The translations under genes were made by a program, and so were the position numbers. Of a DNA stretch of 45,639 nt, positions 1-45,639 are shown piece after piece (within the stretch, counting starts at the first letter, position 1; the number at the start of each line of letters is the position of its first letter). The notes below the pieces were generated by a model. It saw nothing but the letters and a program-made list of their open reading frames with translations, did not search any database and was not told the origin of the DNA. Source of the stretch: a virus. The DNA is taken from positions 1 through 45,639 of the IMG/VR virus record IMGVR_UViG_3300045885_000140; one strand, 5' to 3'.

Positions 1-127
1 CCGTTGGTGTCGTGCCCGCCGATCGCCACCAGCACGCCACGGAACACGATCAGCGAGTAGGTCGCCATCTTGTTCGACGAGCCACTCGTAGGCGTGAGCC
101 CGTCCGACTGCGTCGCCGTGAACGACG
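1..127. repeat. Terminal overlap, copy 1 (contig is circular)
   Basis: Identical to 45513-45639. The length of exactly 127 bp is a common largest k-mer in de Bruijn assemblers, so this is most simply an assembly overlap marking a circular or circularly permuted molecule, not a biological terminal repeat. A reading frame continues across the join, which supports this. Unit length is 45512 bp. Confidence 0.93.
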
Positions 128-389
128 TACCGGCGAGGAAGCCGGTGTTGCCGTAGAAGGTGTTGCCGTTGATGTTGAACAGGCGCTCTTCGTCGTTGTT
201 GTCGGTGACCGACGCGATGCCGCGCCCGACGCCGGCCGAGCCGGTGGAGAACACCGACAGCCCCGGACGGCGCGTCGTGTAGAACTTGCCGTCGGAGATC
301 TTCTCCGCGACGGCGTTCTTCATGAACGAGTCGCGCGTGGTCGTCCCGTCCCGGGAGCGCAGCGTGGCAACGAGCGGGATGCCGCCCAT
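1..389 (-). CDS. P22 gp10-like tail stabilisation protein, N-terminal part (continues at 45512)
   Basis: This is the start of a gene that crosses the ends of the window. From ATG at 389-387 it reads MGGIPLVATLRSRDGTTTRD and then a segment ending TRRPGLSVF, the typical opening of podovirus DNA-stabilisation/tail-hub proteins of the P22 gp10 type. The frame runs off at base 1 and continues without interruption at 45512 down to 43274, giving 2628 nt and 875 residues. Start choice: the ATG overlaps the stop of the upstream gp4-like gene in a TGATG junction. In P22, gp10 binds below the gp4 ring and closes the portal channel after packaging. The gp4-then-gp10 order here matches that assembly sequence. 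Confidence 0.85.
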   Translation of the reverse strand, partial: MGGIPLVATLRSRDGTTTRDSFMKNAVAEKISDGKFYTTRRPGLSVFSTGSAGVGRGIASVTDNNDEERLFNINGNTFYGNTGFLAGTSFTATQSDGLTPTSGSSNKMATYSLIVFRGVLVAIGGHDTN

Positions 390-1393
390 CAGAGCGTCCC
401 GCAGTCTTCGAGGCCCTCGTCGGCGATGAAGCCGCCGACGTAGCCGCGCGGGTTCGCGCTGCGCGCGATGCCGGTCGCCTGCGTCCAGCTCGACTCCTGC
501 TCGTTATTCCAGCCGGCGCGGAACGTCGGCGCGAGACGCTTCGCAAGCTCCCACTCCAGCGCGCTCGACCACTCGATCGGGAAGTTGAGATCGTCGGTCG
601 CGTTGTCGAGATCGTCGGCCGGCGCAGTCACCACCATGCGCAGCACCTTGGTGACGTTCTTTGCCGACTGGTCGAGCGTGACGCGAGTGAACGTACGCAT
701 CACCTCGATCAGCACGGCCGTGGGGTCAGACATCGCGCTCTTGCGCGAGACGTACTCGAACTCGCGCCGCTCCTCGCGGTAATAGACATCAACCGGAACG
801 TCGTCGGGATTGCCCGAGCTGTCCCACTTCCTGAGCGTCGCGCTGATGACCTCCAGCGGCCGGTAGGGCACGCTGTTGCCGGCGCCGGTGACCGGCGTGA
901 AGTAGAAGACCGTCGCGCCGGAGACGGCATCGACGGTCGTGGCCGCGCCGATCACGATCGTGGTCGTGCCGCCACCGCTCGACACCGTTGACCAGTGCAG
1001 CGTGCCGTCGCTCTGGGCGATGCCGATGATGTCGCTGTTCGCCGGGCCGGCGGTAGCGAGCGTGATCGTCGTCTGCCCGGCCGCTTCGTCGGCGCCCAGC
1101 AGAACGCGCCCGAGCGTCTCGGTGGCGCGGTCCTGCGAGGGCCCGATCGCGTACTCGCGCGCGCCCTCGGCGAAGAAGAGATACAGGGTCTTGCGCAACC
1201 ACGTCTTCATGCCCGGCGCGCCGTCGGCCGGGTGCGACCACTGCTTGACGAGCTTGTTCAGCTCGCGAAGCCCGAGCGCCTGATCGTCGGAGTCCACCGA
1301 CTCACCGGCGATCACGACATGGATCTTCTCCAGCGCGCCTTGGATTACCTCGGCGGCGGTGGTCGCGAAGTTGTAGCTGTTCGACAGTGCCAC
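389..1393 (-). CDS. P22 gp4-like tail accessory (head-to-tail adaptor) protein
   Basis: A 334-residue virion protein. The N-terminus contains a run of helices (ALEKIHVVIAGESVDSDDQ, LNKLVKQW) followed by a beta-rich middle, and the C-terminus has the helical stretch SALEWELAKRLAPTF. This pattern is seen in podovirus tail accessory factors that bind the portal and extend its channel. It lies directly upstream of the gp10-like gene with a TGATG overlap, the order expected for this role. The start is GTG at 1393 (GTG GCA CTG), with AAGGGA upstream. P22 gp4 is about half this size, so the middle beta-rich segment (roughly residues 85-180) may be an insertion. Assignment rests on N-terminal pattern and position. 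Confidence 0.6.
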   Translation of the reverse strand: MALSNSYNFATTAAEVIQGALEKIHVVIAGESVDSDDQALGLRELNKLVKQWSHPADGAPGMKTWLRKTLYLFFAEGAREYAIGPSQDRATETLGRVLLGADEAAGQTTITLATAGPANSDIIGIAQSDGTLHWSTVSSGGGTTTIVIGAATTVDAVSGATVFYFTPVTGAGNSVPYRPLEVISATLRKWDSSGNPDDVPVDVYYREERREFEYVSRKSAMSDPTAVLIEVMRTFTRVTLDQSAKNVTKVLRMVVTAPADDLDNATDDLNFPIEWSSALEWELAKRLAPTFRAGWNNEQESSWTQATGIARSANPRGYVGGFIADEGLEDCGTL

Positions 1394-1397
1394 GGCA

Positions 1398-1742
1398 TCA
1401 TCCCTTCAGCGCCATCTCGTCCATCACGGAGAAGTACTGGCCGATCGACTGCGGGAGCTGCTCGCCGTACTTCGCCATGAACGCGGCGAACCGCTCGGTA
1501 GGATCTTTAAAGGCTGCTGCGATCTCTTCGTCGGGGATCTGCTGCGGGCTCACTGGGGCGGGCGTCGGCGATTCCATCCCGAGCGGAGCGCCGATCGGAG
1601 CCGGCGTAGAAAGTTGAGGAGCTTCTGCATTGCTCTTCTCCAAGTCGTAGTAGGCGCGCTTGATCGAGTCGATCGCATCGACCCCAGCGAAGCGCCCGAA
1701 GCTGGGCGGAATCTGCCTGAGATCCTTGCGAAGCTCAGTCAC
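1398..1742 (-). CDS. Small structural-operon protein, unknown function
   Basis: 114 residues if it starts at GTG 1742, which overlaps the upstream stop as GTGA; an ATG at 1757 is possible. It has a charged N-terminal helical region, a Pro/Ala-rich linker (TPAPIGAPLG, TPAPVSPQQ) and a helical C-terminus ending MDEMALKG. It sits between the gp4-like tail gene and another virion-operon gene, so a minor virion or assembly role is inferred from position only. One CTTTAAAG site (1505-1512) lies inside and encodes Phe-Lys as TTT-AAA. Confidence 0.7.
   Translation of the reverse strand: MTELRKDLRQIPPSFGRFAGVDAIDSIKRAYYDLEKSNAEAPQLSTPAPIGAPLGMESPTPAPVSPQQIPDEEIAAAFKDPTERFAAFMAKYGEQLPQSIGQYFSVMDEMALKG
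1505..1512. promoter_or_regulatory. CTTTAAAG palindrome, coding copy
   Basis: One of 18 TTTAAA-core sites around the genome, here encoding Phe-Lys in the small gene at 1398-1742. Confidence 0.7.
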
Positions 1743-2299
1743 TTCCAGAACTCCCACCAGCTACGCTGACCACGCTGCGCCTGCGCGCGACGCATGGCCT
1801 CGTTGATGTCCGAGGTGCCGTGCTTCTTGATGAAGTCCTGAATCGACATCGTCGCCATGTCCTGCGTGACGCTGCGCTGGATGCCGTGGTCGATCGTCGG
1901 CGGCTGCTTCGGCTGCTCACCGGCAGCGGCGCCGCCGGCCATCAGCAACCCGCCGCCACCAGCCGCCATCACCGGGGCCGCGCGCCTGAGGTCGAACATC
2001 TGCTCCGCTGCGTCGTAGGCGTCCATCGCGCCGCGCTGGGCGACCTGCGCGGTCGGGTTCGCCCCGCGCGCGAGCGCCATCGAGAGCCCGGCAGGGGCGA
2101 CCGCGCTCGCCATGTTGCGCACGTCGGTCGCGCCACCCATGAAGAGCGCGCGCTCGATCCTGTCGCGCAACGACATCTCCGGCGCCTGCGTCGGCGCCTG
2201 CGGGTTGTATGGCGTCGGAATGTCTGGCGCGTACGGAAGCTCACCCGCGCGGCCGGCAGTGAACTGCGGGCGCCCGTCGAGGTCGAGGTACTCGTTCAT
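1739..2299 (-). CDS. Probable minor virion protein, unknown function
   Basis: 186 residues. The N-terminal third is Pro-rich (APDIPTPYNPQAPTQAPE). A hydrophobic Gly/Ala segment follows at about residues 112-128 (VMAAGGGGLLMAGGAAAG), then a basic, Trp-containing C-terminus (QRSWWEFWK). A glycine-rich hydrophobic segment in a phage structural operon is compatible with an ejected or membrane-interacting virion protein, but I recognise no family. The start ATG at 2299 overlaps the stop of the methyltransferase-glycosyltransferase gene (ATGA). The stop overlaps the downstream GTG start. Confidence 0.75.
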   Translation of the reverse strand: MNEYLDLDGRPQFTAGRAGELPYAPDIPTPYNPQAPTQAPEMSLRDRIERALFMGGATDVRNMASAVAPAGLSMALARGANPTAQVAQRGAMDAYDAAEQMFDLRRAAPVMAAGGGGLLMAGGAAAGEQPKQPPTIDHGIQRSVTQDMATMSIQDFIKKHGTSDINEAMRRAQAQRGQRSWWEFWK

Positions 2300-3852
2300 G
2301 CCGCCTCCTTCTTGGTGGCGTTCCTCAGCACGAGATCGAACGCCGGCCAGACATCCTCAAGGCCGATCGCGACCTGACACACTGCGCAGCCGTCGGCGTG
2401 GCGGTTGCAGTGCTTGAAGCCCTCGCGGTGCAGGCGATGGCACGGGTAGCAGGAGACGCCTGTCGCAGCGAAGGCGTGCGTGTTCACCCAGTCGCGGCAA
2501 AGGTTCTCGACGGTCGAGTGCGACAGGAACAGGATCTTCCAGCACTCCTCCATCGCCATCGCGTTCAGCACGCCCGTCTCAGGGCCAACGACGAGATCGG
2601 CGCGTTGCGCGAACGCAAGCGAAGCGCGGATCGACCACTCACCGGCCTTGATGCGCACGCGCTTCTCGTTCTTCCAGTCTTCGGCGAGCCAGCGCTCATC
2701 CTTCGTCCCAACGATCACGACGTACGCCGTCGGGTGCTCCAGCAGGATGCGCGCGATCACGTTATCGACATAAGGCCAGATCTTGTGCGGCGAGCTGCCG
2801 GAGAGCGACCAGACCACGACCGGGCCGTCGAGCCGCGCACGCTGCTCGAAGGCCCAGTTCTTCTCGACGAGCGTCGTGTAGAACTTCGTCGCCGGCACGG
2901 TGTAGGGCACATTGCCCACCTCGTGCATCACCTCGACGTAGTTCCTGTTGCAGATCTTGTGGCGCGCTTCCTTCGGCCACCAGAAGTGCGGCGAGTTGTG
3001 GTCCGGCAGCAGCGTGCTCTCGACGATCGAGCAGAGGTTCACGAGCTTGTCGTACTTCTTCCCGAGCCACTCGAAGTACTGCGGCAACGCCGCCTGCGGC
3101 ACCTGATTCTCGCCCTGCACGATGAAGCGATCGATGTTCGGATCGTGCTCAGCGATCTCCAGCCCGCGCGCGACGGTGAAGAAGGTAATGTGGTAGCCCT
3201 GCGCCTTCAGCGCCGGGAAGAGGCTCGATGCCTGCATGACATCGCCATACGCGCCATAGCGGATAACCGCGCACGTCTTCTCGCCGGGCGCAGGCATCCG
3301 GCAGCGGGTCGGCGTCGGCCCGAGCTTGCGGTAGACCTGCAGGAACGAGTACTCATCATCCTCGTTGCGATCCTCGCTCACGAGCAGCTCAAAGCTCTTC
3401 GCGACATCACTCATCGCCTGCGTGATGTCCGACGGAACGAAGTCGTGCTTGTGGTCCGGGTTCGCGAACGGCGTGCCGATGTTCGGGTAGAAGTCCTTGT
3501 GCGGCAGGTACAGCACGAGGTGCCCACCGGGCTTTACCACGCGCCACCACTCGGCAAGCGCCGCCTTGTAATCCTGAATGTGCTCCAGAAGATGCGATGA
3601 GAAGATGAAGTCCATCGACTCCGAGGCGAACATATCGAGCTTCTCGCACGGGCCGATGATGTCGGCACCGCGCGCCGCGCGCCCTGCGCCGAAGAGCGCC
3701 TCGTCGGTGTTGTTGTCAACGCCGATGAAGTGCGGGAAGAGCTTCTGCACGCCGCAGCCGAGGTCGAGCCCGCGACCGTTGGTGTACGGGACAACGTCCC
3801 ACGCCACCTTGATCGACTCGACCACCGAGATGCTGTCCACCTTCCAGACCAT
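2296..3852 (-). CDS. Fused SAM methyltransferase and GT9-type (heptosyltransferase-like) glycosyltransferase
   Basis: A 518-residue two-domain protein. Residues about 25-170 form a class I SAM-dependent methyltransferase: LDLGCG is the SAM-binding loop, followed by an acidic motif (IGVDNN), FIFSSHLLEHI and WRVVKPGGHLVLYLP. Residues about 188-515 resemble ADP-heptose:LPS heptosyltransferases (GT9): AVIRYGAYGDVMQASSLFPA is the first Rossmann strand and loop, VVWSLSGSSPHKIWP opens the second Rossmann domain, and DLVVGPETGVLNAMA is the donor-binding region. A Cys/His-rich tail (CYPCH, HCNRHADGCAVC) is unusual for GT9. It overlaps the next methyltransferase gene by TGATG. Located inside the structural operon, it may modify virion or host surface glycans; this is inference. 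Confidence 0.85.
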   Translation of the reverse strand: MVWKVDSISVVESIKVAWDVVPYTNGRGLDLGCGVQKLFPHFIGVDNNTDEALFGAGRAARGADIIGPCEKLDMFASESMDFIFSSHLLEHIQDYKAALAEWWRVVKPGGHLVLYLPHKDFYPNIGTPFANPDHKHDFVPSDITQAMSDVAKSFELLVSEDRNEDDEYSFLQVYRKLGPTPTRCRMPAPGEKTCAVIRYGAYGDVMQASSLFPALKAQGYHITFFTVARGLEIAEHDPNIDRFIVQGENQVPQAALPQYFEWLGKKYDKLVNLCSIVESTLLPDHNSPHFWWPKEARHKICNRNYVEVMHEVGNVPYTVPATKFYTTLVEKNWAFEQRARLDGPVVVWSLSGSSPHKIWPYVDNVIARILLEHPTAYVVIVGTKDERWLAEDWKNEKRVRIKAGEWSIRASLAFAQRADLVVGPETGVLNAMAMEECWKILFLSHSTVENLCRDWVNTHAFAATGVSCYPCHRLHREGFKHCNRHADGCAVCQVAIGLEDVWPAFDLVLRNATKKEAA

Positions 3853-4373
3853 CAGAACCTCACCAGTGCCTTGCCGTTGTGCAGCTCGATCGCCTTGCGC
3901 CCGTACAGCTCGTCCACGGCGAGCTTCGCCCCGGGCAGGAAGTCGTAGTCGTCGAAGAGCATCACGCCGCCCTTGACCATCAGCGGCTGCAGGAAGAGCG
4001 CCGACTCGCGCACCGCGCGGTACTGATCGACATCGATATGCGCGAAGGCGATGCCATCCATCTCAGGATCTGCCGAGCCGGGGAACACGCCCTTCACGAT
4101 CGTCGCGTTTGGACAGAGCATGCGCACCTCCTCGATGTCGCAGTCGGCGAACTCGCCCGCCTTATGCGTGTCGATCTCATCGGCGTACGGCAGGCCCTCG
4201 AAGGTGTCGTAGAGCCAGATGCGGCGCTGCTGCTTCTCGGCAATCATGCTGAGACAGTTGGCGCTGCCGCCTCGCCAGACGCCGACCTCGACGAAGTTGC
4301 CGGGCGGTGCGGCGAAGGCGGCGCGCATCATGGACGCCAACGAGTCCTTGCTGATGAGCGTGACGAACTGCAT
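3852..4373 (-). CDS. TylF/MycF-like SAM methyltransferase
   Basis: 173 residues. It shows the class I methyltransferase pattern of the TylF/macrocin O-methyltransferase group: NFVEVGVWRGGSANCLS is the SAM-binding motif, IWLYDTFEGLPYADE is typical of the family, and HIDVDQYR plus MLFDDYDFLPGAKLAVDE hold the metal-binding acidic residues. These enzymes methylate sugar hydroxyls. It is slightly short for the family (usually about 200-250 residues) but carries the core motifs. It overlaps the downstream methyltransferase-glycosyltransferase by TGATG and is itself coupled to the upstream gene by TGATG, so the two are made together. A joint role in glycan decoration is inferred. Confidence 0.85.
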   Translation of the reverse strand: MQFVTLISKDSLASMMRAAFAAPPGNFVEVGVWRGGSANCLSMIAEKQQRRIWLYDTFEGLPYADEIDTHKAGEFADCDIEEVRMLCPNATIVKGVFPGSADPEMDGIAFAHIDVDQYRAVRESALFLQPLMVKGGVMLFDDYDFLPGAKLAVDELYGRKAIELHNGKALVRF

Positions 4374-4633
4374 CAGTCGTAGAACGGGATCGGCGAGTGC
4401 GAGTCCTTGAAGTCGTTGCCGTCGTTGTTCGGCCCGCGATCCTCGGTGTTGTTGCGTTCGAGGAACCCGCCGACATCGTTCGAGTAGCGCTTGTCGTCGC
4501 CCCAGTAATAGCCGTCGATCATCTGCTGGCGCTTGCGCGGCGAGCAGAAGTCCGCGTCGGCCTTGCCGGCATCGAGCTTCGAGTAGCCGCGCTCCATCAC
4601 GCTGTCAGCCGCTGCTTGCTTCATCTTAGGCAT
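4373..4633 (-). CDS. Small hydrophilic protein, unknown function
   Basis: 86 residues, highly charged and Asn/Asp-rich at the C-terminus (FLERNNTEDRGPNNDGND). The start is taken as ATG 4633 (MPKMKQ) because GGAGG lies six bases upstream; longer in-frame starts lack this. It is the first gene after the terminator that follows the decoration gene and is coupled to the TylF-like gene by TGATG. No family recognised. Confidence 0.7.
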   Translation of the reverse strand: MPKMKQAAADSVMERGYSKLDAGKADADFCSPRKRQQMIDGYYWGDDKRYSNDVGGFLERNNTEDRGPNNDGNDFKDSHSPIPFYD

Positions 4634-4650
4634 TGCCATCCTCCGAAGAG

Positions 4651-4682
4651 AAAAAAGGGGGACGCCCCGGTAGAGGCGTCCC
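4651..4682 (-). terminator. Rho-independent terminator after the capsid/decoration genes
   Basis: On the minus strand GGGACGCC (4682-4675) pairs with GGCGTCCC (4666-4659) across an 8-base loop and is followed by CC and six T. It probably ends or attenuates the high-level capsid transcript before the modification and tail genes. Confidence 0.88.
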
Positions 4683-4710
4683 AAGTCTTCGCATGGCTGC
4701 TGCGCGAAGC

Positions 4711-5100
4711 TTAGTCGGTGACGTTGGCGCCCGGCGTCAGCGTGTACTCGAAGCTTCCGGCGTACGCCGCCGTCGCATCGGTGCCCTTGGTGATGCGGAT
4801 CTCGTCGCCTTGCGTGCAGGTGCGGCTACCGGCGGTGAACTCGATGCGCTGGTACGCCGTCGCCGCCGAGGCGAAGGTGGCGACGCCCAGAGTCTTGGTC
4901 GTCGTCCCAGTCACCGCGTACGCCGTCACCACGTCGGACGACGTGCCGGCGATTGCCGGCTTCAGCACCATCGCGCGAGCGATGAGATCAGCGTGCGCGC
5001 AGAACCGGGCCGAAGCGCCCGAGCCCGCGGCGATGGACATCCCTGCAGCGGCCGGCGTGATGTATGCCGGGTGGTCGTAGGAGAAGTTTCTGGTACCCAT
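4711..5100 (-). CDS. Probable head decoration or stabilisation protein
   Basis: 129 residues, Ala/Thr/Gly-rich and predicted mostly beta from its alternating pattern (KTLGVATFASAATAYQRIEF). Short beta-rich proteins located just downstream of the major capsid gene are typically capsid decoration proteins. GAAGGAA lies upstream of the ATG at 5100. An 84-bp gap separates it from the capsid gene and a strong terminator follows it, so the two form a highly expressed pair. No sequence family recognised; the role is inferred from position and composition. Confidence 0.6.
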   Translation of the reverse strand: MGTRNFSYDHPAYITPAAAGMSIAAGSGASARFCAHADLIARAMVLKPAIAGTSSDVVTAYAVTGTTTKTLGVATFASAATAYQRIEFTAGSRTCTQGDEIRITKGTDATAAYAGSFEYTLTPGANVTD

Positions 5101-5184
5101 GATTGCCGTTCCTTCAGTCGCGCACCGCCTCCCAGTGCGCGCTCAGTTTGGCAGCGGGGGAAGGCCCGATTTACCCGCCGTTAG

Positions 5185-6174
5185 TTAGACCGCCGAGTCA
5201 ACCTTGATGACCCTGCACTCGGTGGCCTGCTCGTGCGCGAGCCCGTACCCTTCGAGGCAGTACCACGCGACACCCTTCGACCGGCCGAAGTCGGTCGGAA
5301 TCTTCGCGCGCATCTCCTCCGGGATGACGATGCCCTCGCCGACGGTGTCTTCGCCGAAGAAGTACACCCAGTCCATCGCACCGCTGGAGCTGTTGTTCCA
5401 AGCATCAGCGGTGCCGGCAAAGGCGTCGTAGGTGACCGAGTCGGTCGCGCCGCCGCGAGCAATGTGCGTCTGCTCGACGAAGCGCACGTTCTCGTAGCGC
5501 CCGATTTCGCCGTTCATGATCATGCCCAGACCGCGCTCGGTGTACTGGTGGATCGACTCCAAGTTGTTCTTCACCTGACGCAGTGCCTTCGGCCGCGCGA
5601 GCGCGTAGTAATCGTCGCCCGAGTAGCCGGGGATGTTGCGCTCCCGCATCTCGTCCACGATGTCCTTGACGTGCCCGGTGTTCATCGCGATCGAGGCGGT
5701 GCCCGGCGCGGTCGATGCCGACCCGAAGAGGGTCGTGTTCGTCTGCAGCGTCGCACGCAGCGCGCAGCGGTTGAACTGCTGGTGCGCAAGCGCGTCGAGA
5801 TCGCGCACGGCGTCGTTCTTCAACGCACGCATGATCGGCTGACGCACCTCGAACTGCGACAGCGCTTCGAGCTTGCCGCTGTACGGGATCGAGTGCCCGC
5901 GCTCCTGCACGGTCATCGTCGCTTGGTAGATCGTGAAGTTGCCTTCACCGACGGTGTTCGTCTCCGCGAGCTGCCTGTTGGCGCGCGCCACGGTGCCGAC
6001 CACGTCCCAAGTGAACGTATCGCCGTGCTTCTTGCCCTGCTGGCTCGCGTCCTTGATGTCCGCGAACTGCCGGAACTTGCTGACGGGCTGCAGCGACTCG
6101 CGCAGCTCGTCCGAGAGGTTCAGAGCGTAGAGATACCCGCCGAGGGTATTCACGCTCCAGAGTTGACCAGCCAT
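5185..6174 (-). CDS. Major capsid protein, HK97-fold (N4-gp56-like group)
   Basis: 329 residues, the only candidate for the coat protein and placed directly after the scaffold. Recognisable features of N4-gp56-type coat proteins are the N-terminal region with DELRESLQPVSKFRQFAD, the central DTFTWDVVGTV and NTVGEGNFTIYQATMTVQ strands, the E-loop-like QERGHSIPYSGK, the spine helix region (RALKNDAVRDLDALAHQQ) and late NVRFVEQTHIARGGA. P22 coat is longer (430) and carries an inserted domain not seen here. The start codon follows AAAGGA, which is part of the CTTTAAAT site that also holds the scaffold stop codon. Confidence 0.83.
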   Translation of the reverse strand: MAGQLWSVNTLGGYLYALNLSDELRESLQPVSKFRQFADIKDASQQGKKHGDTFTWDVVGTVARANRQLAETNTVGEGNFTIYQATMTVQERGHSIPYSGKLEALSQFEVRQPIMRALKNDAVRDLDALAHQQFNRCALRATLQTNTTLFGSASTAPGTASIAMNTGHVKDIVDEMRERNIPGYSGDDYYALARPKALRQVKNNLESIHQYTERGLGMIMNGEIGRYENVRFVEQTHIARGGATDSVTYDAFAGTADAWNNSSSGAMDWVYFFGEDTVGEGIVIPEEMRAKIPTDFGRSKGVAWYCLEGYGLAHEQATECRVIKVDSAV

Positions 6175-6185
6175 AGGTGCGTGTC

Positions 6186-6193
6186 CTTTAAAT
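6186..6193. promoter_or_regulatory. CTTTAAAT variant of the genome-wide palindrome
   Basis: One of two variants with one flank changed. On the minus strand it reads ATTTAAAG: the TAA is the scaffold stop codon and AAAGGA serves as ribosome binding site for the capsid gene. Confidence 0.6.
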
Positions 6194-7372
6194 GCGCGGC
6201 CTTCCCTGCCCGCGCTGCTCGCGCATCTTCGCGATCACCTGCGAACCGGAAGGCGGTTTCTGGGCTGCAACAGGCGCCGGGCGACCGCCGCTGCCCACTA
6301 CGGGCGCTGGCGTTGCTTCCTTCGCTTGCTGCCTGATTTGAAGCGTGCTGCCACCGTTCCCAGCAGCCGGCGCCGATGGCGCCTTGAACCCGTACCGCGC
6401 CTTGAAGGCGTTCAGGTTCGTCGCAACGTCACGGTAGACTTCCGCGTATGAGCGATGCACGCCACGCTGCGCATCGTTCATCCGTAGGCGTCTCTCCTCG
6501 TTCGCCGCCATCGACCTGAAGTACGGATCGACATTGATCTCTGGGAGATCTCGGTGCAACTGCGCGACCGCGTCGCGGTGATCGAGAGCGTGCTGCACTT
6601 GGGTCGCAACGTCCTGCGATGCCTGTGCCCTGACGCTCTCGGCGCTCACTCCACGGTCGAGAATCGATGCGAACGCGCGAGCGGTTTCGTCGCGGTCGCC
6701 ACGGATCACCGCGTCGGCAAGGCGCTGGGCCTCCTCCGGCGTGGCTCTCTGTTCGGGTTGTGGCTGCGCCGGCTGGGGTTGCCCGCGCCGCGCCTGCTCG
6801 TTGATGCGCTGCGCTTCGTCCAGCAGCGCGTTCGCCTCGCGAAGCCTGATGTCTGCGGCTGACTGCTTGGATAGCGTTGCCATCCCCGCTTCATAAACTT
6901 GATCAGCCGTGAACTCGCGCTCCTCCCCCAAGACCGGAATGCGCACGCGCTGCGGTTCCGGCGCCGGCTGCTCTGGCGCGGGCTGCTCTGGTGCCGGCTG
7001 CTCCGGCGGCAGCTCCTCGCCGGCCTCGGCGATCAGGCGCGTTACGCCGTTGTCGTCGATTGACGCGATGGGAGCTTCTACCGTGCGTCTGGCGTTGCCA
7101 TCATTCACGACCATGCGAGGACGATCGCCGGACTCATCGAGCTGGTAGTGCTCGTCGTGGCCCTGCGCCTCCGCTGCCTGATCGGCGATGCGCTTCAGCA
7201 CGTCGGCGCGCGGGTTGCGCTGCGTGACGCGCTGAAACTCCTGCGCCTCGCCCATCGTGTCGCGATCGACCTCATCGACCACGACAGGCGCCGCCGCCGG
7301 CTCCGGGGGCGGCTGATGGTTGACCGGCACCTCAGTGGGCTTCGGGTCGCTCTGCTGCGTCGTCTTCGGCAT
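6188..7372 (-). CDS. Scaffolding protein
   Basis: 394 residues from ATG 7372 (MPKTTQQ), preceded by GGAG; longer upstream starts run through the neighbouring gene. It is highly charged, rich in Glu, Gln, Arg and Ala, with long helical stretches (LREANALLDEAQRINEQARR, VIRGDRDETARAFASILDRG), a Pro-Glu-Gln repeat (EQPAPEQPAPEQPAPEPQ) in the middle and a basic C-terminus (AKMREQRGQGRPRI). An acidic/helical body with a basic tail between portal and capsid genes is the classical scaffold layout; in P22 the basic C-terminal helix-turn-helix binds coat protein. Its stop codon lies in a CTTTAAAT site. It overlaps the upstream gene by 41 bases. Confidence 0.75.
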   Translation of the reverse strand: MPKTTQQSDPKPTEVPVNHQPPPEPAAAPVVVDEVDRDTMGEAQEFQRVTQRNPRADVLKRIADQAAEAQGHDEHYQLDESGDRPRMVVNDGNARRTVEAPIASIDDNGVTRLIAEAGEELPPEQPAPEQPAPEQPAPEPQRVRIPVLGEEREFTADQVYEAGMATLSKQSAADIRLREANALLDEAQRINEQARRGQPQPAQPQPEQRATPEEAQRLADAVIRGDRDETARAFASILDRGVSAESVRAQASQDVATQVQHALDHRDAVAQLHRDLPEINVDPYFRSMAANEERRLRMNDAQRGVHRSYAEVYRDVATNLNAFKARYGFKAPSAPAAGNGGSTLQIRQQAKEATPAPVVGSGGRPAPVAAQKPPSGSQVIAKMREQRGQGRPRI

Positions 7373-7667
7373 ATAGCTCTCCATCATACTCTGCTTGCAT
7401 TTGGTCGAACGTCGCCTCGGCGGCTCGCCCGCTGACGACCAGCTCCCGCACCCAGCCCTCGAACGCCTCACCCCACGCCACGCGGTTCTGCAGCATCTGG
7501 ATGCGACGCCTGCGCCACGGCCAGACGGTGCGCAGCTCGCGCAGGGCGAGCATCGACTCCTGCCGCGCGCGCCCGATGAGGTAGCGGCCAACCTCCGAGG
7601 CGAGGAACTCCTCGGCGTCCTTGCCGAGCATCATCTGCGCGAGCAGGCGGTTGACCGGGGCGTTCAC
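7332..7667 (-). CDS. Small protein between portal and scaffold, unknown function
   Basis: 111 residues, helical and Arg-rich (RTVWPWRRRRIQML), with an acidic C-terminus. It starts at ATG 7667 overlapping the portal stop (ATGA) and its 3' end overlaps the scaffold start. Position suggests head assembly. No family recognised. Confidence 0.75.
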   Translation of the reverse strand: MNAPVNRLLAQMMLGKDAEEFLASEVGRYLIGRARQESMLALRELRTVWPWRRRRIQMLQNRVAWGEAFEGWVRELVVSGRAAEATFDQMQAEYDGELYAEDDAAERPEAH

Positions 7668-9889
7668 TTGCGCGCGTCTCCGTTAGGCTTCGCAGCCTGC
7701 TTCTTCTCCATGTTGAAGAGCGTGCGCTCGTTCGCGAGGTTCTGGCCCTCGACGCCGGCCGCGAGCTTCGCCATCTTCTGCTCCGCCTCGAACTTCAGCT
7801 CGCGGAACGCCTGCGCGACGAAGCGCGTCATCAGGCTGTTCTCCGCACGCAGGAGCTGCATCTGCTCTTCCTGCGCGCTCGACTCCGCCGTCTCGGCCTG
7901 ATCGAGGCGCTTCTGGGCCGCTTCGAGCACGTCCTTCGCAGCAAGCTCAGCCTGCTCCAGCACCTCGGTCGCCATCTGCTCAGCCTGCTGCAGAACCTGC
8001 TGCTCGACCTCGGTGCCGTTCCAGAAGCGCATCCCGTCACCGTAGCCAAGGAGCGAGAACACCTCGGCACCGACGTTCACCATGTTCATGCCCGGCACCG
8101 GCTGCGTCGCCATCTCCTTGAGGTTGCGCATCGCGAGAACGAAGCGCAGGAGCTTGCGGTTCGGGTCGGTCGCGTTCATGCCCACGCGCATACGCACGAT
8201 CAGCTCCTCGTCGATCATACGCTCGACCATCTCGCCCATTGAGGTCTTGTACGCCTTGGCGAGCTTCTCCGCGCCGCACAGCGCCATGATGCGTTCGTCC
8301 GTCTCGTAGTACTGCTCCAGCAGCACGAGCTGGCGCAGCGTCGGCAGCAGCCACGTCTCCGAGAGCGTGCGGATCGAGTACTCGCTGAGCGCGTTCGCGC
8401 CCTCGCCCAGCAGCTCAAGGCCACCGACCGTCTCGTTCAGCCTGCGATTGCTCGTGATCGAGGCGGCGCTGAAGTTCCCGAGCAGCTCGTCGATGTCGCT
8501 GTTCAGGCGATCCTGCTCGTTGTAGCTCGACGCCGTCACGTCGCCCCACTCCTGCGGGACGATGTCCGGGTCCGGCCCGCCGGGCGTGCGCATATGCGTG
8601 ACGCCGCCCGGGATGCCGTACATCAGGTTCGAGGTGTCGATCTGCTGCCCGGCGCGGACGAACCACTGCTTCTGCAGCACGAGGCGCACGTTGTCGCGGC
8701 GATCGTTGGTCAGCTCGTTCAGCTCACGCTGCAGCGAGCCCGCCATCACGAGCGGCGACTTCGGCATCACGCGGTGCGTTTCGAGGTTGATGAAGCCCAT
8801 CGTCAGCGGGCGCTTGCCGTGCAGGTACACGTCTTCGAGCGCGTACGGTTCGCTGACCAGCAGGTCGGTGCCGATCGTCCAGTAGCAGATGTCGCCCTCG
8901 GAGCGCTCCACGATCCACTCGATCGCCATCACCAGCTCGTAGGCCGACGGCTCGGTCGCGGTCGTCACCGCATCCTGCTGCTTGCCTGCGCGCGTCTGGC
9001 GCGTCGTGTCGAACTCCTTCTTCGAGGCGGCGAGGATCTGCTGGTCAGTGTGACTGCGCCACTGGCGACCGCTGCGGTCTGGCTTGTCCATCCGCTCGCG
9101 CACCTCGGAGAGGTACATCGGCACGATGCGCCCGAGGTACGGCGAGGTGTTGATCGGGTCGTACCACTTCGCGTTTGGCGAGAACTTGATGTACTCCGGC
9201 GGCACCAGCTCGATGCATGGCTTGTCGGCGACGACCTCCTCGACCTGCGTTTCGATGGGCATCGTCATGGGTTGCCCCATCATGTCCATCGCCGGCATCC
9301 CGGTCGCAGCGTCGATCATCGGCTGCTCGACGACCTTCGTCTTGGTGCGCGTCTTGTAGTTCCAGTAGTTGTAGCTCACCACGATGCCGGTCTTGCCGGC
9401 ATCCTGAACCCCGCCAATGATCGTGAGGAACGACGGGATCGAATGTTCCAAGCGATACTGCAGTAGCGCCTCGATCATCTTCCCGGTCGCGACTCCAGCA
9501 GGATCGTCCTGATTCGACGCCTCGACGCTCGCGATCTGCGGGTTGGAGAAGAACGCGGCCGTCGCCTGCGCTTCGAGCTTGCGCAGCCACGAGCGCGACT
9601 TCGGGCGGAAGCCCTTCGAGCGGTGCTTGTAGCGATCGTGGTAGTACTTCGAGCCCGCGTCGTGACGCCCGTCGAAGTAGCGCAGCCCAAGCTCCCAGTC
9701 CTTGCGGTAGTTCGCATCAGTGAAGTCGGTGGCCGTTGACCACGCATCGCGCGCCAGCTTTAAAGCTTCCTTCTCGGTGAGCCCGCCCGCGTAAGCCTCT
9801 GCCTGCTCCATCGGGTCAGCGTCGTTGGGTTGATCACGGATGTTGCCGGCTGCTTGGCTGCGGATGCCGGGAGGAGGTGAGTTGATCAT
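7664..9889 (-). CDS. Portal protein (P22-like, 741 residues)
   Basis: The length is close to P22 portal (725). The ATG at 9889 (MINSPPPG) overlaps the upstream stop as TGATG and gives the expected N-terminus. The body shows portal-like features: ELGLRYFDGRHDAGSKYYHD near the wing domain, SRSWLRKLEAQATAAFFSNP, LLQYRLEHSIPSFLTIIGGV, and the crown/stem helices around LNELTNDRRDNVRLVL and SSYNEQDRLNSDIDELLGNF. From about residue 610 it becomes a long coiled coil (QAEQMATEVLEQAELAAKDV) matching the barrel helix of P22-type portals. It forms the dodecameric ring for packaging and tail attachment. One CTTTAAAG site lies near its 5' end. Confidence 0.85.
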   Translation of the reverse strand: MINSPPPGIRSQAAGNIRDQPNDADPMEQAEAYAGGLTEKEALKLARDAWSTATDFTDANYRKDWELGLRYFDGRHDAGSKYYHDRYKHRSKGFRPKSRSWLRKLEAQATAAFFSNPQIASVEASNQDDPAGVATGKMIEALLQYRLEHSIPSFLTIIGGVQDAGKTGIVVSYNYWNYKTRTKTKVVEQPMIDAATGMPAMDMMGQPMTMPIETQVEEVVADKPCIELVPPEYIKFSPNAKWYDPINTSPYLGRIVPMYLSEVRERMDKPDRSGRQWRSHTDQQILAASKKEFDTTRQTRAGKQQDAVTTATEPSAYELVMAIEWIVERSEGDICYWTIGTDLLVSEPYALEDVYLHGKRPLTMGFINLETHRVMPKSPLVMAGSLQRELNELTNDRRDNVRLVLQKQWFVRAGQQIDTSNLMYGIPGGVTHMRTPGGPDPDIVPQEWGDVTASSYNEQDRLNSDIDELLGNFSAASITSNRRLNETVGGLELLGEGANALSEYSIRTLSETWLLPTLRQLVLLEQYYETDERIMALCGAEKLAKAYKTSMGEMVERMIDEELIVRMRVGMNATDPNRKLLRFVLAMRNLKEMATQPVPGMNMVNVGAEVFSLLGYGDGMRFWNGTEVEQQVLQQAEQMATEVLEQAELAAKDVLEAAQKRLDQAETAESSAQEEQMQLLRAENSLMTRFVAQAFRELKFEAEQKMAKLAAGVEGQNLANERTLFNMEKKQAAKPNGDARK
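9758..9765. promoter_or_regulatory. CTTTAAAG palindrome, coding copy
   Basis: Lies in the portal gene, where it encodes Ala-Leu-Lys with a TTA leucine codon. Flanks extend the palindrome to AGCTTTAAAGCT. Confidence 0.7.
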
Positions 9890-11469
9890 CAGTCCCTCGA
9901 AAGGAAGTACATCCCGGCGCCAGCACCAGCAGCGGTGGCGCCGAGGAGCGCAGGATCGGCGAAGCCGAGGTGCTCCTTGCCCATAAGCACCGCATCGCGC
10001 ACCTCGCGCGGATCGCGACCGAGCGCAGCCGCGCGTTGCTCGATCAGGTCGCCGATGATCTCCAGCTTCGGCGCGCTGATCGGACTCTTCACGCCGGTCT
10101 GCGGGCTGAAGCCGCCCCACGCAATCGCCTGCCCCGGCACCGACTCGACGCCGGCCTTGCGCGCGAGCCCGCTCCACCACGGCCCGAGCGTCGTCAGCTC
10201 CGGCGTCGAGATCGACTCCACGAGGCCTTCGAGCTTCTTCGGCGCACGCACGTCAGGCAGTCCAATACCGCGAACGAAGTGCGCGTCACCGACCGGCAAC
10301 GCAGTCTGGAAGCCCATCACTGGCGGGTTCGACGCGCTGATGTAGAGCGGCGCCTTCGGCGAATCCATGCCGTGCTCGCCAGTCTCGAACACACGACGCT
10401 GCGCGCTCGATGCGCGCTGGTGACCGATGCGGCCGGGCACCGAGAGGATGTCCTGCGGGTGCTCGATCGTGCGCTCCGGGCCCTTGATGCCGCCATACTT
10501 CGCCCACTCATCGAAGCGCCCGCCCTCGGCCATGTAGTTGGCAGCGAACGCGCGCCGCGTCTCCATCGGCACAGCGAGGTTCGGCGACTCGATGCCGCCG
10601 AATGAGTTGAGGTTGTTGAAGCGACGCATAGCTTCCTTCTCGTCGCCGCCGACGAGCTGCAGGATGCGCTGATACATCGGGTCGAGCGGATACCAGCCCT
10701 TCATGCCGGTCCACAGGTTCGGCTGTCGCGTGCGCACCTCGTCGAGCACCGAGAGGATGCGACGCTCGTTCTCCGGCGTCATCACGCCCTGCGCCTCCGG
10801 GTTGCCCTTGGGCTTCTTCGGGTAGCCGGGAATCAGGCTGAACGGGTTCTCGATGTTGCCGGGGCGATCGGCGATCTGCGCCAGCTCACTGCGCGTCGTG
10901 TCGAAGAGGCGCGTGAGCGAACCAGACTCCGGCGCCTTCGCCGCGAGCACGCCCGCCTCGTCGGCGATCGTGCGCGGATCTTTGTAGATACCGGGGAAGA
11001 GGATGCGCTTCGGATCGCCGACGGTCGCCTTCACGTCGAACATCTTCTCGGCGTCCCTCACCGAGAGTGAACTCATGTACTCCGGCGTCACGTCGAAGCC
11101 GAGCTTCGGCGCGGCCTTGTTCGCGATCACCTCGCCGACCTTCTTCACTGCCTTGCCCTTGCCGCCGGGCCCGATCGCTCCAGCAGCGGCGGCGGCAACA
11201 GCAACGCCGGGGTCGCTCGATGCGCTCTGCCACCACGGCAGCTCATCGAGGTAGCGCACGCCGTCATCAGCCCGGGGAGGGCTGAAGCGCTTCACGGCCT
11301 CAGACACCATCCCCGGGATCGTCGCGCGCTGCGCGAGCCTTGCGGTATCCACCAGATCGTTGACGACGCGGCGCCCGATCTCGCGCGTCTGCGTGAACGC
11401 GCGGCGCCCCATCCCGGCGGCGAAGTCGCCGACGCCGTACTCGTCGTCGCCGCGGTCGAGGAACTTCAC
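9889..11469 (-). CDS. Large virion-associated protein, unknown function
   Basis: 526 residues from GTG 11469, which overlaps the upstream stop (GTGA); the longer open frame upstream is out of step with real genes. Features: an Ala/Gly hydrophobic segment (GVAVAAAAAGAIGPGGKG) near residue 90, a long soluble middle (MKGWYPLDPMYQRILQLVGG, RRFNNLNSFGGIESPNL) and a second hydrophobic Gly/Ala segment at the C-terminus (LLGATAAGAGAGMYFLSRD). Glycine-rich membrane-like segments suggest an ejected internal virion protein, but the location just upstream of the portal is unusual for one. I recognise no catalytic motif. Confidence 0.7.
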   Translation of the reverse strand: MKFLDRGDDEYGVGDFAAGMGRRAFTQTREIGRRVVNDLVDTARLAQRATIPGMVSEAVKRFSPPRADDGVRYLDELPWWQSASSDPGVAVAAAAAGAIGPGGKGKAVKKVGEVIANKAAPKLGFDVTPEYMSSLSVRDAEKMFDVKATVGDPKRILFPGIYKDPRTIADEAGVLAAKAPESGSLTRLFDTTRSELAQIADRPGNIENPFSLIPGYPKKPKGNPEAQGVMTPENERRILSVLDEVRTRQPNLWTGMKGWYPLDPMYQRILQLVGGDEKEAMRRFNNLNSFGGIESPNLAVPMETRRAFAANYMAEGGRFDEWAKYGGIKGPERTIEHPQDILSVPGRIGHQRASSAQRRVFETGEHGMDSPKAPLYISASNPPVMGFQTALPVGDAHFVRGIGLPDVRAPKKLEGLVESISTPELTTLGPWWSGLARKAGVESVPGQAIAWGGFSPQTGVKSPISAPKLEIIGDLIEQRAAALGRDPREVRDAVLMGKEHLGFADPALLGATAAGAGAGMYFLSRD

Positions 11470-11804
11470 TGCAGCCTCCGCCTGTGCTGCGGGATGCCAT
11501 CGACAGCGGTCACGACGACGCCCTCCTGCGCACGACCACGACGCAGCTTCGCGCGCTCCAGCAACTCGCCGGCCGCGCGCGCGATGTCGTTCGCGAAGGT
11601 CGTGTAGTCGCTGGAGATGTCCTTTAAATGGCGGATCATCCCCATGCGGCCGTCGATCGCGTAGTTGTAGATCACGAGCACGCCGCCATCGATGCGAATG
11701 AACCACGAGTGCCCGGGGTAGTGCTTGTGCAGCACTTCGAGCGCGTCCATCGCGACGCGCTGGTTCGCCGGGTTCTGCGAGATCCAGCCGGTGACCTGCG
11801 GCAT
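11466..11804 (-). CDS. Small conserved-looking protein, unknown function
   Basis: 112 residues from ATG 11804, which overlaps the previous stop as TGATG. It reads as a compact alpha/beta domain (MDALEVLHKHYPGHSWFIRI, GGVLVIYNYAI) followed by a helix and a basic tail. It lies in the terminase-to-portal string of small genes. A CTTTAAAT variant site (11622-11629) encodes His-Leu-Lys with TTA. Confidence 0.7.
   Translation of the reverse strand: MPQVTGWISQNPANQRVAMDALEVLHKHYPGHSWFIRIDGGVLVIYNYAIDGRMGMIRHLKDISSDYTTFANDIARAAGELLERAKLRRGRAQEGVVVTAVDGIPQHRRRLQ
11622..11629. promoter_or_regulatory. CTTTAAAT variant of the genome-wide palindrome, coding copy
   Basis: Second one-base variant. It encodes Leu(TTA)-Lys in the gene at 11466-11804. 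Confidence 0.6.
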
Positions 11805-12181
11805 CAGTAGGGGTTCCTCGGCATCGTGCGGTAGCAGCCGTTGCCGATCGGCGAGCCAAACTGCCTGCTGTTGATGAAGAGCGAGTGGTTGTCGGTCGAA
11901 GTGCCGAGCGGTGTCGGCGTGCCGGCGCAATGCTGCGTTCTCTTCTTCCCGTACATGGGATTTTCCTCGCGGCCACGCTCGAACTGCCAGCGTCTCCACT
12001 CTCGCTCGCGCTCGCGGTGAGCTTCCTTCGCCAGCGCGATCTGCTCGCGCTGGCGCTCGTGCTTCTCTTCGTTCGACTCGACGTAGTAGGAGACGCCATC
12101 GCTCGAACGCGACTTGACGACCTCCGTCCCCTCCTCCTCGGCGTAGGCGAGCGCCTCGCGATGGCTGTCGAACCTACGCAT
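11804..12181 (-). CDS. Small charged protein, unknown function
   Basis: 125 residues from ATG 12181 (MRRFDSHREALAYAEEEGTE); GAGG lies six bases upstream, whereas the ATG at 12187 would leave no spacing. The middle is a strongly charged helix rich in Glu, Arg and Gln (EKHERQREQIALAKEAHRER), likely a coiled coil. It lies between terminase and portal and may be an assembly cofactor; no family recognised. Confidence 0.7.
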   Translation of the reverse strand: MRRFDSHREALAYAEEEGTEVVKSRSSDGVSYYVESNEEKHERQREQIALAKEAHREREREWRRWQFERGREENPMYGKKRTQHCAGTPTPLGTSTDNHSLFINSRQFGSPIGNGCYRTMPRNPY

Positions 12182-12329
12182 CACCATCCTCGGCCGGCGG
12201 CACGATGATCGGCGGCGGCAGCTCCCACTCCTCGATCGCCTGCGGGATCGGGATGGGCTCGCGAGCGCGCTCGTCACGCTGCGCCTGCTCGCGACGACGC
12301 ACTTCTGCCAACGCTTCGTCCTTCGTCAC
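12174..12329 (-). CDS. Very small protein, unknown function (GTG start)
   Basis: 51 residues: an N-terminal charged helix (EALAEVRRREQAQRDERARE) followed by a Pro-rich tail (ELPPPIIVPPAEDGDA). The GTG at 12329 overlaps the stop of the preceding gene (GTGA) and its end overlaps the next ATG by eight bases. The chain of coupled overlaps on both sides supports it being translated. Confidence 0.6.
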   Translation of the reverse strand: MTKDEALAEVRRREQAQRDERAREPIPIPQAIEEWELPPPIIVPPAEDGDA

Positions 12330-12436
12330 TTGGGCGCGCGCCCCGTCTGCTTGTCGCGCTGGCGCTGCATCTTCTTCAGGAGCTTCTTGCGCGTCGCGTT
12401 CTCGCTCAACGGCTTCTTCGGCTTGGTCGTCACCAT
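12326..12436 (-). CDS. Tiny basic protein, unknown function
   Basis: 36 residues, almost entirely Lys/Arg-rich (KPLSENATRKKLLKKMQRQR). The ATG at 12436 overlaps the 3' end of the beta-rich virion gene by seven bases, and the stop overlaps the next GTG. High positive charge suggests nucleic-acid or acidic-protein binding; this is inference only. Confidence 0.55.
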   Translation of the reverse strand: MVTTKPKKPLSENATRKKLLKKMQRQRDKQTGRAPK

Positions 12437-13224
12437 CTCAGCTCCACGTTGTCGATCAAGAGGCACTCGATCGATGCTTGGATGTCGATCGCGGTCTGGC
12501 GCGGGTCGCGCGCGCGAATCGCGAGGTCGGTCTTCTCCAGCACCGTCGATGGGATCGAGAGCGGCAGATGCCACGGCCCGTTGCCCGAGGAGATCTTGAA
12601 GCGCGGGCCGGTGATCTGCACGCCGTTCGCGCGCCGCACGAGGCAGACGTTGAGCGTGTCGTCCACGTCGCCCTGCTCGCCGCACACTGCGATGCCCGAG
12701 AGGATGAAGAGCGTCTTGCCCGCGGGCACGGTGTAGATCGCCTGCGCCGGCCGAGAGAAGCCCGCCTCAACGATCATGCGCACCACCGCTGCGCCGCCCA
12801 CGTCGCGCACGTTGAGCGTGCCGACGTTCATCTCACTCGCGCCCGCGGTGCGCACGACGGCGCTATTCACGCGCAGGAGCGAGCCGATCGGCACCGGCGT
12901 CGTGCCGTTCAGCGTCACGACCTGCGTCAGCAGCTCGTAGTTCGCATCGAGGCCTTGGATCTCGACGGTGCGCGCACCAGCGCCTGCGGCTGCGTCAGAG
13001 GTGCTGGTGGACACGATCTCCATCGGCCCGGCCGCTTGCTTCCATGCGTACGTCCCGCCGCCGGGCCAGACATCCTCCGGCCCCGGCAGCTCGACGCTCG
13101 GATTGTGGCCGGCGACGAAGATGCGCTGGTGACCGGGAATGCGACCGGATGCGATGGCGAAGAGATCGCCATTGTCGTAGGTCGGGATCTCCGAGCGGTT
13201 GTTGTTGCGCATCCAGACCGACAT
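12430..13224 (-). CDS. Beta-rich virion protein, unknown family
   Basis: 264 residues. The sequence is dominated by short beta strands (GGAAVVRMIVEAGF, GKTLFILSGIAVCGEQ, HLPLSIPSTVLEKTDLAIRA) with an N-terminus MSVWMRNNNRSEIPTYDNGD. This composition fits a head fibre, decoration or tail-knob protein. GGAGGAG precedes ATG 13224. It lies between terminase and portal, so a head-associated role is more likely than a tail one. Confidence 0.65.
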   Translation of the reverse strand: MSVWMRNNNRSEIPTYDNGDLFAIASGRIPGHQRIFVAGHNPSVELPGPEDVWPGGGTYAWKQAAGPMEIVSTSTSDAAAGAGARTVEIQGLDANYELLTQVVTLNGTTPVPIGSLLRVNSAVVRTAGASEMNVGTLNVRDVGGAAVVRMIVEAGFSRPAQAIYTVPAGKTLFILSGIAVCGEQGDVDDTLNVCLVRRANGVQITGPRFKISSGNGPWHLPLSIPSTVLEKTDLAIRARDPRQTAIDIQASIECLLIDNVELRW

Positions 13225-13227
13225 GGC

Positions 13228-13356
13228 TCACTCCTCCGCGGTCAGAGCCGCGATGATCTCTCGCAACGTCTGCGGCGAGATCGGTACGAACTTCACGCCG
13301 TTCGCCTCCGCATCCGCGACATACTCGCGCAGCCTGTTGACCAGCGCCTCACTCAT
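13228..13356 (-). CDS. Very small helical protein, unknown function
   Basis: 42 residues (MSEALVNRLREYVADAEANG and a second helix TLREIIAALTAEE). The ATG at 13356 overlaps the preceding stop by eight bases (ATGAGTGA). The 3' end carries the GGAGGAG ribosome binding site for the next gene. Confidence 0.6.
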   Translation of the reverse strand: MSEALVNRLREYVADAEANGVKFVPISPQTLREIIAALTAEE

Positions 13357-13528
13357 CCTCGGTCGGAACGTAGAACGCGCCGCCCTGATGCGTGGTGTCC
13401 TCGAACTTGCGACCGTTCGAGAACTCGTACGCCGTGTCGGGCTTCGACCACTGCTTGCCCCACGAGCGCTGCACGAGCGCGGTGTAGTCCAGCTCGCGCC
13501 CTTCGGTGAACTCGTTGTCTCTCGGCAT
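13349..13528 (-). CDS. Small protein, unknown function
   Basis: 59 residues, hydrophilic, with ELDYTALVQRSWGKQW near the N-terminus. ATG 13528 is preferred over GTG 13531 because GGAGG lies five bases upstream. TGATG coupling to the gene before it. No family recognised. Confidence 0.65.
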   Translation of the reverse strand: MPRDNEFTEGRELDYTALVQRSWGKQWSKPDTAYEFSNGRKFEDTTHQGGAFYVPTEDE

Positions 13529-13734
13529 CACTTCCTCCGCTTCGCTGCAGGCTTCTTCACCTTCGGCCGCACCGGGGCCGGTGCCGTGTAGGTGATCTCG
13601 CCAGCGCTCACCGCCTTGGCGGCTTCGTCCTTCACGTCCTTGCAGCCCAGCTCGAACACCGCACGCAGCGCCGCAGTCTGTGAGCTGCCCATGCCTGCGC
13701 GGTAAGCAGCGAGTAACTCGTCGTCAGTCTTCAC
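13528..13734 (-). CDS. Small basic-tailed protein, unknown function (GTG start)
   Basis: 68 residues from GTG 13734, which overlaps the preceding stop (GTGA). An N-terminal helical region (DDELLAAYRAGMGSSQTAAL) is followed by a Pro/Lys-rich basic tail (RPKVKKPAAKRRK). Such tails often bind DNA or acidic surfaces. No family recognised. Confidence 0.65.
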   Translation of the reverse strand: MKTDDELLAAYRAGMGSSQTAALRAVFELGCKDVKDEAAKAVSAGEITYTAPAPVRPKVKKPAAKRRK

Positions 13735-13874
13735 TTGCCCTCCAGCGCAATAGGAACCGCAGCGAGCATCCGCAGCACGCACTCCTCGCCGCCACCGGCG
13801 GCGCGGCACTTACCGTACTGGACGCCCATGTACCAGATGCCCAGCACGATCACGATCGCGACGATCCATCTCAT
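13731..13874 (-). CDS. Small single-span membrane protein next to terminase
   Basis: 47 residues with one N-terminal hydrophobic segment (WIVAIVIVLGIWYMGV) and a short Cys-containing soluble part. The ATG at 13874 overlaps the terminase stop as TGATG. It could be a small inner-membrane protein; a holin role is possible but unsupported. Confidence 0.65.
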   Translation of the reverse strand: MRWIVAIVIVLGIWYMGVQYGKCRAAGGGEECVLRMLAAVPIALEGK

Positions 13875-15313
13875 CAGTACTCTTCGGCAGGCACGACAGG
13901 CGCCTGCGCCCCGTAAGCATACCCTTCCTGCTCGCTGTCAGGGGCAACCGGCGCAGCGAACGTGGTGACGAAGGCGTCCCAGAGGTCAGGCGAGTTACCG
14001 AGGCGGGCCTTGATCTGGTCCTTCTCCTCGACGCGGAGCTTGCCCTTGTCGAACCAGTAGCGCGCCGCGGTCGCCTCGCGGATCAGCTCCGGCACGTTCG
14101 GGAGCGCACCGCCGCGCTTCACCCAGTCGGCCGCTTCCCAGTACATCTCGCTGCGCTTGTTGAAGTACTTGGGATCGGTCGCCTTGCCGGCGAACTCGAC
14201 CGGGGTCACCGGGTGCTTGCCGAGGTAGAGCGCATCGACGAGCCCCGCGCCCCAGCCGCCAGTGTGATCAACGAAGATCATGCTGGCGTTGCCTTCACGC
14301 TTTAAAGCCACTACTCGGCCCGAGATCTCGTGCGTGCGGGCGTGACGCATCACGGAAGGCTCGAACGCCTGCAGGCCCTGACGCGGGAAGAGCACGGTGC
14401 GATCGTCGCCGAAGCGCGCAACGTCGCAGCCGATCACCTTCGCCGCCCACTGGAACTGGTGGTCTTCGAGCTTGCGATCGATCGCCGCGCGCACCTGATC
14501 GGGCCCGAGCAGCGCGTTCAGCGCGGTGGGCGGGAAGAGCCCGAGGATGTACGCCATCACCCACGGGTTGTCGCGCCCGTACTGCGCGATCTGCTCCTTC
14601 GCCCAGTCGAGCGAGATTCGCTTGGAGCGCTCACGATCGTCCGGGTCGCCCGTAATGCGCACCACGGTCCAGAGGTGCGACTGCGCGTTTACCGCGTGGT
14701 AGAGCACGCCATCATGGCTGGTGGGGTTGCCTGCAGTCACGATCTTGCCCCACTCGCAGTTGGAGAGTCCCTGCTCAGCAGAGCGCAGCACCGCGGGCGG
14801 GATGTCGCCCGACTCGTCGATGAGGTAGAGGATGTACTTCGCGTGCAGGCCCGAGAGCGTGCGCCCCTGCGCCTCGGCGTCAGCCTTCTGCGCGTACGCG
14901 CGCGCTGCGATGAACCACGTCTCCGGGTGCTGCTTCGAGTAGATGCGCTCCGCTGTCCACTCGAAGCAGTGCTTCAGGAACTCGCTGCGCTGCTGCCACT
15001 TCGAGAACTCCGACCACAGGTTGTCGCGCAGGTTGTCGGCGGTGACGCTCACCGCTGCGCCCTTCGGGTGCTCGCCGTTGCCGGCGAAGCATGACAGGAA
15101 CCACCATCCGACCCACGCGAGCACCGCGGTCTTGCCCGGGCCCGCGCAGGCCTGCATCGCGATGCGCGCTGCAATGTGATCGTTCGATGCGAGCGCACGC
15201 AGCGCCTTCAGTTGCCATGCGTCGGGCTCGACAGCGAAATTATTCCAGACGAAGAGCGCCGGGTTCTCGCGCCACGCGCGCACGCCCTCGACGATGGGGT
15301 CACGACCCGACAT
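13874..15313 (-). CDS. terL: Terminase large subunit
   Basis: 479 residues, standard length. The ATPase part has Walker A CAGPGKT at about residues 55-61 and Walker B KYILYLIDESGD near 160-170. The C-terminal RNase H-like nuclease has acidic residues in VIGCDVARFGDDRT, SMIFVDHTGGWGAGLVDALY and DLWDAFVT. It cuts and pumps DNA into the prohead through the portal. It overlaps the small-subunit gene by 14 bases. A CTTTAAAG site encodes Ala-Leu-Lys in the nuclease part. Headful packaging, as in P22, would fit a circularly permuted genome. Confidence 0.93.
   Translation of the reverse strand: MSGRDPIVEGVRAWRENPALFVWNNFAVEPDAWQLKALRALASNDHIAARIAMQACAGPGKTAVLAWVGWWFLSCFAGNGEHPKGAAVSVTADNLRDNLWSEFSKWQQRSEFLKHCFEWTAERIYSKQHPETWFIAARAYAQKADAEAQGRTLSGLHAKYILYLIDESGDIPPAVLRSAEQGLSNCEWGKIVTAGNPTSHDGVLYHAVNAQSHLWTVVRITGDPDDRERSKRISLDWAKEQIAQYGRDNPWVMAYILGLFPPTALNALLGPDQVRAAIDRKLEDHQFQWAAKVIGCDVARFGDDRTVLFPRQGLQAFEPSVMRHARTHEISGRVVALKREGNASMIFVDHTGGWGAGLVDALYLGKHPVTPVEFAGKATDPKYFNKRSEMYWEAADWVKRGGALPNVPELIREATAARYWFDKGKLRVEEKDQIKARLGNSPDLWDAFVTTFAAPVAPDSEQEGYAYGAQAPVVPAEEY
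14300..14307. promoter_or_regulatory. CTTTAAAG palindrome, coding copy
   Basis: Lies in the terminase large subunit gene, encoding Leu(TTA)-Lys. Confidence 0.7.
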
Positions 15314-15677
15314 GGTTCTCGCTGGGGATCACTTCGACACCATCGACGACGACAACGCCAAGCGATGGCGGTGGCGGCGCGCCCGTGAGCTGCGCCTGCA
15401 GGATCTCATCGAGCGAGCGACCGCCACTCGTGACATCCATCGACTGCTTGTCAGGCAGCACCTTCGCAAGCAGCACCTTCCCTGCTGCGATCTGCACCGC
15501 GAGATCCTTCGGATCGACGCTGTCGAGCTTGCCGAGCGCGATCTTGTTCATGCGGCTGATGATGCCGCCTGCGCGGATGCGCGCGCGCCACGTCTCCTCC
15601 TGCTGCGCCGTGAACACGGTCGCTCTGCCCGGCAGGCGCCCCGCGCCCTCTCGCTTACCGCCGTGCCCGTTAGCCAT
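15300..15677 (-). CDS. Probable terminase small subunit
   Basis: 125 residues. The N-terminus MANGHGGKREGAGRLPGR is the Gly/Arg-rich opening commonly found in phage small terminases and related DNA-binding proteins. The middle is helical (GIISRMNKIALGKLDSVDP) and the C-terminus is Pro-rich then hydrophobic (SLGVVVVDGVEVIP). It lies immediately upstream of the large subunit with a 14-base overlap. It would recognise the packaging start site. Assignment relies on N-terminus and position. Confidence 0.7.
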   Translation of the reverse strand: MANGHGGKREGAGRLPGRATVFTAQQEETWRARIRAGGIISRMNKIALGKLDSVDPKDLAVQIAAGKVLLAKVLPDKQSMDVTSGGRSLDEILQAQLTGAPPPPSLGVVVVDGVEVIPSENHVGS

Positions 15678-16074
15678 CGGCCTGATTCGTCAGTTGATCT
15701 TGAATCGCGTGCCGCGCGATAGTCTCGCTTACCTCGGCCCTCGTCAAGTAGCCCGCCTTCTCCGCCATCACGCACCAGTCCTGCAGGCGCATCGCGACGA
15801 GCGTGTCGGGCTTGCGGTCGGCGCGCATCACCAGCAGGGGGCGCAGGCGATCCTCGCCGTGGCGCACGCTCTGGATCACCGCCTGCGCCCACCAGTCGTA
15901 GATCCCGATCCGGGCGTAGCGCTTGCACTCCACCGCGAAGCCCTCGATGACGATGTCATGCCCGCTCACCTCGGCGAGGTGCCACGCGCGCTTGGCCGCG
16001 TACCCCATCTCCCGCAGGGTCGCCACCACCTCGCGCTCGAACCCGGCGCCCTTGTTGCGGCTCTTAGCGCCCAT
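15670..16074 (-). CDS. PD-(D/E)XK endonuclease, Holliday-junction-resolvase-like
   Basis: 134 residues from ATG 16074 (MGAKSRNKGAGFEREV); upstream frame sequence overlaps another gene. Motifs: Glu in GFEREVVATLREMGY, then SGHDIVIEGFAVECKRY holding the catalytic Asp and Glu-x-Lys, then an amphipathic helix (IYDWWAQAVIQS). This is the small resolvase/VRR-NUC-like fold found in many phages next to terminase or replication genes. It probably resolves branched DNA before packaging. It overlaps its neighbours on both sides. Confidence 0.78.
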   Translation of the reverse strand: MGAKSRNKGAGFEREVVATLREMGYAAKRAWHLAEVSGHDIVIEGFAVECKRYARIGIYDWWAQAVIQSVRHGEDRLRPLLVMRADRKPDTLVAMRLQDWCVMAEKAGYLTRAEVSETIARHAIQDQLTNQADG

Positions 16075-16318
16075 GAAGCCTCCGGTACCACAGGTCAGTC
16101 GTCTCCCAAGTTTCACCACCGCCGATCGTCTCGACTTGACCAGACGGATGTACGACGTAGCCCCAGACATCATCATCATCATCGTCACCCAGCTCGCAGA
16201 GGGTGACCGGCTCAGCATGGGCGCCGCTGACCTCCCATGCCAGCACCCGCCACCAGTCGCCCTGAAGCGTGACCGCCATCGTCCCCGGCTCAGCCGGAAC
16301 GTACACCGCCTTCGTCAT
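16064..16318 (-). CDS. Small acidic protein, unknown function
   Basis: 84 residues from ATG 16318, chosen because AGGAG lies seven bases upstream; ATG 16324 is too close to it. It contains beta-strand-like segments (MAVTLQGDWWRVLAWEV), a run of six Asp (ELGDDDDDDVWGYVV) and a basic end. It is the first gene after the hairpin/repeat cluster downstream of the primase, so it may start a separate transcript. Confidence 0.65.
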   Translation of the reverse strand: MTKAVYVPAEPGTMAVTLQGDWWRVLAWEVSGAHAEPVTLCELGDDDDDDVWGYVVHPSGQVETIGGGETWETTDLWYRRLHGR

Positions 16319-16339
16319 ACCCATACTCCTGTTGTGGAA

Positions 16340-16432
16340 TTCACGCACGCATCCCCATACCCCTTGGGCTTGCGTGCGTGGTCGTCCACGCACGCAAAGC
16401 CAAGCCTCACGCAAGGCTTACGAGCTTGCGTG
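16340..16432. repeat. Cluster of CACGCACGCA-type repeats with two hairpins
   Basis: The gap between the replication gene and the next gene carries five related units in both orientations: 16342, 16370, 16386, 16408 and 16425. One pair is a perfect 12-bp stem (16370-16381 with 16386-16397, 4-base loop). Another is CACGCAAG (16408-16415) with CTTGCGTG (16425-16432), spanning the primase stop codon. Candidates are a transcription terminator or pause without a T-tract, an iteron-like origin, or an operator array. Confidence 0.7.
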
Positions 16433-18424
16433 TAACCGACCCGCATCGGTCACCGCCCAGTACTCGTACAGGGTGCCGTTGCGGCCCTTCAGCTCGATCG
16501 TCTCCACCAGACGCGGCTTGACGAGCATCAGGCGCCGCAGCGCGAGATCCACGTCGGCGGTCTTGCGCTTCGCCAGATCCGGCTCAGCGGCCTCCAGTGC
16601 CTTCCTGACGTTGTTGTTGCCGGTGGTGTTCACGGTCACGCGCCCGCCTCCGTCAATCACCGCCATCAGCGCACGCAGCAGCAGCTTGTCTTCGCGGTCG
16701 CGCAGGATGCGGTTCTCCGTCGGGCTCTTCGGCTCTTCGGGCAGCAGCACCTGATGCTCCGGGTTCCAGTACCAGCCGTAGCTGTGGCCCTCCGGGCCGT
16801 AGTTCGACTTCGCGCAGCGCAGGATGCGCCTGCGGTCGCCGGCCGGTTCGTCGTCCTCGATGTTCTCGACCGACAGCTCCCAGCGCGAGCGCACGCTGTT
16901 GTGCCACGCGGTCGAGCCCGAGTAGAGCGCGCCCTTCTTCTGCGCGTGCGCCGCAGCTCGCGATGCGTGCCCGAGCAGCAGCACGGCGCTGTCGGGGCGA
17001 TGCGCAGTCAGTCTCTTTAAAGACGTGATGAAGTCGCGCACGCTCGCGCGGTGGATCTCGTTCGCGCCATACACGTCGCTCGCGTTGTCGATGATGACGA
17101 GATCGATCTCCTCGTCGCGCACCACCTCGTTGACGTGCGTGTAGGCCTGCGTGAGACGCCGCGTGTAGTCCACGTTCTCGTCGTACATCACGTTCATCGC
17201 CTCGGTGGAGTCCTCGACGATGAGCTTGCCATCGAGCGATTCCATGTCGATGCCGAGCGCCGCGCAGATCTTGCTGATCCTCCAGTGCAGCACGGGAGTC
17301 GCGTCCTCGCACGAATAGACAAACACGCGCCGCACCTCGCTGCCGATGCCCATGAACGGTGCGCCGGTCGCCACGCATACCGCGAGCACGAGCGCGATCT
17401 GGCTCTTGCCGGCACTGCCGTGCGACGCGAGAAGCGTCACCGCGTTCGCCGGCAGCCAGCGCTCGACGATGAAGCGTGGCGTCGTTGGCTCGGTCTTCGC
17501 GAGCGCTCTGAAGTCGAGCCTCGATCTGATGGTGGGCGCCTCCTCGACCAGCGTGACGTTCTTCCAGCCCGCCTCCTGAGCGACCCAGAACACCGTCTTG
17601 TAGCTGACGCGATCGGGCTTGAACGTCGTCCACTTCTTCGCGTCGTGCTCGCGCCACTTGCGCGACTTCTTCGACCACTCGACCCACAAATCGTAGGCGC
17701 CGACCGTGCGCAGCGCGTGACCGATCCGCACCCACTGGTGGTAGTCATCCGGCGAGATGAACTCCAGCGCGAGACGCAGCTCCGCGAGCGTGCGCTCGTT
17801 GACCGTGAAGGCGCCTGTATGCTTGTCCCTGATGACGTTGTCGTCGCGCTCGACGTGCGGCGAGTGCGCCTCGGCGAGCGTCGGGTAGAGCGAGGAGATG
17901 TCGATCAGCGCGTCGCCCGTGCCGGCGAGCACGCTGCCAGTGACCGTAAAGAACCTGCCGTGCGAGTAGCACTCGATGCCGGTGCCGTTCTCGCCGAGCG
18001 TGTTGAAGGCCTTCCCGTAGCCGTACAGGTGCGCGCCCTTGCCGCTGGGCGAGATGTCGTTGAACGTCGGGTACAGCTCCAAGAGCGCCATAGCGCGCTC
18101 TGTCGAGCCGTCGAAGTCAACGCCCTGCCAGTGGTTGCCGGTGCCATCGGGGCCCAGCGCGAAGCCGAGGCCGTCGTAGTCGCCGTCCAGCAGGCGTGCG
18201 CAGGCCTGCTCGAACGTGGCGAAGTGCTTCTGGTCGGCCTCGCTGTCGAGCACGCCAACGCGCGGCGTGCCGGTGTCAGCGTAGTACGGAACCTTGCGTG
18301 CCTTCTTCCCTCCTGCCATGAGCTTCCAGACGAGCCACCGCACTGCCTCCAGCATCTGCGGCGGCGCCGTGAGGCGCACCCTCTCGATGAGCGCCTCGAC
18401 CTCGCGAGGCTCTCTCATCTTCAT
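16418..18424 (-). CDS. PrimPol-helicase replication protein
   Basis: 668 residues from ATG 18424, which overlaps the regulator's stop (ATGA). The N-terminal domain (about 25-170) is an archaeo-eukaryotic-type primase-polymerase: VDFDG (Asp103, Asp105), ISPSGKGAHLYGYG (His132) and YSHGRFFTVTG are its motifs. A PriCT-like helical region follows (SPDDYHQWVRIGHALR, about 225-250). A RepA-type hexameric helicase follows, with Walker A SHGSAGKS near 334-341 and Walker B EIDLVIIDNASD. The C-terminal 70 residues look like a winged-helix domain (KRKTADVDLALRRLMLVKPR). It would prime and unwind phage DNA at the origin. It is placed in the late-gene arm directly after the Cro-like regulator. One CTTTAAAG site lies inside. 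Confidence 0.88.
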   Translation of the reverse strand: MKMREPREVEALIERVRLTAPPQMLEAVRWLVWKLMAGGKKARKVPYYADTGTPRVGVLDSEADQKHFATFEQACARLLDGDYDGLGFALGPDGTGNHWQGVDFDGSTERAMALLELYPTFNDISPSGKGAHLYGYGKAFNTLGENGTGIECYSHGRFFTVTGSVLAGTGDALIDISSLYPTLAEAHSPHVERDDNVIRDKHTGAFTVNERTLAELRLALEFISPDDYHQWVRIGHALRTVGAYDLWVEWSKKSRKWREHDAKKWTTFKPDRVSYKTVFWVAQEAGWKNVTLVEEAPTIRSRLDFRALAKTEPTTPRFIVERWLPANAVTLLASHGSAGKSQIALVLAVCVATGAPFMGIGSEVRRVFVYSCEDATPVLHWRISKICAALGIDMESLDGKLIVEDSTEAMNVMYDENVDYTRRLTQAYTHVNEVVRDEEIDLVIIDNASDVYGANEIHRASVRDFITSLKRLTAHRPDSAVLLLGHASRAAAHAQKKGALYSGSTAWHNSVRSRWELSVENIEDDEPAGDRRRILRCAKSNYGPEGHSYGWYWNPEHQVLLPEEPKSPTENRILRDREDKLLLRALMAVIDGGGRVTVNTTGNNNVRKALEAAEPDLAKRKTADVDLALRRLMLVKPRLVETIELKGRNGTLYEYWAVTDAGRLHASS
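17015..17022. promoter_or_regulatory. CTTTAAAG palindrome, coding copy
   Basis: Lies in the PrimPol-helicase gene, encoding Leu(TTA)-Lys. Confidence 0.7.
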
Positions 18425-18675
18425 GCAGGCACAAACAGCTCCGGGGCGAGGCGCTGGCGCTTGACGCCGGTGGCGCGCTCCACCTCGACGATGCGATCGA
18501 TCGGGCACCCGCCGTGGCGCGTCCACTGCTGGACCGAGGCGCGCTCGATCTTGAGCAGGCTGGCGAGCTTCACCTGCGAGCCGGCCTTGTCGATGGCCTC
18601 CCTTAGCGCGGCCGTCGCGATCTTCTCCATGCCACGGTTGCGGTTGCGGAAGACGTGCTTCTTGCGAGCGGCCAT
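18421..18675 (-). CDS. YdaS/Cro-like helix-turn-helix regulator
   Basis: 84 residues. The segment AIDKAGSQVKLASLLKIERA followed by SVQQWTRHGGCPIDRIVEVE is the YdaS/Cro-type helix-turn-helix, in which Gln-Trp and the Cys/Pro-Ile-Asp-Arg stretch are characteristic. AAGGAGG precedes ATG 18675. It is transcribed divergently from the CI-like gene and is the first gene of the leftward replication/late arm, the usual place for Cro. It probably represses the rightward repressor gene. The next gene overlaps it by ATGA. Confidence 0.85.
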   Translation of the reverse strand: MAARKKHVFRNRNRGMEKIATAALREAIDKAGSQVKLASLLKIERASVQQWTRHGGCPIDRIVEVERATGVKRQRLAPELFVPA

Positions 18676-18705
18676 CTGGGCCTCCTTGTGTTGTGGAGGC
18701 GCGAG

Positions 18706-18734
18706 GTTAGCACAACCATCGCCGCGGTAAGCAA
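18706..18734 (-). promoter_or_regulatory. Candidate leftward promoter for the Cro-like gene
   Basis: On the minus strand TTGCTT (18734-18729) and GCTAAC (18711-18706) are separated by 17 bases. The match to sigma70 is weak. The -35 overlaps the left half of the outer inverted repeat around the CTTTAAAG site, which would suit repression by a bound regulator. Confidence 0.4.
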
Positions 18735-18782
18735 CACCAGCGTTTGGTGAACTTTAAAGAACACTTCGTCGAAGGTGTTGCT
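18730..18782. promoter_or_regulatory. Nested palindromic operator candidate between divergent regulators
   Basis: AGCAACACC (18730-18738) is the inverted copy of GGTGTTGCT (18774-18782). The centre of this repeat falls within half a base of the centre of CTTTAAAG (18752-18759). Between them GTG (18747-18749) and CAC (18762-18764) are also symmetric. This is the expected place for CI/Cro operators. Confidence 0.7.
18752..18759. promoter_or_regulatory. CTTTAAAG palindrome, intergenic copy between the regulators
   Basis: Centre of the nested symmetric element in the divergent regulator intergenic region; the strongest contextual argument that the motif is an operator. Confidence 0.75.
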
Positions 18783-18796
18783 GGTCTTGCCTTCAT

Positions 18797-18830
18797 GATG
18801 GTAGTGTCATCAACTGCTACCACTACCATC
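18797..18830. promoter_or_regulatory. Second inverted repeat upstream of the CI-like gene
   Basis: GATGGTAGTG (18797-18806) and CACTACCATC (18821-18830) form a perfect 10-bp inverted repeat with a 14-base spacer, ending 17 bases before the CI-like start codon. It could be an operator or a 5' hairpin. It is unrelated in sequence to CTTTAAAG, so two regulators may act here. Confidence 0.65.
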
Positions 18831-18847
18831 ACAAGGGGGCGGCCCTT

Positions 18848-19237
18848 ATGAAGAATCGCATCCGTGAGGCAAGGATGGATGCAGGTATGACGCAGGCAGA
18901 GCTTGCGCGCAGGATCGGACTGAAGCGAGCGAGCGTCTCGCAATGGGAAAGCGGACTCACTCAACCGACGGCAGAGAACCTGAACCAGATCGCGCACGCG
19001 ACGAAGAAGCCGGTGTCGTTCTTCTTCGTCTCGGACTCAGGCGAGGCGGCGCGCGTGGCAACGAGCAACCCGCTCAGTGATCGGGTGGCGAACGACATCA
19101 AGTCGCTGCCACCGGCGCTGCGCACGATCGCCGAGCACAAGGTCGCGGATCTCGCCGCCTACGCTCGTCTGCTACCGAGCTGGCTGCAGCGGCAGGCGAT
19201 CTCGCCGCCGACGGACAGCGAGAGCTACGACGAGTGA
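18848..19237 (+). CDS. CI-like XRE-family repressor
   Basis: 129 residues. An N-terminal XRE helix-turn-helix occupies about residues 3-58: RIREARMDAGMTQAELARRI, then LKRASVSQWESGLTQPTAEN, then LNQIAHATKKPVSFFF. The C-terminal half is helical and lacks the Ser/Lys protease dyad of LexA-type repressors, so induction would not be by RecA-stimulated self-cleavage. It starts the rightward arm, divergent from the Cro-like gene, and probably holds lysogeny by binding in the intergenic region. AAGGGGG lies upstream of the ATG. Confidence 0.87.
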   Translation: MKNRIREARMDAGMTQAELARRIGLKRASVSQWESGLTQPTAENLNQIAHATKKPVSFFFVSDSGEAARVATSNPLSDRVANDIKSLPPALRTIAEHKVADLAAYARLLPSWLQRQAISPPTDSESYDE

Positions 19238-19334
19238 GAGCGACAGATCGAAGACGACATGAAGACCAAGCTGCACCCGACGAAAAAATAAGCAACGAGT
19301 TTCCAACCAGAGATGAAGCGAGGTAACAACAACC

Positions 19335-19634
19335 ATGCAAGGCACCGAGAAGGAAGTCGTCACGCCGGCACTGTCGGCGACCGACCGCGGCTACATCGCG
19401 CGCACCGCACGCAGGCTCCTCATCAAGGAGGTGTCGAAGCTCTCCCCCAACCACGCGCGCATCCTGATCACGCATCAGGACTACGTCGATAACCTGATCG
19501 ACCAGATCGAGGGCGTGATTCGCATGGCGGTGCGCTCCGCCGAGGGCGACCCGGCGCGCGCCCTCGTAACGACACCCCTGATGGAGGTGACGAGGGCGCT
19601 GCTGGCCGAGCTACGGGAGTCCTGTGGATCGTGA
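19335..19634 (+). CDS. Small helical early protein, unknown function
   Basis: 99 residues, probably all helical (YIARTARRLLIKEVSKLS, HQDYVDNLIDQIEGVIRMAV). It follows the repressor after a 97-bp gap and probably shares its transcript. The helix-rich pattern with basic patches could suit a DNA-binding or protein-bridging role. No family recognised. Confidence 0.7.
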   Translation: MQGTEKEVVTPALSATDRGYIARTARRLLIKEVSKLSPNHARILITHQDYVDNLIDQIEGVIRMAVRSAEGDPARALVTTPLMEVTRALLAELRESCGS

Positions 19635-19666
19635 CAGACTGTTACAGACGACGGTGCAGGTAGTGC

Positions 19667-19695
19667 TTGACAAGCTTTAAAGCGTGCCTCAGAAT
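19667..19695 (+). promoter_or_regulatory. Early sigma70-type promoter with CTTTAAAG in the spacer
   Basis: Perfect -35 TTGACA (19667-19672), 17-bp spacer and -10 CAGAAT (19690-19695). The CTTTAAAG site (19675-19682) lies between the two elements, where a bound protein would exclude RNA polymerase. Confidence 0.8.
19675..19682. promoter_or_regulatory. CTTTAAAG palindrome in promoter spacer
   Basis: Intergenic copy directly between the -35 and -10 of the promoter driving the gene at 19727. Confidence 0.75.
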
Positions 19696-19698
19696 GAT

Positions 19699-19712
19699 GG
19701 CACTACCTGACA
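19699..19712 (+). repeat. Conserved initial transcribed sequence, copy 1
   Basis: GGCACTACCTGACA here is identical to 24546-24559. Both lie just after the -10 element of an early promoter. Confidence 0.7.
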
Positions 19713-19726
19713 CCGGAGACTGACAG

Positions 19727-20251
19727 ATGACCACTGAACTGAAAGCCGCCCTCGAAGCCCGGGCCCCCGAGTTCGCTGCTGACTACGCGCGGCGCACGCG
19801 CTCGATCTTCGAGCAGATGGTCCGGGACCACGGCCCGACGCTTAAGCGCATCCACAACAGCAACCGCTGGGCGCGGACCTACTCCGGCTGGATCGCGCGC
19901 GTTGTCACCGCCAGCAAGTACGACCCGATGGTCGGCTTCGACTCCTACGAGTACAGCATCGACGAAGCGAAGCTCGCGAAGGTCGCCGACGAGTACGGGC
20001 GCAATCTGGTGCTTGCGTGGTACGCGAAGATCATGGCGAAGACCGAGGGCCTCGCCAACGTCGAGATCGCCTACGTCAGCGGCACCGGCTATGTGATCAA
20101 GGGCGAGAAGGCCGGCCGCAAAGTCTCGATCGAGCAGTCGATGATCATGAACGTCTCATCGAGGGGCACGCTGTTCAACCAGTTCCCGGCCCGCATCTAC
20201 GTCGATGGCAAGTTCACGAGCGAGGCGAAGTTCAAGAAGGAGATTGCGTAA
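19727..20251 (+). CDS. Early protein, unknown function
   Basis: 174 residues. The N-terminal half is helical (FAADYARRTRSIFEQMVRDH); the C-terminal half contains strands (VEIAYVSGTGYVIKGEKAGR, FPARIYVDGKFTSEAKFKKE). It is driven by the promoter at 19667 and preceded by the recurring leader CGGAGACTGACAG. The stop overlaps the next ATG as TAATG. No family recognised. Confidence 0.75.
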   Translation: MTTELKAALEARAPEFAADYARRTRSIFEQMVRDHGPTLKRIHNSNRWARTYSGWIARVVTASKYDPMVGFDSYEYSIDEAKLAKVADEYGRNLVLAWYAKIMAKTEGLANVEIAYVSGTGYVIKGEKAGRKVSIEQSMIMNVSSRGTLFNQFPARIYVDGKFTSEAKFKKEIA

Positions 20252-20508
20252 TGGCAAAGATCTCAGCACGCGGCGCCACCGAGGTGGCACGCTGGACGAA
20301 GGTGGTGAAGGACTGCGACATGGAGCGCCGCCATACGGTGGTGCTGCGCTCCGACGGCGTGGTGCTCCACAAGAGCGAGTGGCGGCGGCTGGTGATCCGC
20401 CACTCGTGGGAGAACACGCGCTGGAATGGCGGCGGCTTCCGCCGTGGCAAGGGGCCGGCGGGGAACCTCAACGAGTGGCTCGCGGCCAGAGGCTTCGCTC
20501 CGGCCTGA
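20251..20508 (+). CDS. Small basic early protein, unknown function
   Basis: 85 residues, basic and Trp-rich (LHKSEWRRLVIRHSWENTRW, GGGFRRGKGPAGNLNEW). TAATG-coupled to the gene before it. The Arg/Trp/Gly composition suggests nucleic-acid or protein-surface binding. No family recognised. Confidence 0.7.
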   Translation: MAKISARGATEVARWTKVVKDCDMERRHTVVLRSDGVVLHKSEWRRLVIRHSWENTRWNGGGFRRGKGPAGNLNEWLAARGFAPA

Positions 20509-20517
20509 TGGCGGTGC

Positions 20518-20546
20518 TTGACAAGCGCGATAGCCGCGCTTACCAT
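20518..20546 (+). promoter_or_regulatory. Early sigma70-type promoter
   Basis: TTGACA (20518-20523), 17-bp spacer, TACCAT (20541-20546), preceded by GGTGC as in the other early promoters. It probably drives the genes from 20639. No CTTTAAAG site is close by, unlike the other three. Confidence 0.8.
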
Positions 20547-20638
20547 ACGATCATGCGGGATGACGGAGGGCGATCCCTAAGCAGCCCCAGCCGGCCGGGG
20601 CGTGAATACCGGCCACCAACCTCAACCGGAGACTGACA

Positions 20639-20860
20639 GTGAACCGCATCATGACACCCCAACGGCAGCACGCTCTGGCGCACGGTACGCCGGCCGGGCA
20701 GGCGCTGATCGGCTGCACGCGCTTCAACGCGCGGCAGGACATTGCCGACCAGATGGTAATTGCGACCGCTCACAAGATCTGGCGCGTTGCCTTCACCGTC
20801 GGCGATGCGCACGATTCCCTTGCGCACGTCTTCGGATCAGGCAAGCCTCTCATCCCGTAA
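20639..20860 (+). CDS. Small early protein, unknown function (GTG start)
   Basis: 73 residues from GTG 20639; CGGAGACTGACA lies directly upstream with correct ribosome-binding spacing. Resembles a small soluble protein (GQALIGCTRFNARQDIADQM). The leader from the promoter at 20518 is about 85 bases. No family recognised. Confidence 0.65.
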   Translation: MNRIMTPQRQHALAHGTPAGQALIGCTRFNARQDIADQMVIATAHKIWRVAFTVGDAHDSLAHVFGSGKPLIP

Positions 20861-20873
20861 CCGGAGACTGACC

Positions 20874-21059
20874 ATGTTCGCAATCCTCGTGAAGCTCGGT
20901 GACCGGGTGCAACTGCACCCCGCCACCAACTGGTGGATGCGCGGTGCGAAGTTCGGCACCGTCACCAAGATCGGGCGCAAGCGCGTCTGGGTAAAGCTGG
21001 ACGCGACCGGGCGCACCGTGCCGATCGCGCTCCACAACCTGCTGGAGGTGGTGTCGTGA
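20874..21059 (+). CDS. Small KOW-like domain protein
   Basis: 61 residues resembling a single KOW/SH3-like barrel: VKLGDRVQLHPA, MRGAKFGTVTKIGRKRVWVK, then LHNLLEVV. KOW domains bind RNA or RNA polymerase-associated proteins; the precise role here is unknown. It follows the recurring leader CCGGAGACTGACC, and the next gene's GTG overlaps its stop. Confidence 0.65.
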   Translation: MFAILVKLGDRVQLHPATNWWMRGAKFGTVTKIGRKRVWVKLDATGRTVPIALHNLLEVVS

Positions 21060-21250
21060 GCCTCGACTTCCGTGTCACCGACGCCGGCTCGATCGTGCTC
21101 CTGCAGCCGCTGAGCGGCGCAGGGCACGACTGGGCGAAGACGCACCTCCCCAGCGACGCGCCGATGTTCGGCACCGCCTACGCGATCGAGCGCCGCTACA
21201 TCAGCGACATCGTTGACGGCATCCAAGCCGACGGGCTGGAGCTGCAGTGA
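21056..21250 (+). CDS. Small early protein, unknown function (GTG start)
   Basis: 64 residues from GTG 21056 overlapping the previous stop (GTGA). The sequence SLDFRVTDAGSIVLLQPLSG then WAKTHLPSDAPMFGTAYAIE gives a compact alpha/beta pattern. The stop is shared with the next ATG (TGATG). The tight coupling supports translation. Confidence 0.65.
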   Translation: MSLDFRVTDAGSIVLLQPLSGAGHDWAKTHLPSDAPMFGTAYAIERRYISDIVDGIQADGLELQ

Positions 21251-21432
21251 TGAAGATCGAGATCTACTGGGAGTCGCTGCCGGGCGCGTACTGCGCCTAC
21301 CTGCCCGACGAGTACGACGGCGCGCCCGACGCCGGCCCGCAGCCCACGGGCTGGGGCAAGACGAAGCACGAGGCGCTGCGCGACCTCGCCGACCAGCTCG
21401 AAGACCGTGACGACACCAAACTTGGAGACTGA
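21250..21432 (+). CDS. Small HicB-like domain protein
   Basis: 60 residues. MKIEIYWESLPGAYCAYLPD followed by GWGKTKHEALRDLADQLEDR resembles the HicB/partial RNase H fold, in which Gly-x-Gly-x-Thr-x2-Glu-Ala-Leu precedes a helix. No HicA toxin is adjacent and no DNA-binding tail is present, so it is not an obvious antitoxin. Its last codons lie in the next gene's leader (GGA GAC TGA). Confidence 0.55.
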   Translation: MKIEIYWESLPGAYCAYLPDEYDGAPDAGPQPTGWGKTKHEALRDLADQLEDRDDTKLGD

Positions 21433-21433
21433 C

Positions 21434-21832
21434 ATGAAACGCACAACCATCGCGCTCCTCGTAGCGCTCAGCACCGCAACGCAAGCCAACGACTGGATCG
21501 ACGTTGCCCAGAGCCGCGGCAACGTCTGGAGCTTCAAGCGCCAGAGCGGCCAGTTTGACCGCACCACCGAAGGCACGCCGGTCTACGTCGCGCTCTTCCA
21601 GACGCGCCACGCCGACGGCAGCGTATCGGTCGAGCGCAAGTACGTCCCGCTGCAGGACTGCGTTGACGGCTACGGCACCGTCGTGACCATCAACACCGGC
21701 ACCGGGAACGTGATGTACCGCAACGACTTCGCGATCGGCGGCAACTCGGTTGCCAGCATGATCGGCACCACCATCTGCCTCGGCGCGAAGAAGCACGCCG
21801 AGCGCGAAGGCGGCACCGGGCAGAGGTACTGA
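21434..21832 (+). CDS. Exported small protein with signal peptide
   Basis: 132 residues. The N-terminus MKRTTIALLVALSTATQAND is a signal peptide with a likely cleavage after Ala18. The mature part is beta-rich with two Cys (DCVDGYG, TICLGAKK) that could form a disulphide. An exported protein in the early region is unusual and suggests a periplasmic role during infection or lysogeny, such as interference with the envelope or with superinfection. No family recognised. Confidence 0.7.
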   Translation: MKRTTIALLVALSTATQANDWIDVAQSRGNVWSFKRQSGQFDRTTEGTPVYVALFQTRHADGSVSVERKYVPLQDCVDGYGTVVTINTGTGNVMYRNDFAIGGNSVASMIGTTICLGAKKHAEREGGTGQRY

Positions 21833-21834
21833 CC

Positions 21835-22110
21835 ATGAGCACCTTCGCAATCACCTTCACCGTCAGCGGCAACGGCGAGTTCCCGATGGATATGCTGCGC
21901 TACGATCACGTCGCGCCGTGGGACAGCAGCGACGCCGCGATGATCTACAACTCGTTCTACGCGCACCGCAACGACACGCTCGTGTACGAGCGCCCGGTGA
22001 TCAAGCTCACGCGCTACAGCGAGCGCAGGCTCTGGCAACCGACGATCGCGCGCTGGGCGAGCTTCGGCTGGGTCGTCGCCGACATCGAGAGCGTGAAGGT
22101 GCCGACATGA
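21835..22110 (+). CDS. Small early protein, unknown function
   Basis: 91 residues, beginning MSTFAITFTVSGNGEFPMDM, with further strands (VYERPVIKLTRYSERRLWQP). Starts three bases after the exported protein's stop codon and is ATGA-coupled to the next gene. No family recognised. Confidence 0.7.
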   Translation: MSTFAITFTVSGNGEFPMDMLRYDHVAPWDSSDAAMIYNSFYAHRNDTLVYERPVIKLTRYSERRLWQPTIARWASFGWVVADIESVKVPT

Positions 22111-22310
22111 GCTTCAAGCCCGAAGTGATCGCCGACGCGAGCGGCAAGTGGGTGGGCAACGACATCGCCTTCGCCACGCGCGAGGAGGCAGAGATCTACG
22201 CCAAGGATCTCTTCAACCGCTGGATGCTGGTCACCGACACGCGCGTCGTCGAGTCGAGCGAACCAGTCAACCGCCGCATCGCGGACGGCAAGATGGAGGT
22301 CGTGTCGTGA
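22107..22310 (+). CDS. Small early protein, unknown function
   Basis: 67 residues (IAFATREEAEIYAKDLFNRW is a helix, TDTRVVESSEPVNRRIADG is a strand-turn). ATGA overlap with the upstream gene and GTGA overlap downstream. It resembles the many small phage proteins with a strand-helix-strand layout; no family named. Confidence 0.65.
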   Translation: MSFKPEVIADASGKWVGNDIAFATREEAEIYAKDLFNRWMLVTDTRVVESSEPVNRRIADGKMEVVS

Positions 22311-22456
22311 TCGAGCGCATCCTCCTGATCATCGCCTTCGTCTGGCTCGCAATCGTGAGCTTCCAGCTCAACCGGCAGGACTCGATCAACGACGACGACG
22401 CGCGCTTTGATATGCTGCTCTGGGAGAAGGTGGCGAAATGCCCAACGCAAAACTGA
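22307..22456 (+). CDS. Tiny single-span membrane protein (GTG start)
   Basis: 49 residues with an N-terminal transmembrane helix (ILLIIAFVWLAIVSFQL) and an acidic soluble tail. GTG 22307 overlaps the preceding stop. It could be an accessory membrane effector; lysis functions lie elsewhere, so holin activity is not assumed. Confidence 0.65.
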   Translation: MIERILLIIAFVWLAIVSFQLNRQDSINDDDARFDMLLWEKVAKCPTQN

Positions 22457-22749
22457 TCCACGAGTACGTCGGCGTCATCGGCGACATCCTCGACAACGCC
22501 GGGGCCGTCCACGGCGAGAACTTCAAGCGCGGGATCGTCATCTCGGTGAACCTGATGCAGCTCGCCGGGCTGATGAGGGTCTACATCAAGGACAAGGTGT
22601 CGCACGCCGCCGCGATGGCCCTGATCGAGTCCACGATGACGCAGGCGCTCAACGGCATGGGCATCACCGAGGAGCAGGGCGAGGAGATCTCGAAGCTCGT
22701 GACCAGCATCGACCAGCAGTACGACAAGATCACGCGCGAGTTGCGCTGA
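22438..22749 (+). CDS. Small helical early protein, unknown function
   Basis: 103 residues, apparently all helical (KLIHEYVGVIGDILDNAGAV, AMALIESTMTQALNGMGITE). It overlaps the membrane-protein gene by 19 bases in another frame and is TGATG-coupled to the next gene. No family recognised. Confidence 0.7.
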   Translation: MPNAKLIHEYVGVIGDILDNAGAVHGENFKRGIVISVNLMQLAGLMRVYIKDKVSHAAAMALIESTMTQALNGMGITEEQGEEISKLVTSIDQQYDKITRELR

Positions 22750-22973
22750 TGTTCAAGCTCGCGCCCCATCATCGCAGCGCGATGATCGAGTACGAGGCGG
22801 CGTGCCAGCGCTTCGCACGCTGCGCGATCGGTGACGAGCTGGGGCGCAAGCACGCGCGCAACGCCATCAAGGCCGCGGAGACGAAGATGCGCAAGGCGTT
22901 CGGCGCGAGCATCGAGGAACGCGACAGGATCATGTATGACATCAGCATAAAGGCTTGTCGGCCGGCGGCGTAA
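22749..22973 (+). CDS. Small helical early protein, unknown function
   Basis: 74 residues, basic and helical (RSAMIEYEAACQRFARCAIG, RNAIKAAETKMRKAFGASIE). Last gene before a 237-bp non-coding gap, so probably the end of a short operon. No family recognised. Confidence 0.65.
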   Translation: MFKLAPHHRSAMIEYEAACQRFARCAIGDELGRKHARNAIKAAETKMRKAFGASIEERDRIMYDISIKACRPAA

Positions 22974-23141
22974 GCCGCTTGCCTGTCAGGCGGCGTCAGT
23001 GCGCCCGGCCGGATCGGGCAGCGCCGCAGGCCAACCGCAACAGGTGGCCCTCCAAAGCACCCCGCCGGGGGCCGGGGAATCCGGCAAGCCCCCCGCCCAC
23101 CCCTCTGTGACAACCTGTAACAATTGACCTGCAAGCAGTGC
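22974..23141. other. Non-coding gap, very GC-rich, possible hairpins
   Basis: No convincing gene. The stretch around 23060-23095 is dominated by G and C runs (CCCCGCCGGGGGCCGGGG) that can fold into stable hairpins, with no following T-tract. It may be a weak terminator for the operon ending at 22973 or a structured leader. Confidence 0.5.
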
Positions 23142-23170
23142 TTGACAGACAGGATGGCAGCGCTTAACAT
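23142..23170 (+). promoter_or_regulatory. Early sigma70-type promoter
   Basis: TTGACA (23142-23147), 17-bp spacer, TAACAT (23165-23170), with AGTGC upstream as in the other early promoters. A CTTTAAAG site lies at 23190-23197, around +14 of the expected transcript, and the gene start follows at 23211. Confidence 0.8.
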
Positions 23171-23189
23171 CGCATCACCTTAACGCAAC

Positions 23190-23197
23190 CTTTAAAG
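23190..23197. promoter_or_regulatory. CTTTAAAG palindrome just downstream of a promoter
   Basis: Intergenic copy 20 bases after the -10 of the promoter at 23142-23170. Confidence 0.75.
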
Positions 23198-23210
23198 ACG
23201 GAGCTGACAG

Positions 23211-23513
23211 ATGAACGCCAACCTCAAAGCCACCCTCCGCAACGAAGCAACCGCCGAAGCCGCCGTGCGCGCCATCCGCCACGAGCTGCGCGTGACCCGC
23301 GCCCGCCACAGCCTCGTCGAGGAAGTAATGGGCGTGGTCTACGGCTCGATCCGCAACGTGAGCGACACCCGCCGGCAAGAGCCGGTGCGCATGGCCGAGC
23401 AGGGCGCGGACATCGAGCTGCTGATCGGAGGTATCGAGGTGATGCTCTGGGACGCCAAAGCCCTAGAGATCCCCGCCAACGTCGTCGCGTGGTTCGCGCG
23501 TCGCGGCATCTAA
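23211..23513 (+). CDS. Early protein, unknown function
   Basis: 100 residues, helical and Arg/Ala-rich (NEATAEAAVRAIRHELRVTR, ADIELLIGGIEVMLWDAKAL). It has its own promoter and the leader ACGGAGCTGACAG. No family recognised. Confidence 0.7.
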   Translation: MNANLKATLRNEATAEAAVRAIRHELRVTRARHSLVEEVMGVVYGSIRNVSDTRRQEPVRMAEQGADIELLIGGIEVMLWDAKALEIPANVVAWFARRGI

Positions 23514-23522
23514 AGCTCCCCT

Positions 23523-23528
23523 TACCAT
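23523..23528 (+). promoter_or_regulatory. Orphan -10-like element (TACCAT)
   Basis: CTTACCATACG is identical to the -10 region of the promoter at 20518, but no TTGACA is found 17 bases upstream. The leader that follows (CTCAACGCAACACC) also resembles the leader at 23178. It may be a decayed or activator-dependent promoter duplicate. Confidence 0.4.
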
Positions 23529-23567
23529 ACGCCTACCTCAACGCAACACCTAACGGAGACTGACACC

Positions 23568-23810
23568 ATGAAATACCGCATCGAACGCACTGGCACCGAC
23601 ATCCGCAACGAGATCTACACCGACGACTACGCGACCGCCATCGTCGTCGCCAACGCGCTGGCCCGCGACCTGCGTGGCACCAGCATGGGCGTGCTGGTCG
23701 TGCGCACCGAGACCAACCGCGTCGCTCGCTCCTTCATGTTCAAGAAGGGCGCGCGCAAGGCGTGCAGCGTCCGGGGCTTGGACGGCACCATCCTCGTCGC
23801 GGGCGAGTAG
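23568..23810 (+). CDS. Small early protein, unknown function
   Basis: 80 residues with an alternating strand-helix pattern (MKYRIERTGTDIRNEIYTDD, ATAIVVANALARDLRG, MGVLVVRTETNRVARSFMF). It follows the leader ACGGAGACTGACACC. No family recognised. Confidence 0.7.
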   Translation: MKYRIERTGTDIRNEIYTDDYATAIVVANALARDLRGTSMGVLVVRTETNRVARSFMFKKGARKACSVRGLDGTILVAGE

Positions 23811-23836
23811 CCCCAACCCCAGCCGGAGACTGACCC

Positions 23837-24484
23837 ATGAAGAACTCAGCAGCACTGAAGAAGCCGGCCACGGCGGTGAAGTTCGAGACGCGCGAGCAGT
23901 GGCTGCAGGCGGCTCTGCCGCTCCTGCAGCGCGACGTGTTCGGCAAGCACGGCCTGACGATCCCGACCGACGCGAAGGTCGCCTGCTCGTGGCCCGGCGG
24001 CGGCAGCGCCCGCAAGCGCATCGGCGAGTGCTGGGCGCGCAAGGCCAGCTCCGCGAACATCAACGAGATGTTCATCTCGCCGAAGATCGAAGACGTGGCC
24101 GGCGCGTTCGGTGCGCTGGCGGTGCTCGTCCACGAGTGCATCCACGCGATCGACGACTGCGCCAACGGCCACAAGAAGGCCTTCAAGCGCATGGCGAAGG
24201 ACGTGGGCCTCGAAGGCAAGGCCACCTCGACGAGCGCCTCGGAGGGCCTGCAGGGCGTCCTGAAGGCCATCGCCGCGGAGCTGGGCACCTACCCGCACCG
24301 GGCGCTCAACCTGTCGATGCGGAAGGTCCAGAAGACCTACCTCGTGAAGTGCGGTTGCCCGGTCTGCACCGCGACGTGGCGCATCACCCAGCAGTGGATC
24401 GACCGCGCCGAGGGCGGCACCCTGTTCTGCCCGATCTGCGGGAGCGACGAGGCGGTGGCCGAGTCCGGTGGGGGTGACGAGTAA
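23837..24484 (+). CDS. SprT-like zinc metalloprotease
   Basis: 215 residues. VLVHECIHAIDDCANGHKKA contains the metalloprotease motif His99-Glu100-x2-His103, with a further His downstream (GHKKAFKRM) as third ligand. A C-terminal zinc ribbon has Cys169, Cys171 and Cys174 paired with Cys195 and Cys198 (KCGCPVC, FCPICG). SprT/Spartan-type proteins remove DNA-protein crosslinks; in phages they accompany replication or recombination modules. It precedes the SNF2 helicase here, which fits a DNA-repair or host-protein removal role. Confidence 0.85.
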   Translation: MKNSAALKKPATAVKFETREQWLQAALPLLQRDVFGKHGLTIPTDAKVACSWPGGGSARKRIGECWARKASSANINEMFISPKIEDVAGAFGALAVLVHECIHAIDDCANGHKKAFKRMAKDVGLEGKATSTSASEGLQGVLKAIAAELGTYPHRALNLSMRKVQKTYLVKCGCPVCTATWRITQQWIDRAEGGTLFCPICGSDEAVAESGGGDE

Positions 24485-24494
24485 TCGTCAGCGT

Positions 24495-24502
24495 CTTTAA
24501 AG
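24495..24502. promoter_or_regulatory. CTTTAAAG palindrome upstream of the helicase promoter
   Basis: Intergenic copy ending 11 bases before the -35 hexamer of the promoter for the SNF2 helicase gene. Confidence 0.75.
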
Positions 24503-24513
24503 GATGGGGGTGC

Positions 24514-24542
24514 TTGACAGGCCCCCGACCTTCCCTTACCAT
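24514..24542 (+). promoter_or_regulatory. Early sigma70-type promoter for the recombination module
   Basis: TTGACA (24514-24519), 17-bp spacer, TACCAT (24537-24542), preceded by GGTGC. The transcript would begin in the conserved GGCACTACCTGACA segment shared with 19699. Confidence 0.82.
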
Positions 24543-24545
24543 GCA

Positions 24546-24559
24546 GGCACTACCTGACA
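24546..24559 (+). repeat. Conserved initial transcribed sequence, copy 2
   Basis: Identical to 19699-19712 and at the same distance from its promoter. Confidence 0.7.
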
Positions 24560-24581
24560 TCAACCAACTGGAGCCTGACAA

Positions 24582-26564
24582 GTGCAACTGACCTACACCG
24601 AAGGCCGCTTCATCGCGAAGTGCGCGTTCGAGCACAAGGACATCGTCAAGGGCGCCGGCTTCCGCTGGAACGCCACCGAGCGCGTCTGGTACACCGAGAA
24701 CTTCGACAACGCGAGCAAGATCGCCGCGATCGTCGGCGTCGAGGTGTCGGACGAGCTGCGCGCCGAGCTGGCCGAGCGCGCCCGCGTCGCCGCCGAGAAC
24801 ATGAAGGCCTCGCGGGCGGTTGATGCCGTCGGCATCGACCTGCCCGTGCCCGATGGCCTTGCCTACCGTCCGTTCCAGAAGGCTGGCATCGCTTACGGCG
24901 CGAGCAAGCCCGGCGTGCTGATCGCCGACGAGATGGGCCTCGGCAAGACGGTGCAGGCGATCGGCATCGCGAACCTGATGGGCACGGCCGCGAAGCCGGT
25001 CCTGATCGTCTGCCCGGCGTCGCTGAAGCTCAACTGGCAGCGCGAGTGGGCGCGCTGGAGCACGACCAAGATGTCGGTCGCCGTCGTCTCCGGCAAGTCG
25101 GGCGATCTGCCGAAGGCCGACGTGGTGATCATCAACTACGATCTGATCACCGCGCGTCAGGAGCAGCTCAGCGCCGTGAAGTGGGGGCTGCTGATCGCCG
25201 ACGAGGCGCACTACGCGAAGAACCCCGGCGCGAAGCGCACCAAGGCGCTGTTCGGCGCTAACTTTAAAGGCGGCATCAGCGCGGTGAAGAGGGTCTTCCT
25301 CACCGGCACCCCGATGCCCAACCGGCCGTTTGAAATGTGGCCGCTCGTCGCCGCGCTCGACCCGACCGGCCTCGGTGCGCACGAGTACAAGTTCAAGATG
25401 CGCTACTGCGCGCCGGAGAAGATCCACGTCCCCGGTCGCGGCTACGTCACGCAGTTCAAGGGCGCCTCGAACCTCGAAGAGCTGCAGGCGAAGCTGCGCT
25501 CCTCGATCATGGTTCGCCGGCTCAAGAGCGAGGTGCTCACCGAGCTGCCGCCGAAGACGCGCCAGATCGTGCCGTTCGCGATCGACAGCGCCGGCACCGC
25601 CAAGCTCGTCGAGGGCGAGCTGAAGGCCTTCGCGAAGTACGAGGCGCTGGAGCGCGCGATCGAGGATGCGAAGGCGCAAGGCTTCGCCGACAAGGTCGCC
25701 AAGCTCAACGACCAGCTCAACGTCGCGTTCGCCGAGATGAGCGACTGCCGCGTGCAGGTCGCGCTCGCGAAGCTCCCGCAGGTGGTCGAGGCACTCGAAG
25801 ACGCGATCGAGTCCGGCAAGGTGATCTGCTTCGCGCACCATCAGGTCGTCGTGCAAAAGATCATGGCGCACTTCGGTGAGCGCGCGGTGAAGGTGGACGG
25901 CTCGATGAAGATGGCCGAGCGTCAGGCGAGCGTCGATCGCTTCCAGAAGGACGACAGCGTGCGCCTCTTCGTCGGCTCGATCTACGCGGCCTCGGAAGGT
26001 CTGACGCTGACCGCGTCGAGCCACGTCGTGTTCGCCGAGCTGGACTGGGTGCCGGCGAAGATGTCGCAGGCCGAAGACCGCGCGCACCGCATCGGGCAGA
26101 TCGACAACGTGCTCGTGCAGCACCTCGTGCTCGACAACTCGCTCGACGCGCGCATGGCGAAGACGCTGATCGAGAAGCAGGAGGTGATCGACCGCGCGCT
26201 CGACCGCGAGATCCCGGTCAAGGAGCAGACGCAAGCTGTCCCGAAGGTGCTGCCGCCGGTCGTGAAGCGCGAAGAGAAGAAGCCGGTCGATACGAAGATC
26301 TCGCGCGACTTCCCCGCCGCGCGCATCGCCGCGATCCACGAGGGCCTGAAGATCCTCGCCGGCCTCGACTTCGATCGCGCGACCGAGTTGAACGGCGTCG
26401 GCTTCAACAAGCTTGACAACCAGATCGGGCACTCGCTCGCGAAGGCGATCGAGCTGTCGCCCCGGCAGGCCGCGCTGGGCTACCGCATCGTCTGCAAGTA
26501 CCACCGCCAGCTCGGTGCGGAACTGATGGGGCGCATCAAAGTCACAGAGACGGAGGCAGCATGA
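24582..26564 (+). CDS. SNF2-family helicase, SMARCAL1-like
   Basis: 660 residues from GTG 24582 after the leader TGGAGCCTGACAA. The N-terminal 60 residues (GRFIAKCAFEHKDIVKGAGF, WYTENFDNASKIA) resemble the small DNA-binding domain of SMARCAL1-like proteins. The motor shows motif I DEMGLGKTVQ near residue 115, motif II LLIADEAHYAKN, motif III LTGTPMPNRP, motif V YAASEGLTLTASSHVVFAEL and motif VI EDRAHRIGQ. The C-terminal 110 residues are phage-specific. Related enzymes remodel forks and anneal strands; here it starts the recombination module. It contains a CTTTAAAG site encoding Asn-Phe-Lys. Confidence 0.92.
   Translation: MQLTYTEGRFIAKCAFEHKDIVKGAGFRWNATERVWYTENFDNASKIAAIVGVEVSDELRAELAERARVAAENMKASRAVDAVGIDLPVPDGLAYRPFQKAGIAYGASKPGVLIADEMGLGKTVQAIGIANLMGTAAKPVLIVCPASLKLNWQREWARWSTTKMSVAVVSGKSGDLPKADVVIINYDLITARQEQLSAVKWGLLIADEAHYAKNPGAKRTKALFGANFKGGISAVKRVFLTGTPMPNRPFEMWPLVAALDPTGLGAHEYKFKMRYCAPEKIHVPGRGYVTQFKGASNLEELQAKLRSSIMVRRLKSEVLTELPPKTRQIVPFAIDSAGTAKLVEGELKAFAKYEALERAIEDAKAQGFADKVAKLNDQLNVAFAEMSDCRVQVALAKLPQVVEALEDAIESGKVICFAHHQVVVQKIMAHFGERAVKVDGSMKMAERQASVDRFQKDDSVRLFVGSIYAASEGLTLTASSHVVFAELDWVPAKMSQAEDRAHRIGQIDNVLVQHLVLDNSLDARMAKTLIEKQEVIDRALDREIPVKEQTQAVPKVLPPVVKREEKKPVDTKISRDFPAARIAAIHEGLKILAGLDFDRATELNGVGFNKLDNQIGHSLAKAIELSPRQAALGYRIVCKYHRQLGAELMGRIKVTETEAA
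25262..25269. promoter_or_regulatory. CTTTAAAG palindrome, coding copy
   Basis: Lies in the SNF2 helicase gene as Phe(TTT)-Lys(AAA); a nearby Phe-Lys in the same gene (about 25391) uses TTC-AAG. Confidence 0.7.
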
Positions 26565-26827
26565 CGAACGACGCGAGGGCGAAGGCCCTCGCCATCGCCC
26601 GGCGGCGCATCAAGCGCCTGCCGGCCGGCGAGGAGGTGAGATCGAGTGACGTGCGCGGCTGGTGCTATCAGGAAGGCATCGACCTCGGCGACGACGAGCG
26701 CACGACCGTGGGCCCGCTGATGGTGGAGCTGAAGAACGCGGGCCTGCTGGCGAACGACGGATACGCGAAGCGCACAGCGCCAGCTCGCGGCATCTGCACC
26801 CGGTGGCGCGTGAGAGGGAGACTATGA
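26561..26827 (+). CDS. Small winged-helix-like protein, unknown function
   Basis: 88 residues, basic. AKALAIARRRIKRLPAGEEV then SSDVRGWCYQEGI then VGPLMVELKNAGLLANDGYA looks like a winged helix with a recognition helix and wing. It overlaps the helicase stop by ATGA and the next gene by ATGA, so it is part of the recombination operon. Confidence 0.65.
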   Translation: MTNDARAKALAIARRRIKRLPAGEEVRSSDVRGWCYQEGIDLGDDERTTVGPLMVELKNAGLLANDGYAKRTAPARGICTRWRVRGRL

Positions 26828-27000
26828 TGCCACGAGACTACAACGCCATCATCGGACGAATGACCAGAGAGGATATGCAGGCCATGCTTGCGCAGCTCCT
26901 CCCGCAGATGAACATCGAAGACGTGGTCGGGGCGATCAACGAGAACCTCGACACCAACGATCGCGACGAGATCCTCGCCTCGGTGAACGGGAGCGAGTGA
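26824..27000 (+). CDS. Small helical protein, unknown function
   Basis: 58 residues (DYNAIIGRMTREDMQAMLAQ, VVGAINENLDTNDRDEIL). ATGA overlap upstream and TGATG overlap downstream. GAGGGAG lies before the start. No family recognised. Confidence 0.65.
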   Translation: MMPRDYNAIIGRMTREDMQAMLAQLLPQMNIEDVVGAINENLDTNDRDEILASVNGSE

Positions 27001-27185
27001 TGCGGTTCCGGTTCACCGTTGACGTAGAGGTGGAGCGCACGCAGGGCAAGTTCGCTGCGCGCGAGGAGATCGCCGCGAAGCTACTGGAGGCGATCGAGGA
27101 TGCGAACCCCAACGACATCTCGACCGATGCCGATGCCGAGTACAGCGTGTCGAGCTGGGAGACAACCGAGGAGGAAGTGAAGTGA
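27000..27185 (+). CDS. Small acidic protein, unknown function
   Basis: 61 residues, beginning with a beta strand (MRFRFTVDVEVERTQG), then a helix (AREEIAAKLLEAIEDA) and an acidic tail. This strand-helix-strand layout is frequent in phage recombination operons. TGATG and GTGA couplings on either side. Confidence 0.65.
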   Translation: MRFRFTVDVEVERTQGKFAAREEIAAKLLEAIEDANPNDISTDADAEYSVSSWETTEEEVK

Positions 27186-27595
27186 ACCAGATGAGACGCT
27201 TCGACGAGATGACGCAGATCGAGCTGTCCGAGCTGTGGGTCAACACCAAGGCCGAGGAGCAGGCAGCAACAGCACTGCGCTACGCGATCGAGGAGGAGCT
27301 GCTGAAGAAGATGGACGAGCTGCCGGACCCGGAGGCAAGCAAGACCTACCGGATCGGAAGCTTTAAAGTGACAGTCAAGCGCAGCCAGACATACACGCTT
27401 GACAAGCAGGCGGACCTTGACTCACTATGCGCTCCACTACCCGCTGAGCTACGGCCGATCAAGCGATCGCTGGACCCCACGGGACTGAAGTGGCTGCGCG
27501 AGAACCGCCCAGAGCTGTACGCGAAGATCGCGAAGGGCATCAGCGTGAAGCCTGCGAAGACGAACGTGAGCATCACACTAACCGAGGAACCGTGA
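27182..27595 (+). CDS. Recombination-operon protein upstream of Sak4, unknown function
   Basis: 137 residues from GTG 27182 (GTGA overlap). A long N-terminal helix (AATALRYAIEEELLKKMDEL) is followed by a short beta region (SKTYRIGSFKVTVKRSQTYT) and a C-terminal segment ending VSITLTEEP. Proteins of this size and layout often precede Sak4 ATPases in phages, probably as partners. A CTTTAAAG site encodes Ser-Phe-Lys. Confidence 0.7.
   Translation: MNQMRRFDEMTQIELSELWVNTKAEEQAATALRYAIEEELLKKMDELPDPEASKTYRIGSFKVTVKRSQTYTLDKQADLDSLCAPLPAELRPIKRSLDPTGLKWLRENRPELYAKIAKGISVKPAKTNVSITLTEEP
27361..27368. promoter_or_regulatory. CTTTAAAG palindrome, coding copy
   Basis: Encodes Phe-Lys in the gene at 27182-27595. 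Confidence 0.7.
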
Positions 27596-27598
27596 GCC

Positions 27599-28357
27599 GT
27601 GGCAATCGACCTGAAGAAGCTGAAGAAGTCCAACTCGCTGAAGCCTCCGAGGATCGTGCTCTACGGCCCGCACGGGCTGGGCAAGTCCACCTTCGGTGCG
27701 AGCGCGCCTGATCCGATCTTCACCTGTACCGAGGATGGCCTCGGCGCCATCAGCACCACCTCGTTCCCTCTGGCGACGCACTGGACGCACGTCGTCGAGC
27801 AGATCGACTCGCTGCTCACACAGCAGCACAAGTTCCGCACCTACGTCGTGGACACGATCGACTGGCTGGAGCCGCTCATCTGGGCCGAGACGTGCCGGCG
27901 CCTGAACGTCACCAACATCGAGGCGCCCGGCTACGGCAAGGGCTACCTCGAAGCAGCGAACGTCTGGCGCGAGTTCCTGCAGGGGCTGAACGTCCTGCGC
28001 GATGAGAAGGGCATGATGGTGATCCTGCTCGCGCACACTGAGATCAAGCGCTTCGACTCGCCGGAGACGGAGCCGTACGACCGCTACCAGATCAAGCTGC
28101 ACAAGCGCGCGGCGGAGCTGGTGCAGGAGTGGGCCGACGCGGTGCTCTTCGCGAACTACCGCACCATCGTGCAGAAGACCGATGTCGGCTTCAACAAGAA
28201 GGCAACTCGCGGCGTCACGACGGGCGAGCGCCTGATCTACACCGCAGAGCGTCCGTCCGCTCTGGGCAAGAATCGCTACTCGTTACCGCCCGAGCTTCCG
28301 CTCTCGTGGGATGCGTTCAGCGACGCACTGTCGTCCGCGTTCTCAAATCAACCTTAG
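27599..28357 (+). CDS. Sak4-like RecA-fold recombination ATPase
   Basis: 252 residues from GTG 27599. Walker A is LYGPHGLGKST near residue 25, followed by the family-typical APDPIFTCTEDGL. Walker B is TYVVDTIDWLEPL near 85. GMMVILLAHTEIKRFDSPET is the sensor/loop region. The layout matches phage Sak4 (AAA_24) proteins, RecA-like single-strand annealing/exchange ATPases that work with a dedicated ssDNA-binding protein, here the next gene. Together with the downstream nuclease it forms a complete recombination set. Confidence 0.87.
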   Translation: MAIDLKKLKKSNSLKPPRIVLYGPHGLGKSTFGASAPDPIFTCTEDGLGAISTTSFPLATHWTHVVEQIDSLLTQQHKFRTYVVDTIDWLEPLIWAETCRRLNVTNIEAPGYGKGYLEAANVWREFLQGLNVLRDEKGMMVILLAHTEIKRFDSPETEPYDRYQIKLHKRAAELVQEWADAVLFANYRTIVQKTDVGFNKKATRGVTTGERLIYTAERPSALGKNRYSLPPELPLSWDAFSDALSSAFSNQP

Positions 28358-28369
28358 GAATCTACACCG

Positions 28370-28870
28370 ATGAACTTCGAGCTTCCCGACACCACCGACA
28401 TCGAGCCGCGCGTACCGTTCGAGCCGATCCCCGCCGGCAAGTACCTCGCGATGATCACCGACATCGCTGAGCCGGTCACGACCAAGAGCGGCACCGGCTC
28501 GTATATGCCGATCGAGCTGACCATCCTCGACGGCGAGCACAAGAACCGCAAGGTGTTCGATCGCCTGAACCTGTGGAACCCGAGCGCGCCGGCGAGCGAG
28601 ATCGCGCACCGCACGCTGTCAGCCATCAAGGTGGCAGTCGGCGCCGCGCCGCATGAGAAGAACCCGGCCGCGCTGATGAACAAGCCGCTGGTGGTCACCG
28701 TCAAGCTCACCCAGCAGGAGGGGTACAACCCGAAGAACGACGTGACTGGCTACGGCCCAGCCGACCAGAAGGCGTCTGCGCCCGCTCGCCCGGCCCCCGC
28801 TCGCCCGCCGGTGCAGGCGCCGCCAGCGCCCGCGCAGGCGGCGGCTACCAAGGCGCCTTGGAAGCGTTAG
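28370..28870 (+). CDS. DUF669-type ssDNA-binding protein (Sak4 partner)
   Basis: 166 residues. The OB-like core contains FEPIPAGKYLAMITDIAEPV, SYMPIELTILDGEHKNRKVF, DRLNLWNPSAPASEIAHRTL and a late MNKPLVVTVKLTQQEGYN. The C-terminus is a Pro/Ala-rich linker ending WKR. DUF669 proteins replace SSB in Sak4-containing phages. Located 12 bases after the Sak4 stop. The linker end is basic rather than the acidic tip seen in bacterial SSB. Confidence 0.85.
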   Translation: MNFELPDTTDIEPRVPFEPIPAGKYLAMITDIAEPVTTKSGTGSYMPIELTILDGEHKNRKVFDRLNLWNPSAPASEIAHRTLSAIKVAVGAAPHEKNPAALMNKPLVVTVKLTQQEGYNPKNDVTGYGPADQKASAPARPAPARPPVQAPPAPAQAAATKAPWKR

Positions 28871-28878
28871 AGCAGTAG

Positions 28879-28921
28879 GCGCTCGTGGCCCGAATCCCGA
28901 TCTGGTCAAGACCACGAGCGC
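28879..28921 (+). other. Inverted repeat between ssDNA-binding and nuclease genes
   Basis: GCGCTCGTGG (28879-28888) and CCACGAGCGC (28912-28921) form a perfect 10-bp stem with a 23-base loop and no T-tract. It may be an RNA processing site or stabiliser between two operon genes with different expression needs. Confidence 0.6.
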
Positions 28922-29030
28922 GTCGTCCGGTGGCTACCTCGACGGCAACGTCATGCTCGACCGCGGACCGCAGCGGGCAAACCCGGCGGCTGGGTGGAAT
29001 GCCCAGCACCTACCACCAACGGAGAACCTG

Positions 29031-30347
29031 ATGGAGCTGCCTGTCACCGACCGCGTCGCCGACGCGATCTACGCGACGTACAAGAATGACGACGAGCAAC
29101 GCGAGTACCTCGGCGCCAGCATCATCGGCGGGCCGTGCAAGCGCCAGCTCTGGTACTCCTTCCGCTGGGCCGTGGCCCCGTCTTTCGACGGGCGCGTGCT
29201 GCGCCTCTTCGACAGCGGCAAGCGCGAAGAGCTGCGCCTGATCGAGGAGCTGCGCAAGGCCGGCATGACCGTCTACGACAACGAAGACGGCAAGCAGATC
29301 GGCTTCCGCGAGGGGCACTTCGGCGGGAGCTGCGACGGCGTGGTCGAGGGCGTGCCCGGCGCGGAGAAGACGCCGCACGTCTTCGAGGCGAAGACGCACA
29401 ACCTGAAGAGCTTCGGTGCGCTGAAGAAGGACGGCGTGAAAAAGTCCAAGCCTGTCCACTACGGTCAGATGCAGACCTACATGGGCAAGCTGGAGCTGAC
29501 GCGCGCGCTCTACGTCGCCGTCTGCAAGGACACCGACGAGATCTACACCGAGCGCGTCTCCTTCGACAAGGCCGAGTACACGCGCCTCTGCAAGGTCGCC
29601 GACTTCGTCATCGGCGCTGAGATCCCGCCCGATCGCGTGAGCGAAGACCCGGCATGGTTCGAGTGCAAGTTCTGTCCGTTCGCCGATGTCTGCCACGGCG
29701 AGACGCTGCCGGTCGTGAGCTGCAGGAGCTGCTCGCACGCGACGCCGAAGGGCGACGGGACGTGGCACTGCGAGCAGTGGAACGACACGATCCCGAGCGT
29801 CGAGGCGCAGCGCGTGGGCTGCGACAAGCACCTCTACATCCCGCAGCTCGTGAGCTTCGGCGAGGTCGCTGACGCCGGCAGCGAGTACGTCGTCTACAGG
29901 CACCGGACGAACGACCAGCACTTCGTCAACGGCACGAGCTTCGAGCACAGCGACGACAACGAGCCGATCCCGGTCTACAGCTCCGCCGAGCTGCGCATTG
30001 CCGGCGCGAGCGGCGCCGCGGACGGGATGCTGCACGCTTTAAAGGCTGAGTTTGGGGCGACGGTCGAGCGCTACGAGCCCGGGAAGTCGCCCGGTGACGG
30101 CGCCGAAGAATCTCTGGCGCCAATCGACATCGGAACGCCGGAACCGATGCCGAAACAACAACCGGCGCAAAGAGAGGGAAGACTGCTATGGCACGAGGCG
30201 AGCGAGACACTGTGGGTGGAGAAGGACACGGCGGGCTACAAGGAGGCGATGGAGTCTGGGGAGTGCGACGACGTGACTGGCATCCCCTCGTGGGAGCAAC
30301 GTTTCGCGCAGCAGTGTACGGAGGAATCTGGATCGGTTGCTGCGTGA
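29031..30347 (+). CDS. Cas4-like PD-(D/E)XK exonuclease
   Basis: 438 residues from ATG 29031, preceded by CGGAGAACCTG; an earlier in-frame ATG lacks a good ribosome site. Residues about 50-180 hold the nuclease core: GGSCDGVVEG (Asp), HVFEAKTHN (Glu-x-Lys) and HYGQMQTYMGKLELTRALYV (Gln motif). A cysteine cluster follows (FECKFCPFADVCHGET, then SCRSCSHA and HCEQW), part of which may bind an Fe-S cluster as in Cas4/AddB-type enzymes. The C-terminal third is phage-specific. It would resect ends for the Sak4/DUF669 pair. A CTTTAAAG site encodes Ala-Leu-Lys. Confidence 0.83.
   Translation: MELPVTDRVADAIYATYKNDDEQREYLGASIIGGPCKRQLWYSFRWAVAPSFDGRVLRLFDSGKREELRLIEELRKAGMTVYDNEDGKQIGFREGHFGGSCDGVVEGVPGAEKTPHVFEAKTHNLKSFGALKKDGVKKSKPVHYGQMQTYMGKLELTRALYVAVCKDTDEIYTERVSFDKAEYTRLCKVADFVIGAEIPPDRVSEDPAWFECKFCPFADVCHGETLPVVSCRSCSHATPKGDGTWHCEQWNDTIPSVEAQRVGCDKHLYIPQLVSFGEVADAGSEYVVYRHRTNDQHFVNGTSFEHSDDNEPIPVYSSAELRIAGASGAADGMLHALKAEFGATVERYEPGKSPGDGAEESLAPIDIGTPEPMPKQQPAQREGRLLWHEASETLWVEKDTAGYKEAMESGECDDVTGIPSWEQRFAQQCTEESGSVAA
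30037..30044. promoter_or_regulatory. CTTTAAAG palindrome, coding copy
   Basis: Lies in the Cas4-like nuclease gene as Leu(TTA)-Lys. Confidence 0.7.
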
Positions 30348-30412
30348 TTTTGGGCTTCATTGCCCGCGTTGGATGGGAGGCCCTGACGTACGGATGGAGG
30401 CTGCTGCCATGA
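30188..30412 (+). CDS. Small membrane protein overlapping the nuclease gene
   Basis: Up to 74 residues; the first 53 codons overlap the nuclease gene in another frame. The C-terminal half carries a clear transmembrane segment (VYGGIWIGCCVILGFIARVG). Its stop overlaps the next ATG (ATGA), which supports translation, but the start is uncertain and could be internal. Function unknown. Confidence 0.5.
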   Translation: MARGERDTVGGEGHGGLQGGDGVWGVRRRDWHPLVGATFRAAVYGGIWIGCCVILGFIARVGWEALTYGWRLLP

Positions 30413-30603
30413 GGGACGAGTACGGTTACCAGATCAGCTCCGTGCGCAGCCTGCCGCCGGGCCCGCCGCTCGACGTGGACCGGCGCAGCTTTAGCGAGAT
30501 CACAATGGACACTGCCTCGAAGCTCGATCTCTTCATCGGGCGCGCGGCGCTCTGGTGCGCGCTGCTGATCCTCGGCGAAGCTATCGCGAGGCTGCTCGCG
30601 TGA
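30409..30603 (+). CDS. Small membrane protein, unknown function
   Basis: 64 residues; a hydrophobic segment near the C-terminus (AALWCALLILGEAIARLLA) suggests one membrane span. ATGA overlap upstream and TGATG overlap downstream. Two adjacent membrane proteins of this type could act together. No family recognised. Confidence 0.65.
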   Translation: MRDEYGYQISSVRSLPPGPPLDVDRRSFSEITMDTASKLDLFIGRAALWCALLILGEAIARLLA

Positions 30604-30836
30604 TGGTCTTCACGCAGGACGTGCCGGTGAGCATCGATGTCACCGACGACGAGGTGATCCAGCGTCTCGAAGAGCGCGGCTACACGGTGTTCAGGTCGGA
30701 AGGCAACGAGCTGAGCCAGTGCCATATCGACGCGCTGCGCGACTGGAGCGACTCACTCGCGCGCTGCGGCTTCGTCGCGATGCCGACGATGGTGCGCGAG
30801 GCGCTCTACCGGATCACCGGGAGGATCTTGCCATGA
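30603..30836 (+). CDS. Small protein, unknown function
   Basis: 77 residues: SIDVTDDEVIQRLEERGYTV at the N-terminus, then a Cys-containing helical stretch. TGATG and ATGA couplings on either side. No family recognised. Confidence 0.65.
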   Translation: MVFTQDVPVSIDVTDDEVIQRLEERGYTVFRSEGNELSQCHIDALRDWSDSLARCGFVAMPTMVREALYRITGRILP

Positions 30837-31102
30837 CCGACCGTGACGCAACTATTGCCGCGCTGGAGCGGGCCACGCAAAACGCGCTGGCAGTGGGGAT
30901 GCTTGCCAAGGTGAAGGGGCACGGTGATGTAATGTCGCAATGCGAAGCCGACGCCGCCCTGATCTCCGCGCACATCGAGAATCTGCGGCAGGCGCAGGAG
31001 GCGTTGCAAGTGCCGCGGCGCGGGTTCATTTTCTATTCTGCCGCCGAACAAATGCCAGAAGGCGCAATCCGTGTCTGGATCATCCCCGCGAGCAAGCCAT
31101 GA
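30833..31102 (+). CDS. Small protein, unknown function
   Basis: 89 residues, helical N-terminus (RDATIAALERATQNALAVGM) then a strand-rich end (RRGFIFYSAAEQMPEG, IRVWIIPASKP). The start ATG overlaps the previous stop and its stop overlaps the next start, both as ATGA. No family recognised. Confidence 0.65.
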   Translation: MTDRDATIAALERATQNALAVGMLAKVKGHGDVMSQCEADAALISAHIENLRQAQEALQVPRRGFIFYSAAEQMPEGAIRVWIIPASKP

Positions 31103-31515
31103 GCGAAATCTACGACACCCCAGAGAAGCGCGCCGCGCGCAGCGAGCGCATCGGCGCCATCGTCTCGAAGCTGGGCTACTGGTTCCTCATGTTCCCCGAA
31201 GTGCCATCCAAGATGAGCGGCGTCGCCGTAGATGATGACAACGCCATCCGGCGGCTCGTCTACGCAAAGGAGCGAACGAAGAGCTTCGGGGATCTGCGCA
31301 TCGACCGCAGCAAGATGACAGCGCTGATGCAAATGGTCAGCGCGACAGACTCCAAGCTGCTGTTCATCACGAGCATCGAGGGCAAGTGGTATCACGTTGA
31401 CGGACTGGGCCACCAGCACGGCGTGTACTCTGGGCAGATCGTCAACGCCCAGCGCGGAGACGCGCCCGACGACGCCTTCATCATCGACAAGAAGTATCTG
31501 GTGCCGGTGCCATGA
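31099..31515 (+). CDS. Small protein upstream of the excisionase-like gene, unknown function
   Basis: 138 residues with mixed helices and strands (ERIGAIVSKLGYWFLMFPEV, SKLLFITSIEGKWYHVDGLG). ATGA-coupled on both sides. It belongs to the operon leading into the integrase. No family recognised. Confidence 0.7.
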   Translation: MSEIYDTPEKRAARSERIGAIVSKLGYWFLMFPEVPSKMSGVAVDDDNAIRRLVYAKERTKSFGDLRIDRSKMTALMQMVSATDSKLLFITSIEGKWYHVDGLGHQHGVYSGQIVNAQRGDAPDDAFIIDKKYLVPVP

Positions 31516-31751
31516 GCGCCTTCCTGTCCCCTGACGATGTCGTCAAGCTCACCGGCTACCTTCGACCGTCCGATCAGTCGCGCTGGCTGAAGAAGCGCGG
31601 CCTGCGGCACTGGCTGAATGCCCGCAAGGAGGTCGTTGTCCCGCGCGCGGAAATTGAGGGTAAGATCTCCAGCAGGAAGAGCCATCAGGGGCCAGACATA
31701 GCCGGCTACTTCAAAGATCGATATGGGGCGGAAGAGATCGGTACACCATGA
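31512..31751 (+). CDS. DUF4224 protein, probable excisionase-like factor
   Basis: 79 residues. LSPDDVVKLTGYLRPSDQSR and WLKKRGLRHWLNARKEVVVP followed by RAEIEG is the DUF4224 pattern, a short winged-helix-like domain found directly upstream of phage integrases. It overlaps the integrase start by 29 bases, so the two are translated together. It probably controls the direction of site-specific recombination. Confidence 0.8.
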   Translation: MSAFLSPDDVVKLTGYLRPSDQSRWLKKRGLRHWLNARKEVVVPRAEIEGKISSRKSHQGPDIAGYFKDRYGAEEIGTP

Positions 31752-32754
31752 CCTGCCGCCGCGCGTCCGGCAGAAGGGGCGCGCACTCTACTACGTCGGC
31801 AACGACGGCAAATGGATCGCTCTCGGCAGCGATCGTCGTGAGGCGCTGGAGAAGTACGCGCGCCTCGAAGGCGCGAGCGACGGGCGCCTCATCGCGAACC
31901 TGATCGACACCTACTGGCTGCGCTACCTTCCGACGCAGACAACCAAGCTCGCGGACAACACCGTCCGCAACTACGAGCGATACTCGCGCACTTTAAAGGC
32001 TCTATTCGGCGAGGTGCCGTGCGAAGATCTACAGCGCGCGCAGCTCCAGCAGTTCTACGACTTTCACCCGAAGAAGGCCGAGGCTCGCAACACCGTGGGC
32101 TTCATCAAGATGCTGCTGGAGATGGCTGAGGGCTGGGACTGGGTCGAGCGCAACGTCGCCGAGCACGTCAAGACCGGCACGATCGTCGGCCGCGACGTTG
32201 AGATCAACGAAGAGCACCGCGAGAAACTGCGCGCCACGCTGGCGCCGGCCGCACGCATCGCGATCGACATCGGCTTCATCGTCGCCACGCGCATCTCCGA
32301 GGTGGCCGACATGGAGATCGCTGACTGGAAGCTCGACGAGGGCGTCGTCTACGTTAAACGCCGCAAGAGCAAGGACAAGCTGCCGGTCGAGATCACGCCA
32401 GAGCTGCAGGAGCTGTACAAGGAAGCGCTCGCGTTACCGCGCAAGGTGCGCACGATGAAGTACCTGCTCGTGAACGTCCACGGCCAGCGCTACAGCGAGC
32501 ACGCGATCGGCGACGCTTTCAGGGAAGCCTGCAAGAAGCTGGGCTTTTACGACCCGCCCAGCAAGGCGCACCCGAAGGGTCGCTATCGGTACTGGTATCA
32601 CGACCTCAGGCGCACCTCCGCCCGGGCCGACAAGTCAAGCGCCACTAAACGCCTTGGGCACGCCAGCGAGTCCACAACGAAGAAGTTCTACACTGGCAAA
32701 GTGAAGGACGTGGTGACCCCGTTGCGGCCTAAAAAGGCTTCTCCAATCCGGTAG
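31723..32754 (+). CDS. int: Tyrosine integrase
   Basis: 343 residues. The N-terminal arm/core-binding region includes GRKRSVHHDLPPRVRQKGRA and TVRNYERYSRTLKALFGE. The catalytic domain has Arg190 (ATRISEVADM), a Lys in the beta-hairpin (about 215), His293 and Arg296 (YHDLRRTSA), His313 (LGHAS) and the nucleophile Tyr323 (KKFYTG). All tyrosine-recombinase active-site residues are present. It integrates the phage into the host chromosome; the attP candidate lies immediately downstream. A CTTTAAAG site encodes Thr-Leu-Lys. Confidence 0.93.
   Translation: MGRKRSVHHDLPPRVRQKGRALYYVGNDGKWIALGSDRREALEKYARLEGASDGRLIANLIDTYWLRYLPTQTTKLADNTVRNYERYSRTLKALFGEVPCEDLQRAQLQQFYDFHPKKAEARNTVGFIKMLLEMAEGWDWVERNVAEHVKTGTIVGRDVEINEEHREKLRATLAPAARIAIDIGFIVATRISEVADMEIADWKLDEGVVYVKRRKSKDKLPVEITPELQELYKEALALPRKVRTMKYLLVNVHGQRYSEHAIGDAFREACKKLGFYDPPSKAHPKGRYRYWYHDLRRTSARADKSSATKRLGHASESTTKKFYTGKVKDVVTPLRPKKASPIR
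31991..31998. promoter_or_regulatory. CTTTAAAG palindrome, coding copy
   Basis: Lies in the integrase gene as Leu(TTA)-Lys. Confidence 0.7.
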
Positions 32755-32898
32755 CGTAGCCCGGGAAAAGTGATGAAAACCGAGCTGCGAATTGGAGAAG
32801 TTTTGAGCTGTTTTCATAGGGAGATCGCTGCCTTCGTCGCCAAGTCGGAACTCCTCTATGAAAACGCTTCTCCAATTCGACCCCACCTTCTCCAATTC
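32738..32898. other. attP: attP-like region: repeated integrase arm-site candidates
   Basis: Four copies of CTTCTCCAATTC or a close variant follow the integrase: 32738-32747 (CTTCTCCAAT only, then CC), 32789-32800 (inverted), 32867-32878 and 32887-32898. Within them GTTTTCATAG (32810-32819) and CTATGAAAAC (32856-32865) form an inverted pair, with another ATGAAAAC at 32773-32780. The AT-rich character, repeated short sites and position match an attP with arm-type sites. The crossover core cannot be fixed without the host sequence. Confidence 0.68.
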
Positions 32899-32952
32899 TG
32901 ACCTCTGAAGAATTTACAATAACCCCGTAGGTCTGCCGTACACTTCCATCCG

Positions 32953-32977
32953 CGCCCGCTCGGGGGCGTCTTTTTTT
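32953..32977 (+). terminator. Rho-independent terminator downstream of the integrase
   Basis: CGCCC (32953-32957) pairs with GGGCG (32964-32968) and is followed by TC and seven T. It separates the integrase transcript from the moron-like genes beginning at 32996. Confidence 0.8.
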
Positions 32978-32995
32978 CATCAAAAGGAGAAAGTA

Positions 32996-33403
32996 ATGCT
33001 TACCAAGTGTATGGCCGTCCTTGCCGCTCTGGCGGCGTTCGCGTTCTCGCAGGCGTCGTTCGGCGCGTGCGCGGGCATTCAGGTTCTGGCGGGTGGGTGC
33101 TCGCAGACGACCGGCGGTGCAGCCAGCACCGCGGGCTCGGGCGGCATCCAAGCCATCGCCGGGTTCAACGCCTCGACGGCGACGAACACGAGCGGCGCGG
33201 CCAGCCAGAACACCTCGATCGCCACGCCGATCGCCCAGCAGTCCACGGGCGCGGCGGCGACCACGAGCACCAGCTCCTCGGCCGGCGTCGCCCTCGGTGG
33301 CGCGGTCGGTGCGCAGGGCGCGCTCGGTGCGGCTGGCGCGAACTACAACGGCGTCGGTGTCGGCGGCTTCGGTCTGTCGATCTTCGCCCTGCCGACTCCG
33401 TAA
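32996..33403 (+). CDS. Exported Ala/Gly/Ser/Thr-rich protein
   Basis: 135 residues with a signal peptide (MLTKCMAVLAALAAFAFSQA; cleavage likely near Gly23). The mature part is low-complexity: TTGGAASTAGSGGIQAIAGF and STATNTSGAASQNTS, ending in Gly-rich repeats. AAAAGGAG precedes the ATG. Located between the integrase terminator and the tRNA, it is a candidate lysogenic-conversion or envelope gene. No family recognised. Confidence 0.72.
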   Translation: MLTKCMAVLAALAAFAFSQASFGACAGIQVLAGGCSQTTGGAASTAGSGGIQAIAGFNASTATNTSGAASQNTSIATPIAQQSTGAAATTSTSSSAGVALGGAVGAQGALGAAGANYNGVGVGGFGLSIFALPTP

Positions 33404-33410
33404 TAAGGCT

Positions 33411-33485
33411 CGCAGGGTGGCGCAGCAGCAGCGCGTCTGGTTCATACCCAGAAGGTCGCGGGTGCAATTCCCGCCCCTGCAACCA
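33411..33485 (+). tRNA. tRNA-Met (CAT) with initiator-like acceptor
   Basis: A full cloverleaf can be drawn. The acceptor pairs 33412-33417 with 33475-33480, the D stem 33420-33423 with 33431-33434, the anticodon stem 33436-33440 with 33448-33452 around loop TTCATAC (anticodon CAT at 33443-33445), and the T stem 33458-33462 with 33470-33474. CCA (33483-33485) is encoded. The first base pair is C1 against A72, the hallmark of bacterial initiator tRNA. The anticodon stem has only two G-C pairs next to the loop and the D stem pair 11-24 is C-G, which are elongator-like. Confidence 0.87.
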
Positions 33486-33505
33486 ACACCCCAAAGGACA
33501 GCACC

Positions 33506-34174
33506 ATGAAGATCGACTGGCTCTGGGTCGGGACGCTCGTCGTCGCGACTACGCTCTTCGGCACCGCGCACGCACAGACCGCAGTCAGCGGCGCGAGCGC
33601 GATCACCGGCTCCGCTGCTGGCGCGAATGCCGGCGCGCAAGGCAACGTCATCAACATCGAGGCATCGGCGATCCCGACGAGCGTCGAGACGCACGGCTGG
33701 GTCAGCGGCACGACCACGCTGCGCACCGTGCCCAACGTCATCGCTCCCAACATCTTCCCGACCGCGCCCTGCATGGGCTCGTCGTCGCTGGGCGTTGGCA
33801 TCGTCGGCACCGGCGTGAGCGGCGGAACGAGCTGGATCGCGGAGAACTGCGAACACCGCGAGAACGCTCGCCTGCTGCACGCGATGGGCGATGTCGCGAA
33901 CGCGAAGATCGCGATGTGTATGCAGACCACGATGTCGCAGCACCCAATGTGCGCGAAGCCCGCGACGCAGCCTGCAAAGACGAGCGAGGTGTCGCCCCGC
34001 GATCCTCGCGTGATCACCAGCAGCGAGCCGGGGCGCACACAGACCTCCAAGTCGGAGGAAGACCGCCGGCTGACTCTCGCCGCGATGAGCGACGACCCCA
34101 AGCGCGAGCAGTGCCGCTACGCGCGGGAGCAGGGGGACTCGATTCTCGCGGCGCGGTTCGGCTGCGCGAAGTAA
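33506..34174 (+). CDS. Exported protein, unknown function
   Basis: 222 residues with a signal peptide (MKIDWLWVGTLVVATTLFGT, cleavage likely after AHA). The first mature segment is Ala/Gly/Ser-rich (VSGASAITGSAAGANAGAQG), recalling the protein at 32996. It then becomes mixed, with four or more Cys (APCMGSSS, ENCEHREN, CMQTTMSQHPMCAK). It starts the cassette leading to the lysis-position genes. A secreted disulphide-bonded protein is likely; no family recognised. Confidence 0.72.
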   Translation: MKIDWLWVGTLVVATTLFGTAHAQTAVSGASAITGSAAGANAGAQGNVINIEASAIPTSVETHGWVSGTTTLRTVPNVIAPNIFPTAPCMGSSSLGVGIVGTGVSGGTSWIAENCEHRENARLLHAMGDVANAKIAMCMQTTMSQHPMCAKPATQPAKTSEVSPRDPRVITSSEPGRTQTSKSEEDRRLTLAAMSDDPKREQCRYAREQGDSILAARFGCAK

Positions 34175-34250
34175 GCGAAGGCGGCACGGCGGGCGGCATC
34201 GAGTTTCCTGTTTGCCGCCCGCCGAGCTGCACCGTCATCGAGGAGAAGAC

Positions 34251-34511
34251 ATGACCAAGCTCTACATCGCCGCCGCACTCGTGATGGGTCTGCTTGCGTT
34301 CGCCGCATACGGCCAGCAGGCGGGCACGCGAGTGTGCTCGACCACAACCAGCGGGAGCATCAGCCATGAGTACTGCACCTTCACGCCTCTCGTGGTTCAA
34401 GTTACCCCGCCGGCTGTCAACGTCGCGCCTGCGCAGGTAACGGTGCAGCCGCGCATCGAAGTGAAGCCTCCGGCGCCAACCCCGGCACCTGAGAAAAAAG
34501 TGAAGGAGTAG
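34251..34511 (+). CDS. Small exported Pro-rich protein
   Basis: 86 residues from ATG 34251, chosen because GAGGAG lies upstream. N-terminal signal or membrane segment (MTKLYIAAALVMGLLAFAAY), a possible disulphide (VCSTTTSGSISHEYC), and a Pro/Val-rich tail (PPAVNVAPAQVTVQPRIEVK) ending in Lys/Glu. The shape resembles an envelope-spanning accessory lysis protein, but no spanin motif is recognised. Confidence 0.65.
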   Translation: MTKLYIAAALVMGLLAFAAYGQQAGTRVCSTTTSGSISHEYCTFTPLVVQVTPPAVNVAPAQVTVQPRIEVKPPAPTPAPEKKVKE

Positions 34512-34514
34512 CCT

Positions 34515-34700
34515 ATGGAAGCCGTCTTATCGCTCTTCGTTGCGCTCTTCGCTGGCGGTGTCATCTTCACCGGCGCCACCGTCACCGGCAATCAGGAAGC
34601 ACTCTGCAAGGCGATGGGCGGCGTCTACGCGCCGCAGAACGCCGGCCGTGGCGACATCTGCCCGGGCGGCAAGTGGTCGGCGCTCACGAGGCCACGGTGA
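34515..34700 (+). CDS. Small single-span membrane protein, holin candidate
   Basis: 61 residues with an N-terminal transmembrane segment (MEAVLSLFVALFAGGVIFTG) and a soluble Cys-containing tail. It lies immediately before the L,D-transpeptidase-like gene, whose GTG overlaps its stop. A small membrane protein directly upstream of the only peptidoglycan-active candidate is in the right position for a holin. This is inference; a signal-anchor protein is equally possible. Confidence 0.5.
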   Translation: MEAVLSLFVALFAGGVIFTGATVTGNQEALCKAMGGVYAPQNAGRGDICPGGKWSALTRPR

Positions 34701-35023
34701 TCGAGGTGCTCCTCGCGTCGGCGCTACTCTGCTTCGAGGGCGCCTGCCACCCGGTGCTCGTCGGGAAGTTCACGCCGGCCGGGGAGTACCAGCTCGACCA
34801 CCAGCTCACGCGCCTGCCGGGCTACGGCGGCGACATCCTGACCTTCAAGGAGACGGCGCGCGAGCGCTACGCGATCCACCGTACATGGCCGGGCCGTGAG
34901 CGCCTGTACGCAGCGCCCACCGCCGCACGCAAAGTCACCAACGGCTGCATCAACGTCCAGCCGGCGCTCTACGACCGGCTGGTGGCTTCTGGCGTGACCC
35001 AACTGACAGTGAGGCCGGAATGA
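34697..35023 (+). CDS. L,D-transpeptidase (YkuD)-like protein
   Basis: 108 residues from GTG 34697 (GTGA overlap), with a hydrophobic start (MIEVLLASALLCFEGACHPV). The YkuD-like core runs from KFTPAGEYQLDHQLTRLPGY through the His61 motif (RYAIHRTWPGRE) to Thr-Asn-Gly-Cys-Ile-Asn with catalytic Cys84 (KVTNGCINVQPALYDRL). The family motif is Ser/Thr-His-Gly-Cys; here Asn replaces the His before Gly. Cellular enzymes form 3-3 crosslinks in peptidoglycan. In this position it could be a lysis enzyme or a cell-wall modifier. No lysozyme-type endolysin was recognised elsewhere. Confidence 0.75.
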   Translation: MIEVLLASALLCFEGACHPVLVGKFTPAGEYQLDHQLTRLPGYGGDILTFKETARERYAIHRTWPGRERLYAAPTAARKVTNGCINVQPALYDRLVASGVTQLTVRPE

Positions 35024-35256
35024 AGCTCGACCGCGGCACCATCGCCCATGTCTTCAAGTACCACGCGCCCGGCACGGACCAGATCGACCGCTACGCGCGC
35101 CTGCGCGCCGCTGCGCGGGTCTTCGCCGAAGAGATCATCAACTGCTGCCCAGATAGCGAAGAGCGCACCCTCGCCCTGCGCGATGTCCAGCGTGCCGTGA
35201 TGATGGCGAACGCCAGCATCGCGATCAACGAGAACACTCGCTTGCCGACAGACTGA
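35020..35256 (+). CDS. Acb2-like protein, candidate anti-CBASS nucleotide sponge
   Basis: 78 residues, helical hairpin type. HVFKYHAPGTDQIDRYARLR, AARVFAEEIINCCPDSEERT and AVMMANASIAINEN follow the pattern of small phage proteins related to Acb2 (T4 Vs.4 type): F-x-Y-H-x-P, then R-x-A-x3-F-A, C-P-x-S, and A-V-M-x-A-N-A/S-x-I-A. Acb2 sequesters cyclic nucleotide signals of CBASS defence. It overlaps the L,D-transpeptidase-like gene by four bases (ATGA) and is the last gene of the rightward arm. Assignment is by remembered pattern, not by alignment. Confidence 0.65.
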   Translation: MKLDRGTIAHVFKYHAPGTDQIDRYARLRAAARVFAEEIINCCPDSEERTLALRDVQRAVMMANASIAINENTRLPTD

Positions 35257-35284
35257 GCACCACCTCACCTCCCCTTGGTGGTGA

Positions 35285-35292
35285 CTTTAAAG
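35285..35292. promoter_or_regulatory. CTTTAAAG palindrome at the convergent terminator
   Basis: Fifth intergenic copy; it overlaps the left edge of the terminator stem where the two arms meet. Confidence 0.7.
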
Positions 35293-35316
35293 GGCCCGTT
35301 CAGGGCCCTTCTTTTT
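35290..35316 (+). terminator. Strong convergent terminator between the two arms
   Basis: AAGGGCCC (35290-35297) pairs perfectly with GGGCCCTT (35303-35310) over a 5-base loop, followed by CTTTTT. It ends the rightward transcript after the Acb2-like gene. For leftward transcripts the stem is followed by TTTAAAG, a weaker tail. The loop contains the stop codon of the leftward lipoprotein gene. Confidence 0.92.
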
Positions 35317-35458
35317 CCACCGTCGCCTCGCGCTTCGCCTTGAGCTTCAACTCGCAGGCTGCGTCGCACTTCAACTCGACATCCACGCCGACCTCGCGGT
35401 GCGCCTGCGTGCAGGCTGCGAGGAACAGCACGACGATGGCGACCTCAAAAGTACGCAA
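35300..35458 (-). CDS. Small lipoprotein (TTG start), o-spanin candidate
   Basis: 52 residues from TTG 35458: MRTFEVAIVVLFLAAC is a lipoprotein signal with lipobox Leu-Ala-Ala-Cys (Cys16), followed by a charged mature part (DVELKCDAACELKLKAKREA). It overlaps the 3' end of the fibre-tip paralogue by 14 bases and its stop lies in the terminator loop. No shorter start preserves the signal. The size matches outer-membrane lytic lipoproteins such as Rz1, but Rz1 is usually Pro-rich and no inner-membrane partner is adjacent. Start codon and function are inferred. Confidence 0.55.
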   Translation of the reverse strand: MRTFEVAIVVLFLAACTQAHREVGVDVELKCDAACELKLKAKREATVEKEGP

Positions 35459-35978
35459 TGTTGATCGAGCCGGCGTCGAAGCTGTTGCCAGCGTTGTCGC
35501 TGATCCGCACGCGATCGAGCGCGGCCGAGAGCCCCTTGTAGCCTGCGGACCAATTAGGGGAGGACACGGTTGAGTCCACGCGGCCCATAATGGCGATCAT
35601 GTTCCAGCCGTTGTTGACCTGATCTTGGAGCGTCAGGATGATGCTTCCGGAGAGTACGGCAGCGGCCCCCGAGCCATTGTGGGTGATCGACATGGACGAT
35701 TGGTTGGTGACACCACCGCCAATGGTCACGTTCGGGGTCGTAGTGGCAATCCCGGCGCTGGTATGGTAGTTCGCGGTCGTATCAAGCGCGCCGCCGCTTC
35801 CAAGCTGCACCCTGAGCATGCCGCCAGCCGCGCCGTTATGGCTGACTGCGACGAAGCCGATGATGACCATCGTCGTCCCGGCCGGGATGCCGGTGAAGTC
35901 GATGGCGGTGCCGCTACCGGAGGATTGCTCCGTAGCGTGCTTCATCATCATGTCGCCCTGTGGCTTCGTCAGCGCCAC
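35445..35978 (-). CDS. Fibre-tip paralogue 3
   Basis: 177 residues from GTG 35978. It consists of one beta-rich domain: IDFTGIPAGTTMVIIGFVAV, SHNGAAGGMLRVQLGSGGAL, ILTLQDQVNNGWNMIAIMGR and the ending NSFDAGSINIAYF. This is the same domain as the C-terminus of the tail fibre (36942-38783) and the protein at 36382-36939. It is the most diverged of the three. Stand-alone copies could assemble with the fibre or serve as alternative receptor-binding tips. Confidence 0.75.
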   Translation of the reverse strand: MALTKPQGDMMMKHATEQSSGSGTAIDFTGIPAGTTMVIIGFVAVSHNGAAGGMLRVQLGSGGALDTTANYHTSAGIATTTPNVTIGGGVTNQSSMSITHNGSGAAAVLSGSIILTLQDQVNNGWNMIAIMGRVDSTVSSPNWSAGYKGLSAALDRVRISDNAGNSFDAGSINIAYF

Positions 35979-35982
35979 GGCA

Positions 35983-36372
35983 CTATCCCTTGATCAGGCG
36001 ATCCAGCAGCGCGGGGTCGGCCTCGATCGCATCGAGGAAGCGCGCGTGCAGCGCGTCGCGATCGGCCTTCGCCTTCTCGGCCCGCTTCTGCAGGACGTAG
36101 GCGTTGCGCGACTGCGCCTTCGCGATGTGGCGCTCCGCATACTGCTCCAGCGTCAGCTCGTAGTGCGTGACCTTGCCGGTCGAGACGTTGTGCTCGGTGC
36201 GCCAGCGCATCCGCGTCGGATCTGGATCTGGTAGCCAGCCTGAGGCGAGCAGCGCCTCGACGGTGTCGTACGGGATCTCCTCGATCTCGGTCGGCTCGTT
36301 GAACGGCTGCAGCGCGGTCTGCTGCGCGATCGCGACCTGCTCCTTGGTGATCTCTTTCCCAAACTCACGCAT
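35983..36372 (-). CDS. Probable tail-fibre-associated protein or chaperone
   Basis: 129 residues. N-terminus EITKEQVAIAQQTALQPFNE; the middle has WRTEHNVSTGKVTHYELTLE; the C-terminus is a charged helix ending ADPALLDRLIKG. It lies between two fibre-tip paralogues, where tail-fibre assembly proteins are usually encoded, and its helical charged end fits that role. No named family is certain. Confidence 0.55.
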   Translation of the reverse strand: MREFGKEITKEQVAIAQQTALQPFNEPTEIEEIPYDTVEALLASGWLPDPDPTRMRWRTEHNVSTGKVTHYELTLEQYAERHIAKAQSRNAYVLQKRAEKAKADRDALHARFLDAIEADPALLDRLIKG

Positions 36373-36381
36373 TGCGTTCTC

Positions 36382-36939
36382 CTATCTGTACATGATGCTG
36401 ATGCTGCCAGCGTCGAACGAGTTGGCGTTACTTGAGATGGAAACTCGCTCCAAGGCCCCCGAGAGTCCCCTTTGGGCTGAGACGCAGCCGGAGAAGGGGG
36501 TCGTGCCTGTTCCGCCAAACGTGGACATGGCCTGCCATACGTTGTTAACCGGGTCTTGCAGGGCAATGACCATAGTGATGTTCACCACGTTATCGGCGTT
36601 GCCGAAAGTTCCAGAGATAAACCCGGTCCCTGCCGCGTTGGCGTTGACCACCGCGGTTCCGGCGTTCTGCGCTCCGAGTGAGCAACTGGTGTAGTTTGTG
36701 CTCTCAACTCCACCAGATGTTCCGATGCGGAAGTTGCCCGTGGCCGTCCCGTTCTGGCTAAGACCGTTCACGGTAATAACAATCATCTGCGTGCCGGCCG
36801 GAATGCCGGTGAACGTGACCTCCGTGCCGCTCAAGGCTTGCTCGGCGCCGGCGGTGAAGAGCGCGCCGGCCGCGATCTGATCGGTGCCGACGCTATCGTC
36901 ACCGAGCGAGATTGTCGTGCTGAAGGCTGAGTTCGCCAT
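36382..36939 (-). CDS. Fibre-tip paralogue 2
   Basis: 185 residues from ATG 36939 (MANSAFSTTISLGDDSVGTD). DQIAAGALFTAGAEQALSGT matches NAKLAAGALFTQATEQATTS of the fibre, then TGIPAGTQMIVITVNGLSQN, GTSGGVESTNYTSCSLGAQN, NADNVVNITMVIALQDPVNN and the ending NSFDAGSISIMYR follow the fibre C-terminus closely. It is therefore a detached copy of the tip plus its short neck. Confidence 0.8.
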   Translation of the reverse strand: MANSAFSTTISLGDDSVGTDQIAAGALFTAGAEQALSGTEVTFTGIPAGTQMIVITVNGLSQNGTATGNFRIGTSGGVESTNYTSCSLGAQNAGTAVVNANAAGTGFISGTFGNADNVVNITMVIALQDPVNNVWQAMSTFGGTGTTPFSGCVSAQRGLSGALERVSISSNANSFDAGSISIMYR

Positions 36940-36941
36940 AG

Positions 36942-38783
36942 CTATCGGTACATGATGGAGATCGCGCCCGCGTCGAACGAGTTGGTGGTCGAGGCCAGCA
37001 CCTGAAGTTGATTGATCGCTCCCGCGATGGACTTGCTGCCACCGACTTGGCCGGCGGTTGGGGTCGTGCCGGTGTTCCCGTGCGTCCCCATAGTCACCCA
37101 AGTGTTGTTCACCGCATCCTCCAGCGTCAGCACCACCGTGAAGTTCACGAGGTTGTCCGCGTTGCCCAGTTGGTAGGCGGTGAATGCCACTCCCGCTGCG
37201 TTCGATCCGACGACCCAACTCCCGGCGTTCGTGCCGGAACCCGACACGTTGCTGTAGTTGGTAGTTTCCACCCCGCCGCTCGGACCGATGCGAATGATCC
37301 CTGCTGCGGTCCCGTTTTGACTGACGCCCACCCCTCGCACGATGATGATTTGGGTGTCAGAAGGAATGCCGGTGAAGGTGATGGACGTGCCTGACGTAGT
37401 CGCCTGCTCGGTCGCCTGCGTGAACAGCGCGCCCGCAGCGAGCTTCGCATTGTTGACGGTGCCATCGCTTGGCGTACCGATGGACATCGCGCTGACGACG
37501 CAGAACTCGATGTTGTCGGTGCCCGTGGGCGGGGCCGTCGTGAACGTGAGCGTCGAGCCGGACACCGAGTAGGTGTCGTGGTGCTGAACGACGCCAGTGA
37601 TCGTCACGATGACGTTGTTCTCGCTCACCGGCGCGGCCGGAAGAGCGAACGCGGTCGTGCTGCCGTCACCGCTTGCGCGCGAGATCGCGAAGGACGACGA
37701 GGCGTTGCCGACCGCCATCCCACGGAAGTTGAAGAAGTAGCCCGAGGTCGTAGTGTCGGCGACCAGCAGCGGCTTGCTGATCTGCCCGACGGTCGATGGC
37801 TCGGTCGCGGTCAGCGCTCCCGGCGTGGCCGAGAGGAAGTACACCGTACCGGCCGTGAGGCCAGACAGTCCGTCGAGCCACCCGCCAGCGTGCAGAGTGA
37901 AGTTGTCCGCGTCGGCAACGTCGCTGACGATGCCGACCACCTCGGCGGTGGCCGCGGCGTCGGCGTCCGCGAGCGTGTACGTCGAGCCGTTCAGGTAGAC
38001 GACGTGACCGACCGAGAACCCGTGCCCGGTCTGGTTGATGTCCTTCGTTGACCCGCCGCCGCCCGTCCCCGCCGGATCGTCCTTCCAGCCCTTCACGCCA
38101 GCGCCGTCGGTGCCGTAGACCTGATCCGGGCCCGGGCTCGCCTCGTCGCCCGAGAGCTTCAGGCCGCTCGCGTCCGAGGTGATCGACATCTGCGTGATCA
38201 CGCCGGTCGTGAGCGTGTTCGTCGCGTCGTCGTAGGTGTAGTTGATCGTCGTCGAGTCAGCGAGCAGCCCGCCGATCACGTCCTGCGCGGCCTCGGTGAA
38301 GTCGCTGATCGAGCCGGAGGTGATCGAGATCGCCGTGTTGCCCGCCGCCGTCAGGCGCCCCTTCGAGTCAACGGTGAACGTGGCGACCTGCGTCGCGCTG
38401 CCGTAGGAGGCGGCGACCACCCCCGTCGTCTTGAGCGCCGCCGAGATGGACGGCACGGAATCATCGTAGGTGACATCCAGCTCGGAGGAGTCGATCACGA
38501 GCGCGCCGACGAGATCCTGAACGTACTCGTCGTTGACATCCCACTGGATCTGGCCGGTCGTGCCGGTGTTGACGGTGATCGAGCTGCTGGTGGTGGTGAC
38601 GCGCTCCGCACCAAGGCCATCGACAGGGCTCGCGGTGATGAACTCGGCAGTCGCGAACAGGCTATCGATCTCGTCGATGCGCCCGGTGATCCAGTTGTAG
38701 AAGAGCGAGAACCAGCGGTCGAATGCCGCAGCAATGCCGCCGCTTACACGGAGCGCGTCCGGGTGAGCTGGCTTCTGCGGCAC
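36942..38783 (-). CDS. Tail fibre protein with C-terminal tip domain
   Basis: 613 residues. N-terminal helix region (GIAAAFDRWFSLFYNWITGR, virion-attachment end), then repetitive beta shaft segments (SITVNTGTTGQIQWDVNDEY, ATFTVDSKGRLTAAGNTAIS, TLTTGVITQMSITSDASGL), a middle beta domain (GHGFSVGHVVYLNGSTYTLA) and a strand-rich part (NNVIVTITGVVQHHDTYSVS). From about residue 455 comes the tip domain shared with two downstream genes (ITFTGIPSDTQIIIVRGVGV to NSFDAGAISIMYR). It would recognise the host surface. It starts three bases after the stop of the preceding ejection-protein gene. Confidence 0.83.
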   Translation of the reverse strand: MPQKPAHPDALRVSGGIAAAFDRWFSLFYNWITGRIDEIDSLFATAEFITASPVDGLGAERVTTTSSSITVNTGTTGQIQWDVNDEYVQDLVGALVIDSSELDVTYDDSVPSISAALKTTGVVAASYGSATQVATFTVDSKGRLTAAGNTAISITSGSISDFTEAAQDVIGGLLADSTTINYTYDDATNTLTTGVITQMSITSDASGLKLSGDEASPGPDQVYGTDGAGVKGWKDDPAGTGGGGSTKDINQTGHGFSVGHVVYLNGSTYTLADADAAATAEVVGIVSDVADADNFTLHAGGWLDGLSGLTAGTVYFLSATPGALTATEPSTVGQISKPLLVADTTTSGYFFNFRGMAVGNASSSFAISRASGDGSTTAFALPAAPVSENNVIVTITGVVQHHDTYSVSGSTLTFTTAPPTGTDNIEFCVVSAMSIGTPSDGTVNNAKLAAGALFTQATEQATTSGTSITFTGIPSDTQIIIVRGVGVSQNGTAAGIIRIGPSGGVETTNYSNVSGSGTNAGSWVVGSNAAGVAFTAYQLGNADNLVNFTVVLTLEDAVNNTWVTMGTHGNTGTTPTAGQVGGSKSIAGAINQLQVLASTTNSFDAGAISIMYR

Positions 38784-38786
38784 GCG

Positions 38787-40781
38787 CTACTCAACAACGT
38801 TTTCGGACATCAGGTACATCAACGCCTTCCTCGCGTGCGGAGGCGTCGTTGGCCCGGTCGGGTGCATGATCTGCTGGAGCGCGTTGCGACCCTGCGTCGT
38901 CATCAGGTGCTTGGCGACCTGACGGCGACCGATGATGCCGATCAGTGCGGCGGCGCCAGTCATCGGCGAGAGGAGCTGCCCGACGCCGATGCCGGAGATC
39001 GTGCCGTAGTTGATCAGCTTCTCCGCCGTCGGCGACTCGCCCTTGTAGCCCTTCAGGTTCAGGCGCCGCATCGCGGCCATGATGTTGTCGATCTGCTGCC
39101 CGATCGCCGGGTCACCGAAGAGCACGTCGCGCACCTTCTTCTCCGGCATCATCTTCAGGAAGCGCGTCGGCGAGAAGATGCGCTCGCCTGTCGCCGAGCC
39201 CTGCGGGACGACCATCGAGCGCTCGATCGCGTTCTCCAGCACGCCGCGCGCGAGCACGTCGGCGGAGCCGGGATCTACGCCGCGCACCGAGCGGATGATC
39301 TGATCCTGCGCGTTGACGCTCTTCAGCCCGAGGAAGCGCTCGCCGGCACGGTAGTAGTTCTCTTCGGTGATCTCGCCGACGATGCGATTGAGCGCGCTCT
39401 TCTCCAGCTTCTCGATCTGCTCGCTCGCCATCTTGTAGTTCCCGCGCGCGCGCATGAGCGCGTCGGAGAGCTGCTTCGCGGCGGTGCTGCCTTGCGCCTG
39501 CGCGGCGGTGTCGGCGAGATCGTCCAGCAGGGCGCGATGCAGGTCACGCTGAAGACGCACCGCCTCGCCCATATGCAGCGAGTCGAACACCTTCGCGCCC
39601 TTGCCGTAGCCGGCGTTGCCGAAGAGGCGCAGGTACTTCTGCATATCGCTCGCGCTGAGTGGGTCGTCGAAGCGCTTCACCCAGTGCAGCAGATCCTTCT
39701 GCAAGCCCTCCAAGATGCGCTCACCGTGATCATCGGTGTTCTCCGCCATGCGCTTCTGGATGATGGCGCGCGCACGCGAGGGGTCCACGATGGGCGTATG
39801 ACCGACGGCAGAATCGACGGCCGCGAAGTCCTGCGCCGCCTGCTGCGAGCGCGCACGGAAAAGCTGATCTGCCCAGTCATCGCGTGTCGTCTTTAAAGTG
39901 TGTCCCAGTGCCTGCGCGTCCACCTGAACGCCGCCGGTGATGCTGCTCATCGTGCGGTCCAGCTCAGCCATGACCGCGTTCATGTTGCCCTCCAGCCCCT
40001 CGCGCCCGAAGGAGCTGGCGAACGGGCCAAACTCGGACGCCTCCTGAACGCGCTTTAAAGACTGAGATCCCGTGAGCTGCGCGGTGTCCAGCTCCAGCCC
40101 GGGGATCGCACGCTCCAGCGCCCGGCCCTCGGCGACGACGCCGGGAGCTGCGGCGCGCTCAGCACGCCCCGCCAGCCACGCTGCAGCGGCCTTGGGCACC
40201 TGCCCGGTGCTGAGGAGCTGGGCGATGGGGCGCGCCAGAACGTTCCCCACGCCCTGCGTGGCGCCGCCCAGCAGGCCCGCCCGCCCAGCCTCCCCAGCCC
40301 GCTCCAGAACGGTCCTGTCCTCGGCCCCGGGGATCATGGCGCCGATGCCCTGCTTCACGAGGTTGCCCACTGCGGCCCCTCCAGCAGCCCCAGCGACGCC
40401 CGTGCCGATCGCCCCGGGCCCGGTGGGGGCGCCCAGCGCCGCCCCGCCCACGCCGCCCACGAGCGACCCCAGCATCTCTGGCACGTCCCCGAAGAGATCG
40501 GCGATGTCGGCCAGCTCCAGCCGTGTCGAGTCTGCGGGCCTCCAGCGCTCCGTGGGCGACGGACGCACGAGCACCTCCCCGCCTTGGGCGCGGACGTTCT
40601 CCGAGCCGTAGCGGGCCCTGTAGTAACTCGCCGGGTCGTTCTTGAAGGAGGCGAGCGCCCGGTCCCAGAAGCCAACCCCCTCGCCCCCGCGATCGACCTC
40701 GACCTCGCCGAAGACATCCGCGTCGGACAGCAGCCCGCCGCCGCCAAAGACCTGCGCGTCGGTGAGAAGCTCGCCGGCCAT
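38787..40781 (-). CDS. Internal virion/ejection protein candidate
   Basis: 664 residues. Residues about 100-145 form a Gly/Ala hydrophobic segment (GSLVGGVGGAALGAPTGPGA, IGTGVAGAAGGAAVGNLVKQ), and long charged helices follow (DQLFRARSQQAAQDFAAVDS, DLHRALLDDLADTAAQAQGS). Near the C-terminus is another hydrophobic stretch (LLSPMTGAAALIGIIGRR). This combination is typical of proteins stored in the head and ejected into the host envelope in P22- and T7-like phages (gp7/gp16/gp20 equivalents). It has two CTTTAAAG sites. Its ATG overlaps the previous stop (TAATG). Confidence 0.7.
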   Translation of the reverse strand: MAGELLTDAQVFGGGGLLSDADVFGEVEVDRGGEGVGFWDRALASFKNDPASYYRARYGSENVRAQGGEVLVRPSPTERWRPADSTRLELADIADLFGDVPEMLGSLVGGVGGAALGAPTGPGAIGTGVAGAAGGAAVGNLVKQGIGAMIPGAEDRTVLERAGEAGRAGLLGGATQGVGNVLARPIAQLLSTGQVPKAAAAWLAGRAERAAAPGVVAEGRALERAIPGLELDTAQLTGSQSLKRVQEASEFGPFASSFGREGLEGNMNAVMAELDRTMSSITGGVQVDAQALGHTLKTTRDDWADQLFRARSQQAAQDFAAVDSAVGHTPIVDPSRARAIIQKRMAENTDDHGERILEGLQKDLLHWVKRFDDPLSASDMQKYLRLFGNAGYGKGAKVFDSLHMGEAVRLQRDLHRALLDDLADTAAQAQGSTAAKQLSDALMRARGNYKMASEQIEKLEKSALNRIVGEITEENYYRAGERFLGLKSVNAQDQIIRSVRGVDPGSADVLARGVLENAIERSMVVPQGSATGERIFSPTRFLKMMPEKKVRDVLFGDPAIGQQIDNIMAAMRRLNLKGYKGESPTAEKLINYGTISGIGVGQLLSPMTGAAALIGIIGRRQVAKHLMTTQGRNALQQIMHPTGPTTPPHARKALMYLMSENVVE
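39891..39898. promoter_or_regulatory. CTTTAAAG palindrome, coding copy
   Basis: Lies in the ejection-protein gene as Leu(TTA)-Lys; only 162 bases from the next copy, the closest pair in the genome. Confidence 0.7.
40053..40060. promoter_or_regulatory. CTTTAAAG palindrome, coding copy
   Basis: Lies in the same ejection-protein gene as Leu(TTA)-Lys, paired with the site at 39891. Confidence 0.7.
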
Positions 40782-42046
40782 TACCGCCGCACCAGACCGG
40801 CGCCGAATTGGATCGCCGCCGCGGCCGGGTTGATCGGCGGCATCGACGGCGTTGCCGTCTGCGATGGCACCTGCTCACTCGTCGGCTGCGTCCAGCCCTG
40901 CCCGGTCCAGTACAGGTTCCCACGCGGGGTCGCGTAGACGCCGGGCGGGCGCTGATCGGGCGGCGGGATGCCGGCGCCGGGCGCAGGCGCGGCCGGCTCG
41001 ATCGCGCGCTGTGACGGCGCCGCGCGGCGACCAAACTCCGTCTGGTAGCGGCGCTCCGTCTGCTGCGACTGACGCTGCGCGACCTTCTGGATGTCGGCAA
41101 GGACGCGACGCACCTCGTCGTAGCTCTGCGCACGATCGAGCGCGCCGAAGGAATCCTGCAGCACCTTCAGCTCGCCCTCGCTGAGCGCACCGAAGCCGGT
41201 GGCGCCGGTCGGGCTCGCCGCCTTCAGTGCCTGAATCGTATTGAGCGCGATGCGACCTTTAAAGGCGTTGAGTCCGATCTGGAAGTCTTTCGCCTCGGAG
41301 CTGATCGGCAGCGCCGCCGCGATGTTGCCGGTCAGCCCGCTGCCCAGATACGCGCCCTTGTGCTCTCGCAGGCGCTTCGCCTCCTTGATGACATCGTCAA
41401 GAGCCTCCGTCACCGAGTCCACGTTGCTGCGCGCGATGACTGGCGCGGCCTCGCGTTCGAGGCGCTTCTTCTCCGCATCCTCGGCAGTGTTCGCAGCAGA
41501 CACTTCCTTCTGCCTGCGATCTGCCGCCGCGTCGTAGCGCTTGTCGAGGTTCGGCGTCGTGATGCCGCCGGGCAAACGCACGCCAGTCTGCCTGAACACC
41601 TCGTCGGCAATCCGCTCCGGCTCCATGAACTGCGAGAGATAGTCAGCCGTCGCGAACGCCTCCCTCATCTTCGCGTTGTAGTTCTGGCGTTCGAGCGCCG
41701 GCCCGATCCCAGCAGGGTCGGCGAGCGCGCGCCCGCCGGCCGCAGAAGCGCGGCTGCGCATGAGCGCCTCACCAGAGCTGATCGTGCGCGTTCCGCCCGG
41801 GCCCACGTTCGGGTTGTCGAGACGGTTGTAGCCGGAGACGGCGCCGCGCGCGTTCTGGATCGGGATGTCGAGCACCGCGCCCTGCCGGTCCACGAGATCG
41901 CGGATGTAGCGGTCTTCGAGCCACGCGATGTCTTCCGGGGCGAAGCGCAGCGCCTCGCCGCGAGCAATCATGTCGCGCCGGTCGCGAAAGTCGAGCGAGC
42001 CAGCGCCCTCGGCGCCACTGTAGTAGTCGGTGAGGAAGCCGGCCAT
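40781..42046 (-). CDS. Internal virion/ejection protein candidate
   Basis: 421 residues, mostly helical: DIAWLEDRYIRDLVDRQGAV, DSVTEALDDVIKEAKRLREH and a Pro-rich C-terminal region (PAPGAGIPPPDQRPPGVYAT) ending VQFGAGLVRR-like (AAAIQFGAGLVRR). A single Gly/Ala-rich segment lies near SGLTGNIAAALPI. It lies in the cluster of three large proteins between the gp10-like tail protein and the fibre, the ejection-protein position in P22-like genomes. A CTTTAAAG site encodes Ala-Phe-Lys. Confidence 0.65.
   Translation of the reverse strand: MAGFLTDYYSGAEGAGSLDFRDRRDMIARGEALRFAPEDIAWLEDRYIRDLVDRQGAVLDIPIQNARGAVSGYNRLDNPNVGPGGTRTISSGEALMRSRASAAGGRALADPAGIGPALERQNYNAKMREAFATADYLSQFMEPERIADEVFRQTGVRLPGGITTPNLDKRYDAAADRRQKEVSAANTAEDAEKKRLEREAAPVIARSNVDSVTEALDDVIKEAKRLREHKGAYLGSGLTGNIAAALPISSEAKDFQIGLNAFKGRIALNTIQALKAASPTGATGFGALSEGELKVLQDSFGALDRAQSYDEVRRVLADIQKVAQRQSQQTERRYQTEFGRRAAPSQRAIEPAAPAPGAGIPPPDQRPPGVYATPRGNLYWTGQGWTQPTSEQVPSQTATPSMPPINPAAAAIQFGAGLVRR
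41257..41264. promoter_or_regulatory. CTTTAAAG palindrome, coding copy
   Basis: Lies in the gene at 40781-42046 as Phe(TTT)-Lys(AAA). Confidence 0.7.
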
Positions 42047-43273
42047 CTACCACCTCCAAGTCGTCGAGGTTGCCCCGGGCATCGTGGTCGCGCCGTACGT
42101 CTGCGCGGTCGGGCTGATCCACTGCCCGGTGAGATCCATGTAGCGCTGCTGAGACTGATTCGCGGCACTGAAGTTGCCGCTGTTGTAGTTGGCGAGGATG
42201 TCGCCCTTCGCAGCGTTCACCGAGTCTTGGAACGGCGAGGTGATGCCCCCGGCGACGCGAGCAAGCTCCAGCTTCTTCTCTTCGAGCGCGAGGTTCCCGC
42301 CGCGCACGTTCAGATCTCCGGCGCCGAGCGAGAGCTGCCCGCCAGCCTGCAGGGCGGCGATGCGCGCCTTCGTCGCGTCGAGGTTCATCCCCTGCTCAGC
42401 CTGCCAGCGCTGCCCTTCGAGCTGCGCGCCCTGCCCGTAGGTGTCGGCCATCTTGTAGTACTCGCCCATCAGCGCCTGCGAGGTCGTGTCGCTGATCGCC
42501 TGCGCCGCGTTGCCGCTCTTCGAGATGCGCGAGGCAGCGAGTTTTCTGCTTGCGGCCTGCTGCGCGCGCGCAAGCGCTGCCTGCACGACCGGGTTGTTCT
42601 GGAAGGCGTTCGGGTTCATCAGGTGCGCCGAGTACTGGTCGTAGAGCGTACGATCCATCGGCGCAACCTTCGGGTTGATGTTCCCGAGCTGCGTGGCGTA
42701 GTTGCCGGCGCTGCCTGCCGATGCGTTCACGTTCGACGTATCGACCTGCTTGTTCCAGACCGTCGGGTCGAGCGTTGTGTACTGCGTGCGCACCGTGCCG
42801 GCGCCAGCCGGCGTCACTGATTGACCGTACATACCACCTCCGCCGCTTGGATAACCACCACCACCGCCGCCCTGCGCCTGTCCACCAGCCGTCCACGAGT
42901 TGCTCGTGCCCGGCAACTGCGGGCCAGTGTTCGCGCCGCCGCCAGCGTAGAGCGAGCCGCCGCCGTAGTAGGCGTCGTAGTTGTAGTTGCTGGCGCCGGT
43001 GTAGCCTCTCTCGTAGAGACGCGGGTCGTTGTAGCCGACACCGCTGTTCTCGCCGGCCGCAGCCTGCGGGCCGCGCGCGCGAGGGTCCATCATCTCGACC
43101 GTGAGGCGCCCCTCGGAGCCGAAGCCCTCCGGCGCATCGAGGAACGTGATCGGCGCGCGAGCAACGGTATTCGCTCCGCTCGACGCCGCCTCGGCCTCGC
43201 GCTGCTTCGCTGCCTGCTCCGGGCTGACGCGCCCGCCGTACGAGTAGCCGCTCGAATCGTATCCGACAGCCAT
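42047..43273 (-). CDS. Internal virion/ejection protein candidate, Gly/Tyr-rich N-terminus
   Basis: 408 residues. The first half is Gly/Tyr/Asn-rich and low complexity (NYNYDAYYGGGSLYAGGGAN, GGQAQGGGGGGYPSGGGGMY). The second half is helical with Ala/Gln-rich coiled coils (VVQAALARAQQAASRKLAAS, LDATKARIAALQAGGQLSLG). It is encoded directly after the gp10-like gene without spacing and ends with GGAGGTGGTAG, which serves the next gene. In P22-like phages gp26 and the ejection proteins occupy this position; a needle or ejection protein is most likely. Confidence 0.62.
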   Translation of the reverse strand: MAVGYDSSGYSYGGRVSPEQAAKQREAEAASSGANTVARAPITFLDAPEGFGSEGRLTVEMMDPRARGPQAAAGENSGVGYNDPRLYERGYTGASNYNYDAYYGGGSLYAGGGANTGPQLPGTSNSWTAGGQAQGGGGGGYPSGGGGMYGQSVTPAGAGTVRTQYTTLDPTVWNKQVDTSNVNASAGSAGNYATQLGNINPKVAPMDRTLYDQYSAHLMNPNAFQNNPVVQAALARAQQAASRKLAASRISKSGNAAQAISDTTSQALMGEYYKMADTYGQGAQLEGQRWQAEQGMNLDATKARIAALQAGGQLSLGAGDLNVRGGNLALEEKKLELARVAGGITSPFQDSVNAAKGDILANYNSGNFSAANQSQQRYMDLTGQWISPTAQTYGATTMPGATSTTWRW

Positions 43274-45639
43274 CTACGTCTCCTGCAGCTCCAGACGCTC
43301 AGCGCGCACCGGGATGTTGTCGGTGATGCGCACCTCGTACGAGCGGCGCAAGAAGTCGCCGTTGCGGAACCAGCGCGTGCGATCTCCGTTCAGGCTGCGC
43401 GCGCGGTAGTGCGAAAAGTTCTGGCAGTCGTCGTCGGAGAAGCGCATCATCACGTTGCCGCTCGCGCGGTCGCTGACGAAGTCGGCCCAGACAGCGAACT
43501 TCGGCACCGACTCCGCCTCCTGATCGTGACGCTCGCGGCGCACGACCCAGTCCATGTACACGTCGTTGTCGCGGTAGACGGACGGCGTGAACTCGTAGAG
43601 CTTGCCGTTCGACTTGTCCTGCATGATCTGCTTGTTCTGGTAGGCGCAGGCAGCGACTGCAGGGAAGTCGTCTTCGCTCCAGCCGGTCGCGGTGCCGGTG
43701 CCCGAGCTGGTGCCCGAGTAGCTCGTGCCGCCGAGGTACCACGAGAACGCCGTGCCGCTCTCGCGGCGCACGTTGTAGGTGCCGTTCAGCGCAGTGTGCG
43801 TGCCGCCGAAGGCGCTGATCACCGCAACGTCGCCGTCGGCGAAGGAGTGCGTGCCGGTGCCGGTCGCGGTGCCGTTCGCCGTCACGACGTTCGAGAGCGC
43901 GTGCGTGAACGAGTCACGGCGCGTCGTCCAGATCGCCCACGAGGCCTGCCCGACATCGAACACGATCGAGACACCCGTGGTGCCGAGTCGGATGATGTAG
44001 TACGAGTGCCCGCCCACGCGAGCGGTGAGCGCGTCCACGTCCAGCAGATCGTCGGCGTCGAGGATGCGGTCGATGTCGGGCGTGGAGATCTTCTGCGGGC
44101 GCCCATCCTGAATCGTCGCGACGAAGCGTCCCTTCGCCGCCGACTGGCCCTGCGACTTCGCCTGCGCCACCCAGAAGCAGGCGTCGTCGATGAACGCGAG
44201 CGTGTCGCCGTCGGCGCAGCCGATCGTGAAGACGCCGTTCTGCACCGGCGCAAGCGGGCTGTTCGTCGGGTTGCCGGCGTTGAAGAAGAACTCGGTCGAG
44301 TACTGCCCGATCGCGACGACGTAGTTCTGGTAGCGCGTGAGCACGACGCCGCCGTCGGCCGCGAACTCCGCAGCGATGAAGTCGGCCGCGCCCCAGCTCG
44401 TCATGTCTTCCTCGGCGCTGTTCCAGACGTTGCCGTCCTTGTCCATGACGAAGAAGAACCCGTCGAGGTAGACGATGCCACGCACCGTGCGCGCCGGGTA
44501 ATCCGCGTCAGTGACGCGCGTGATGGTGTCAGTCGTCATGTCGAACTGGTAGAGCGCATCCGCGCTCTTGATCGCCAGCTCGGTGCGCAGGTAGTTCTGC
44601 TCGAAGTCGAAGAAGTCCCCGACCAGCGTCACCGACGAAAGCTGACCACCAGATCCGGCTCCAGCGCTCGACATCGAGTAGAGCCCGACATCGTCGGTGG
44701 TGCTGGCGCCCGGAATCGGAACGTGGACGATGATCTTGCCGCCGTGGTAGACGACGGCATTCTTGCCGTAGCCGACGCCCCACGATGAGGAAGTGATATT
44801 CGGATCACCAGTCCAAGTGCTCTGCAGCGTCCACGTCGCGAGCGCGTCGCTCGACGAGGCGATCTGGAGAGTGCGGGCGAGACCACCGTTGTACCACCCA
44901 ACGAGGTACACGTTGCCGCCGATCGCAATCGGCTCCGGGAAGTCGAGGCGCGTGTCGAGCCCGGACAGCACGTCGGTGCCGACCTCCGTGAAGAGCGTGC
45001 CGTTGTTGCTGGAGCTGTAGACCTTCGCGCCGTTCGACGAGGCGCCAGTGTGCCCGCCGATGGTGTACAGAATCCCGGATCTGGAGATCGCGTGGAAGCT
45101 CGTGCGCGCGACGCCGCCGGTGTTGTACGCCGGATTGGCCGAGACGAGCGTCCACGTCGCGCCGTCGGTGCTCGAATAGAGCGCATTGGTGGTCGTGGCG
45201 TCGTGAAAGGCGTACATCTTCCCGTCAGAGTGCGACACCACCGCATTCACCGCGAACGCCGGCATCCCGGTCGCCGCGCTCTGCTGCGTCCACGTCAGGA
45301 GGTCGGACGTGCGCCAGCAGTGCGAGTGAACGCCGACAGTGAACGACCAGCCGTGAACGAGGTACAGGTACCCGTCGTGAACTACGCAGCGCCACGTCGC
45401 CGAGCGCGGGTAGCTCGCGGTGTTGTCCGCAACGTCAACGACGTTCGACCAGCTCGCCCCTTGGTCGTACGAGATGAAGACCGTGAAGCGGTTGCTGGAG
45501 AGGTACTGCGATCCGTTGGTGTCGTGCCCGCCGATCGCCACCAGCACGCCACGGAACACGATCAGCGAGTAGGTCGCCATCTTGTTCGACGAGCCACTCG
45601 TAGGCGTGAGCCCGTCCGACTGCGTCGCCGTGAACGACG
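43274..45639 (-). CDS. P22 gp10-like tail stabilisation protein, main part (start lies at 389)
   Basis: This holds the last 745 residues of the 875-residue protein that begins at 389-1; because 45513-45639 repeats the window start, the frame is also open to the end here. The N-terminal insert contains Asp-box/BNR-like units (SYDQGASWSNV, STDGATWTLV, SSDALATWTL) that suggest a beta-propeller. The C-terminus (FAVWADFVSDRASGNVMMRF, SDDDCQNFSHYRARSLNGDR, YEVRITDNIPVRAERLEL) is the conserved end of P22 gp10-like stabilisation proteins. P22 gp10 has 472 residues, so a propeller-like insertion of about 350 residues is notable. Confidence 0.83.
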   Translation of the reverse strand, partial: SFTATQSDGLTPTSGSSNKMATYSLIVFRGVLVAIGGHDTNGSQYLSSNRFTVFISYDQGASWSNVVDVADNTASYPRSATWRCVVHDGYLYLVHGWSFTVGVHSHCWRTSDLLTWTQQSAATGMPAFAVNAVVSHSDGKMYAFHDATTTNALYSSTDGATWTLVSANPAYNTGGVARTSFHAISRSGILYTIGGHTGASSNGAKVYSSSNNGTLFTEVGTDVLSGLDTRLDFPEPIAIGGNVYLVGWYNGGLARTLQIASSSDALATWTLQSTWTGDPNITSSSWGVGYGKNAVVYHGGKIIVHVPIPGASTTDDVGLYSMSSAGAGSGGQLSSVTLVGDFFDFEQNYLRTELAIKSADALYQFDMTTDTITRVTDADYPARTVRGIVYLDGFFFVMDKDGNVWNSAEEDMTSWGAADFIAAEFAADGGVVLTRYQNYVVAIGQYSTEFFFNAGNPTNSPLAPVQNGVFTIGCADGDTLAFIDDACFWVAQAKSQGQSAAKGRFVATIQDGRPQKISTPDIDRILDADDLLDVDALTARVGGHSYYIIRLGTTGVSIVFDVGQASWAIWTTRRDSFTHALSNVVTANGTATGTGTHSFADGDVAVISAFGGTHTALNGTYNVRRESGTAFSWYLGGTSYSGTSSGTGTATGWSEDDFPAVAACAYQNKQIMQDKSNGKLYEFTPSVYRDNDVYMDWVVRRERHDQEAESVPKFAVWADFVSDRASGNVMMRFSDDDCQNFSHYRARSLNGDRTRWFRNGDFLRRSYEVRITDNIPVRAERLELQET
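45513..45639. repeat. Terminal overlap, copy 2
   Basis: Exact repeat of bases 1-127; see copy 1. Confidence 0.93.

Follow-up and report, generated by a model that had tools for sequence, protein, structure and literature searches.

The 8-bp palindrome CTTTAAAG, which lies at 18752-18759 between a Cro-like and a CI-like gene of the viral DNA analysed here (the window, 45,639 nucleotides in full), belongs to a site family that is associated with an SprT-like gene. The spellings CTTTAAAG, GTTTAAAC, ATTTAAAT and GTGTAAAC represent this one family across phages of many hosts, and the window carries the SprT-like gene at 23837-24484. The co-occurrence of sites and gene suggests a phage-wide gene-control network, undescribed so far. 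We give an even chance to the reading that CTTTAAAG at 18752 is one operator of such a network of short palindromes, which would be linked to the SprT-like metalloprotease, run by it or with it, and reach into the Cro/CI switch.

CTTTAAAG is a perfect palindrome and the most over-represented 8-mer of the window, with 16 identical copies against 0.07 expected from dinucleotide shuffles. By our own gene calls, on which the coding and intergenic split rests, five of the 16 copies are intergenic although intergenic DNA makes up 4.2% of the window (P = 4e-4). The other 11 are coding, against a mean of 0.04 after synonymous codon shuffling, which indicates that the DNA letters themselves are under selection. 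The copies outside the switch, the promoter holding one of them and the gene that tracks the site family are as follows.

1505..1512, no strand: coding CTTTAAAG
9758..9765, no strand: coding CTTTAAAG
14300..14307, no strand: coding CTTTAAAG
17015..17022, no strand: coding CTTTAAAG
19667..19695, plus strand: promoter TTGACA-17-CAGAAT (P19667), with CTTTAAAG 19675-19682 within its spacer
19675..19682, no strand: intergenic CTTTAAAG in the spacer of P19667
23190..23197, no strand: CTTTAAAG, 13 nt before ATG 23211, which starts the first gene of the 23211-24484 stretch ending with the SprT-like gene
23837..24484, plus strand: SprT-like (Spartan-like) metalloprotease, 215 aa, HExxH and zinc ribbon; the gene tracking the site family
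24495..24502, no strand: CTTTAAAG just past the SprT-like gene, 11 nt upstream of the -35 of promoter P24514
25262..25269, no strand: coding CTTTAAAG
27361..27368, no strand: coding CTTTAAAG
30037..30044, no strand: coding CTTTAAAG
31991..31998, no strand: coding CTTTAAAG within the integrase gene
35285..35292, no strand: intergenic CTTTAAAG, immediately preceding a terminator-like hairpin
39891..39898, no strand: coding CTTTAAAG
40053..40060, no strand: coding CTTTAAAG
41257..41264, no strand: coding CTTTAAAG

We also notice that four promoters of the form TTGACA-17-(CAGAAT/TACCAT/TAACAT), at 19667, 20518, 23142 and 24514, share GTGCTTGACA, and that GGCACTACCTGACA stands downstream of two of them.

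Scanning viral contigs with the promoter pattern TTGACANNCTTTAAAG, blind to SprT, returned 120 loci. Four of these are GC-rich and strongly enriched in further CTTTAAAG, and all four carry an SprT-like gene. The SprT-like protein is the one window protein common to the four, and it was found in none of the other 116. A second scan, with an SprT alignment, yielded 80 loci, whose palindromes were ranked among all 256 of 8 bp. An xTTTAAAx palindrome is the most enriched of the 256 in 34 of the 80 loci (CTTTAAAG in 7, GTTTAAAC in 22, ATTTAAAT in 5), and in control loci fetched by terminase or helicase such a palindrome ranks top in 0 of 17. The remaining SprT loci include a group with the near-palindrome GTGTAAAC, which occurs 20 times in Arthrobacter phage Yang (0.15 expected) and 22 times in Microbacterium phage Zeta1847 (0.11 expected). 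Once GTGTAAAC is counted as well, enrichment is seen in 67 of the 91 sequences that have SprT homologs; the 91 include near-copies, and many of the non-enriched ones are short fragments.

Two motif scans blind to SprT searched for a site between a Shine-Dalgarno-like GGA and ATG. They returned 216 loci no shorter than 4 kb, in which enrichment was judged after removal of the ascertained copy. SprT was present in 10 of the 22 enriched loci versus 0 of the 194 non-enriched ones, all counted on fragments (Fisher P = 1.3e-11). Searching the whole contigs of the 22 enriched loci added SprT in five, and clustering added a sixth (L356); after both steps, no SprT was seen in six of the 22. Two further loci, L032 and L043, had been candidates for enrichment without SprT and were set aside: the sites in L032 are part of a longer 16-bp GTCAGTTTAAACTGAC operator, and three of the five copies in L043 fall within a tandemly repeated stretch. 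L032, a viral contig with no detectable SprT, holds seven copies of this distinct, longer TGTCAGTTTAAACTGAC-like operator at positions 1244-6146.

Site counts in annotated isolates with SprT are: Crosby 41, KeAlii 23, Zeta1847 22, Yang 20, R26L 20, R5C 17, Pan1 16, Floof 16, Mica 7 and ECO1230-10 5. The reversed pattern occurs 0 times in the first eight of these, and six phages without SprT (Sycamore, MoxS-R1, Whirlwind, Caelum, Legacy and ObLaDi) have 0 or 1 site. In Yang, Zeta1847, R5C and Pan1, four annotated site-bearing phages from other genera, SprT is the sole window protein detected. Among 38 enriched sequences, too, no family is shared as widely as SprT, which is present in 27 versus at most 8 for any other; a protein cluster of 17 among the same sequences appears to consist of antisense ORFs of the SprT gene. 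The terminase and helicase relatives found in viral contigs have in common neither the sites nor the switch, and a search of bacterial genomes for prophage relatives through primase and terminase returned none.

The spelling of the site follows the protein. On the SprT tree the spellings cluster, requiring 25 changes versus 43 when shuffled (0 of 200 shuffles), and the CTTTAAAG spelling arises in several separate places. In the literature, CTTTAAAG and GTTTACAC were met only as incidental strings, mostly in primers and unrelated text, and no paper was found that combines GTTTAAAC with phage genome, intergenic and motif. As a separate observation, CGAGCTCG-type palindromes are over-represented in GC-rich actinophages, for which codon usage is the likely cause.

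The association has exceptions in both directions. SprT without family sites is seen in Bordetella phage CN2, Epa5, Eden and Armstrong, and no dominant alternative site was found in Eden, CN2 or Epa5. Arthrobacter phage SWEP2 (L240) has 20 GTGTAAAC sites and no SprT gene. Its relative Liebe (L241), about 80% identical to it across half of the sequence compared, has both SprT and 17 sites, so that SWEP2 likely lost SprT, probably through a natural deletion. The Liebe homolog is gp49 (Liebe record 36441-36962), annotated as hypothetical (E 2e-71). Some SprT loci show other repeats. In L155, TGCCGGCA occurs 19 times versus 0.54 expected, besides 4 GTGTAAAC and 2 GTTTAAAC. L185/L186 and L141/L143 lack the usual site and have other strongly repeated 8-mers (GGAACGTC/TAGGACGT and AAGCCATG, respectively), which may be alternative sites.

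The placement of the sites is consistent with control of transcription. Among 32 enriched loci, 17 have a site within -150 to +20 of the SprT start versus 2.9 expected, a count that includes some near-copies and is estimated at about 12 of 24 once they are removed. Of the 22 sites of Zeta1847, 17 lie at -40 to +60 of a start codon, where 3.4 would be expected (P = 2e-10). Yang has 8 of its 20 sites in intergenic DNA (P = 5e-5) and 8 of 20 near starts, and in L154 eight sites stand between a Shine-Dalgarno-like GGA and ATG. Sites occupy the -35/-10 spacer at 19675 of the window, in L083 and three times in L028, and they directly follow the -10 at Yang 34736 (upstream of sprT) and Yang 40577; these positions are typical of operators and roadblocks. 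The core of the site is 8 bp, and its flanks carry little information: Y in front of GTTTAAAC and R behind it, C in front of GTGTAAAC and G behind it.

We compared this arrangement with known systems of dispersed sites. The stoperators of cluster A mycobacteriophages (L5) are 13 bp long, asymmetric, oriented with transcription and bound by the cluster A repressor. As with the stoperators, tens of short sites are dispersed over a temperate phage genome, some near gene starts, and the 16 copies of CTTTAAAG fit this pattern. The sites described here differ in being 8 bp long with little flank information, mostly perfectly palindromic, tied to an SprT-like gene and present in unrelated phages. Stoperators are bound by the phage immunity repressor. 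The CI-like gene of the window does not travel with the sites. A role of stoperators in transcription has been noted (PMC3203893). The start-associated sequences (SAS) known from mycobacteriophages of cluster K and from Microbacterium cluster EF are 13 bp long, non-palindromic and nearly all start-associated (PMC3203893, PMC7302621). The SAS resemble our sites in adjoining start codons, as the eight sites of L154 do, and differ in that many of our sites are in promoters and coding DNA (11 of 16 coding in the window, 8 of 20 near starts in Yang) and that CTTTAAAG is perfectly palindromic. Multi-site repressor control over a phage genome through dispersed operators is also exerted by C1 of P1 and CIR of phiC31, which have longer sites, other repressor families and no SprT-like link. 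On the strength of the association we regard the system as new in kind, and we propose its regulatory mechanism as a hypothesis.

The 215-aa SprT-like protein has a Pfam match below the cut-off. Residues H99, E100, H103 and C174 are invariant in 50 homologs, and the AlphaFold2 model has a pLDDT of 90. Among solved structures none is close by sequence, and the best matches of the model are the SPRTN structures 6mdw and 6mdx, which are weak (E 0.013; TM 0.34 for 6mdw); among viral models, a Bordetella phage SprT matches strongly, better than the solved structures. As in SPRTN/Spartan, an HExxH domain appears to be followed by a zinc-binding domain. The conserved HExxH and the predicted Spartan-like fold make proteolysis likely. 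Spartan acts in crosslink repair, and we know of no fixed DNA sites that it uses; nor do we know of dispersed sites for ArdC of plasmid R388. ArdC is likewise a mobile-element protein that joins DNA binding to a metalloprotease domain, and differs as an ssDNA-binding anti-restriction protein (PMC7213743).

In the network reading, the SprT-like protein, probably as a dimer, would bind the sites or be needed by whatever binds them. Occupied sites would repress promoters and hinder transcription through genes, sprT included. The site at 18752, between two back-to-back weak promoters, would couple the Cro/CI switch to global control, and the repeat at 18797-18830 would be a separate operator, of CI or Cro. 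Several points weigh against the network. The Spartan family is known for proteolysis of DNA-protein crosslinks, not for sequence-specific repression; CN2, Epa5, Eden and Armstrong have the gene without sites, and SWEP2 has sites without the gene; a fast-evolving or host-encoded binder could escape detection; and most window copies are inside genes, where their function is a guess.

That no other gene is shared among the site-bearing phages speaks for direct DNA binding by SprT. In the fullest form of this reading, which we put forward tentatively, the SprT-like metalloprotease would be a sequence-specific, autoregulated, phage-wide transcription regulator with diversified site specificity (outer base C, G or A; inner base T or G). 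Where a phage has no recognised repressor, as in Arthrobacter cluster AZ, the SprT-like protein would be the immunity repressor that is missing there or would partner it directly. The sites kept by SWEP2 and the protease motif speak for removal of a binder by SprT. In that case the repressor or roadblock would be some other protein, encoded by the host or by the phage and, if by the phage, too diverged for recognition; the SprT-like protease would cleave it off or degrade it, much as ImmA-type proteases act on their repressors. We consider this possible but doubtful: no second protein family is common to the site-bearing phages, a host binder would be needed in Actinobacteria and Alphaproteobacteria alike with a preference tracking the SprT tree, and phages without SprT are without sites.

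It is rather improbable that the main role of the sites is in replication, repair, recombination or packaging, where the SprT-like protein would clear blocks formed by protein on DNA and promoter placement would be secondary. In favour of this reading, many sites are in coding DNA on both sides of the genome, and Spartan proteins act in crosslink repair (PMC9240642). It is at odds with the strong clustering of sites around the start codons of Zeta1847, in the intergenic DNA of Yang and the window, at the SprT start and in promoter spacers.

A network run by or with the SprT-like protein would bear on the immunity of cluster AZ phages. Arthrobacter cluster AZ phages, of which Powerpuff was tested, and their Microbacterium EH kin are reported to have no identifiable repressor and to share an SprT-like protease, and Powerpuff to form homoimmune lysogens (PMC8758107). 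The phages of the AZ and EH groups that we examined have 16-23 GTGTAAAC sites each, and the dispersed GTGTAAAC site was not found in PMC8758107 or in the Microbacterium genomics paper (PMC7302621). For the puzzle of cluster AZ immunity, the SprT-like protein thus becomes a candidate, and the sites, about 20 in each genome, become candidate operators. Many phages carry this gene under no other label than 'SprT-like protease' or 'transcription elongation protein', and it seems to make up one half of a control system that spans the genome. The DNA sites of this system can be recognised from the sequence itself, and the system crosses phages of Actinobacteria, Alphaproteobacteria and others.

Within the switch, the original prediction had placed two unrelated symmetric elements, one concentric with CTTTAAAG, and had suggested a separate site for each regulator. 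All sequence elements that it named are present, beyond chance, and the two symmetric elements are indeed unrelated to each other. The flanking genes are the expected regulators, in the divergent order of a lambda/P22-type Cro-CI operator.

18421..18675, minus strand: YdaS/P22-Cro-like regulator
18711..18720, minus strand: half-box GATGGTTGTG with one mismatch, overlapping the leftward -10-like region
18730..18738, no strand: left outer arm AGCAACACC, holding most of the leftward -35-like TTGCTT
18752..18759, no strand: intergenic CTTTAAAG between the cro-like gene and the CI-like gene, with each of the back-to-back -35-like hexamers about 17-18 bp away
18774..18782, no strand: right outer arm GGTGTTGCT, holding most of the rightward -35-like TTGCTG
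18797..18806, plus strand: left arm GATGGTAGTG of the second inverted repeat, overlapping the candidate rightward -10 TAGTGT 18802-18807
18821..18830, minus strand: right arm CACTACCATC of the second inverted repeat
18848..19237, plus strand: CI-like HTH_3 regulator, 129 aa, the HTH domain alone recognised

The outer arms match exactly with 35 nt between them, and their centre at 18756 is half a base off that of CTTTAAAG. When the regulatory region is shuffled, an exact arm of at least 9 bp concentric with a site has P = 4.5e-4 per site. GTG at 18747-18749 and CAC at 18762-18764 lie between, making an imperfect 18-bp palindrome. Concentric arms at the remaining 15 CTTTAAAG sites do not exceed 5, so the outer repeat is specific to the 18752 locus; present at one of 16 sites, it is rejected as part of the repeated site. 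As predicted, the leftward -35-like TTGCTT (18729-18734, minus strand) overlaps the left outer arm; it pairs with a weak -10, GCTAAC 18706-18711, over a spacer of 17. The rightward -35-like TTGCTG (18778-18783, spacer 18, -10 TAGTGT) overlaps the right outer arm equally. Since both arms overlap -35-like hexamers, the outer symmetry may reflect no more than a pair of back-to-back -35 regions. These two promoters are weak by consensus and absent from the list of the promoter scanner, so that we infer the promoter reading of the region. Leader hairpins hiding the Shine-Dalgarno sequences of the cro-like and CI-like genes were also considered and dropped, being no stabler than shuffles (z -0.63 and +0.97).

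The claim that CTTTAAAG joins the switch to genome-wide sites held up. It is very unlikely, in contrast, that CTTTAAAG is the site of the Cro-like or CI-like protein and that the switch proteins thereby control the whole genome. Its central position and the concentric repeats speak for this assignment, but neither protein was found in other phages carrying the site family, where the SprT-like protein alone is shared, and the outer repeat is missing elsewhere; for the CI-like protein, no relative was confirmed in viral contigs. The dispersal of CTTTAAAG also departs from lambda/P22-type operators, whose repeats are confined to the switch and early promoters. That the excess of CTTTAAAG is a compositional or codon artefact has next to no chance, refuted by both the dinucleotide and the synonymous-codon shuffle controls.

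The idea of a site for each regulator suits the second inverted repeat better. This repeat, nearer the CI-like gene, extends to 11 bp per arm (P = 4e-4 for an 11-bp inverted repeat in regional shuffles), and its GGTAGTG box recurs at promoters: as an inverted pair at 18800/18821 in the switch, as another at 19659/19701 around P19667, and singly at 24548 after P24514. Recurrence at the switch and early promoters is a trait of lambda/P22-type operators. GGTAGTG has 9 copies in the genome, 5 of them intergenic, and the boxes outside the switch are the following.

19659..19665, plus strand: GGTAGTG box upstream of promoter P19667
19701..19707, minus strand: CACTACC box downstream of P19667, inverted partner of 19659
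24548..24554, minus strand: CACTACC box downstream of promoter P24514

In L124/L035, too, the corresponding CTTGACAAGCTTTAAAG promoter is followed downstream by a CACTACC box. Judged by this recurrence, the repeat at 18797-18830 is a better candidate than CTTTAAAG for the CI/Cro operator. In L124, at 2050-2105 and 3845-3910, a CAGACGGAGTCTG inverted repeat lies beside GGTAGTG at two CTTTAAAG sites and is a candidate phage-specific operator.

Elsewhere in the window, 35020-35256 encodes a protein with an Acb2/Tad1 hairpin domain (Pfam E 7e-13), which likely acts as an anti-CBASS/anti-Thoeris sponge. The intergenic DNA after the integrase (32755-32995) has inverted GAATTGGAGAAG and TATGAAAAC/GTTTTCATA repeats and is likely the attP region, and a phage-borne tRNA-Met (CAT) lies downstream of the integrase at 33411-33485.
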